Origin: a virus
Reading direction: 5' to 3' (one strand)
Length of the DNA stretch: 36,915 bases
Virus record (IMG/VR): IMGVR_UViG_3300050120_000313
Coordinates: 1 to 36,915 of that record
Part shown: piece by piece, positions 1 through 36,915 of the stretch
Layout of the letters: each line of letters starts with the position of its first letter
Position numbering within the stretch: position 1 is the first letter of the stretch
The notes under the pieces: model-generated
The model's input: the letters and a program-made list of their open reading frames with translations, nothing else
What the model was told of the DNA's origin: nothing
Databases searched by the model: none
Translations under genes and position numbers: made by a program

Positions 1-34
1 GGTTGCCGGGCCCCGACTATTCGGCAGTCTGAGC

Positions 35-88
35 GCTCAAATCCAGCCTAAACAGGGCTAAAGAGGGGCCTAAACAGCGCCTCAAATC
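35..88. repeat. Nested direct repeats upstream of terminase (candidate terminase-binding/cos region)
   Basis: CTCAAATC occurs at 36-43 and 81-88. Between these copies GCCTAAACAG occurs at 46-55 and 68-77, with a degenerate GGCTAAAG at 57-64. The 22-bp repeat spacing (about two helical turns) and the position directly before the small terminase gene resemble the R sites of lambda cosB, which bind the Nu1 HTH. The repeats are seen directly. The cos role is inference, and they could instead be a regulatory element for the late operon. Confidence 0.45.
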
Positions 89-100
89 ATCGAGGGCGAC

Positions 101-751
101 GTGGATGCTGCGATTTCAGGCGAGATTGTCTCAAAAGGACGCTTCGCCGAACTGCGGAACGTCTCGCCTGGCCGGGTCTCGCAATGGATTTCGGAAGGCA
201 AGATCAAACCGAACGCGCTGGTAGGCGAGGGACGCAACGCCAAGATCGACGTTGCGGTCGCAACCCTGCAGCTGCGCGGATCCCTCGATGTCAGCCAGAG
301 CGCCGGCAACGGCCTCGGTACCAACCTCGATCTGCCGGCACCGGCCGCTGCACCGGTAGCTGAAGCCGCAAAGCCTGCCGAACCGCCGCCCGTTGCGGAT
401 CTGATCGCCGAACAGATCAAGCAGGAGAAGCTCGCCCAGCTCCGCCGCGCCAACCGCCAGCGAGCGGAAGAGGAAGCGGCGCGATCGGGTCGCTATATCG
501 AAACAGCAGATGCGGTCCGCCAGCTCGGCACCATCGCCTCGCAGATGATGTCGATGGTCGAGGGCTCGCTCACCGAGCTTGCCACCGCTATCTCGGCCAA
601 GTTCGAGATCCCGCAGCGGGACGTGCTGCATCTATTGCGGGCCGAGTTTCGCAAGGTCCGCGCGTCGGGTGCCAAGATGTTTCGCGACAAGGCGCTGGAG
701 TTGCCGGCCTCGATTGAAGCCGAGCTCGACCAAGTGGATGGAGAGGATTGA
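101..751 (+). CDS. Terminase small subunit (Nu1-like)
   Basis: The 216-residue product would recognise the packaging site and recruit the large terminase. Residues about 8-60 look like a winged HTH of the Nu1/phage DNA-packaging type, with an SxGRVSQW recognition segment followed by a G-x-G-R-N wing. A Pro/Ala linker (about 75-100) leads to a charged helical region (about 105-135) and a C-terminal helical domain that probably contacts the large subunit. The start is GTG at 101; no ATG precedes it in frame. The stop overlaps the next ATG by one base (TGATG), and the large terminase follows after one 54-residue gene, as in lambda order. The repeats at 35-88 are a plausible binding target. Confidence 0.82.
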   Translation: MDAAISGEIVSKGRFAELRNVSPGRVSQWISEGKIKPNALVGEGRNAKIDVAVATLQLRGSLDVSQSAGNGLGTNLDLPAPAAAPVAEAAKPAEPPPVADLIAEQIKQEKLAQLRRANRQRAEEEAARSGRYIETADAVRQLGTIASQMMSMVEGSLTELATAISAKFEIPQRDVLHLLRAEFRKVRASGAKMFRDKALELPASIEAELDQVDGED

Positions 752-915
752 TGCGCATCGTTGTCCAAGACCATGATGGAAGCGAAATGTTTTCGTACGA
801 CACGGACAAGGAAACGATGTGCCTATGTCCGGCCCGCGCTGAAAAGCCACTCGTGATCGAGGCCCTGGCTGAGGCCGCCCGCTTCCTGAGAGAGCCGCCG
901 CCGCTCGCAGCCTGA
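751..915 (+). CDS. Small hypothetical protein between terminase genes (54 aa)
   Basis: This ORF begins MRIVVQDHDG and ends at a TGA that overlaps the ATG of the large terminase by one base. Its own ATG overlaps the small terminase stop in the same way. The perfect TGATG coupling on both sides is the main evidence that it is translated. The protein is acidic at the N terminus, has a CLC motif near residues 24-26 and ends in a short helix and a Pro-rich tail. I recognise no family. A packaging accessory role is only suggested by position. Confidence 0.6.
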   Translation: MRIVVQDHDGSEMFSYDTDKETMCLCPARAEKPLVIEALAEAARFLREPPPLAA

Positions 916-2879
916 TGGGGATCAATCTCGCCAACGCCGAACGCCTAGCCATGGAAGCCCTGGCGCGTGTGTTCGAACCACCGCCGCCGGTCGACTATCT
1001 GGCCTGGGCGCAAGACAACATCGTGTTCTCCGAACGCGAGAGCCCGTTCCCCGGCCCGTTCAATGTTTCGCTGTTTCCGCATGTGCCGGAGATCCTCAAA
1101 GCCCTTTCGCCGGACGATCCCTGCCGCGTCGTGACGCTGGAGGGTTCGGCCCAGATCGGCAAGACCGCGATCGCCAATATCTTTCTCGGCGGGTCGATGG
1201 CGATGGACCCCTGCGATTTTCTGGTTGTCCATCCAACCGACGACAATGCCAGCCGCTGGTCGAAGCTGAAGCTGTCGCCGCTGCTGAAGGGCACGGCCGT
1301 TCTTCGCGGGTTGTTTCCGGAAAAATCCCGCGACGGCTCCAACAGCGTCTTGCTGAAGGAACACCGCGACGGTCTCGGCGCCATCCTGATCTCAGGCGCC
1401 AACTCGCCGTCGTCGCTTTCGCAAGTCTCGATGCGCCGCCAGGTGCAGGACGATCTTTCAAAATGGGAGATGAACGCCGCGGGCGATCCGGAGTCGCAGT
1501 CCGACAGCCGATCCCGAGCGCACGAATTTGCGAAGATCCTGAAAGCCTCGACGCCACTGATCCTGCCGGGCTGCCGGATCAGCAAGAGCTTCGAGGCCGG
1601 AAGCCAGGAATATCCTTACGTCCCGTGCCCGCATTGCGACGAGATGCAGATTCTCGAATGGGAGAACATGCATGCCGCGCTCGATCCCGACAAACCGGAA
1701 GAGGCTCACTTCACTTGCACCGCCTGCGGCGCATCGATCGAGGAGCATCATCGCCGCCAGATGTTTGCGAGCCTCGAATTCCGCACCCACAATCCCGCAG
1801 CGCGCCGCGAGCATCGTTCATTCTGGATCTGGTCGGCCTATTCGTTTCTGCAATCGTTCGAGCGCATCGCGCGGGAATGGCTGAAGGCCAAGGGCGATCC
1901 CGCCGCCGAGCAGACCTTCCTCAACGACACCGCGGGGCAGCCCTACAAGGCCGCCAGCGAAGCGCCGCCCTGGGAGAAGCTGCGCGACCGGGCGTCGCAG
2001 TCCGACTATGTCAGGGGCAAGATTCCAGCCGGCGCGTTGCTGCTGTTTTTCGGCTTCGACTGTCAGCACGATCGGGTCGAGGGCCAGCTGGTCGCCTTCG
2101 GCCGCGACCACCGCCGCTTCGTCATCGATTATTTCGTCGTTCCCGGCCATATCTCGGACGCGACCTGCCAGGACCGATTGTCCGCACTGCTCGATCAGAC
2201 CTGGCTCAACGCGTCAGGGCAGAAAATCGGCGTCGACCTCTCCGCCATCGACGGCAACGCCTGGACAGAGGACGTCTGGGACTTCGCCAAGAAACATCCG
2301 GCCTCGAAACTGATCATGGTTCGCGGCCTCGGATCGGATTCGGCGCCGTTGTTGGCAAGAGTACGCAAGGAGCGCAACCAGCGTACCGGCCGGCTGCTGA
2401 AATATTCGAAGAGGTTCTACAATTTCGGCACGTCCGTCGTGAAAATGGCGCTGTACCGCAATTTAACCAAGGAAGATCCGCTATCGCAGGGCCACGTCGC
2501 GTTTCCGAGCGGGCTTGATGACGAATATTTCCGGCAATTGACCGCCGAGCGCCGCACGCCAGAGAAGCGACACGGCTTTATCGTCTATCGCTGGACCAAG
2601 GACGAGACGCAGGCCAACGAAGGCCTCGATACCATGATGTATGCGGAGGCCGCGGCCGTGAAGTATGGCGTGCGCGGCCTTCCGGATGCGATCTGGGCCC
2701 GGTTCGAGGCCGAACGCGAGACGCCGCCGAAGGATCTGCAGCCCGAATTGTTCGACGTTCCGTTGTTCGCCACACCTTCAACACCTGAAGGGTCGCCACA
2801 GCGCAAACCGCCGCAACAGCCAGCGACGACAGCACCAAAATTCACCCGGTCGAGCACGCGCTCCGGCTTCATGGATTGA
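915..2879 (+). CDS. Terminase large subunit (gpA family)
   Basis: ATP-driven packaging motor and cos-cleaving nuclease, 654 aa against 641 for lambda gpA. The ATPase carries a Walker A motif GSAQIGKT at residues 77-84 and an acidic Walker B-like segment VQDDLSKW near 177-184. A zinc-binding insertion follows with CPHC (238-241) and CTAC (268-271), as in many gpA-type terminases. The nuclease domain starts near 375 with the acidic strand FGFDCQHDR (D382, D386), and the later segment DGNAWTEDVW fits the conserved nuclease core. The C-terminal tail is Pro/Thr rich. The start overlaps the stop of the 54-aa gene and there is little Shine-Dalgarno signal, so translation is probably coupled. A gpA-type enzyme predicts cohesive ends. 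Confidence 0.95.
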   Translation: MGINLANAERLAMEALARVFEPPPPVDYLAWAQDNIVFSERESPFPGPFNVSLFPHVPEILKALSPDDPCRVVTLEGSAQIGKTAIANIFLGGSMAMDPCDFLVVHPTDDNASRWSKLKLSPLLKGTAVLRGLFPEKSRDGSNSVLLKEHRDGLGAILISGANSPSSLSQVSMRRQVQDDLSKWEMNAAGDPESQSDSRSRAHEFAKILKASTPLILPGCRISKSFEAGSQEYPYVPCPHCDEMQILEWENMHAALDPDKPEEAHFTCTACGASIEEHHRRQMFASLEFRTHNPAARREHRSFWIWSAYSFLQSFERIAREWLKAKGDPAAEQTFLNDTAGQPYKAASEAPPWEKLRDRASQSDYVRGKIPAGALLLFFGFDCQHDRVEGQLVAFGRDHRRFVIDYFVVPGHISDATCQDRLSALLDQTWLNASGQKIGVDLSAIDGNAWTEDVWDFAKKHPASKLIMVRGLGSDSAPLLARVRKERNQRTGRLLKYSKRFYNFGTSVVKMALYRNLTKEDPLSQGHVAFPSGLDDEYFRQLTAERRTPEKRHGFIVYRWTKDETQANEGLDTMMYAEAAAVKYGVRGLPDAIWARFEAERETPPKDLQPELFDVPLFATPSTPEGSPQRKPPQQPATTAPKFTRSSTRSGFMD

Positions 2880-2890
2880 AGGAAAGTCCC

Positions 2891-3550
2891 ATGCTTACTT
2901 ATGCAGAGATGGAAACGACACTTGCGCGTGCTCACGGTGCTGACGAAGGCGTTCAGCGCAACGCGTTTCGAGGGTGCCTCAAGCATTTGTTGCGTCTCGG
3001 CATCCCGTTGAACTGTTCGCCTGGCAAGGGCGCGAAAATCTCTTACAGCAGCAACCATCTGTGGCAGTTGGCGTTCTGCTTAGAGATGGAACAGTGCGGC
3101 ATTGCTCCGACAGCTATTGCGCGGCTGATCCATGAAAGCTGGATGTCGAGCATTGGTCCAAGGCTCCGCGACTCTATCGTGGGTTTTGAGAACGAGCTTT
3201 TCTGCATTGTTTACCCAAAGCTGATGTCCGCGTCGTTCAATGACGACGTCGCGCCGCTTCTTTTTGATTTTTTAAACCGTAAAAGCACGGGGTTTCTTGA
3301 ACTATTGCTGAATTCGCGTGGTCGAGCCATCGCGATTAACCTGTCGGCGATTGGACGTCTCACACATACGATGTCGGGCATCTCCGATATTGCATCTGAC
3401 GTGCCTGATGGTTGGGCGGAGATAGCCACAGCGAATTCGCGCGCGCTGGCGCAGGATGTCTTGAATCCTTCTCCGGTAGCATCCCGATCTGTCATCGAGC
3501 GCAACCGACATGCTTACGCGCTCGCCGGTGTCGATTTCGATGCCCGCTGA
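2891..3550 (+). CDS. Hypothetical protein with MerR/winged-HTH-like N-terminal half
   Basis: I chose ATG 2891 because AAGGAAAG lies at proper spacing before it; an in-frame TTG at 2876 overlaps the terminase stop but lacks a good ribosome site. The 219-aa protein has an N-terminal region in which a basic G-K-G-x-K-I-S-Y stretch precedes L-x-Q-L-A-F-C-L-E-M and G-I-A-P-T-A-I-A, resembling the helix arrangement of MerR-like or 'helix-turn-helix plus partner choice' phage proteins. The rest is helical and unassigned. Base composition is visibly more AT-rich than the flanking terminase and portal genes, and lambda has nothing here, so it may be a late acquisition. Function is unknown; a DNA-binding role is only suggested. 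Confidence 0.65.
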   Translation: MLTYAEMETTLARAHGADEGVQRNAFRGCLKHLLRLGIPLNCSPGKGAKISYSSNHLWQLAFCLEMEQCGIAPTAIARLIHESWMSSIGPRLRDSIVGFENELFCIVYPKLMSASFNDDVAPLLFDFLNRKSTGFLELLLNSRGRAIAINLSAIGRLTHTMSGISDIASDVPDGWAEIATANSRALAQDVLNPSPVASRSVIERNRHAYALAGVDFDAR

Positions 3551-3758
3551 TCTGCCAACACTGCAAGGCCGGCTCGACGCGCTGAAGCTGGCGATCGCCA
3601 ACGGGCGCCAGTCGGTCAGCTATGCCGGCCGCACCACGGTCTACCGCTCTGTCGCCGATCTGCAGGCCGCGATCAAGGATGTGGAGTCGGACATGGCGGC
3701 GCTGAACGGCACCTCTGTGCTGCGCACCTACCGCTTTCATTCGCACAAGGACCTTTGA
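3540..3758 (+). CDS. gpW-like head-tail joining protein
   Basis: A 72-aa protein matching the gpW fold pattern: an N-terminal helix (LQGRLDALKLAIANG), a short beta hairpin carrying SVSYAGRTTVYRS, and a second helix (VADLQAAIKDVESDM). Lambda gpW is 68 aa with the same layout and fills the portal after packaging so the tail can attach. I chose ATG 3540, which overlaps the stop of the upstream gene by 11 nt and gives the family length; ATG 3510 would add ten residues. It sits directly before the portal gene, as W precedes B in lambda. Confidence 0.85.
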   Translation: MPADLPTLQGRLDALKLAIANGRQSVSYAGRTTVYRSVADLQAAIKDVESDMAALNGTSVLRTYRFHSHKDL

Positions 3759-3761
3759 TCG

Positions 3762-5483
3762 ATGCTGGGACGGTTCGGACGCGCTGCCAGCGCGCTCGCC
3801 GGCACGTTCGCCGGCATGTGGAGCGGTGGCCACGGTTCGCATGACGGCATCGGTCTCGAGGCCGGCCGCATGGGGCGCCGGCTCGGCAGCTGGATTCCGT
3901 CGCGCGTCCACGTCAACACCCTGATCAACCAGTCCGGGCCGAACACGCTGGCACGGGCAAGATTTCTGGCCCGCAACAACGGCTACGCCTTCAGCGCGGT
4001 CGAGTGTTTCTCCTCCAACCTGGTCGGCGCCGGCATCACGCCGAGCTGGAAATCGCCGCTGCCGGTGCCGGAGCTCGACAACGACGCTTCGGAAGAACAA
4101 ATTGGCGCGGCGAAGAAGGCCGCTAAAGGTGCCGCGGCGCAGAAGAAGGGCGTCCATGAATTATGGGCGCGCTGGACCGACGAGGCCGACGCCGAGGGCA
4201 TCACCGATTTCTATGGCCTGCAGAAGCGCATCGCGCGCGAATTGTTCATCGCCGGCGAGATCTTCATCCGGCTTCGTCCGCGAAGACTATCCGATGGTCT
4301 TTCGATTCCGCTGCAGCTCGAACTCTATCCCTCCGAGCAGCTGCCGCTGTGGCTGACCATGCCGCTCAACAACGGCAACTGGATTCGCCAGGGCATCGAA
4401 TTCGACAAGATCGGCCGGCGCGTCGCCTATCATTTCTGGAAGGTCAATCCCGGCGACATCACGCTGGCGCCGAAGTTCGGCGAGCGGGTCCGGATCCCGG
4501 CCAGCCAGATCCTGCATGTGTTTGATCCTTTGGAGGGCGGCCAGATCAGGGGCCTGTCGCGGCTGACGCCGGCGATCATCACGCTGTGGATGCTCGATCT
4601 CTATGACGACGCCGAGCTGGAGCGCAAGAAGACCGCGGCGCTGTTCTCGGTGTTCATTACCCGCCCCGACCCGGACGGCGAATTCTTCGACAACGAAAAG
4701 AAAAAGGTCGATCCCTCTGATGGTGCCGCCAGCGTCAAACTCGAGCCCGGCTCGGCGCATGTGCTGCTGCCGGGGGAGGATTTCGGCGTCGCCGCGCCGG
4801 CCGATAGCGGCAATTCATATGAGCCGTTTCAGTACCGCACCCTGGCGCGCGTCTGCGCTGCGCTTGGGTTGCCTTATGCCGGCGTCACGGGCGACATGGT
4901 GAAGGCCAATTACGGAAACCAGCGCGCCGCGATGATCGAGGCGCGACGCCGCGCCGAGGCCATTCAGCACAACATCATGGTCTATCAGTTCTGCCGGCCG
5001 ATCTTCCGCGCCTTCATGGATTCGGCGCATATCGCCGGCTCCCTCGATTTCGACGGCTATGCCGACAATCCCGGCGACTACCTCAACATGAACTGGATCC
5101 CGCCGCGCTGGATGTGGATCGATCCCCTCAAAGATCGCCAGGCCGAGATTCTGGCGGTCGACGCCGGCTTCAAGGCGCGCTCGATGGTGATCGAGGAAGA
5201 GGGCTCCGACGCCGCCGAGGTCGACCAGCGCATCGCCGAAGACAATGCGCGGGCCGAGCGGCTCGGCATCACATTCTCCGGCGTCCAGAGCCTGCGCCAG
5301 ATCCTGGCGGCGCCCCCGCCGGACAATGGCGACGCGCAGCCCGCCGAAAACGAACCTCCGGCCGCGCCGGACAACAACCAGCCGGCGCAGCAACCGCAGC
5401 GGGTCAAGAAGACCGCTCCTCCGAAACCGACGCCACCAAAGGCCGCGAACCCCAATGCCCGTAGCCTATCCCCATATCGCTGA
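3762..5483 (+). CDS. Portal protein (gpB, lambda family)
   Basis: A 573-aa dodecamer-forming portal at the capsid vertex, close to lambda gpB (533 aa). Typical lambda-portal segments include the N-terminal LARNNGYAFSAVECF region, the RQGIEFDKIGRRVAYHFWK strand pair, the ASQILHVFDP and GQIRGLSRLTPAI segment, and TGDMVKANYGNQRAAMIEARR. The last 80 residues are Pro/Ala/Gln-rich and presumably disordered. AAGGAC before ATG 3762 gives a normal ribosome site. The 3' end overlaps the protease gene by 29 nt, suggesting coupling. In lambda the portal is partly processed by the C protease; whether that happens here cannot be seen. Confidence 0.95.
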   Translation: MLGRFGRAASALAGTFAGMWSGGHGSHDGIGLEAGRMGRRLGSWIPSRVHVNTLINQSGPNTLARARFLARNNGYAFSAVECFSSNLVGAGITPSWKSPLPVPELDNDASEEQIGAAKKAAKGAAAQKKGVHELWARWTDEADAEGITDFYGLQKRIARELFIAGEIFIRLRPRRLSDGLSIPLQLELYPSEQLPLWLTMPLNNGNWIRQGIEFDKIGRRVAYHFWKVNPGDITLAPKFGERVRIPASQILHVFDPLEGGQIRGLSRLTPAIITLWMLDLYDDAELERKKTAALFSVFITRPDPDGEFFDNEKKKVDPSDGAASVKLEPGSAHVLLPGEDFGVAAPADSGNSYEPFQYRTLARVCAALGLPYAGVTGDMVKANYGNQRAAMIEARRRAEAIQHNIMVYQFCRPIFRAFMDSAHIAGSLDFDGYADNPGDYLNMNWIPPRWMWIDPLKDRQAEILAVDAGFKARSMVIEEEGSDAAEVDQRIAEDNARAERLGITFSGVQSLRQILAAPPPDNGDAQPAENEPPAAPDNNQPAQQPQRVKKTAPPKPTPPKAANPNARSLSPYR

Positions 5484-6942
5484 ACGGCTGTTCGGCCACG
5501 CGCATGCGATCGAGCCGACGGCGCTGCGCGCCATCATCGAGGGCCCGGTCGGCCGTCGCGTGCTGGCCGGCGAGCGGATCGAGATCGACAAGGATGGCAG
5601 GAAGGCCGCCAAGGCTCGCCGCGGCCGCGCCCTGGCGATGGTCGAGGCCGAACAGATCCGCGGCCGCGACGGGATGTCGGAATATGTCCTGACCAATGAC
5701 GGCGTCGCAATCCTGTCGATCGCCGGCGCGCTGTCAAAACGCTTCGACTGGCTGGCGGCGGCCTGCGGCTTTGCCACCTATGAGGCGCTCGGCGCTTCGC
5801 TCAACGCCGCGCTCGCGGATTTCCGCGTCAAGGCGATTCTGTTCGATGTCGACAGCCCGGGAGGTCAGGTCGACGGCATGCTCGATCTGGCCGATCAGAT
5901 CCTGGCGGCGCGGAGCAAGATGCCGGTCTGGGCCGTTGCCAATTCGGTCGCCGCAAGCGCCGCCTACGCGCTCGCCGGCTCCGCCGAAAAGCTCTATCTG
6001 CCGCGGCTGGCGCAGGTCGGCTCGATCGGCGCGGTCATGATGCATATCGATCAATCCGCGCAGGATCAGGCCCGCGGCCTGAAATACAGCGCGATTTTTT
6101 CCGGTAGCCGCAAGATCGACGGCTGGGATCACGCCTCGTTATCCAGCGAGGCGCGCGCGGCGATGCAGGGCCGGGTCGACCATTGCCGCCAGGCACTGGC
6201 CGACCTGGTCGGGCGCCAGGGCCGCATCAGCGCCAAGGATGCACTAGGCACAGAAGCCGCGGTTTATTCCGACACCGATGCCGTGAAGGCCGGCCTCGCC
6301 GACGGAATCCAGACCTTCGACGCGACCCTTGCGGCACTGACTCAGCAGATTTCGAAAAATTCCTCAACCCAGATATCGGCCTCGGCCGCCAACCAAGGAG
6401 CGTCTGCCATGACGACACAGAAGGATCAGTTACTCAGCGGTGCCTCGCCGACGGCTCTTGTGGCCGGCCAGACCGCTGGAGCATCCGGCGATACGGCTGC
6501 CGCTGCCGCCGAGACAGCCGCGGCGGCCGTGACGGAATCGGCCACCTCCGCGGCAAAGCCGGCCGCAGGCGAAAAGTGCCAGACCTGCGGGCAGATGATG
6601 CCCGACGATAACGATGGCGATGAGCCGGATCCGAATTCCGCCGCCTCTTCATCCGCTGCCGCGGCCGCCGCGGGCTATACCGTCGAGATGGCGATGGAGA
6701 CCATGGAGCTTTGCGCGATCGCCAAGCGCCCGGTGGCGGAAGCCAAGGCCTTCGTCGCGTCCAAGACGCCGATCGCTGGCGTCCGCTCCGCGCTGGCCGC
6801 CAAGGCCGCCGCGGAAGCCGATGCGCTGGCGGTCGACGCCACGGCGCGCCCGGCAGGGACCGCCGAGCAGGATGTCGCGGCGGCCTGGGATCAGGTCGTG
6901 ACCGAACAGAACGCCAAGCTTCCGCAGAACACCAAGCGTTAG
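5455..6942 (+). CDS. Head maturation protease, S49/SppA-like (gpC), with C-terminal scaffold domain
   Basis: A 495-aa protein with an N-terminal serine peptidase of the S49 family and a C-terminal scaffold region. Visible catalytic features are the oxyanion segment DSPGG (133-137), nucleophile Ser168 in AASAAY, the QVGSIGAVMMH strand (187-197) and the presumed general base Lys220 in GSRKIDGW. After about residue 310 the sequence becomes Ala/Thr-rich, with a CxxC pair (EKCQTCGQMM) and an acidic stretch. ATG 5455 gives the normal family N terminus; the frame is open further upstream inside the portal gene but reads as low-complexity Arg/Pro there. An internal in-frame start at 6409 gives a separate scaffold. 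Confidence 0.92.
   Translation: MPVAYPHIAERLFGHAHAIEPTALRAIIEGPVGRRVLAGERIEIDKDGRKAAKARRGRALAMVEAEQIRGRDGMSEYVLTNDGVAILSIAGALSKRFDWLAAACGFATYEALGASLNAALADFRVKAILFDVDSPGGQVDGMLDLADQILAARSKMPVWAVANSVAASAAYALAGSAEKLYLPRLAQVGSIGAVMMHIDQSAQDQARGLKYSAIFSGSRKIDGWDHASLSSEARAAMQGRVDHCRQALADLVGRQGRISAKDALGTEAAVYSDTDAVKAGLADGIQTFDATLAALTQQISKNSSTQISASAANQGASAMTTQKDQLLSGASPTALVAGQTAGASGDTAAAAAETAAAAVTESATSAAKPAAGEKCQTCGQMMPDDNDGDEPDPNSAASSSAAAAAAGYTVEMAMETMELCAIAKRPVAEAKAFVASKTPIAGVRSALAAKAAAEADALAVDATARPAGTAEQDVAAAWDQVVTEQNAKLPQNTKR
6409..6942 (+). CDS. Nested capsid scaffold (Nu3-like), internal in-frame start of the protease gene
   Basis: An ATG at 6409, in the protease frame (residue 319), is preceded by AAGGAG at a spacing of eight bases, one of the best ribosome sites in the window. 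The predicted 177-aa protein starts MTTQKDQLLSG, is rich in Ala and acidic residues, has a CxxC pair and ends in long helices (AxAxAEADALAVDA), as expected for an internal scaffold removed during maturation. Lambda makes Nu3 from the 3' end of gene C in the same way. The site is observed directly; the role is inferred from that precedent and from position just before the decoration and capsid genes. Confidence 0.82.
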   Translation: MTTQKDQLLSGASPTALVAGQTAGASGDTAAAAAETAAAAVTESATSAAKPAAGEKCQTCGQMMPDDNDGDEPDPNSAASSSAAAAAAGYTVEMAMETMELCAIAKRPVAEAKAFVASKTPIAGVRSALAAKAAAEADALAVDATARPAGTAEQDVAAAWDQVVTEQNAKLPQNTKR

Positions 6943-7044
6943 TCGTCATTTTTGTTGCTACAGCCGACGGCCGTCCGACGACGGAGCCGACGCTGCTGAA
7001 CGCGATTCCGTCGTCTTCAACACGGTCACCAAAGGAGCTTTCCG

Positions 7045-7722
7045 ATGCCCACAGGTATTGTCCAGACTGAATCCCGTCATCCCGGCGCCTTCATGGTTTC
7101 CGAGGCCAATGTTCGACGCTCGCGCGACACGTTCGTCGTGGCCTTGAGCCAGACCATCGTCGCCGGCCAGGTATGCGGCAAGACCGCCGTCATCGCCGGT
7201 GCCACTTCGAGTGTCGCGGCGGATGCCGGCAATACCGGCAACGGCGTCTTCACGCTCGATGTCACCACGCCGGTGCTGGCCGGTGCCAAGGATGGCATCT
7301 ATCGCGTCGTCAACGATCTGGTCGCCGCCAATTCCGGCGAATTCATCGTGTTCGATCCGGACAATATCGAGATCGGCCGGGTTGCCGTGGGCGCTACCTT
7401 CTCCAACCAGATCAAGTTCGTGGTAGCCGACGGCGCCACCGACTTCACGATCGGCGACGCCTTCTCGGTTACGGTTGGTCTGGAAGAGACCGACTACCAG
7501 ATGACCGCGCTTGTTTTGTCGAACACCGACGGCAGCCAGCGCGTCGCCGGCATCAGCTGGAGCAACATCACCACCGACGGCTCGAACCTTCAGTCCGGCG
7601 TGTTCATCACCCGTCAGGCCGAAGTCCGCGGCGTCGACCTGGTCTGGCCCGCTGGTATCACTGCCGCCCAGCTCGCCGAGGGCCTCCGCGCCCTGGAGAA
7701 GCTCGGCATCATCGTTCGCTGA
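7045..7722 (+). CDS. Head decoration protein (gpD-like) with an inserted domain
   Basis: The 225-aa protein is about twice the length of lambda gpD (110 aa). The N-terminal segment (about 1-50, with SRDTFVVALSQTIVAGQV) and C-terminal segment (about 155-225, ending VDLVWPAGITAAQLAEGL and LGIIVR) resemble the D trimer fold, where the pattern L-W-P is conserved near the C terminus. Between them, residues about 60-145 form a separate beta-rich block (GNTGNG, TPVLAGAKDGIYRV, EFIVFDPDN, FSNQIKFVVADG) that looks inserted. AAAGGAG precedes ATG 7045. Position directly before the major capsid gene supports the call. The insert would be displayed on the capsid surface if the D fold is right. Confidence 0.8.
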   Translation: MPTGIVQTESRHPGAFMVSEANVRRSRDTFVVALSQTIVAGQVCGKTAVIAGATSSVAADAGNTGNGVFTLDVTTPVLAGAKDGIYRVVNDLVAANSGEFIVFDPDNIEIGRVAVGATFSNQIKFVVADGATDFTIGDAFSVTVGLEETDYQMTALVLSNTDGSQRVAGISWSNITTDGSNLQSGVFITRQAEVRGVDLVWPAGITAAQLAEGLRALEKLGIIVR

Positions 7723-7791
7723 CGTAACCGCATCACCCTTTAACCTCGCGTCGGCGCGCAATCGTCCGACCACTTTCGGGAGTTTCCTGCA

Positions 7792-8838
7792 ATGATCACT
7801 ATGGACGCATTCCGCGCAGACGCGTTTTCCGCCGTCTCGCTCACCCAGGCCGTCGACAAGCTGGGTTACGTGCCGCAATACCTCGGCACCATCCCGGGCC
7901 TGTTCACGCCGGCGCCGGTCCGCACCACCGCGGTCTGGATCGAGGAGCGCTCCAACGCTCCGGCCCTGATCCAGACCACCGATCGCGCTTCGCCGCCGAA
8001 GGTGCGTGGTGCCGAACAGCGCGGCGCGCGATCCTTCAAGACCAAGACCCTCGGCGAGGGCTCGCGCATCATGGCGGACGAGCTGCAGAACATCCGCGCC
8101 TTCGGCACCGAAACCGAGATGAAGACGCTGATGACCGAGCTCGCCCGCCGGCAGCTCCTGATCAAGAACGACATCGAACTCACCATGGAAAATTGGCGGC
8201 TCGGCGTCATCCAGGGCAAGCTGCTGGATGCCGACGGTTCCACGATCTATGACTGGAACGCGGAGTTCAGCCAGTCGCAGGGTTCCGAAGTCAATTGGGA
8301 CCTGCAGAACACGTCTCCCGCTTCCGGCATCCTACGCCAGACCTGCAACACCACGGTGCGGCATATCACCCGCAAGCTGCTGGGCGTCGGAGGTTCGAAC
8401 ATCAAGATCATGGCGGCCTGCGGCGACAAGTTCTGGGATGCCTTCACCTCGCATCCCGAAGTGCGCCAGACCTACCTCAACTGGATGGCAGCCGCCGACC
8501 TACGCACCGGGAATGCCTGGGAGACCTTCGACTTCGGCAACATCACCTGGTTCAACTATCGCTCGACCGACGATGGCGACACCACGGACACGCCTGTCGT
8601 CGGCATTCCCTCGACCCGCGCAAAGTTCTTCCCCGTAGGCGCTGGTATCTTCCAGATGGCCTATGCGCCGGCGCCGCGCTTTGAGTTCGCCAACACCCTG
8701 GGCATGCCGACCTATTCCTGGATGGTGCTCGACGAGAAGCGCGACATGTGGGCGGACTGCGAGACCTTCTCCTATCCGCTCGCGGTCTGCACCATGCCGG
8801 GCGCTCTTCTGAGCGGCAAGCGCACCAGCGCCGACTGA
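7792..8838 (+). CDS. Major capsid protein (gpE, lambda family)
   Basis: The 348-aa HK97-fold coat protein of the lambda E family (341 aa in lambda). Family-typical segments are FSAVSLTQAVDKLGYVPQYLG at the N terminus, RTTAVWIEER, the RSFKTKTLGEGSRIMADELQNIRAFG region, and the C-terminal YAPAPRFEFANTLG and LAVCTMPGALLSG stretch. It follows the decoration gene after 69 non-coding bases and is followed by a GC-rich hairpin at 8862-8883. Codon use is strongly GC3-biased, fitting high expression. Confidence 0.96.
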   Translation: MITMDAFRADAFSAVSLTQAVDKLGYVPQYLGTIPGLFTPAPVRTTAVWIEERSNAPALIQTTDRASPPKVRGAEQRGARSFKTKTLGEGSRIMADELQNIRAFGTETEMKTLMTELARRQLLIKNDIELTMENWRLGVIQGKLLDADGSTIYDWNAEFSQSQGSEVNWDLQNTSPASGILRQTCNTTVRHITRKLLGVGGSNIKIMAACGDKFWDAFTSHPEVRQTYLNWMAAADLRTGNAWETFDFGNITWFNYRSTDDGDTTDTPVVGIPSTRAKFFPVGAGIFQMAYAPAPRFEFANTLGMPTYSWMVLDEKRDMWADCETFSYPLAVCTMPGALLSGKRTSAD

Positions 8839-8861
8839 TCACCTCACTGAACAAGTATGAC

Positions 8862-8883
8862 CCCGCGCGGTACGCCGCGCGGG
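8862..8883. promoter_or_regulatory. Perfect hairpin after the capsid gene
   Basis: CCCGCGCGG and CCGCGCGGG form a perfect 9-bp stem around TACG, starting 24 bases after the capsid stop. No T-run follows, so it is not a canonical rho-independent terminator. It could protect the capsid mRNA 3' end, be an RNase processing site, or reduce read-through. A similar element follows the tail-tube gene. Confidence 0.55.
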
Positions 8884-8906
8884 TCTATCGCCAGAGATTG
8901 TCGAAA

Positions 8907-9125
8907 ATGAAAAAGAACAAGAAGGCGACGACGCTTTTTTCGGAACCGGTGAAGCGATCGGAGACGGGGAATTTCCGCATGCGTCTTGCGGCCGGAAAAT
9001 ACGCGATCAACGCCACCGAGGCCGAGGTCCATCTCGACGGCGCGCGCATTGCCGGCGGGGATGGCAGTTTCGAATTCGATATCGCCCGGGAAGCCTGGGT
9101 CGAGATCCACATCGTCAGGAGCTAG
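8907..9125 (+). CDS. Small hypothetical protein (72 aa) after capsid
   Basis: The protein starts with a very basic segment (MKKNKKATT) followed by a predicted beta-rich body (NFRMRLAAGKYAINA, VHLDGARI, FEFDIAREAWVEIHIV). ATG 8907 is the first start after the post-capsid hairpin; an AGAGA segment upstream is a weak ribosome site. It occupies the position of the lambda FI gene but does not resemble FI in sequence. A small beta-fold protein here could be a second capsid decoration protein, but I do not recognise a family. Confidence 0.6.
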   Translation: MKKNKKATTLFSEPVKRSETGNFRMRLAAGKYAINATEAEVHLDGARIAGGDGSFEFDIAREAWVEIHIVRS

Positions 9126-9129
9126 ATAA

Positions 9130-9420
9130 ATGGCAACGCTTTGGGTTACCGAATTCGACCAGGTCAGCTCCGCATTCGGTGCGCTAGCCGCGGCAAAGCT
9201 TCCGCCGGTCGCCGAGCAGAAGGTAGCGTTTGGCACCCCGACGGCCGCGCTGGGCGCGACGACCGTGATGGTGCGCCTGCGGGCCGACGCCTCATGCTCG
9301 GTGCACGTCAGCGACGCCGGCGATGCTGCTACCACCACCATGACGCCCTTGGATGCGAATGAGCCGGAATATTTTCTGGTGGCTGCCGGCAAGAAGATCA
9401 ACGCGATCGCGAACCCGTAA
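9130..9420 (+). CDS. Small beta-rich structural protein (96 aa), hypothetical
   Basis: Starts MATLWVTEFDQVSSAFG with AGGAG before ATG 9130, four bases after the previous stop. The body (VRLRADASCSVHVSD, EYFLVAAGKKINAIA) looks like a single beta-sandwich domain. Proteins of this size and style are common beside capsid genes in rhizobial phages, but no function is known to me. A capsid or fibre decoration role is plausible from location. Confidence 0.68.
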   Translation: MATLWVTEFDQVSSAFGALAAAKLPPVAEQKVAFGTPTAALGATTVMVRLRADASCSVHVSDAGDAATTTMTPLDANEPEYFLVAAGKKINAIANP

Positions 9421-9425
9421 AGATC

Positions 9426-9575
9426 ATGCCTCGGATCGGTAAACTCGGCGCTGGCGTAGGCCGCCTCGGTCTCCTTGGGGGAGCGGGAACGCCCACGCCT
9501 GCCTCAAACGATAACCTGTCGCTCAACTTCAACGTCGCCGCATCATTCTTATCCTACTTCATGGGGTTTTTCTAA
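9426..9575 (+). CDS. Small Gly-rich hypothetical protein (49 aa)
   Basis: A 49-aa ORF fills the gap between two phage genes. It begins MPRIGKLGAGVGRLGLLGG and ends with an aromatic hydrophobic tail (FLSYFMGFF); its TAA is immediately followed by the next ATG. Tight packing between neighbours and GC3-rich codons support translation, although the upstream ribosome site is weak. The glycine-rich start and hydrophobic tail could be a membrane-active or assembly peptide; the function is unknown. Confidence 0.5.
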   Translation: MPRIGKLGAGVGRLGLLGGAGTPTPASNDNLSLNFNVAASFLSYFMGFF

Positions 9576-10361
9576 ATGACCGGATCAATCTCAACACGTC
9601 CAGTTCTTGATGGTTCCGGCGCGCTATTGCCGCTCGGCGGTCGTTTCTTTGATGTAAGCGGCATCGGAGCAGGCCCGTGGGTGCCGGTTTCATTGCTCTA
9701 TGATCCGGTCAGCGGTGCTTTCGGCACGATCAAGGCCGCATCAACCGCTCCTGTTGCCGCCGATACTGCCGTCGTCGTTGCCGTCTCTCCAAATGGCTTA
9801 GTCCCCGTTGGACAAGCTCTTTCGGTGGCATCGACCCCGGTAGTGATCGCATCGGACCAAACTGCTGTCCCGATCAAACCCGGATCGACCGAAACGGCTG
9901 CAACAGGCGTCACGATAGGCACGTCTGGTGTCGGGTATCTCGGATGGCTTTCGAGTATTGCGAAGCTGCTTTCGAACAGCCTGACAGCGGCGGTGACGGG
10001 CGCGGTCAATCTTGTGGCTGCCACCACTGGCGGCCTCACTGAGACCGGCATCATCACCACGGCTGCGGCGAACGTAGGCTTCGTCAAGGCGAGTGCCGGA
10101 CAACTCTACAAGGTCGAGGTTAGCAACAGTTCGGCGAGCTGGGTTTACCTGAAACTCTACAACTCGGCCAGTGCCCCGACCGCGGGCGCGGGAACGCCGC
10201 AGCGCCGCATCGGCGTCCCGCCGAGCAGCACCTTGCTCACTACAACCGATATTGGGGGCGTTTATTCGACGGGCATCGGCTACGCGATCACGGGTGGCAC
10301 AGCGGATACGGACATGACCGCTATCGCTGCGGGCATCCTCGTCAACTTCCTCTATAAGTGA
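9576..10361 (+). CDS. Putative virion structural/fibre protein (261 aa)
   Basis: The protein has many short Val/Ala/Thr strands and few charged residues. Its N terminus (MTGSISTRPVLDGSGALLPLGG) is followed by a long stretch of the type SxxPVVIASDQTAVPIK, a pattern often seen in phage virion proteins. The C-terminal half (VGFVKASAGQLYKVEVSNSS, WVYLKLYNSAS, IGYAITGGTADTD) looks like a beta-sandwich knob. GGGG lies eight bases before ATG 9576. It opens the accessory block inserted between the head and connector genes. A role in head or tail fibres is inferred. Confidence 0.6.
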   Translation: MTGSISTRPVLDGSGALLPLGGRFFDVSGIGAGPWVPVSLLYDPVSGAFGTIKAASTAPVAADTAVVVAVSPNGLVPVGQALSVASTPVVIASDQTAVPIKPGSTETAATGVTIGTSGVGYLGWLSSIAKLLSNSLTAAVTGAVNLVAATTGGLTETGIITTAAANVGFVKASAGQLYKVEVSNSSASWVYLKLYNSASAPTAGAGTPQRRIGVPPSSTLLTTTDIGGVYSTGIGYAITGGTADTDMTAIAAGILVNFLYK

Positions 10362-10370
10362 GCCGGGTAA

Positions 10371-11216
10371 ATGGCAAATAGGTTTTGGGTTGGCGGGACC
10401 GCAACATGGGACGGTACGACTACAGCGAATTGGTCAACGACTTCTGGCGGGGGTAGTGGCGCTTCCGTTCCGGGGACAGCAGACGTTGCTGTGTTCGATG
10501 GAGGGTCCGGGGCCGCTGTTGTCACGGTAGCCGCAAGCATCGGTGGCACCAACACTCTTTCCGGAATTACACTCACAGGGACGGGTGGTTTCGCAGGTAC
10601 GCTGGATTTCAGTGTTAATAATCCCAGTTTGACGATGGCGTCGTTCAGCGTCACTGGCACGGCTGCACGGACGGTAAATCTTGGAACTGGCACGTTCACA
10701 CTAACAGGTATCAACGGGAACATCTGGGATGCAACAGTTGTAACAGGCCCTCTTACTTTAAGTGCCGGGTCAGCCACTTTAGTTGCTTCCAACACCACTC
10801 CGAATGCACCACGCACATTCGTACTGGGCGGTCAAATCTATGGAACGATTTCGGTCGGAGCGGTAACAAATTCAGAAACGATTGTATTCACTACGGGAAC
10901 CGTTGGTACGCTCAACATAACGGCACCGCAGAATTTGAATGTCACAGGGGGTAATACGCTAACGGTAACAAACCCATTTAATTGGGTTGGAACTAGCGGT
11001 TCGCAAATAGGAGTGATGTCGAATGCAGTCAATGTTTTGGCTGCTATTTCGGTAGCGTCGGGTGCTCCCACAATTGCATGGGCTGCGGTGAGGGCTTTAA
11101 CTTTTACCGGTGGAGCAACATTCACCGCTTCCAATTCATTCGATTTGAAATCCAATTCTGGAATATCCATAACCCCGCCCTCGGGTGGTGCCGGCGGCGG
11201 AGTCTTTGGCTCATGA
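10371..11216 (+). CDS. Beta-strand repeat virion protein (281 aa)
   Basis: The N terminus RFWVGGTATWDGTTTANWS followed by SVPGTADVAVFDGGSG is the start typical of beta-solenoid or 'autotransporter-like strand repeat' proteins. The rest is a series of Thr/Val/Gly strands such as LSGITLTGTGGFAGTLDF and TVGTLNITAPQNLNVTGG that would stack as a parallel beta-helix. Base composition drops towards AT relative to the head genes. Its stop overlaps the start of the following spike gene (ATGA), so the two are probably translated together and may form a two-part fibre. Confidence 0.62.
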   Translation: MANRFWVGGTATWDGTTTANWSTTSGGGSGASVPGTADVAVFDGGSGAAVVTVAASIGGTNTLSGITLTGTGGFAGTLDFSVNNPSLTMASFSVTGTAARTVNLGTGTFTLTGINGNIWDATVVTGPLTLSAGSATLVASNTTPNAPRTFVLGGQIYGTISVGAVTNSETIVFTTGTVGTLNITAPQNLNVTGGNTLTVTNPFNWVGTSGSQIGVMSNAVNVLAAISVASGAPTIAWAAVRALTFTGGATFTASNSFDLKSNSGISITPPSGGAGGGVFGS

Positions 11217-13432
11217 CGGTAGGTCTGCTAAATCTAGCACGCTCTGCGGCTATTCCGCGCGACGCCAACGGATGGTCAATTTTTACGCCCGCTCCGAGTA
11301 CAAAGATCATTTATGTCGCTGCCCCCGGCAGCGGTGGTTCTGACAGCAACGACGGATTGACGACCTCAACGCCCGTCACCACGCTGGCGCATGCAAAAAC
11401 ATTGATGCGAGGCCAAGGCTTTTCCGATTGGGTTCTTCTCAACAAGGGCGATACTTGGAACGAAGCTTTCGGTAATACGACAGTCGCGGGGCCGTCTGCC
11501 GGATGGTATTCGATGTTTGGTTCCTACGGAGCCGCCACTGGCCGGCCCAAGCTGAACTGCGGGAATTCCGCAGGTCTTTTCTTCGCCTCGCTGAACGGCG
11601 CGAATGTGGTGATAAACGGCCTCGATATTTATTGCGATGTCAATGATCCGGCAAGCGCGACCTACACAGCCCCGATTGCCATAAGCGCAGGAGCCCTGTC
11701 GGGCACTAGTGTGTTGACGTTTGCCTCACCACTTCCTTTGACAGTCCAGACCGGAATATCCGTCTACAATCTGACAACCGTCGCGGCAATTAGCAATACC
11801 AGCAACACTACTGCGACGGTTTCCGGCGATCGTCTGTCTCTCACCATCAGCACGCCACTTGCTGCAAATGTGTCCACCGGCGATTTGATCGAGTTTCATT
11901 GCGATGCGACCGGAATCGACGCACTTGGCAAGACGACTTTTCTCCATGTCGAAGATTGCAAACTCAGTTTTTGGCATAACGACGGCATCAATATCAGCAC
12001 CAATGGCGTCGACTGGCCTTTTAAGAACTACAACATTCGTCGTTGCGTAATTGTCGATGGCACTAGAAACACGCAGGGGTGCATTGTTCAAGATAATGCT
12101 TTGACCGTGACTCCTTTGACCAATCTTCCAACCAATTTGATCGAAGATTGTTTTTTCGATCACAACGGTTGGCAGCAGCAGGATAATTCGAATCCTCTAA
12201 GCCCGACGCTGATTGCTTCAGGAGGCACCGTATTTTGCCACGATGTGTATATGCACGATCTTTCTGGCAGCCTGACCCTTCAAAACAATATCTTAGCTAA
12301 TCCGTCTTTGAGTGGCGTCCAGCATCGCTCGAACGGCGTCGCATACAATAACGCGTTTATTCGCTGTCCAGTAGGGCTTAGTGTAGGGGGCGCTACTGGA
12401 ATGACAGCGGCAAGTTATAATACTTTTTCCGAAACCTGTGAAACCAAATTAACCATTCGAGCTACCAGCGCGATTACGAGTGCCGCTGGCGGAACACCAA
12501 ATGTTTTAAACTTCGACTTGGTTCCAGCTATGATTCCGGTAAGCGGTTGTAGAGTACGTAACCTTACAAACCCTTCTTCGATCTCGACGGCCAGTCCGCC
12601 CCTGGTAACGGGAAAAACCGCGACGACTGTTACCATTTTTTCTAATGTTCTATCCGACGTACAGGCCGGGGATGTCATCTGTTTCTTCACAGAGGAAGGA
12701 GCAAGTGCGAACCTTGGGTCTAATTCGGACCTCTATTTGCCTCTCGGACAAGGGGCTTGTGAGTTTGGCCCGCACAACGTTCTTTGTGCTCCGGCCACAT
12801 GGGGCATCTTCAACGGGAGAGGGATTACCAACACCTTTATGACCGCCTTCGCGCCATCAAATGTTCACGACAATTGGCTTATTGGTCAGTTCTACAGCAT
12901 TCAAGATAACGCCACCATCACGGGCGCGGTCTCCGACGCCAACGGAACCAAAGTAACCGTTCAAGCCACATCTAGTTCGGGCACTGCTGGGGCGTTTCTA
13001 GCTGGCCAGCCGATCACGATCTCGGGCATCACGTCGGGAACCACCGAACTAAACGGGACGTGGACAATCTTATCGGTTCCAGATACCTCTCACATCGTCA
13101 TTCCGGTGACGTTCGTACACACTTTCGTCGCGCCATCGATCGGAAATGTCGGGGTGTTTAACGGAGGAAACGTCTACACCAGCAACCACCAGGTTAATCC
13201 GGTCCATGCCAATCCGTTCACGGCGGGGATTGCGGCCCCGGCGACGTTCACCCTGGCCGGCACACCAACGGTCCCGGCTTATATGGCTTCGATTGGAGCC
13301 ACGGCCACCACAGAGGCATTCCTAGCTGCGTGCCGACTTCAGAGCAAGGATACGTGGGATGTGCGCTACACGGCTAACGCCTTGAACAATTACCTACGCG
13401 CGCAGACGAACGCGGCTATCCCGCTTCAGTAA
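11213..13432 (+). CDS. Right-handed beta-helix tailspike/polysaccharide-binding protein (739 aa)
   Basis: ATG 11213 overlaps the preceding stop by four bases, and GGAG lies about ten bases upstream; the frame is open further upstream but only as an out-of-frame overlap. The N-terminal segment KIIYVAAPGSGGSDSNDGL...TPVTTLAHA is the classic opening of parallel beta-helix proteins (DUF1565/pectate-lyase-like). Asn- and Asp-rich turns recur through residues about 130-450 (NNAFIRCPVG, DCKLSFWHNDGINIS). A later Thr/Ser-rich domain (about 600-680) resembles a carbohydrate-binding sandwich. It probably recognises or cuts a surface glycan; catalytic residues cannot be assigned. Its last 39 bp overlap the opposing acyltransferase gene. 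Confidence 0.72.
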   Translation: MTVGLLNLARSAAIPRDANGWSIFTPAPSTKIIYVAAPGSGGSDSNDGLTTSTPVTTLAHAKTLMRGQGFSDWVLLNKGDTWNEAFGNTTVAGPSAGWYSMFGSYGAATGRPKLNCGNSAGLFFASLNGANVVINGLDIYCDVNDPASATYTAPIAISAGALSGTSVLTFASPLPLTVQTGISVYNLTTVAAISNTSNTTATVSGDRLSLTISTPLAANVSTGDLIEFHCDATGIDALGKTTFLHVEDCKLSFWHNDGINISTNGVDWPFKNYNIRRCVIVDGTRNTQGCIVQDNALTVTPLTNLPTNLIEDCFFDHNGWQQQDNSNPLSPTLIASGGTVFCHDVYMHDLSGSLTLQNNILANPSLSGVQHRSNGVAYNNAFIRCPVGLSVGGATGMTAASYNTFSETCETKLTIRATSAITSAAGGTPNVLNFDLVPAMIPVSGCRVRNLTNPSSISTASPPLVTGKTATTVTIFSNVLSDVQAGDVICFFTEEGASANLGSNSDLYLPLGQGACEFGPHNVLCAPATWGIFNGRGITNTFMTAFAPSNVHDNWLIGQFYSIQDNATITGAVSDANGTKVTVQATSSSGTAGAFLAGQPITISGITSGTTELNGTWTILSVPDTSHIVIPVTFVHTFVAPSIGNVGVFNGGNVYTSNHQVNPVHANPFTAGIAAPATFTLAGTPTVPAYMASIGATATTEAFLAACRLQSKDTWDVRYTANALNNYLRAQTNAAIPLQ

Positions 13433-14383
13433 CGCAGAAAATATCCATCTTTTAAATCTAACGTCGATAAGTTCGTATGCTACAGCCGCCACGACGAATG
13501 CGGAAGCTAACAAAAACGCTGGACTGATGAATCCAAAAACCTTGTAGCAGAGAACGAACACGGGAAGTTGCAACAGATAGAGCGAGTAAGAAATGTCGCC
13601 GAGGCGATCCAAAATTTCGGATGATCGAAGCTTTCCGGATCGCGACAAAAGAACCACCGAAAAAGAGAGAACGAACGTCACCACGGCCAACGGCTCGTTG
13701 TTGATGGGTGAAAACCAAACCAGCAGAGATCCCATTAACAGCAAGATTGCGGCAAGCAAGTTGTCTCTGTTAAAATAGAGGATAAAACCGGTGGCGAATG
13801 GCCAGAAGTATTTCACGACATTGGCCTTGAGAGCCATAGTGTAAATCCATCCTCCATCAAACTTAATCGGCATCAGATAGAACGTGGCCGAAATGACCAT
13901 CAATGCTGCTAATGTCAACAACGAAGCGCGCTTCAAAAATGGCGATGCGAGATAGAAAGCCGATTCGACGGCAAGCGACCAAACGACTCCGTTGAAAGCC
14001 ACGCTCTTTACCACAAACATCTGAAGCATAAGAATGTTTCCGATGGCAGTCGCCGCTCCCCTGGCTTCAAGTTCGTACATTGGTAATTGAAAGTTACCTA
14101 GCCACACTTCCAGAACAATCCCGGAGAGCACAGCGAAAAAATACATTGGGTAAATTCGTTTAAATCGCCGAAAATAAAATCCAGATTCGTCTCTATCCAG
14201 CGAAGCTGCGATGGAAAATCCGGAGACTAAGAGAAATCCGACGACCGCCGCTTTGCCACCAAACATCTCAAGTCCGGTCGAGATCGCGTCACGTTTGAAC
14301 CAAACCAAATGCGCCCCGCAGACAATGGTCGCTAGGGTAATTCGGAGGCCGGCTAACAGGCTCCAATTAATTTCGTTAGGCAT
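13394..14383 (-). CDS. Membrane acyltransferase 3 (OafA/O-acetyltransferase family)
   Basis: A 329-aa polytopic membrane protein with the landmarks of the acyltransferase-3 family: LRITLATIVCGAHLVWF with His25 in the first membrane segment, GFLLVSGFSI (49-58), the arginine motif FYFRRFKRIYPMYF (69-82) and VVWSLAVESAFYL (133-145). Such enzymes move acetyl groups to O-antigen or other surface sugars, and phage copies cause serotype conversion. It is the only minus-strand gene inside the head-tail block, is visibly AT-richer than its neighbours and ends convergently inside the spike gene, all signs of a separately acquired and expressed cargo gene. No clear promoter was found in front of it. Confidence 0.88.
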   Translation of the reverse strand: MPNEINWSLLAGLRITLATIVCGAHLVWFKRDAISTGLEMFGGKAAVVGFLLVSGFSIAASLDRDESGFYFRRFKRIYPMYFFAVLSGIVLEVWLGNFQLPMYELEARGAATAIGNILMLQMFVVKSVAFNGVVWSLAVESAFYLASPFLKRASLLTLAALMVISATFYLMPIKFDGGWIYTMALKANVVKYFWPFATGFILYFNRDNLLAAILLLMGSLLVWFSPINNEPLAVVTFVLSFSVVLLSRSGKLRSSEILDRLGDISYSLYLLQLPVFVLCYKVFGFISPAFLLASAFVVAAVAYELIDVRFKRWIFSALLKRDSRVRLRA

Positions 14384-14502
14384 CCCGCCACGCTACTCCA
14401 CGTTGCCATCCCCGCCTAGCCCAACTTCGGTCTTGACAGCCTGAAATCCTCACTCCCTCAGGGGGAGCGGGAAACCCTTTCGTCCGAACGGACACTTGAA
14501 CA

Positions 14503-14817
14503 ATGACCTATGCCTCCGATACCGCCCAGGCCGTTGTCGACGACACCTATGCGGAATTCGGGCGCGCGGCGACCTTTACGCCCTCAGGGGGATCGCTAGT
14601 CCCGTGCACCATTATCGTCGACCTTCGCGACGAAGGCTCTCGGCCTGACGATGGAAGACCGATCGCGGGGCAGATCACGATCGAGGTTCGCGCCAGTGAA
14701 ATCGCTTCACCCGCCCATGGCGATAGCTTTGCGTTTGATACCCGTACCGTCACCGTGATGAACCGCCCGATGCTCGACGAGGAAGAGGGCCTGGTCTGGA
14801 AGATGTGGGCGACATGA
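14503..14817 (+). CDS. Head-tail joining protein (gpFII-like)
   Basis: 104 aa, against 117 for lambda gpFII. The N terminus (TAQAVVDDTYAEFGRAATF) is followed by strands PCTIIVDLRD, QITIEVRASEI, DSFAFDTRTVTVM and a C-terminal LVWKMW, the strand pattern of the Phage_attach family. FII forms the ring that closes the head and docks the tail. The gene resumes the lambda order after the accessory block. Its stop overlaps the next ATG (ATGA). Confidence 0.78.
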   Translation: MTYASDTAQAVVDDTYAEFGRAATFTPSGGSLVPCTIIVDLRDEGSRPDDGRPIAGQITIEVRASEIASPAHGDSFAFDTRTVTVMNRPMLDEEEGLVWKMWAT

Positions 14818-15470
14818 TCAGCGCGGATTTGATGGCCCCGATCGACATCGACCTGCTGCTGGCCGACGGATTGTCGCCGGAGGCACAGAGTGCCGCCATC
14901 GCCGATTTTGCACAAAGCGTGCTGGACGAGGCGATCGCGATCGATACCGAGGCGCTCGGCGAGGCGCCGGAACATCAGACCATCGTCGACGGCGTCCTGG
15001 GCGCAGCGCTGGACAGTGTCCGTCCGGACGGCACCATCGTCTTTCAGTTCGATCTGGCAGGCGAGGTGGTGGCCTGGATCGAGCAGCAGCTGATCGTTCA
15101 CTCGCCGGTCGGATCCGGCAAGTTCGATCCGCATCCTGGGCTCTATCAGAGATCTCATGCGGTCTATGCCGATGGCGCGAAAGTCGATGCCGCTTCGATT
15201 CCTCCGGGCACAAAGGAAATCGTGCTGGCGCCGACGGTGCCATATGCGCGCCTGATCGAGCCCGATGGCCCGCGTCCAGGTGAATCGCGCCAGGCGCCGG
15301 ATGGCGTCTACCAGGCCATCGCCGAGCTGGCGCGGCGGCGATTTGCCGGCACGGAGATCAGTTTTCAGTACCGCACCGTGCCGGACATGGTCGCGCTGCC
15401 GCCGTCAGGCCGGAGGCACAAGGAAAGCCCGCGCGACCTGCCGCAGCCGGCCATCGTCATCGAACTGTAG
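14814..15470 (+). CDS. Minor tail protein Z-like / tail completion protein
   Basis: The 218-aa product begins at ATG 14814, overlapping the FII stop by four bases; a GTG at 14805 is possible but less likely. The central segment LIVHSPVGSGKFDPHPGLYQRSH is the hallmark of gpZ/HK97 gp10-type tail completion proteins, which fold around a compact beta core with long helices. A YARLIEP segment and a C-terminal PPSGRR tail follow. In lambda, Z acts with U in finishing the tail end that binds the head. Confidence 0.75.
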   Translation: MISADLMAPIDIDLLLADGLSPEAQSAAIADFAQSVLDEAIAIDTEALGEAPEHQTIVDGVLGAALDSVRPDGTIVFQFDLAGEVVAWIEQQLIVHSPVGSGKFDPHPGLYQRSHAVYADGAKVDAASIPPGTKEIVLAPTVPYARLIEPDGPRPGESRQAPDGVYQAIAELARRRFAGTEISFQYRTVPDMVALPPSGRRHKESPRDLPQPAIVIEL

Positions 15471-15482
15471 AGCACCCATCGC

Positions 15483-15896
15483 ATGGCAAGTGGAACGGTC
15501 AAGGCCGCGGTCGAGACGCGCCTGCAATCATGGGCGTCGTTGGCGCAATATCCGTTTTTCGACGAGAACGACGTCGCTCCTTTGCCGAAGACGCTGCATC
15601 TGACGATCGAATATCCGGTCGCCAACGAGGACCGCATCACCATTGGCGCCAAGCCTGCGATCTTCCGCGAAACCGGCGCCATCCGCTTTGTGATTCATAT
15701 CCTCAATATGAGCGGGCTTTCTTCCGCGCTCACGGCGATCGATTCCCTGCGCGACCTGTTTCGCGAACAAACGCTCGGCGCCGGCATCGAGACCTTCGAA
15801 GCGCCGCCTGCGGTATTCGATAAATCCAATCGCAGCAGCACGTTCTATCTGCTCGCCTCCGTCGTCACCTATCGCTTCGACCTCTTGAAATCCTAA
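15483..15896 (+). CDS. Tail terminator protein (gpU-like, DUF4128)
   Basis: 137 aa, close to lambda gpU (131 aa). The helix VKAAVETRLQSWA, the LHLTIEYPVAN and GAIRFVIHILNMSG strands, a central helix (LTAIDSLRDLF) and a final strand SVVTYRFDLL match the DUF4128/tail-terminator layout. This ring stops tail-tube polymerisation at the correct length. It sits between Z and the tail tube as in lambda. Confidence 0.8.
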   Translation: MASGTVKAAVETRLQSWASLAQYPFFDENDVAPLPKTLHLTIEYPVANEDRITIGAKPAIFRETGAIRFVIHILNMSGLSSALTAIDSLRDLFREQTLGAGIETFEAPPAVFDKSNRSSTFYLLASVVTYRFDLLKS

Positions 15897-15909
15897 AGGG
15901 AGCCCGACC

Positions 15910-17394
15910 ATGGCTGATCTCCAATCGACGAACCGCGTAGCGCTTGCCAAGGTCCGCGAGGCCGCCTTCGCGGTGACGCCGGCGAATCCGGTGTTCAAGG
16001 CGATCCGCCAGACATCGAGCGGTCTAAACGCCAATCCGAAGACCGTCATCACCTCCGAAATCCGCCCCGATCGTCAGGTCACGGATCTGATCCTGGTCGG
16101 CCAGGATGCCTCGGGCGCGGTCGGCGGCGAGCTCGCGTTCGCGGTGGCCGATGACGATCTCGAGGAGGCGCTGCAGGGCACCTGGTCGAACAATCCCTCG
16201 ATCACGGTGGCGACCATCGACACCGAAATCAGCGATGTCTCGGCCACGACGCTGACGGTTGCTTCTGGAGGCGCGGCGTTCGTCGCCGGCATGCTGACGT
16301 TGACCTCGGGTTTCACCACGCTGGGCAACAATAAACTGGAGCGCGTCAACTCCAGCTCCGGAATCACCATCGTCTATCCGGCCGCGACCTTCACGGCCGA
16401 GGCGGCGCAGATTCCGGTCGGCGCCTGCGTCCGCCAGATTGGTTTTCAGGGCGCCTCCGCCGACCTCGCCGCGGTGACGTCAGGTGGCAATGGCCTGACC
16501 TCGACCGTTCTCGATTTCACCACGTTTGGCATCACGGTCGGCAAATGGCTCAAGATCGGCGACGGCGACAATGCCGGCTGCGCGTTTACCGGCACTCCCG
16601 CCAACAACGGCTTCTGCCGGGTCTCCGCGGTCGCGGCACACAAGATTTCGTTCAGCCAGGTGCCCGCCGGCTGGGCAGCAGACGCCGGCACCGGCGTGAC
16701 GCTGTCGGTTTTCTCCGGCGATTTCCTGACCAACGCGTCGAGCAAGCGCTCCAACACCATCGAGCGGCAATATCTCGATCATTCGCCGGTGACCTATGAA
16801 TATCTGGTCGGCATGACCTTGAACACGCTGCAGATCGACGCCAAGGCGCAGGCGATCGCGACTTATACCAAGAATTATATCGGCCAGAGCGCCTCGACCA
16901 CCACGGCGCGGAAGGCCGGTGCCACCGATTTGGCGGCGCCGACCTACAACGTGCTCAACACCTCGACCAATGTCGGGCGCATCGGCTTCAACGGCTCGCC
17001 GATCACCGGTCCTAATTTCGTGATGGGCGCGACCATCATCGTCAACAACAACATCCGCGCCCAGCAGGCGGTCGGTTCGGTCGGCGCCGTCGGTACCGGC
17101 AACGGCGAATTTACGTTGACCGGAACGCTTGATACTTATTTCGGCGACCGCACCATCTACAACGACATCATCAACAACACGCTGACCTCGTTCGACATAC
17201 GGGTCGGCCGATCCGACGGCAACCGCGAAACCATCCTGTTCGACCTGCCCAGCATCAAGCTTGGATCGGGCTCGCCCAGCGTCAGCGGAAAAAATACCGA
17301 CGTGATAATCTCGGCCGGCTTCACCGCGTTTCGCGACGCGGCGCTGCTCTACACCATGTCGATCGGGCGTTTTTGGTATCTGCCCATCGTCTAA
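15910..17394 (+). CDS. Major tail tube protein (Phage_tube_2-like, gpV role)
   Basis: A 494-aa tube protein, longer than lambda gpV (246 aa). The N-terminal region (STNRVALAKVREAAFAVTPANPVFK, SEIRPDRQVTDLILVGQDASG) and VGGELAFAVADDDLEEALQGTW fit the Phage_tube_2 family common in alphaproteobacterial phages. Residues about 100-270 form an extra beta-rich stretch with repeated DVSATTLTV and ADLAAVTSGGNGLTSTVLD segments, probably surface domains on the tube. The C-terminal half (NTIERQYLDHSPVTYEYLVGM onwards) resumes the tube fold. GGGAG precedes ATG 15910. Confidence 0.83.
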   Translation: MADLQSTNRVALAKVREAAFAVTPANPVFKAIRQTSSGLNANPKTVITSEIRPDRQVTDLILVGQDASGAVGGELAFAVADDDLEEALQGTWSNNPSITVATIDTEISDVSATTLTVASGGAAFVAGMLTLTSGFTTLGNNKLERVNSSSGITIVYPAATFTAEAAQIPVGACVRQIGFQGASADLAAVTSGGNGLTSTVLDFTTFGITVGKWLKIGDGDNAGCAFTGTPANNGFCRVSAVAAHKISFSQVPAGWAADAGTGVTLSVFSGDFLTNASSKRSNTIERQYLDHSPVTYEYLVGMTLNTLQIDAKAQAIATYTKNYIGQSASTTTARKAGATDLAAPTYNVLNTSTNVGRIGFNGSPITGPNFVMGATIIVNNNIRAQQAVGSVGAVGTGNGEFTLTGTLDTYFGDRTIYNDIINNTLTSFDIRVGRSDGNRETILFDLPSIKLGSGSPSVSGKNTDVIISAGFTAFRDAALLYTMSIGRFWYLPIV

Positions 17395-17398
17395 GCTC

Positions 17399-17417
17399 GA
17401 TGCGCGCTACGCGCATC
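17399..17417. promoter_or_regulatory. Perfect hairpin after the tail-tube gene
   Basis: GATGCGCG and CGCGCATC form a perfect 8-bp stem with a CTA loop, five bases after the tube stop and well before the chaperone ribosome site. There is no T-run. Like the hairpin after the capsid gene, it follows a protein needed in hundreds of copies and could stabilise or segment the late mRNA. Confidence 0.5.
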
Positions 17418-17448
17418 ATCGCCTTCCAAACCAACCTGGGGAATTGTC

Positions 17449-17862
17449 ATGAAACTGTCTGCATTGAAGGTCGATTCAGCACTCGCCGAGCAGGGCGACT
17501 GGGTCGAAAACATTCCGGACCTTCCGGGAATTCGCATCAAGGCCCGCGGCACCAACAACAAGGATTACCGGATCCTGGAGGGCAAGCTGGTGCGCGAGAT
17601 CCCGCGCACCGAGCGCGCCGAGGGCGTCAGCCCGGAAGACCAGGACCGCATCGCCGGCAGGCTTCTACTGGAGACGGTTGTTCTCGATGTTGAAGGTCTG
17701 ACCGAAGACGACGGCGAAACGTCGATCCGCTATACCAAGGAGCTCGGCGCGAAATTGTTGCTCGATCCCGATTTCAAGGTATTCCAGGCGGGCGCAGCTT
17801 ATGCCGGATCTGTCGTGGCGCAGCGCCGCAAGGCGGTCGAGGCGACCGAGACAAAAAACTGA
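17449..17862 (+). CDS. Tail assembly chaperone gpG
   Basis: 137 aa, against 140 for lambda gpG. The N-terminal beta segment (VDSALAEQGDWVENIPDLPGIRIKARG) and the charged helical C-terminal part match short tail assembly chaperones encoded between the tube and tape-measure genes. GGGGAA lies before ATG 17449. The last in-frame codons are ACA AAA AAC followed by TGA, forming the frameshift site described in the next entry. This zero-frame product binds the tape measure during tail assembly. Confidence 0.85.
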   Translation: MKLSALKVDSALAEQGDWVENIPDLPGIRIKARGTNNKDYRILEGKLVREIPRTERAEGVSPEDQDRIAGRLLLETVVLDVEGLTEDDGETSIRYTKELGAKLLLDPDFKVFQAGAAYAGSVVAQRRKAVEATETKN

Positions 17863-18182
17863 TCGACGCCCTGATCTGGCAGCTGGATTGGGGCGGGAAT
17901 TTCGACACCATCGTCAAGGCAGCGCGCGAAGCCGGTCTTGACGTTTCGACGCTGCCGTGTGTGCAGACCAGGGTCGAGCTGTTCGGTCACCTGCAGCCGG
18001 ACTGGGACGCATTCGCGGCCCTTTCCACTGATCGTCCGATGGGCATGGCTCACGGTCCGATCCCCTGGACCTCGATCGACCGCTACGCCGCGCGCTACGG
18101 CATCATCAAGGATGATTTCGACCGCCTGGCCGCGCTGATCCGCAGCATGGACAAGGCGTTTCTCTCCTACAAGAAAGAATGA
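17449..18182 (+). CDS. Tail assembly chaperone fusion gpG-T made by -1 frameshift
   Basis: A slippery heptamer A AAA AAC lies at 17853-17859 in the gpG frame, directly followed by the gpG stop. Slipping back one base continues into CTG ATC GAC and reads LIDALIWQLDWGG... to 18182, giving a fusion of about 244 aa. The downstream frame has no credible start with a ribosome site of its own, and its sequence (PWTSIDRYAARYGI, FDRLAALIRSMDKAFL) fits the T region. A GAGG at 17839-17842, ten bases before the slip site, could act as an upstream stimulator. Coordinates are 17449-17859 joined to 17859-18182. Lambda uses G GGA AAG at the same place. Confidence 0.87.
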
Positions 18183-18189
18183 TCTGATC

Positions 18190-20721
18190 ATGCCGAGCGT
18201 CGACCAGATCCGCACCATCACGATCAAGGGCAAAGCCGATGGCGTCGACGACGCCACGGCCGCGCTCGATCGCCTGACGGCGTCGATCCAGTCGGCCAAC
18301 GACAACCTAGCCAAGAGCAATGCCGCGGCCAATGACAACAGCTCTGGCTTTCGCCTGACCGGCGAGAGTGCGGCCACCGCCGCGAACCACCTGCGACAAG
18401 CAGCCGAAGCCGCCTATGCGTTCTCGCCGGCTTTCCGGGGCGTCGTCAACGAAATGGCCGTTCCCGCGCTGGGCGCCGCCAACACGGCGCTGGCGGGGGT
18501 AGCCGCAGGCATCGTCACCGCGACGAATTATGCGGGTACGGGTTTGATCGCGCTGGCGGGTGCAGCCGAAAAAGCCAGCCCGAGTCTTATGGCCTATACC
18601 TCCGGCGTGAGGGCTACTGGCATCGCCATGGAGGCATTCACCCCTACGGTAACGACCGCCGCCGGCTCGTTGCTGGCGTTCTTGTCGCCGGCCCTTCGCG
18701 TGGTTGGATGGTTTGCGCTAGCGGTCAAGGGCATCGAGACGGTCGGAGAGGCGTGGCAGCTCGGCAACGCAAAGCTGGCGGAATATGTCGCGCTTTCGGA
18801 GAAGGCTGCAGCGTCCGGCCTCACTACCGATTTTTTCCAGAGGATTTCGAAAGCGGCGACCGATGCAAAATTACCCGCAGATGCCCTGCTGGCCACGCTA
18901 ACGAAAATAAATGACTCAACCGCCGGAAAATTAGGCGGAAGTGCAGCGCAGTTAGCAACCGATCCACTGCAAACCGCTGGAAACTTTCAGGGCAACACGG
19001 GCGTCATGCAGTTGCAGACTGCCAACAGCACTCAGGAAAAACTTGTCGCTATCGTTAGCCTTTATGATCAGGCCGTGGCGAAGGGCGAACGTCTCGCCGC
19101 CCTGGACGCAGTAAGGGCGGTGGCCGGCGACGACATAGCGAATAAGGCCGCCCTTGATAACGGATACATGGATAAGATGCTGGCCGCGGCTACAGCGATC
19201 TCGCAGGAGTCGCTGATATCGACTGCCGATATCGCTAATGCCGTCGAGTTGCAGAATAGACTGGACGCCGCGGAAAAGATTTTGTCCGAACGCTGGCATC
19301 CGATTCAGGACCTGCTCACCGCCGGCGGCATCGCGATGAAAGAGGCGTGGGTTGGCATCGTCGAACAGATTGCTGCTGCCGTTGACGGACTGGTGAAGGT
19401 TCTGGAATACGTCATCAAGGTGGACTCGCAGGAATTCGGAAAAGGCTGGAACAGCCTCTTCACCGGGATCACAAATCTGACGACAGCTCCCGAAAGCAGG
19501 GCGGCCTCGGAAGCCTCTTACGGAATATCCAGCAGCCCTGCCGACATCGCTTCGCAGGCAATGGAAAACCAGCGCGCGTCGTTGCAGGGACAAGCGCAGA
19601 TGGCTGACGCCCGGCGAAGGCTTGCCACTGGGCTCAACCGAAACTTCGATACGTCGAAGCCGACTATTGATGATCCCAACAAGGATGTGCCCGATACCTC
19701 AGCGTATGATCGCGCTACGGGTATGATCCAAAAATATATCGAGACCACAAAGGCCGCGGCTCTTTCGGTGAGCGACGCTGCCGGCGAACAGGAAAAATTC
19801 AAGGCGATCGCCCAACTGACCGCAGCGGGCCTCAAGGACGGCCTGACGCCGGAGGCTGCAAAAGCAAAAGCCGAATTGAGTGGTCTCGGCGAAAAGGCCG
19901 GTCTGGCGGCCGATGCGCTGGCGAAAGCCAAGATGGCCAGCTCGATCGATTTCGGCAGCAAGACCGCGTTCCTGTCGCAGGATGATGTCGCCATCGCCAC
20001 CCAGCTCAAGGGCATCTATCAAAACGATGTGCCTGCCGCACTGAACTCGACCTATGCGGCGGGCATCCGCGTCAACAACGCATTCAAGGGCATTTCGTCG
20101 GCGATCGAGACGAACCTGACGCAGGGCTTGACCGACATCGTATCCGGCGCGAAGTCCGCTGGGCAGGCGTTTTCCGATATGGGCAAGGCCATCGTCACCG
20201 CGATCGAGCAGATGATTATCAAGATCGCGGTGGTGCAGCCGTTGATGCAGGCGTTGCAGAATTCAATCGGGGGTACCGGCTTGAGCAGTCTGCTTGGGCT
20301 TGGCGGCGCTGTAACCGCCAGCGGCTCGATTGCTGGAGCCGTCGGGCCAACCTCGGTTGGCGGCGCGGCTTTGGTCGGCCTGCATGGCGGTGGCATTGTC
20401 GGCTCTGAGGCGACATTCACGCGCTATGTGCATCCCTCCTATTTCGATGATGCCCGGCGATTCCATACCGGCGGCATTGCCGGCGACGAAGTTCCCATCA
20501 TCGCGAAAAAGGGCGAGGGAGTTTTCACGCAGGGACAAATGGCGGCGATGGGCGGCGGCGGCACAACGCACAATATCACCTATCAAATCAACGCCAGCGG
20601 GGCCGATAGCGGAACGGTGGAGCGCATCAAGGCGGTCCTGGCGCAGCACGCCAAGGCGATCGGCGCGCAGAATCGATCGATGCAGAGCGCGCAGCGCTAC
20701 CAGGCGACGGGAGTATCGTGA
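18190..20721 (+). CDS. Tape measure protein (gpH-like)
   Basis: 843 aa, close to lambda gpH (853 aa), so a tail near 130-150 nm is expected. The N terminus (TITIKGKADGVDDATAALDRL) is the usual tape-measure start. Long helical stretches include hydrophobic segments at about 95-125 and 155-180, likely membrane-passing parts. Near residue 645 the segment GLTDIVSGAKSAGQAFSDMG starts the lambda-type C-terminal domain. The end (GLHGGGIVGSE, FHTGGIAGDEVPIIAKKGEGVFT) is the common glycine-rich terminus of this family. It follows the G/GT chaperone pair directly. Confidence 0.94.
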   Translation: MPSVDQIRTITIKGKADGVDDATAALDRLTASIQSANDNLAKSNAAANDNSSGFRLTGESAATAANHLRQAAEAAYAFSPAFRGVVNEMAVPALGAANTALAGVAAGIVTATNYAGTGLIALAGAAEKASPSLMAYTSGVRATGIAMEAFTPTVTTAAGSLLAFLSPALRVVGWFALAVKGIETVGEAWQLGNAKLAEYVALSEKAAASGLTTDFFQRISKAATDAKLPADALLATLTKINDSTAGKLGGSAAQLATDPLQTAGNFQGNTGVMQLQTANSTQEKLVAIVSLYDQAVAKGERLAALDAVRAVAGDDIANKAALDNGYMDKMLAAATAISQESLISTADIANAVELQNRLDAAEKILSERWHPIQDLLTAGGIAMKEAWVGIVEQIAAAVDGLVKVLEYVIKVDSQEFGKGWNSLFTGITNLTTAPESRAASEASYGISSSPADIASQAMENQRASLQGQAQMADARRRLATGLNRNFDTSKPTIDDPNKDVPDTSAYDRATGMIQKYIETTKAAALSVSDAAGEQEKFKAIAQLTAAGLKDGLTPEAAKAKAELSGLGEKAGLAADALAKAKMASSIDFGSKTAFLSQDDVAIATQLKGIYQNDVPAALNSTYAAGIRVNNAFKGISSAIETNLTQGLTDIVSGAKSAGQAFSDMGKAIVTAIEQMIIKIAVVQPLMQALQNSIGGTGLSSLLGLGGAVTASGSIAGAVGPTSVGGAALVGLHGGGIVGSEATFTRYVHPSYFDDARRFHTGGIAGDEVPIIAKKGEGVFTQGQMAAMGGGGTTHNITYQINASGADSGTVERIKAVLAQHAKAIGAQNRSMQSAQRYQATGVS

Positions 20722-21420
20722 TTGTCTGCAATCATCACACTTCCCGACAAGCTGATCGAAGTCGATCACGATTGGAACATCGTCGGAAATACCGCGACCG
20801 CCGGGCAAACTGCAGCATCCTCGGTTGATATCCGGAGCGATGGCGGTGGCCTGTGGAGCGCCTCGCTCAATAACATGCAGTTCCGCGATAAAAGCTATAC
20901 GCTTCTATGGCGCGCAGTGAGGCAGCTTTGCAATGGCGGTATCAATCCCATCATCGTCCCGCGCCGGGATACAACCTGGGCGCCGTTTCCCGGAGGAATT
21001 CTGCCATCTTACGCACCGATACCGTATAGCGACGAATCCCTGTTCGATGACGGTTCAGGCTTTACGCAATCTGTCATCGACGTGACGTGCAACGGTGGCG
21101 CGGCGCTTCGCTCCACCGCGATGACATTGCAGCTGAATAACTGCGGCCCGCTTCAAGGCGGGGAATCCTTCTCGATCCAGCATCCGACGTTCAACTGGCG
21201 GCTTTATGAAATCGGATCGATTGCGATGATTGATTCGACGCACGCTTATGTCACATTTAATCCACCTCTGAGAGAGCCCGTGAACGACGGCGATCAGATA
21301 GAGTTCGACCACCCGCGATGCACAATGAAACTGGTCAATTCCGCGTCGATGGATCTTAATGTAACGACCTGGCCGTTCAGTACGGCGACGGTGAAATTTA
21401 TCGAGTCGAAATACGCATGA
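20722..21420 (+). CDS. Distal tail protein (232 aa), gpM position
   Basis: Starts at TTG 20722, just after the tape-measure stop, with GGGAG about eight bases upstream. The protein is beta-rich with aromatic strands (LWSASLNNMQFRDKSYTLLWRAV, GGINPIIVPRR, FSIQHPTFNWRLYEIGSI) and ends FSTATVKFIE. The size and position match the lambda M gene or the equivalent distal-tail ring of rhizobial phages, but sequence identity to M is not apparent. The stop overlaps the next start (ATGA). Confidence 0.7.
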   Translation: MSAIITLPDKLIEVDHDWNIVGNTATAGQTAASSVDIRSDGGGLWSASLNNMQFRDKSYTLLWRAVRQLCNGGINPIIVPRRDTTWAPFPGGILPSYAPIPYSDESLFDDGSGFTQSVIDVTCNGGAALRSTAMTLQLNNCGPLQGGESFSIQHPTFNWRLYEIGSIAMIDSTHAYVTFNPPLREPVNDGDQIEFDHPRCTMKLVNSASMDLNVTTWPFSTATVKFIESKYA

Positions 21421-22028
21421 TCCTCAATGATGATGAACTGGCCGCGCTGGAATCTGACGCCCTCAATATAGGGATATTCTTCCGCCTCGAAACGACGCCG
21501 ATTGTCCGGATATGGCTCGGCTTCGGTAATATTGATCCCGGCGTAAACGTTTATGATCTGACCGGAGCCGAATATACCGGGTTCGGAGAGATCCATGATG
21601 TTCCGGCATTCAAGCAACTCATCAACGGCGCTGCGGAGCGCGTCGACTTCACGATCTCGGGCGTATCAGGCGATATCCTGGCGGTCGCTTCCGGAGGGGA
21701 TTCCGAACAGGTCAAGGGCAAGCGTGTGGCGTTTGGTTTTGCCTTGATGGCCCCGGATTGGTCGCTGCTTGGCGCCGTGAAATGGTGCGCCAATTACACG
21801 GCCGATTATCTCGGCATCGCGCAACAGGTCACGACCGATCCAAAAAATCCGATCGTGAGAACACTATCTTTATCTTGCGGAACGCTTCTGACATCGCGGC
21901 GTCGTCCAGCTCTGTCGTATTTTTCCAATCAGGATCAACAGGCACGGTTTCCCGGGGACAGGTTCTGCGAACGGACGCCGGTCTATGCAAACGGATTCAA
22001 CAAGACGTGGCCGACATTCCCACCTTAG
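21417..22028 (+). CDS. Tail tip protein (203 aa), gpL/DUF2163-like position
   Basis: ATG 21417 overlaps the preceding stop by four bases. The N-terminal half (IFFRLETTPIVRIWLGFGNI, VYDLTGAEYTGFGEI) is the opening of baseplate-hub-type proteins of the DUF2163 style, followed by VDFTISGVSGDIL and KRVAFGFALMAPDW. The C-terminal YFSNQDQQARFPGDRFCER is typical of proteins listing grid-like strands before the tail-tip plug. Lambda L binds an iron-sulphur cluster; no matching Cys set is evident. Assignment rests on position and motif style. Confidence 0.65.
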   Translation: MILNDDELAALESDALNIGIFFRLETTPIVRIWLGFGNIDPGVNVYDLTGAEYTGFGEIHDVPAFKQLINGAAERVDFTISGVSGDILAVASGGDSEQVKGKRVAFGFALMAPDWSLLGAVKWCANYTADYLGIAQQVTTDPKNPIVRTLSLSCGTLLTSRRRPALSYFSNQDQQARFPGDRFCERTPVYANGFNKTWPTFPP

Positions 22029-22450
22029 CCGATTATCTGGCGTCGCTTCGCAAGCGCAGATGGCAGCCGGGAATTCTGGACTGCGGCGTGTTCATGGCCG
22101 ATTGGGCGATCCTGCGCTGCGGCCGCGACCCGATCGCGGACGTGCGCGGCACCTACTCCACCGAAGAACAATTCCAGATCATTTTGGGACGTGAGGGCGG
22201 ATTTCTTAATTCGTGCCGCAAGCGAATGAACGCCATCGGCATGCGAAGAACAAGAAATCCTGCCGAGGGCGACCTGATGGCAGTCATGGCGCCCTATGCA
22301 CTCCTCGGTGGCGAGATCCAGAGCAGGCCGACGGGTGCGATCTGCGTCAACCAGGCGATGCGGGCGGTTGTTACCTCCGATCTTGGAATTGTGATCGCAG
22401 ACAGCAGCCGCCTGCCCATGGTCCGCGCATGGAGCATTGCAAATGCCTGA
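22007..22450 (+). CDS. DUF6950/NlpC-P60-like tail peptidase (gpK role)
   Basis: I chose GTG 22007, which makes 147 aa and overlaps the preceding gene by 22 nt; the frame is open further upstream but reads as Arg-rich nonsense. The conserved start LADYLASLRKRRWQPGILDCGVFMADW places the presumed catalytic Cys in DCGVF, and RCGRDPIADVRGTY is the matching DUF6950 signature. A His/Asp-type second half is less clear (PAEGDLMAV, ICVNQAM). In lambda, K carries an NlpC/P60 peptidase that may open peptidoglycan during DNA entry. Confidence 0.75.
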   Translation: MADIPTLADYLASLRKRRWQPGILDCGVFMADWAILRCGRDPIADVRGTYSTEEQFQIILGREGGFLNSCRKRMNAIGMRRTRNPAEGDLMAVMAPYALLGGEIQSRPTGAICVNQAMRAVVTSDLGIVIADSSRLPMVRAWSIANA

Positions 22451-24074
22451 AGCGGTCGGTCTATTATTGCTTGCGCCACTTGGACTTGCAGAAACGGCCG
22501 GCATTGCCGGTCTTGGAACGCTGGCTGGCACGACAATAGGTGGCATAGGTATCGCGACGGCGGTCGGGTCGGCTGCGATTCTGGGCGCGAGCATTGGCCT
22601 GCAATACGCACTTAGACCAAATGCCCCCGGTCTTCCGCCGCCCGAATCCGGGTCTCAGCCTATCAAGCAAGCCATCCCGCCACGCATCCGAGGCTACGGT
22701 CTTAATCGATTGGCGGGATATTACATGCTGTTTGAGGCCGTACCCACGCTCGGACGCGGGCCGCCTGCAAACTCATATGACGTGATGGCGTTTCACTCTG
22801 GGCGCATTGGTTCGGTCGTCGGATTTTATTTGCACGACGACCCGGTCCTAACGACGTCCGATATCTCGCACGGTGGGGTTGGAATTATTGCCAACACTTA
22901 TGCGGATAGCCGTTACAGCGGTTACGTGGTGATCGAAGTGGCGCTGGGAAGTTCGCCTCAATCCGCATCATCGCTCATCACGTCCGATCCCGCGATAAGT
23001 TCGATCTGGACGTCGGCGTTCCAGGGAAACGGCATCGCATGGGCCGCTATGAAATGCATCGGTGCCCACGACGCTCCGACTTTTACGACCGCATTCCCAC
23101 ACCAGCTGCCGGTTCTTTCGGTATTGGCAAAATGTTCTGTTATTTGGGACCCGCGCGATCCGGCGCAGATTCCAGGCGATCAATCGACGTGGCAGGTTTC
23201 GTACAACCCGGTCATTCAATTGATCGATTATTTAACGCGAGCGGACGGTGGCGTCGGACTTGATTATGATACGATCATCGCCCCGAACCTCGCGGCGTGG
23301 CTGGCGGAAGCCGATCTATGCGACGAACTCGTGCCAACCGCGACGGGCACCGAGCCGCGCTATGCTTCCAATGGATGGTTTCAATTTGACAACGCTCCAG
23401 CGGATGTCATCGGCGGGATTCTTTCGACCTGTGATGGCTGGCTGGCCGAATCCGGCGATGGAGCGCTCTCGATAACGGTCGGGGTATATCGCGCGCCAAC
23501 CGACCCGCCGCTCACGGAAAAACACATATTCGGTTTCGCCCTCAATTATGGCCAGACTGACGAGCAAACCATCAATGAGCTTGATATCAGCTTTATCGAT
23601 CCGGCATCGAAATATGTTTCGGTTCAAACCGATCCATGGCGCGATGAGGCCGCGATATCGCTAACCGGTGTGCTTCGGACTCAGGCTCTCGACCTGAAAT
23701 GGGTGCAGAGCAACTCCCAAGCTCGCAGGCTCGCGGATCGCGCGATGCAGCGTCTCAACCCTGCGATGACGGGATCATTCACCACATCGCTTTACGGGCT
23801 CCGATATCTCGGCAAGCGCTGGGTGCCAATTCAATATCCGTTCGTATCCGGCCTGCAGAATTCGGTGGTCGAAATCCAGAGCGCCGAAGTCGACCTGATG
23901 GCAGGGAACATCGTCTGGAATTTCAATCTCATCGGCTCAAATATTGAATCCTATAATCCCAGCACCGATCAAGGTGCGGCGCCGGTGATTCCTCCATCGA
24001 CTCTTCTGAACATCAGCGATGACGCGGGAAATATCCTGACCGACGATCTGCTGGCGCCGTTGACGTTGCTTTGA
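22443..24074 (+). CDS. Tail tip hub / central tail protein (gpJ-like, short form)
   Basis: ATG 22443 has GGAG eight bases upstream and overlaps the gpK-like stop. The first 60 residues are a hydrophobic Gly/Ala-rich region (LLLLAPLGLAETAGIAG, GGIGIATAVGSAAILGASIG), reminiscent of the lambda I protein fused to the start of J. Then IPPRIRGYGLNRLAGYYMLFEAVP and the hub domains follow (VIQLIDYLTRADGGVGLDYD, DVIGGILSTCDGWL). At 543 aa it is about half of lambda gpJ (1132 aa) and lacks the fibronectin-type tail, so receptor binding is probably carried by the following genes. Confidence 0.82.
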   Translation: MPEAVGLLLLAPLGLAETAGIAGLGTLAGTTIGGIGIATAVGSAAILGASIGLQYALRPNAPGLPPPESGSQPIKQAIPPRIRGYGLNRLAGYYMLFEAVPTLGRGPPANSYDVMAFHSGRIGSVVGFYLHDDPVLTTSDISHGGVGIIANTYADSRYSGYVVIEVALGSSPQSASSLITSDPAISSIWTSAFQGNGIAWAAMKCIGAHDAPTFTTAFPHQLPVLSVLAKCSVIWDPRDPAQIPGDQSTWQVSYNPVIQLIDYLTRADGGVGLDYDTIIAPNLAAWLAEADLCDELVPTATGTEPRYASNGWFQFDNAPADVIGGILSTCDGWLAESGDGALSITVGVYRAPTDPPLTEKHIFGFALNYGQTDEQTINELDISFIDPASKYVSVQTDPWRDEAAISLTGVLRTQALDLKWVQSNSQARRLADRAMQRLNPAMTGSFTTSLYGLRYLGKRWVPIQYPFVSGLQNSVVEIQSAEVDLMAGNIVWNFNLIGSNIESYNPSTDQGAAPVIPPSTLLNISDDAGNILTDDLLAPLTLL

Positions 24075-24085
24075 GGGAATAGCAA

Positions 24086-24799
24086 ATGACCGTTTTGGGC
24101 AACGCCTCGTTCATCGAGGCGAGCATCGCGTCTGCTGCGACGTGCGACTTGGGTGCGTCCTCGGCGCTTGAGCAGGCGATTACCGGAACCGTAACGATCA
24201 CCTCGTTCGGAACCGCGCTCAATCGAATCCGGTTTTTGCGATTCACGGGAATTTTGATCCTTACCTACAATGCAACTTCGCTGATCCTTCCTGGGCGCGA
24301 GAATATCACAACCGGTGCAGGAGATACTGCCGTCGCCACCTCGGACGGCTCCGGGAATTGGACCGTTCACCATTACACTCGTGCGGCGAAGGCTGCTTCG
24401 CTCGCGGCGTCCGTCGCCTCGCCGACCGGAACCACAAGCGCTACCCAGCTTATGATGGGGCTTGGGAGCACTTTCGCGCTCACGCCTAAAGTCAGCGGAC
24501 GCATCCACCTGACGATCAGCGGTGATTTCGCCAGCGCCGCAGCGGTCTTTGGAACCGCAACCCTGATGTATGGTACTGGCACGGCTCCGAGCAATGGCGC
24601 GGGAACGGCTGGAACGCAAGCCGGGTCGAACATCACCGCCGTTCCAAATTCGACATCCATCTCCATGCCCTTCAGCAAAACAGTGATTATCACGGGGCTG
24701 ACGGTCGGTACCGCCTATTGGTTCGACCTGAAACTAAGCAGCAACAACGGCGTTTCCGTCGCGTTTGCTGGGGTCGATTGTTCAGCGTTCGAGTTTTAG
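24086..24799 (+). CDS. Putative tail fibre/receptor-binding protein (237 aa)
   Basis: GAGGGAA precedes ATG 24086. The first half is a typical phage fibre strand module (CDLGASSALEQAITGTVTITSFG, RIRFLRFTGILILTYNATSLILPGR, ITTGAGDTAVATSDGSGNWTV). The second half (SGRIHLTISGDFA, LMYGTGTAPSNGAGTAG, VGTAYWFDLKLSSNNG) looks like a terminal beta-sandwich. It lies directly after the hub gene where side fibres are usually encoded. No enzymatic motif is visible. Confidence 0.68.
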   Translation: MTVLGNASFIEASIASAATCDLGASSALEQAITGTVTITSFGTALNRIRFLRFTGILILTYNATSLILPGRENITTGAGDTAVATSDGSGNWTVHHYTRAAKAASLAASVASPTGTTSATQLMMGLGSTFALTPKVSGRIHLTISGDFASAAAVFGTATLMYGTGTAPSNGAGTAGTQAGSNITAVPNSTSISMPFSKTVIITGLTVGTAYWFDLKLSSNNGVSVAFAGVDCSAFEF

Positions 24800-24855
24800 G
24801 CGCCAAGTTCCAGCGCCATACCGCCAATCCCTATTTTATAGGAAGTCAATAAATC

Positions 24856-26865
24856 ATGACGCAAACAGCGGCAGAGGTTTTTCGTAACTATGTCACCGCA
24901 GGCGTTCCCGGCAGCGGAATCAATCAGCCTGCCAAATCCGAAATTTCGGCATGGGGCACCTATCTTGAATCGCTGCTGAACGGGTCGGCCGCCGGTCTGG
25001 CCTATGCAACGGTCGCGCTATTGAATGCCGATCTGGCGCATGCCGCCAATATCCTGGCGATTGTCTACGGAGATACCACGCCCGCCAACAACGGAATGTA
25101 CGTCAAGGTTGGCGCATCCGGCTCCGGCTCATGGTCCCGCATTGGCGATCTGCCCAACAGTATCGTGCGCCTCACGGTTACCGGAGGAACTGGCGATGCA
25201 ATCATTGCAACAGCACCCGAGACCCCGACTGTACCTGGCGCAAAACTCTATCTGCTCACGCCGACCGCGAATAACACGACCGCAACCACGATCGTCGTCA
25301 ATGGCGGCGCACCCACGCCGATCAAAAACGCATTCGGCGTAGATCTCGCGGCAGGCTCACTGGTCAATGGCTCGCAGGTATTGATGGCGTCCGCGGTTGG
25401 CAACTACCAACTGCTGATCTCTGCTGTAGTCGATGGGACGGCGATTCTGGCGACCGTCGTAGCCGACATGAATGCGGCGGCCACATCCGCCAGTTCTGCC
25501 GCATCCTCCGCATCGGCGCTTGGCAATCAGGTCCATCAATACGACACACGCGCCCTCGCCATCGCGGCGACGATCCCGACCGGCGTACAGGCCATCAAGA
25601 TCACGCGCTTTGCAACCGGATATCCGCTGGCCTATGCGACCTATGTTCCCGGAACGTCATCCGGCCCGATGGCGTTTGCGGAGGCCGGTGGACATTACTG
25701 GCAATTGGATACAAGCGGCGGCCTTATCGATGTCAAATGGTTCGGCGCGACAGGCCAAGGATCAGCCGACGATCTTGCCACCATCAATGCCGCAATCAGT
25801 TATTGTTCGACCAACAATCTCACGCTCGGGATTTCGGACGGCACGTATAATCACAGCGGAACGATCACATGGGCCTATCCTGCCTTCAAGGTCATCGCGC
25901 TCGGCGCCAATGTCATTTTCAAGCATACGGGAACGGGAGTCGCTCACAACTTCAACGGATTGATCTATGGCGACCCATCGCAGGGCGTCATGAAGTGCGT
26001 GTTCGGCGGTTCCCACCGCGTCATGCTGAAGGGCAATCCAGCCGGCGGCACCACCCAACTCGCCTATGTCAACAATTGGCATCAAGGCGAGATGAAGATT
26101 CGCGGGCGTGACGCTGATATCGTTCTCTTTGGCGAAAACACCGGAGCTGGACAGGCGGCTGCGGTATCGTCGACATTTGACGTGCAAGTCAGCTCCAACG
26201 GAGACGGCGTACCGTTCGCTGTGGTGCCCCAGACCGCGCTGTATCTCAAGAACTTTTTCAATTGCATTTTCGAAAAGGTGATCGTCGAAGAATGCGGCAG
26301 AGGCAGCGATGTCGCCTGTCAAATGATTACATCCTGCAACAATGTTTTTCGTGGCGGGACCATGGAAAGCAATTTGGGTGGCGGCATCGCCATTGATTCC
26401 GGTTGCTTCTCAAACATTTTCCAGGGCATCGATTTTGAAGCGAACGGCGCCGGCTACGATATTATTTGCAGTGGCTATAATAATCTATTTGAAAGCGTTA
26501 CGACAGGAACGACGACGCTCGGATCGCTGGTCGATGGAACTCATAACAAGTTCGATACCTGCACGCTTCAGAGCGTCAACAATTCCGGCATTGCCAATAT
26601 CTACGAAAATTGCGTGTTGAACATCGGATTCGCCGACTCTGGATCGCTGCAAACCACTATTACTTCTCCCAACACCGCCTTAACGTTGAAACCAGGAATC
26701 AACTTGGGGTTGGGCGTATCGTTCATTACGGGTTCCGGTGCGCCGGCGATGAGCGCGGGGGTCGGTTCGCTGTATTCGCGGACTGACGGCTCAACCACGA
26801 TAACCCGACTTTACATCAATTATAACGGAAGTACGGGCTGGACCACTATCGCTGCGGCGACCTAG
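24856..26865 (+). CDS. Beta-helix tailspike with pectate-lyase-like domain (669 aa)
   Basis: AGGAAG precedes ATG 24856. Residues 1-50 (TQTAAEVFRNYVTAGVPGSG) form an N-terminal virion anchor, followed by a strand region and a short Ala/Ser coiled segment (AAATSASSAASSASALG). Near residue 292 the segment IDVKWFGATGQGSADDLATINAAI is the standard opening of pectate-lyase superfamily spikes. Stacked coils with Asn/Cys turns continue to about 590, and GSLYSRTDGSTTITRLYINYNGSTGW ends the protein like a short C-terminal fibre tip. It probably binds or degrades host capsule or O-antigen. Its 3' end overlaps the opposing lipoprotein gene by 20 bp. Confidence 0.82.
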   Translation: MTQTAAEVFRNYVTAGVPGSGINQPAKSEISAWGTYLESLLNGSAAGLAYATVALLNADLAHAANILAIVYGDTTPANNGMYVKVGASGSGSWSRIGDLPNSIVRLTVTGGTGDAIIATAPETPTVPGAKLYLLTPTANNTTATTIVVNGGAPTPIKNAFGVDLAAGSLVNGSQVLMASAVGNYQLLISAVVDGTAILATVVADMNAAATSASSAASSASALGNQVHQYDTRALAIAATIPTGVQAIKITRFATGYPLAYATYVPGTSSGPMAFAEAGGHYWQLDTSGGLIDVKWFGATGQGSADDLATINAAISYCSTNNLTLGISDGTYNHSGTITWAYPAFKVIALGANVIFKHTGTGVAHNFNGLIYGDPSQGVMKCVFGGSHRVMLKGNPAGGTTQLAYVNNWHQGEMKIRGRDADIVLFGENTGAGQAAAVSSTFDVQVSSNGDGVPFAVVPQTALYLKNFFNCIFEKVIVEECGRGSDVACQMITSCNNVFRGGTMESNLGGGIAIDSGCFSNIFQGIDFEANGAGYDIICSGYNNLFESVTTGTTTLGSLVDGTHNKFDTCTLQSVNNSGIANIYENCVLNIGFADSGSLQTTITSPNTALTLKPGINLGLGVSFITGSGAPAMSAGVGSLYSRTDGSTTITRLYINYNGSTGWTTIAAAT

Positions 26866-27250
26866 TTTCGAGGGAAGCGACGATGGGCTGCAACACCACG
26901 GTAAGCCGCTCCGGATATTTCTTCCATGCTCCCGTGGCGGCATCGACGAGGCCGAAATCGAGCAGAAAAAAACTAACGACGGTGGCGTTGGACGTGGTGG
27001 ATGTCAGGACGTCATCTTTGTCATGATAGCCTTTTGCCGAGCACTTGAACTCAAGGTCGTTCATCGACTTCGACACAGTGACGATGCGGTGATCCGGGGT
27101 CGAGGCGCCGAGCGTCTCCCCTTGGCGGATAACGAGACAGGTGCCGGTATTCGGCGCCACCTCGACTAGGATATTCTGCGTCGTGCCTTCGGTGATGGTG
27201 GCACAGCCGCCGAGCGTGACGCAGGCCAGAAGCAATTTTGCCGTTCGCAT
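26846..27250 (-). CDS. Small lipoprotein, possible lysogenic conversion gene (134 aa)
   Basis: ATG 27250 is preceded by GGGGGAA; a longer reading to 27283 is unlikely because the lipoprotein signal starts at this Met. The signal MRTAKLLLACVTLGGC has lipobox LGGC (13-16). The mature part (TEGTTQNILVEVAPNTGTCLVIRQGETLG, TVSKSMNDLEFKCSAKGY) belongs to a lipoprotein type widespread in Alphaproteobacteria, with two Cys likely forming a disulphide and a PEGA-like beta fold. It is transcribed against the late genes and could be expressed from the prophage, acting at the cell envelope. Superinfection exclusion is possible but unproven. Confidence 0.78.
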   Translation of the reverse strand: MRTAKLLLACVTLGGCATITEGTTQNILVEVAPNTGTCLVIRQGETLGASTPDHRIVTVSKSMNDLEFKCSAKGYHDKDDVLTSTTSNATVVSFFLLDFGLVDAATGAWKKYPERLTVVLQPIVASLETRSPQR

Positions 27251-27361
27251 CGTTTCCCCCGCCGCCAGCGCATCCCGAAACATCTGGGCGAAGACGAATC
27301 CTATTCCTCAACCTGATCGCGAACAAGCCGCCGGGCGCGCTGTTCCATTGGAGAAATCATC

Positions 27362-28081
27362 ATGACGTTTTCACTGTTGTGGCTGCCCGACGTGCTGCGC
27401 GCCGCCGGTTTGCAGGTGATCGAGGTGCCGGGCTGGCAGAACCGCGGCCATGGCGACGAGGGCCATGTGCTGGGCGTTCTCTGTCACCACACCTGCGGGC
27501 CGCTGCATGGCGATCTGCCGGACCTCAAGGTCCTGGTCGACGGCCGGCCGGATCTCGGCGGCCCGCTATGCAATCTCGGTTTGGGGCGCACCGGCACCTA
27601 TTACATGATCGCGGCCGGCAAGGGCTGGCACGCCGGCGCCGGCAACTGGCTGGGCATCACCGATGGCAACGCGCATCTGATCGGGATCGAGGCCGAGAAC
27701 GCGGGCACCGATGATAAGCAGGGCCACCCGACCGACCCATGGCCCGACGTGCAGATGGACGCCTACAAGCGCGGCGTCGCGGCGATCCTGAGACATATCG
27801 GCGCGCATCCGGCCATGTGCGCCGCTCATAAGGAATATGCGCTGCCACACGGCCGTAAGGATGATCCGAATTTCGACATGGCGGCGTTTCGCGCCGACGT
27901 CGCGAAGTTGATGGGCGCGCCGGCGGCGCCTGCCGTTGCATCGGCAGCGCCCGCTGTTGCGCCGAAGGCCCCGGTCGTTGCATCGGCGCCGGCGCCGCGC
28001 GCGCCGACCCTCGACGAGCAATTCGATGAAGCCGCAGCAGCGGCTGCCGCTGAAGACGCTGCCGCCGCGAAAGGCGCGTGA
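27362..28081 (+). CDS. Endolysin: N-acetylmuramoyl-L-alanine amidase (Amidase_2)
   Basis: A 239-aa zinc amidase that cuts the glycan-peptide bond of peptidoglycan at lysis. Motifs include VLCHHTCG with zinc ligand His42, GIEAEN with Glu110, AAHKEYALPHGRKDDPN with His156, and Lys166/Asp168 in the K-x-D-P motif, parallel to His34, Glu116, His154, Lys162 and Asp164 of AmpD. No signal peptide is evident, so export relies on a holin. The C-terminal 55 residues are Ala/Pro-rich and end in an AAAAEDAAA-type motif shared with the 97-aa protein downstream. GGAG precedes ATG 27362. The stop overlaps the next ATG by one base. Confidence 0.92.
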   Translation: MTFSLLWLPDVLRAAGLQVIEVPGWQNRGHGDEGHVLGVLCHHTCGPLHGDLPDLKVLVDGRPDLGGPLCNLGLGRTGTYYMIAAGKGWHAGAGNWLGITDGNAHLIGIEAENAGTDDKQGHPTDPWPDVQMDAYKRGVAAILRHIGAHPAMCAAHKEYALPHGRKDDPNFDMAAFRADVAKLMGAPAAPAVASAAPAVAPKAPVVASAPAPRAPTLDEQFDEAAAAAAAEDAAAAKGA

Positions 28082-28221
28082 TGGTGTGCCAGACTCTGAT
28101 CGTTCTCGCCGGCGGCGCGCTGTTTGCCGGCGGATTTGTCGCGCTGGCCGGCTGGGCCGCCGCGGCGATGCTCGGTGGAGCGGTCCTGATCGGGCTGGTC
28201 GTGATCGGGGTTTTCGACTGA
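28081..28221 (+). CDS. Small two-helix membrane protein in lysis cassette (46 aa)
   Basis: The ATG overlaps the amidase stop (TGATG). The 46 residues form two hydrophobic segments (about 4-22 and 26-44) separated by a Gly/Trp turn, with almost no charged residues. Position, coupling and shape suggest a holin-like or antiholin-like partner, or a pinholin-type peptide. The real holin may be this protein or the 114-aa one downstream. Confidence 0.6.
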   Translation: MVCQTLIVLAGGALFAGGFVALAGWAAAAMLGGAVLIGLVVIGVFD

Positions 28222-28277
28222 TCGATTTCCGCCGCGCGACGGTCCTCGCGTTCAATCTAAAACTTTCGGAGATAAAC

Positions 28278-28622
28278 ATGTGGCTTCCCACCCAAGCCCA
28301 GGTCAACGCGGCTGCGCGCCATGCTGCGAGTTTCGCGGGCGGCGCGATTCTGGTTTTCGGTCTTTCGGCCAAGATCGACGTCAATACCATCAATCAGATC
28401 ATCGCCGCGGCCGGCACCGTCGTGAACGACGGCGTCGTCCTGATCGGGCTCGTGACCCCGCTGCTGGCGGGCTATTTCGCCTCGCGCAGCGCCAGCGCGA
28501 CGGCACAAGCCGCGGCCGTTGGTGCCACCGGCGCCAAGGTGATCACCACGCCTGAAATCGCCGCGGCGGTGCCGTCGAATAACGTCATGTCCAGCGCCGA
28601 CGTCAAGGTGGTGGCGAAGTAG
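28278..28622 (+). CDS. Holin-like membrane protein (114 aa)
   Basis: GGAG lies before ATG 28278. The protein begins MWLPTQAQVNAAARHAASF and has two membrane segments (about 16-31 and 44-66) separated by IDVNTINQIIAAAG. The C-terminal half is a soluble Ala/Val/Thr-rich tail. Proteins with this start occur next to endolysins in Bradyrhizobium-type prophages and are commonly called holins. The frame is open upstream, but those codons overlap the amidase and the 46-aa gene and look like noise. Confidence 0.72.
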   Translation: MWLPTQAQVNAAARHAASFAGGAILVFGLSAKIDVNTINQIIAAAGTVVNDGVVLIGLVTPLLAGYFASRSASATAQAAAVGATGAKVITTPEIAAAVPSNNVMSSADVKVVAK

Positions 28623-28623
28623 T

Positions 28624-28665
<42 letters not shown>

Positions 28666-28688
28666 CCACTGAAAAAGGAATCATCACC

Positions 28689-29120
28689 ATGCGAAAACTT
28701 TTCGCGGGCGCGATCGTCGTGCTCGCCATGGGACTCGGCGGCTGCGCCGAGTTCAACACATTCGAGACCAAGGTCTCAGGCGCGTGGAGCGCCGTCACCG
28801 GCGCCACCGTGTCGCCGGCGGCGATCGAGGTCTCCGCGAGCGCCTTTGATGCGCTCGAGGCCACCGCCAAGAACTATATCAACCCGGCGCTCAACAAGCG
28901 CTGCGACGGCACGAACGGCCCGATCTGCCGCGATCCCAAGGCGACGATCGCGATCAACACCGCGATCCGGTCCGGCCGGGTGGCGCGCAATAATGCAAAA
29001 CAGTTCCTGCGCGACCATCCGGGCCAGCTCGGAAGCCAGGGGCTCTATGACGCGCTGCAGACTTCGGTCACGACGCTGCGCGGCATCTTTTCGCAATATG
29101 GGATTGGGGGTGCGTTTTGA
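28689..29120 (+). CDS. Lysis-cassette lipoprotein (143 aa), possible outer-membrane spanin-like
   Basis: AAAAAGGAA precedes ATG 28689. The signal MRKLFAGAIVVLAMGLGGC ends in lipobox LGGC (16-19), so the mature protein should be lipid-anchored. The rest is helical (AIEVSASAFDALEATAKNYINPALN) with a Cys pair around residues 72-80 (RCDGTNGPICRD). It is longer than lambda Rz1 and not Pro-rich. Location in the lysis operon suggests an envelope-disrupting or spanin-like role, but no motif proves it. Confidence 0.7.
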   Translation: MRKLFAGAIVVLAMGLGGCAEFNTFETKVSGAWSAVTGATVSPAAIEVSASAFDALEATAKNYINPALNKRCDGTNGPICRDPKATIAINTAIRSGRVARNNAKQFLRDHPGQLGSQGLYDALQTSVTTLRGIFSQYGIGGAF

Positions 29121-29410
29121 ACGCGGTCCTTACCCTGATCATGGCGTTTCTGCCGCAGGCTAGTGGCGACGCCGCCATCACCGAGAAGATCATCAGCGCC
29201 CTGGTCGCGCTCTGGCCGATGATCAAGTCCGAGTATGCCGACCTGAAACCGATCGTTTCCAACATCATCACGGCGTTGCGCAGCGATCCCACGGCCACCG
29301 CGGCGAACCTCGATGCACTCGACAAGTTCGAGGCGCAGCTTGATGCCGATTACGAGACCGCCGCGGTCGCTGCCGCGGCCGAGGACGCTGCGGCAAAACC
29401 GGCGAGCTGA
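29117..29410 (+). CDS. Small protein with N-terminal hydrophobic segment (97 aa)
   Basis: TTG 29117 overlaps the lipoprotein stop by four bases and has GGGGGTG upstream; ATG 29141 is an alternative start. The N terminus is hydrophobic (LTLIMAFLPQA), the middle helical (EKIISALVALWPMIKSEYADLKPIVSNIITAL), and the end Ala-rich with AAAAEDAAAKPAS. That last motif closely matches the endolysin C terminus. The gene ends just before a rho-independent terminator, closing the lysis operon. Confidence 0.62.
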   Translation: MNAVLTLIMAFLPQASGDAAITEKIISALVALWPMIKSEYADLKPIVSNIITALRSDPTATAANLDALDKFEAQLDADYETAAVAAAAEDAAAKPAS

Positions 29411-29422
29411 TCAGCGTTCGTT

Positions 29423-29468
29423 TCGGCCCGGCATCAGACGGATCGCTGGGCCGATTTTTCTTCTTTTC
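29423..29468 (+). terminator. Rho-independent terminator after lysis cassette
   Basis: TCGGCCC (29423-29429) and GGGCCGA (29448-29454) form a perfect 7-bp stem with an 18-base loop, directly followed by TTTTTCTTCTTTT. It lies 13 bases after the 97-aa gene. Read-through would be needed for the next plus-strand genes unless they have their own promoter. Confidence 0.8.
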
Positions 29469-29484
29469 CCGAGAAAGCAACTTG

Positions 29485-29778
29485 ATGCAGCAGCATGAAA
29501 TAGAATCCGTCGTCGCGGCGGTGCTGGCCGAACAACAGCGGCTCCACAACAAAGAAATCGACATCGTTGTGCTGGAAACCATCTCAACGATCCTGACATC
29601 ATTCGGGATCGAGGAACAGGACCGCAAGGAATTACAGGCGGATTTCCGGCACCTCCGAAAATGGCGGGTCAGCGTGGAATCGGCGCAGGGCTTGACGTTC
29701 AAGGTGGTGGTCGGAACGCTCGTCAGCGGCTTCATTGCGGCTATCTGGATGGGCGTCAAGGTTATCCTCGGCAAGTAA
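29485..29778 (+). CDS. Small protein with C-terminal membrane helix (97 aa)
   Basis: I chose ATG 29485; TTG 29482 would add one residue. The first 70 residues are a charged helical, possibly coiled-coil region (EIESVVAAVLAEQQRLHNKEIDIVVLETI, EQDRKELQADFRHLRKW). The end (FKVVVGTLVSGFIAAIWMGVKVIL) is a single membrane segment. The layout resembles inner-membrane accessory or holin-like proteins with a cytoplasmic coiled-coil domain. The gene lies just past a terminator. I do not recognise the family. Confidence 0.62.
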   Translation: MQQHEIESVVAAVLAEQQRLHNKEIDIVVLETISTILTSFGIEEQDRKELQADFRHLRKWRVSVESAQGLTFKVVVGTLVSGFIAAIWMGVKVILGK

Positions 29779-29803
29779 TTTTTCAAACCTGAAAGCTTCA
29801 AAT

Positions 29804-30268
29804 ATGATCCGTACCGTATTTCTCGCGGCGCTGGCGCTTGCGTTGGTTCCTGCTGCACAAGGCCGCCCGCGTCATCAGCCGCAGCCAAAGCCGTCCTTCT
29901 TCGAGGCGCTTTTCCACGTCACGCACGCGAAGCCCGTTCGCTATGCCGGCCGCCACATTGGTACCAGTATCGTCTCCGGAGACCGACCGGCACAGTGCAG
30001 GGGTATTCCCTGGTGCGGATGCTGGCTGCGCCTTCGCTACGGTATGGCCGACGTTCGGTTCAACCTGGCTCGGGCCTGGGCGAGGGTCGGGCTTGATGCC
30101 GGCGGTCCCGTCGTCGGCGCGATCGCCGTGTGGCGGCATCACGTCGGCGAGATCACCGGCGTGCCGGGTCCGGGGCGGCTTATCCTGAAATCGGGCAACG
30201 ATGGCGGCGCGGTGCGCGAGCGGGAGCGATCCACCCGCGGCATCATCGCCTATAGGCGGCTGTCGTGA
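29804..30268 (+). CDS. Secreted CHAP/NlpC-like cysteine peptidase candidate (154 aa)
   Basis: ATG 29804 gives a signal peptide (MIRTVFLAALALALVPAAQG) ending near residue 20; earlier starts in this frame lack the signal. The body has CRGIPWCGCWLRLRYG with candidate nucleophile Cys71, HHVGEITG with His112/113 and KSGNDGG with Asn132, the Cys-His-Asn order of CHAP-type amidases. A signal peptide would place it in the periplasm, where it could cut peptidoglycan independently of the holin. Its stop lies inside the next start (GTGA). Confidence 0.66.
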   Translation: MIRTVFLAALALALVPAAQGRPRHQPQPKPSFFEALFHVTHAKPVRYAGRHIGTSIVSGDRPAQCRGIPWCGCWLRLRYGMADVRFNLARAWARVGLDAGGPVVGAIAVWRHHVGEITGVPGPGRLILKSGNDGGAVRERERSTRGIIAYRRLS

Positions 30269-30777
30269 TCAAGGGTCTTGTGGCCATCGCCATCCTCGCG
30301 GCGATCGTCCTGTTCGCATGGGCCGTCGAGACATTGCTGGATCGCCGGCAGACCTGGGCGGCCAGGTTCTGGCTCAGCCTGATCATCGCGGGCCTAGTCG
30401 CGCTAGTGCTGGCATTGGTCGCGCATTTCGGAAGTGCCCATGCGCACGACGAGGGCCAGTGGACCACAACCGACCAGCAGCAACGCCACTGGTACCAGGC
30501 GCTAATGCAGCCGGACAATCCGCAGATGTCGTGTTGCGGCGAGGCTGATGCCTACTGGTGCGATGATTATTATTCCCGAGGCGGCAAAGCCTATTGCCGG
30601 ATCACCGACGATCGCCCGGACGAACCGCGCCAACGACCGCATATCGACATCGGTACCGAGGTCGAAATTCCCGACGTCAAGCTGAAATGGGACCGATCGA
30701 ATCCGACCGGGCATGGCGTCGTGTTCTTGAGCCGAGGTCTTTATGTCTACTGCTATGTGCAGCCTGGAGGAGTGTGA
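30265..30777 (+). CDS. Membrane protein with Cys-rich periplasmic domain (170 aa)
   Basis: GTG 30265 overlaps the preceding stop by four bases. Two membrane helices (about 4-24 and 36-54) are followed by a domain with SCCGEADAYWCDDYY, KAYCRITDDR and LYVYCYVQPGGV, plus the signature KWDRSNPTGHGVVFL. This family is frequent in Rhizobiales genomes and phages, with no known function that I can name. The Cys residues suggest disulphides outside the inner membrane. Confidence 0.7.
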   Translation: MIKGLVAIAILAAIVLFAWAVETLLDRRQTWAARFWLSLIIAGLVALVLALVAHFGSAHAHDEGQWTTTDQQQRHWYQALMQPDNPQMSCCGEADAYWCDDYYSRGGKAYCRITDDRPDEPRQRPHIDIGTEVEIPDVKLKWDRSNPTGHGVVFLSRGLYVYCYVQPGGV

Positions 30778-31307
30778 TGGGCATCAAAGAAACCGTCGAC
30801 GCTTTGGCCAAATCGGCAGGCGCCGTTCCAGCGGTCGATCGGACACAGCGCACCTTGACTGACGGTTCGCCGGAAACACCGGACCATCGTGAGTTGCGGT
30901 CAGATGGCATGCAGAAGGGGTATGTCGTTCTTAGCGATACAGAACGCGCGCGCGGGTTCGTTCGCCCGGTCCGCCGCAGCTACGTTCACGTCGGCAAGGC
31001 ACCCAAGAATCCCCTTCGGGACCTGACGGCCGAAGAGCGGGAACGCTATGGCAAATTCAACTATGCCAAGTATGAAACCTATCCCGAAAGCCGAAGCCCG
31101 GTTCTCGGACGCTACTGGACCCAGGCGGAACTCGACCGCCAGGGATGCGGCGTCAAAACGACGATGGGGCTTTCGATCGCCGAGACCTATGCGCGCGATC
31201 CCAAGTTCTATGGCGGCACGTTCTGCTGCGGTTGCGGCGCGCATTTCCCCGTTGGTGCCGAAGGCGAGTTCGTCTGGGACGGCACAAACGATCGGGTAGG
31301 CACGTGA
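30777..31307 (+). CDS. Phage protein with C-terminal Cys motif (176 aa)
   Basis: GGAGGAG gives a strong ribosome site for ATG 30777, which overlaps the previous stop; the longer open frame upstream is an overlap. The N-terminal half is basic and extended; TAEERERYGKFNYAKYETYPESR marks the middle. The end TFCCGCGAHFPVGAEGEFVWDGT is a signature I have seen in many alphaproteobacterial phage proteins and may bind zinc together with Cys124. Function is unknown. Confidence 0.7.
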   Translation: MGIKETVDALAKSAGAVPAVDRTQRTLTDGSPETPDHRELRSDGMQKGYVVLSDTERARGFVRPVRRSYVHVGKAPKNPLRDLTAEERERYGKFNYAKYETYPESRSPVLGRYWTQAELDRQGCGVKTTMGLSIAETYARDPKFYGGTFCCGCGAHFPVGAEGEFVWDGTNDRVGT

Positions 31308-31603
31308 TGCCGAAAAACATCGAAGAAAAGATCGTCTTTGCGCTCTCGCCCTCAGACATCGGTCCAATCCTGACGCTCGGCATTCCCAAGGCCGCGTGGG
31401 AGTACATGAAGGACGGCAAGACCCATCACTTCGATCTGACGAGCATCGGCATCCCGGTCAAGCTGCTGCTGTTCGGCGCCGAAAGCCACGACGCGGCGAT
31501 GAAGGTATTGACGAAGGCAGCCGCAGATCAGGGTGTGCCGCTTCTCGACGAGAGGCAGCGCGATTTCAGCATCAGCGAATTCAACAAAGAAACGCAGGAC
31601 TAA
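31307..31603 (+). CDS. Hypothetical protein (98 aa), end of late operon
   Basis: ATG 31307 overlaps the previous stop (TGATG). The sequence starts MPKNIEEKIVFALSPSDIGPIL, then AAWEYMKDGKTHHFDLTSIGIPVKLLLFG and a final helix. There is no membrane segment or recognisable motif. It is the last plus-strand gene before the terminators at 31620-31732. Confidence 0.6.
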   Translation: MPKNIEEKIVFALSPSDIGPILTLGIPKAAWEYMKDGKTHHFDLTSIGIPVKLLLFGAESHDAAMKVLTKAAADQGVPLLDERQRDFSISEFNKETQD

Positions 31604-31619
31604 CCTGACAACTTCCGAT

Positions 31620-31652
31620 CGCCGCCGGGGTCCCCCAGGTTGACCGGCGGCG
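31620..31652. other. GC-rich hairpin after the last late gene
   Basis: CGCCGCCGG (31620-31628) and CCGGCGGCG (31644-31652) pair perfectly over a 15-base loop, 16 bases after the stop. No T-run follows. It sits upstream of a second hairpin with a T-run and may assist termination. Confidence 0.55.
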
Positions 31653-31683
31653 CGGCGGCCGGGCTGGATTACCGATCGCCATC

Positions 31684-31736
31684 AAGCCCGTCATCCGAAC
31701 CTCGCGAGGGGCTCCGGGTGGCGGGCTTTTTTATTT
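31684..31736 (+). terminator. Rho-independent terminator of the late transcript
   Basis: AAGCCCG (31684-31690) pairs with CGGGCTT (31722-31728), with further pairing inside the loop, followed by a T-run (TTTTTTATTTT). It ends the rightward late operon just before the minus-strand genes and the att site. Confidence 0.82.
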
Positions 31737-31943
31737 TCAGCCGGTCGGCCGCAGGCCCCAGCTCGGCGTTCCGCCATGAATCGATTGAGATACCATTGCG
31801 ACCAAATTGCCGAGCGAAGCGGCGGCAATAGCGTTGCCGCAGGAAGCTTGGAAGGTCTGAGCTTCGACCAGGGCGCGGACGTAGGCGTATGGGTCATAGC
31901 CGCAGTCGGTTGGCAGATTGATCGCGATCGATATCGTGTTCAC
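31737..31943 (-). CDS. Small hypothetical protein (68 aa)
   Basis: GTG 31943 has AGGAGGAG at a spacing of eight bases, one of the strongest ribosome sites on this strand. The product starts MNTISIAINLPTDCGYDPYAYVRALV and continues as a mixed helical protein with GNAIAAASLGNLVAM and a short Gly/Pro tail. It ends against the plus-strand terminator. There is no recognisable family. Confidence 0.58.
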   Translation of the reverse strand: MNTISIAINLPTDCGYDPYAYVRALVEAQTFQASCGNAIAAASLGNLVAMVSQSIHGGTPSWGLRPTG

Positions 31944-31958
31944 GGCTGCATCTCCTCC

Positions 31959-32201
31959 TCAATAGCTCTTCGCAAATCCCGGCGCGTCACTCTGCCGTGC
32001 CGGATAATATCGTGCCGGCCGCTTGCCGCATTTGTCGCAGCGCAGCCTGGCGCCGACCTGGTCGAGCGTCATCGCGCTCAACAGCGGGTGGCGCTGGCGG
32101 ATCATCCTGAACGGCACCCAGACGGTGCCATTGCAGCATTCCGCGGCGATCCACGGATAGCCTTGCGATTCGAGAAGGGAGATGGTGCGGGTGTCGGGCA
32201 T
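31959..32201 (-). CDS. Small zinc-finger-like protein (80 aa)
   Basis: The sequence MPDTRTISLLESQGYPWIAAECCNGTVWVPFRMI followed by MTLDQVGARLRCDKCGKRPARYYP has Cys pairs (ECC and CDKC) fitting a zinc ribbon. Closely similar small proteins occur repeatedly in Rhizobiales genomes and phages; their function is unknown to me. It lies 15 bases upstream of the 68-aa gene in the same direction, so the two likely form one unit. No good ribosome site is visible. Confidence 0.65.
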   Translation of the reverse strand: MPDTRTISLLESQGYPWIAAECCNGTVWVPFRMIRQRHPLLSAMTLDQVGARLRCDKCGKRPARYYPARQSDAPGFAKSY

Positions 32202-32306
32202 GGGCGGACCGTATCGCGAACGGACCGAAAACGCACTGTGCCGTGATTTGTGCCGGTGGAAACCGCTTCCAATCGCGGTATCCGCGCCAATTGCGGGACC
32301 GTTTCC

Positions 32307-32331
32307 GGGGTCCTGAAATGCAGGAAACCCC
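32307..32331. other. Hairpin and inverted GGAAAC motifs beside the att site
   Basis: GGGGTCCTG (32307-32315) pairs with CAGG...ACCCC (to 32331) around AAATG, with a two-base bulge. GTTTCC starting at 32301 and GGAAAC starting at 32323 are inverted copies, and another GGAAAC lies near 32257. Repeats flanking an attP core may be integrase arm sites. This is inference. Confidence 0.35.
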
Positions 32332-32345
32332 TGAAAACATTGAAT

Positions 32346-32406
32346 TGGCGGAGCCGAGGGGATTCGAACCCCTGATAGGACTTAACGCCCTATAACGGTT
32401 TAGCAA
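32346..32406 (-). other. Attachment site (attP) holding the 3' 61 nt of a tRNA-Ser(GCU) gene
   Basis: Read on the minus strand, it starts with the anticodon loop TTGCTAA (anticodon GCU), then the 3' anticodon stem ACCGT, a long variable arm with ATAGG/CCTAT pairing, a T arm AGGGG-TTCGAAT-CCCCT, the 3' acceptor strand CGGCTCC, a discriminator G and CCA. The 5' half of the tRNA (acceptor 5' strand, D arm) is missing upstream, so this is not a working tRNA gene. Phages that integrate in tRNA genes carry exactly such a 3' copy in attP to restore the gene. The integrase gene lies 360 bp away on the same strand. Confidence 0.88.
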
Positions 32407-32462
32407 GCCTGAAACGGTTCGCGCCGAAAAACGCATGTTCTCGCTGCCGCGCAGCGATCTTG

Positions 32463-32783
32463 TCACGTCGATTGGCCTTCAAACCGCTCTGGCTGTGCCG
32501 TCGATTGTGACGGATCGAGCGCGGCGTCGATCATCGCCTCATAAATTTTCAGCGCTGGCATGATCGGAACCTTGGGGTTGTACTGCCAGCCAAAGCTATT
32601 GATGACGCGAAGACCCGCCGTTTCCATTGGAAGTTCAATGGTCCGCATCGCCTCGATCGCAGCGCGGGCCATACGGACGTACTTCTGCGGATTTGGATTG
32701 TTAGCGACGAACTTGTCATAGGAATCGTCGGGATGCTCCTCGTCGAATATCGATTGTGCCACGCGCTCAACTACTTCGTTCAT
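32463..32783 (-). CDS. Hypothetical phage protein between att and int (106 aa)
   Basis: ATG 32783 overlaps the integrase stop by 17 nt, so it is the last gene of the leftward operon. The start (MNEVVERVAQSIFDEEHPD) and the segment YVRMARAAIEAMRTIELPMETAG plus KIYEAMIDAALD match a very common alphaproteobacterial phage family of the 'AAIEAMREPTEAM...WRAMIDAAL' type. No biochemical role is known to me. It is the gene closest to attP. Confidence 0.75.
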   Translation of the reverse strand: MNEVVERVAQSIFDEEHPDDSYDKFVANNPNPQKYVRMARAAIEAMRTIELPMETAGLRVINSFGWQYNPKVPIMPALKIYEAMIDAALDPSQSTAQPERFEGQST

Positions 32784-33864
32784 ATTCGGCTCCTCTTGCG
32801 ACTGATGTTCCGGCCTTGGCGCCGGCAGCTTCCTCCGGCGTCAGGAAGGCCAGATAGATCTCGGTGGTGGTAATGCTCTTGTGGTTCAAGTGTTGCTGCA
32901 ACGCATAGATGTTGCCGCCGTTTTTTAGGTACATCACCGCAAAATAGTGGCGCAGATGGTGGAACGTGAAGGGACGGAATTCGCGCCCTTCGCGCTGTGC
33001 CGCCTTTTGTGACGCCTTCACCAGTTCGTTGAAGCGGGCGGCGATGTTCCGGTAGGGCTCGCCGTTGCCATGCCAGAACAGCCACGGCCCGGTCAGATGG
33101 GCCGGGATCGCGCTGATCACCGCCCATGCGGCGTCCGGGACGCTGATGGTGCGGATCTGGTTGCCCTTTCGGCGGATCGTCAGCTGGTGCCGATCGCGGT
33201 CCAGCAGCCTCCGCTGGGCCTTGGCAAGCTCGTCCTGCCGGCAACCTGAATCCCGCGCCGCTTCGATCAGCTTGGCGAAGTTGCCAGGCGCCCGGCCGAT
33301 GACATAGGAGATGTCCTCGGCCAGAGGCAGCACGATTGGGTCGCGGTTTTCTTTCAGGCGCTTCAACCGGGCCAGTGCCGGGTTGCTTTCGTCCGGCCGC
33401 CAGCCCTCGTCGATCGCGAATTCGATCACACTGGATAGCGCCGTGAGGTCGCGGCGGATGGTGGCGGTCTTGACACCTCCGGCCCGCCGCTCGCGCACGA
33501 TGGTGGCGACCAGATCGCGGTCGATCTCGTCGAAAAAGACCGGCTTGAGCCACGGTTCCAGCTGTTTCAGGGAGACGGCGTAGCGCTTGCGGGTCTGCTC
33601 GCCGACCTGGTCGACGATGTGCTGCGACCACGCCGCGAACACATCGACATAGGACTTGCGGTCCTCGCCAAATTTGGCGATGCCTACCTCGCGGTGGTGC
33701 CATTCCTCGGCTCTTTTCCGAGCAACCCGCTCATCGCGCGTTGATAGGCTTCCTCGGAACTCCCGGCCGGCGACCTGAAACCGCGCCCACCACGTGACGC
33801 CGCGGAGGAACGTGTGCGCTGGCTCACGCGGCGGTCGTCTTCCTCCTGGAGGCTTTTCCGGCAC
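32767..33864 (-). CDS. int: Tyrosine-recombinase integrase
   Basis: It integrates and excises the phage at the adjacent tRNA-Ser site. I chose GTG 33864 because AAGGAG sits eight bases upstream; this gives 365 aa, while ATG 33891 has no ribosome site. Numbered from that longer form, the active-site residues are Arg218 (SGCRQDEL), Lys242 (RRKGNQ), His311 and Arg314 (HHLRH), His337 (HLNHKSI) and nucleophile Tyr346 (TTEIYLAF). The N-terminal part holds an arm-binding-like segment (WARFQVAGREFRGSLSTRDERVA) and a SAM-like core-binding domain (about 80-175). The 5' end overlaps the xis-like gene by about 180 bp in another frame. Confidence 0.93.
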   Translation of the reverse strand: MPEKPPGGRRPPREPAHTFLRGVTWWARFQVAGREFRGSLSTRDERVARKRAEEWHHREVGIAKFGEDRKSYVDVFAAWSQHIVDQVGEQTRKRYAVSLKQLEPWLKPVFFDEIDRDLVATIVRERRAGGVKTATIRRDLTALSSVIEFAIDEGWRPDESNPALARLKRLKENRDPIVLPLAEDISYVIGRAPGNFAKLIEAARDSGCRQDELAKAQRRLLDRDRHQLTIRRKGNQIRTISVPDAAWAVISAIPAHLTGPWLFWHGNGEPYRNIAARFNELVKASQKAAQREGREFRPFTFHHLRHYFAVMYLKNGGNIYALQQHLNHKSITTTEIYLAFLTPEEAAGAKAGTSVARGAEYERSS

Positions 33865-34061
33865 GGTTCTCGCTCCTTGTCGGCGATCCATTTTCGAAGC
33901 TTGGCCTCGTCAAAGGTCCAGCACTTGAACGGCTTGGAGGCCCCCGGGATCAGGCCGGCGGCTGCAGCAGCCTGCAGCGTGCGTTCCTTTTCCCCGGTGA
34001 TTTCCACCGCGCGGGGCATTTTGATGCGTTCCAGGGTGCTGGCAAGGGGCTGGCGGGGCAT
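33684..34061 (-). CDS. Excisionase-like / small HTH protein (125 aa) overlapping int
   Basis: The N-terminal 60 residues (RAVEITGEKERTLQAAAAAGLIPGASKPFKCWTFDEAKLRKWI) fit a MerR-like winged HTH as in excisionases, where a Trp/Phe wing precedes a helix. The frame stays open into integrase, so the last about 60 residues share DNA with the integrase N terminus in a different frame; these are Arg/Ser/Gly-rich and may be of little structural use. In lambda xis overlaps int by about 20 codons; here the overlap is far longer. ATG 34061 follows the 9-residue micro-ORF closely. Confidence 0.68.
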   Translation of the reverse strand: MPRQPLASTLERIKMPRAVEITGEKERTLQAAAAAGLIPGASKPFKCWTFDEAKLRKWIADKEREPCRKSLQEEDDRRVSQRTRSSAASRGGRGFRSPAGSSEEAYQRAMSGLLGKEPRNGTTAR

Positions 34062-34062
34062 T

Positions 34063-34092
34063 TTAGCGGGCTTTCCCCGTTTTGCGGTTCAT
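34063..34092 (-). CDS. Micro-ORF of 9 codons before xis (speculative)
   Basis: ATG at 34092 overlaps the TAA of the preceding micro-ORF (TAATG) and reads MNRKTGKAR then TAA, ending one base before the xis ATG. It has no homology that could be judged at this length. It may be a re-initiation stepping stone that links translation of the upstream genes to xis, or chance. Confidence 0.25.
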   Translation of the reverse strand: MNRKTGKAR

Positions 34093-34148
34093 TATGCGGA
34101 CCTGACTTCGTTGCCGTCCCGCACCGCCATGCCGTGGACATGTTTCAT
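34092..34148 (-). CDS. Micro-ORF of 18 codons before xis (speculative)
   Basis: ATG 34148 overlaps the stop of the 131-aa gene (ATGA) and is preceded by GAGGGG at good distance. It encodes MKHVHGMAVRDGNEVRSA and ends at a TAA that overlaps the next ATG. Both junctions are coupled, which is more than chance alone would suggest, yet the ORF is very short. Confidence 0.3.
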   Translation of the reverse strand: MKHVHGMAVRDGNEVRSA

Positions 34149-34540
34149 ATCGACCCCTCGGAACGTGGCTGCGAGGCGAGGGCGCGATCTAAAACCTTCA
34201 GCAACGTTCCGACGAGTTCATAATCAAAGCAGCACTCAGGATCGTCTGGGGTAGCGTGTTCAAATTGCCAGAGCGCGCACGCGATTGCGTGCCTCTCCTG
34301 CTCACTGATCGCCTCCCGCTCCCCCGTTGCTACCGGCTGGGGTGCTGGCGCAGCGGGGGCATGAGCGTAGTGAGGGCATGGCGGTGCCGTGATGCAAGCA
34401 CAGTCTGGAAACGTGCATTTCCCATTGCTCAGTTCCGTTGCTACGCACGGCGTCAGGCAATGACATTTCACCCCGTTGATCGGGCAGCGACGAGCCGGCT
34501 GGCCGAAATTAAGAACCTGGGAATTGGTGCTGTCTGCCAT
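34145..34540 (-). CDS. Cys-rich hypothetical phage protein (131 aa)
   Basis: The first 60 residues carry many Cys and His (RRCPINGVKCHCLTPC, KCTFPDCACITAPPCPHYAH), suggesting one or two zinc sites. A Pro/Ala linker leads to a helical end (AISEQERHAIACALWQFEHATPDDPECCFDYELVGTLLKVLDRAL). GGGAGAG lies about ten bases before ATG 34540, and this ATG overlaps the stop of the upstream gene by one base. No family assigned. It is part of the leftward early operon. Confidence 0.6.
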   Translation of the reverse strand: MADSTNSQVLNFGQPARRCPINGVKCHCLTPCVATELSNGKCTFPDCACITAPPCPHYAHAPAAPAPQPVATGEREAISEQERHAIACALWQFEHATPDDPECCFDYELVGTLLKVLDRALASQPRSEGSI

Positions 34541-34755
34541 CAGGCGCGCTCTCCCACCAACCTATAGCGCCGCTTGCACATTTCCCCCTCGGCCATCACG
34601 CGTCCGGCCTTCACCAATAGATAAAGCGCGCTGTAGACCGCCCCGCTGCCTGTCAAGGGCAGCGCCTGTTTGATCTCGCGCGGGGTCTTGCCGTTGACCG
34701 GGCAGAGCAGGGCGATCACATCGGCGAGGGTTTCGGGGGAGGCGTGGACGGCCAT
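34540..34755 (-). CDS. Small winged-helix-like protein (71 aa)
   Basis: The protein reads like one winged HTH domain: LADVIALLCPVNGKTPREIKQAL (helices 1-2), TGSGAVYSALYLLVKAGRVMAEG (recognition helix) and MCKRRYRLV (wing). Phages use such small proteins as regulators of replication or repressor switching. TGATG junctions couple it to both neighbours. Its target is unknown. Confidence 0.68.
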   Translation of the reverse strand: MAVHASPETLADVIALLCPVNGKTPREIKQALPLTGSGAVYSALYLLVKAGRVMAEGEMCKRRYRLVGERA

Positions 34756-35159
34756 CAGGGTCTGATCTCCCGATGCGCGCGGATGATTCCTTCGGCGCGC
34801 TCCTGGTCGCCGGTCGCATTAAAAAGCGCGAGCGAAAGCGCCAATGGATCGATGTCGAGGGCCATCCAGAAATCGGCCTCGCTCATCCCGTGCTGCTCGT
34901 CGTGGTGATGCATACAGAGCGGGACCGTGAACGCGTCATCAGCCTTAGCCGCGCCCCCCGGGTGCGATTTGCCATAGAGCGGGTTGCCCATCTTGACGTG
35001 GGCGGCCTCGACGCCCCGGCGCGTCCCGCAGCAGACGCAAGGTAATATCCGGATGAAGGCTAGATGGTTTTTGTTGTGAACGCGCGGATGCTTGCGCAGC
35101 GATCCAGTGAGGGAAAAAGCTGTTGGGGGAGGGGTGATGCGCTGGGGGAAAGCCTTCAT
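34755..35159 (-). CDS. HNH-type nuclease (DUF968/Ref-like, 134 aa)
   Basis: ATG 35159 overlaps the upstream stop (ATGA) with GAGG five bases before; a longer start at 35234 would overlap the neighbouring gene. Residues 32-90 hold HLAFIRILPCVCCGTRRGVEAAHVKMG and VPLCMHHHDEQH, with Cys41/43/44, His54, Cys82 and His84-86/90 as likely metal ligands. This is the signature of DUF968-type phage nucleases, related to P1 Ref and used in recombination-linked DNA processing. The C-terminal helix (IDPLALSLALFNATG) is also typical. Confidence 0.8.
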   Translation of the reverse strand: MKAFPQRITPPPTAFSLTGSLRKHPRVHNKNHLAFIRILPCVCCGTRRGVEAAHVKMGNPLYGKSHPGGAAKADDAFTVPLCMHHHDEQHGMSEADFWMALDIDPLALSLALFNATGDQERAEGIIRAHREIRP

Positions 35160-35383
35160 CCGAGCCTCATGATGTTCGCGATCCGCTCGATATCGGCGGC
35201 GAACGCCTCGGCGCGGTCGTACGCGGTACAACAATCGACGCCCCGGAGACGTTCAGCCGTGTAGAAATTATCCCGCGCGCGCTGGCGCAGCTCTGCCGTG
35301 GTCAGGCCTGGCATGGTGTGGCCGGAGCACGCCGAAGAAATCTGCGTTGGAAAATCTATGATGGTCGCCGATGGCTTCATCAT
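35156..35383 (-). CDS. Small hypothetical protein (75 aa)
   Basis: Starts MMKPSATIIDFPTQISS and contains a helix rich in Arg and Asp (LTTAELRQRARDNFYTAERLRG, YDRAEAFAADIERIANIM). Either of two adjacent ATGs (35383 or 35380) overlaps the end of the upstream gene. The first segment, ATIIDFP, resembles the short N-terminal strand seen in many small alphaproteobacterial phage proteins. Function is unknown. Confidence 0.6.
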   Translation of the reverse strand: MMKPSATIIDFPTQISSACSGHTMPGLTTAELRQRARDNFYTAERLRGVDCCTAYDRAEAFAADIERIANIMRLG

Positions 35384-35766
35384 CGGCGCCTTTCGCCGGA
35401 CGCATCGACGACGATCGTATTGTCCTTGAGATGGTCGGGAATGCCGTCAGTCGGAAGCATCGCGGTCAAGCCGCCGCCCTTGCGAATTTTCACGGTCTCG
35501 CCAAGCTCGGCCTCTAACTTAGCCTTGAACTCGGGCCAGTTGTCCCCGGTAATGCCCGGCGCCTCGGTGGGCATGCCGGGGCATTGTTCCAAGATCGTGT
35601 TCTGCATCTCCTGCCAGAGCGTCTTATCGGCAAAATGATGGGTCCAGATCGGGTGCCCCATCAGATATTCCGCCGCTTCGTGCATCTCGCCGAACTTGCA
35701 AAGCAGAACGCCGCTCGAAATCGACGCGATGACAGCGACGGGAAAATCTCTTGTTTCAAGGTTCAT
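35380..35766 (-). CDS. DUF7736-like hypothetical protein (128 aa)
   Basis: The core FPVAVIASISSGVLLCKFGEMHEAAEYLMGHPIWTHHFADKTLWQEMQNTILEQCP fits the family in which 'SxTTGxLL', 'Y..L..M.G..iwTHq' and 'Q.P.L' patterns recur, found in early regions of many phages. Its role is unknown. The C-terminal half (PEFKAKLEAELGETVKIRKGG) is charged and may be a separate small domain. Junctions overlap on both sides. Confidence 0.65.
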   Translation of the reverse strand: MNLETRDFPVAVIASISSGVLLCKFGEMHEAAEYLMGHPIWTHHFADKTLWQEMQNTILEQCPGMPTEAPGITGDNWPEFKAKLEAELGETVKIRKGGGLTAMLPTDGIPDHLKDNTIVVDASGERRR

Positions 35767-36185
35767 GCGAATGCATTCCTTCCCGGATAAGGCAGCGGCT
35801 CACGATAGCCGCGGTAGAAATTCCGCTTGCGGGCAGCGCGAGCGTTGGCCTCGCGAAGCACTTCGGCCGTGGCTTCGTTGAATTGCGCCGGATCGATAAA
35901 GCGCGGGTGCAGGTTCTTCTGCTCGGCGAACGTCTTGGACATCGTCGCGACCAGGATGCCGCGCTCCGAGGGCTGCTCGATGGTGACCATGGCCTTGGGA
36001 ATCCAGACGGCCGCGGCGCGAACGCCGGTGTCGGAGACGAGGAAAGCCTTCTCAGTATGGCCGTGCCGGACCAGCACCAGACAGGTCACGCCGCGATACG
36101 ACGGCAAGATAGGGCGGCGCGGGAACGACAGCGCGGGCGAGGGGACTTGCGGTGGGAAGGCAACGACGTTCGATGGTTTACGCAT
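35763..36185 (-). CDS. Hypothetical early protein (140 aa)
   Basis: The protein has a Pro-rich start, then a beta-rich part (GVTCLVLVRHGHTEKAFLVSD, AAAVWIPKAMVTIEQPSERGILVATM) and a basic helical end (EATAEVLREANARAARKRNFYRGY). ATG 36185 overlaps the previous stop by eight bases. It is well conserved in codon style with its operon neighbours. I do not recognise its family. Confidence 0.6.
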   Translation of the reverse strand: MRKPSNVVAFPPQVPSPALSFPRRPILPSYRGVTCLVLVRHGHTEKAFLVSDTGVRAAAVWIPKAMVTIEQPSERGILVATMSKTFAEQKNLHPRFIDPAQFNEATAEVLREANARAARKRNFYRGYREPLPYPGRNAFA

Positions 36186-36348
36186 AACTGGCTTCCTTCA
36201 ACTCGGTTAGAAAACGCAGACAAAACTGACAGGTGACTTCGTGTTTGAGCGGGGAGGTCTCGACGCGGACGCGCTCGGGGCCGCACAACGGCTCGCCGAT
36301 GACGAGGCCATAGCGGCGATAGATGCTCTGGAAGTGGATTTTGGGCAT
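36178..36348 (-). CDS. Small Cys protein, first gene of leftward operon (56 aa)
   Basis: ATG 36348 opens a 56-residue frame, MPKIHFQSIYRRYGLVIGEP followed by a Cys at 22 and a CQFC pair (40-43), that may bind zinc. GAGG is about eight bases upstream. It overlaps the next gene by eight bases, so it is translated with it. It lies about 320 bases downstream of the predicted promoter at 36674-36702, where lambda has N and other early regulators, but it does not resemble N. Confidence 0.55.
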   Translation of the reverse strand: MPKIHFQSIYRRYGLVIGEPLCGPERVRVETSPLKHEVTCQFCLRFLTELKEASYA

Positions 36349-36414
36349 CAGGCGGCCTCGCGCACCGCTTTGAGGGATGGTAGGCTTGGCACCCCGGATT
36401 TTTGCGAGCGCGCG

Positions 36415-36624
36415 ATGCTGGTGATTGCGATACCGATCGGCACCATCATCACGGTCGGCGTGATCGGCTGGATCGTTATCAACGTGCTGCTGGCCGGGCG
36501 CCGCAGGAAACGGTTGCAGAGACTTCGCGAGAAGCAGGAAGCCGCGCGGTTGCGGGCACTGGAAAAGGCGCTAAGGCCGCCGTTGCTGGCGCGGCTGCGG
36601 CTGCCGTTTAGGAAGCCCAAGTGA
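36415..36624 (+). CDS. Small membrane protein on the opposite strand of the early leader (69 aa)
   Basis: MLVIAIPIGTIITVGVIGWIVINVLL forms one membrane helix, followed by a strongly basic helix (RRRKRLQRLREKQEAARLRALEKALR), the layout of an inner-membrane protein with a cytoplasmic amphipathic tail. Codon third positions are mostly G or C, unlike the opposing frames, which supports the plus strand. It is antisense to the predicted leader of the leftward transcript. No promoter was found for it, and its ribosome site is weak. Function is unknown. Confidence 0.55.
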   Translation: MLVIAIPIGTIITVGVIGWIVINVLLAGRRRKRLQRLREKQEAARLRALEKALRPPLLARLRLPFRKPK

Positions 36625-36651
36625 GGAATCGAAGTCTCGGCCAAAACCGGT

Positions 36652-36672
36652 CTCCCGTGCGATCGACGGGAG
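36652..36672. other. Hairpin at the predicted leftward start site
   Basis: CTCCCGT and ACGGGAG pair perfectly over a 7-base loop. It lies 28 bases after the membrane-protein gene and overlaps the expected start point (about 36667) of the leftward transcript. It could terminate the plus-strand gene, lacking a T-run, or form the 5' end of the early mRNA. Confidence 0.45.
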
Positions 36673-36673
36673 C

Positions 36674-36702
36674 AATCTAGTTCGCGATTTGCGAACAGTC
36701 AA
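36674..36702 (-). promoter_or_regulatory. Leftward early promoter (PL-like)
   Basis: On the minus strand TTGACT (36702-36697, five of six consensus bases) is followed after exactly 17 bp by TAGATT (36679-36674, four of six). The expected start point is near 36667, feeding the int-xis operon. The whole 17-bp spacer is an operator palindrome, so repressor and RNA polymerase would exclude each other. No experiment supports it yet. Confidence 0.75.
36680..36696. promoter_or_regulatory. Operator site O1 (in the promoter spacer)
   Basis: GTTCGC and GCGAAC are perfect 6-bp inverted arms around GATTT. The 17-bp element exactly fills the promoter spacer. Together with the second copy it is the likely binding site of the XRE repressor encoded just to the right. 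Confidence 0.8.
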
Positions 36703-36709
36703 TTAGAAT

Positions 36710-36726
36710 GTTCGCGAAACGCGAAC
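36710..36726. promoter_or_regulatory. Operator site O2 (upstream of the promoter)
   Basis: A second 17-bp palindrome with the same GTTCGC/GCGAAC arms and a centre GAAAC. Centre-to-centre distance from the first is 30 bp (about three helical turns), so two dimers would sit on one face of the DNA. Its last base overlaps the stop codon of the repressor gene. Confidence 0.8.
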
Positions 36727-36915
36727 TACATCTTCGCGGATTTGGGAGTCCTTTTCCGCTTCGGCAATTTCGCCATCGGCTTGGCATCGGTGCTGATCTT
36801 CGGCCGTGGGCCGAGCTTGACAGCGAGTTCATAGCCGGGCTGGCCAACGGAGCCGTTGATAAGCCAATCGAGCGAAGCACCCCAACGCGCGCAAATTCTT
36901 CTAGCCTTTTCAAGG
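36726..36915 (-). CDS. XRE-type phage repressor, C-terminal part (gene runs off the right edge)
   Basis: The frame reading from the right edge to a TAG at 36726-36728 gives 62 residues starting LEKARRICARWGASLDWLINGS and GQPGYELAVKLG, the end of an XRE HTH domain in the style of rhizobial phage repressors (RFGVSLDWL..G). It ends in a Lys/Pro-rich basic tail (KLPKRKRTPKSAK) with no S24 peptidase domain, so it may be released from DNA in a way unlike lambda CI. The gene direction and its position relative to the operators match lambda cI-rex against OL. No start codon lies in the window. Confidence 0.72.
   Translation of the reverse strand, partial: LEKARRICARWGASLDWLINGSVGQPGYELAVKLGPRPKISTDAKPMAKLPKRKRTPKSAKM

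Follow-up and report, generated by a model that had tools for sequence, protein, structure and literature searches.

A convergent pair of a putative beta-helix adhesin gene and an acyltransferase-3 gene in a variable slot between the head genes of a phage genome

The window analyzed here is the whole of IMG/VR virus record IMGVR_UViG_3300050120_000313 (36,915 nucleotides). Two of its open reading frames, one of 739 aa on the plus strand and the other of 329 aa on the minus strand, are both open and lie tail to tail midway through the late operon, in a variable low-GC slot that separates the capsid gene from the genes for head-tail joining. The features relevant to this pair are as follows (L numbers are our labels for the records used in the comparison).

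7792 to 8838, plus strand: major capsid protein E (PF03864, profile match)
8908 to 9125, plus strand: small protein encoded where lambda has FI, its gene marking the conserved left edge of the slot (x8748; matches in L002, L003, L004, and L007)
9130 to 9420, plus strand: 96-aa product of the first gene in the variable slot (matches a protein from the slot of L005 at 36%)
9576 to 10361, plus strand: 261-aa accessory protein, whose C-terminal portion shares 39% identity with a protein of the equivalent slot in L079
10371 to 11216, plus strand: 281-aa repeat-rich protein without assigned family, with low GC like the pair and an ATGA overlap with the start of the next gene
11213 to 13432, plus strand: 739-aa protein, putatively a surface-binding beta-helix spike or adhesin (weak match to PF13229)
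13394 to 13432: 39-bp stretch shared by the 3' ends of the two convergent genes
13394 to 14383, minus strand: membrane O-acyltransferase of the acyltransferase-3 (AT3) family (PF01757), 329 aa (profile and motifs)
14503 to 14817, plus strand: gpFII-like protein of head-tail attachment (PF05354), its gene marking the conserved right edge of the slot
22437 to 24074, plus strand: J-like tail-tip or tail fibre protein, canonical receptor-binding region (phrog_5616, 8e-96; phrog_31; PF13550, 0.00017, below its cut-off)
24856 to 26865, plus strand: second tail fibre/spike candidate, canonically placed and pectate-lyase-like (phrog_38233, 1.2e-29; PF12708, 7.5e-5, below its cut-off)
32767 to 33891, minus strand: tyrosine integrase (phrog_1, 2e-47; PF00589, 2.9e-15)

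The 39-bp overlap described from the sequence alone proved exact. An alternative upstream start at 11078 is possible for the 739-aa gene, and 11213 is the sensible choice because this ATG overlaps the stop codon of the preceding gene as ATGA. The overlap codes for residues ca. 318 to 329 of the acyltransferase, outside its Pfam domain (residues 12 to 302). The 739-aa gene has a GC content of 0.529 (GC3, 0.568) and the acyltransferase gene one of 0.480 (GC3, 0.552); GC is low in all three genes of the interval 10371 to 14383, which fits recent acquisition.

The minus-strand gene is, as judged from its sequence, an AT3-family membrane protein with all three family motifs, and the earlier acyltransferase call is solid. 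PF01757 matched residues 12 to 302 with 81 bits against a gathering cut-off of 31 (E = 1.1e-22), and the O-acetyltransferase family phrog_3333 was matched at 3.5e-27. Using published motif definitions (PMC9558356), we located R/K-X10-H of the first transmembrane helix as R14-X10-H25, RXXR of the first cytoplasmic loop as R73-FK-R76, and VxxFFx(I/V/L)SG(F/W/Y) as VVGFLLVSGF at residues 47 to 56, with L replacing the second F. The hydropathy profile contained many hydrophobic stretches, roughly 9 to 10 by eye, the family having about 10 transmembrane helices, and AlphaFold run without an alignment returned an all-helical model of low confidence (pLDDT 46). The nearest sequences found were plasmid-borne bacterial acyltransferases from Nostoc (33%) and Variovorax, and no relative was confirmed in scans of IMG/VR.

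The plus-strand protein is harder to place. What is left of its description as a beta-helix spike is a weak indication of the fold, a match to PF13229 (Beta_helix, E = 0.0059) below the cut-off of that family. No Pfam, PHROG, or NCBIfam family was found at normal thresholds, and no depolymerase domain was detected. Relatives were absent from the IMG/VR pattern scan and from the phage and plasmid tblastn sets, and nothing usable came from the PDB sequences or from 297 and 385 genomes (the order and the class of the Hyphomicrobium MAG, L050). A short N-terminal similarity to the Rhizobium phage protein RHph_X2_25 (E = 0.02) is a weak lead; the gene of that protein sits near a lysozyme gene. AlphaFold without an alignment gave a pLDDT of 32. 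The claim that this protein is the receptor-binding spike was not supported, since its gene is located in the head region, between the capsid and FII genes and not among the tail-tip genes, and other genes fill the usual receptor-binding position, with the conventional tail-tip and tail-fibre genes at 22.4 to 26.9 kb.

A search for the same layout in other phages was suggested by the sequence-only reading, and it returned convergent spike/AT3 pairs in Sf6, phiV10, BTP1, and Doggs. The window shows this layout as well, provided that the 739-aa ORF is a spike. In the temperate Shigella phage Sf6, gene 14 (tailspike, plus strand, 13719 to 15590) converges on gene 15 (oac, minus strand, 15624 to 16625), whose product is a single-domain AT3 of similar length to that of the window (333 versus 329 aa) that has the invariant AT3 residues in common with it at an identity of about 20%. 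However, the Sf6 genes are separated by a 33-bp gap instead of overlapping and are found past the tail genes, adjacent to int. A putative promoter and a putative terminator of oac are annotated there, and this pair has been studied functionally. Acetylation in Sf6 hinders the endorhamnosidase, so that superinfection is blocked (reviewed in PMC9558356).

In Salmonella phage BTP1 the tailspike (plus strand) and gtrC (minus strand) also converge, but with a 39-bp gap, and the tailspike gene has been described as convergently transcribed (PMC4413052). GtrC is an OafB-type acetyltransferase that has the RXXR motif like the AT3 of the window, although it carries an extra periplasmic C-terminal domain of ca. 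270 aa and a gtr operon remnant, whereas ours is the short AT3-only form. Receptor masking and a block of superinfection have been shown for BTP1, GtrC expression being necessary and sufficient for protection (PMC4413052). The tail fibre and oac genes of Escherichia phage phiV10 converge with a 12-bp gap at the tail-fibre/lysis junction, whereas the pair of the window lies at the capsid/neck junction; the phiV10 AT3, annotated as acetylating the O antigen and acting in superinfection immunity, aligns with ours at 13% identity. Gordonia phage Doggs is the one with overlapping 3' ends (51 bp) between gp29, an annotated tailspike that is weakly pectate-lyase-like, and gp30, annotated only as hypothetical and matching PF01757 at 1.9e-24. 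Its host, however, is actinobacterial, the AT3 identity is about 20%, and the spike proteins are not similar. With gaps of 12 to 39 bp or a 51-bp overlap in comparable pairs, we rejected the 39-bp overlap as a special device; in itself it means little.

On this basis the pair looks like one more case of an arrangement already described, here at a place in the genome that is unusual. We give about even chances to its being a lysogenic-conversion cassette of the Sf6/phiV10/BTP1 kind, with the AT3 masking the polysaccharide bound by the spike, and by precedent this receptor-masking mechanism is a reasonable one. The lysogeny assumed in the earlier description is plausible given the integrase gene; no repressor gene was identified among the ORFs scanned in the window. 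In the lysogen, the minus-strand AT3 would reside in the inner membrane and add an acyl, probably acetyl, group to a surface polysaccharide. During lytic growth, the plus-strand late protein would be carried on the virion as a beta-structured adhesin that binds, and possibly cleaves, sugars, and the acylated polysaccharide would be bound or cleaved more poorly by incoming or freshly released virions. With the two genes convergent, a separate AT3 promoter could drive transcription of the enzyme gene at times when the late operon is not expressed. In favor of the cassette we counted the AT3 family assignment and motifs, the integrase, the recurring convergent layout with the precedents of Sf6 and BTP1, and the low GC of the region. 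Against the cassette we counted the position of the 739-aa gene among head genes, the other receptor-binding candidates in the phage, the weak indications of a beta-helix or spike nature, including the model with a pLDDT of 32, and the fact that no promoter or terminator stood out.

The main alternative, which we consider to have less than even chances, is that the two genes are independent cargo. In this reading the slot between the capsid and neck genes would be a hot spot that gathers unrelated accessory genes, the AT3 would be a moron acting alone on the host surface, perhaps as a defense against other phages or to the advantage of the host, and the 739-aa protein would be a functionally unlinked, head-associated adhesin. 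The canonical tail-tip and tail-fibre genes present elsewhere in the window favor this alternative, and so does the slot itself, which is empty or nearly so in eight relatives (L003, L004, L012, L014, L019, L050, L083, and L085, with 7 to 342 bp from the stop of the major capsid protein gene to the start of FII) and carries different genes in L002/L059, L005, and L007, as well as in L070, L074, L079, and L080, phages whose head module is a different one. On the other hand, at least four other phages also have a spike gene and an AT3 gene side by side and convergent, and the slot contents of several relatives are glycan themed (adhesin-like proteins, a SASA esterase, and methyltransferases), which suggests more than random cargo.

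The slot of L007 (IMG/VR 3300050137_000047), also between the FI-like and FII genes, was counted in favor of the cassette as the same layout built from other parts. Adhesin-like plus-strand genes are followed, 16 bp away, by one minus-strand modifying enzyme, but an Ig-like 872-aa protein, the SASA esterase, a 373-aa protein, and a SAM methyltransferase replace the spike and AT3, and the slot genes of both phages are without sequence similarity. Neither gene of our pair was found in any related phage record fetched. The idea that the two genes move together thus found no support, the slot contents merely differing among relatives, and conservation of the pair within the phage group was rejected. 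Because no relative carries the same pair, selection keeping spike and AT3 together is not demonstrated, a further point against the cassette. We regard as unlikely the broader proposal that phages of this alphaproteobacterial group use their capsid/neck junction as a dedicated exchange slot for matched glycan cassettes. Each cassette would consist of a plus-strand adhesin carried on the capsid or neck and an antisense, lysogen-expressed enzyme masking its exact glycan (an acyltransferase here, a methyltransferase in L007), and the two would be exchanged together midway through the late operon.

Two further explanations appear improbable. The AT3 could mainly shield the polysaccharide of the lysogen, or of the releasing cell, from a depolymerase spike of the phage itself, for which BTP1 offers a precedent, as loss of gtrC shortens the O antigen unless the tailspike is deleted (PMC4413052). 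However, this would need the spike to be an enzyme produced in some lysogen cells, and no depolymerase domain was detected in the 739-aa protein. About as improbable is a regulatory role of the overlap, with antisense transcription of the late operon silencing the AT3 in lytic growth and vice versa: late transcripts reaching the tail genes must cross the antisense AT3, and no terminator was predicted at the junction, but the layout gives the same effect with or without an overlap, and Sf6, phiV10, and BTP1 have gaps.

If the functional link of the cassette reading is true, receptor-masking pairs of the Sf6/BTP1 type would extend to phages probably infecting alphaproteobacteria and could reside inside a head operon, while the current view of superinfection exclusion would be left unchanged. 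The recurrence in Shigella, Salmonella, E. coli, and Gordonia phages and in the lineage of the window makes gene order a usable hint, so that an AT3 gene tail to tail with a large beta-rich ORF of unassigned function suggests that the ORF encodes a sugar-binding virion protein. A place after the tail genes or near int is common among such pairs, not defining, and the window departs from it (11 to 14 kb, with int at 33 kb). The AT3 genes of Mycobacterium abscessus prophages and of Vibrio yong1 sit beside integrase or repressor genes and not beside spikes; thus, spike adjacency is not required for AT3 function, which also counts against the cassette.

The window, an IMG/VR virus record of 36,915 bp, comes from a lambda-like siphovirus, organised as follows:

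101-2879, terminase
3762-5483, portal
5245-6942, protease
7045-7722, decoration protein
7792-8838, capsid E
11213-13432, plus strand, putative beta-helix spike
13394-14383, minus strand, acyltransferase-3 (AT3)
14503-14817, FII-like
15483-15896, tail terminator
15910-17394, tail tube
18190-20721, tape measure
22437-24074, J-like, which ends a run of tail tip genes
24856-26865, tail fibre
27362-28081, amidase
32767-33891, minus strand, integrase

The nearest capsids among named bacterial genomes (Chelatococcus, Hyphomicrobium, and Methylobacterium, 56-59% identity) point to a likely alphaproteobacterial host. The 39-bp tail-to-tail overlap described in the sequence-only reading is real, with 13394-13432 common to the plus (739 aa) and minus (329 aa) ORFs. 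The start codon of the plus ORF, at 11213, and the stop codon of the gene at 10371-11216 share an ATGA, so this ORF is probably a translated member of the late plus-strand operon. We found no clear sigma-70 promoter for the minus gene in 14384-14502, nor any terminator where the two genes converge.

The minus protein matched PF01757 (E=1.1e-22) and phrog_3333 “O-acetyltransferase” (3.5e-27), and carries the motifs published for the AT3 family (PMC9558356), namely R14-X10-H25, RFKR (73-76), and VVGFLLVSGF (47-56), identifying it by sequence as an acyltransferase-3 protein. The closest sequences found were acyltransferases encoded on bacterial plasmids, from Nostoc (33% over 93%) and Variovorax (39% over half), suggesting that the gene was likely acquired from bacteria. 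The plus protein matched no family at normal thresholds in Pfam, PHROG, and NCBIfam searches, and the thin evidence for a putative beta-helix spike is a resemblance of its central piece to PF13229 Beta_helix under the cut-off (E=0.0059). Residues 14-102 resembled, in a collection search (E=0.02) and in pairwise alignment, a Rhizobium phage RHph_X2_25 protein encoded near a lysozyme gene; the predicted structure was uninformative (pLDDT 32). The plus protein need not be receptor-binding, because its gene lies among head genes and J-like and tail-fibre proteins are encoded at 22.4-26.9 kb.

That the acyltransferase alters the sugar bound by the putative spike, masking the receptor of the lysogen, is plausible and matches a mechanism known and tested in other phages; the crucial premise is that the plus protein putatively binds the sugar modified by the minus enzyme. 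Convergent pairs are found in Sf6 (tailspike gene 14, 13719-15590 plus; oac, 15624-16625 minus), phiV10 (tail fibre, 20996-23623 plus; oac, 23636-24652 minus), whose record annotates Oac as functioning in superinfection immunity, and BTP1 (tailspike, 14178-16163 plus; gtrC, 16203-18125 minus), as also stated in PMC4413052, where GtrC is reported to be both necessary and sufficient for protection and to shield the O-antigen from the tailspike. As in the window, the 3' ends overlap in Gordonia phage Doggs (MT498059; L155 3483-6764 = 24474-27755), by 51 bp between the annotated tailspike gene (24474-26675) and gene 30 (26625-27755), an AT3 (E=1.9e-24) recorded as “hypothetical,” with no seroconversion-type label. 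AT3 genes lie one or two genes from a tail or tail-fibre gene in D3, Magia, and Halomonas phage 4908, inside the tail cluster in YPHTV-1, and by repressor or integrase genes in M. abscessus prophage GD17-2 and Vibrio phage yong1. Being chosen by AT3 similarity and known seroconversion, not randomly, this sample shows recurrence, not rate. In Arthrobacter phage Hum25 (L062 6983-10222, GDSL) and Burkholderia phage Magia (L154 3444-5408), the AT3 gene and a GDSL/SGNH esterase gene converge, placing an acyl-adding enzyme beside a likely acyl-removing one.

What sets the window apart is that the pair lies within the head operon, that the enzyme gene runs antisense in the middle of the late operon, and that the site is an exchange slot. 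The capsid-FII distance is 5,665 bp in the window and 6,257 bp in L007 (IMG/VR 3300050137_000047; capsid 91% identical), and 7-342 bp in the compared records L003, L004, L012, L014, L019, L050 (a Hyphomicrobium MAG), L083, and L085. Within the L007 slot are genes for an Ig-like protein of 872 aa, a carbohydrate esterase of SASA type, and a protein of 373 aa; 16 bp beyond the last of these, the minus strand encodes a SAM methyltransferase. The slots of L002/L059 and L005 hold other beta-rich-looking proteins, with no evident minus-strand gene. In the window, GC is 0.48-0.53 (GC3 0.46-0.57) in the three genes from 10371 to 14383, whereas the remaining genes for head and tail tube have ca. 0.58-0.65 (0.70-0.86). 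Those for the J-like and tail-fibre proteins fall in between (GC 0.56). Given this low GC and the empty or differently filled relatives, the region is a variable insertion slot.

More distant phages, whose head module is another one, have relatives of the L007 genes at the equivalent place. In L080 these match the esterase (32%), the 373-aa protein (35%), and, of the 872-aa protein, the C-terminal domain (31%). The genes in common, for the SASA esterase, the C-terminal domain of the adhesin, and the 373/312-aa protein, lie in L007 11350-17316 and L080 785-7501 and, the head modules being different, suggest horizontal exchange of the slot. The proposal that the two window genes move together is not supported, as none of the related records fetched has this pair; AT3 matches were absent from the full records L007, L003, L005, L004, L002, L059, L012, and L019, several of them fragments of phages that may still carry AT3. 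That a matched adhesin and mask are swapped as a unit through the slot is improbable, the idea deriving from two examples.

L002 and L059, both from sample 3300045000 and with overlapping end and start translations (TIGGVTAT), are probably two pieces of one phage. By eye, slot proteins of L002 (11300-13531), L005 (11239-12814), L070 (3385-4512), and L079 (3556-3969) start with apparent Sec signal peptides, odd for a virion structural operon. Downstream of the L020 capsid gene, a plus-strand run (13166-17669) of methyltransferase, sulfotransferase, B12-binding radical SAM, and NAD-dependent epimerase genes is possibly a surface-modification island.
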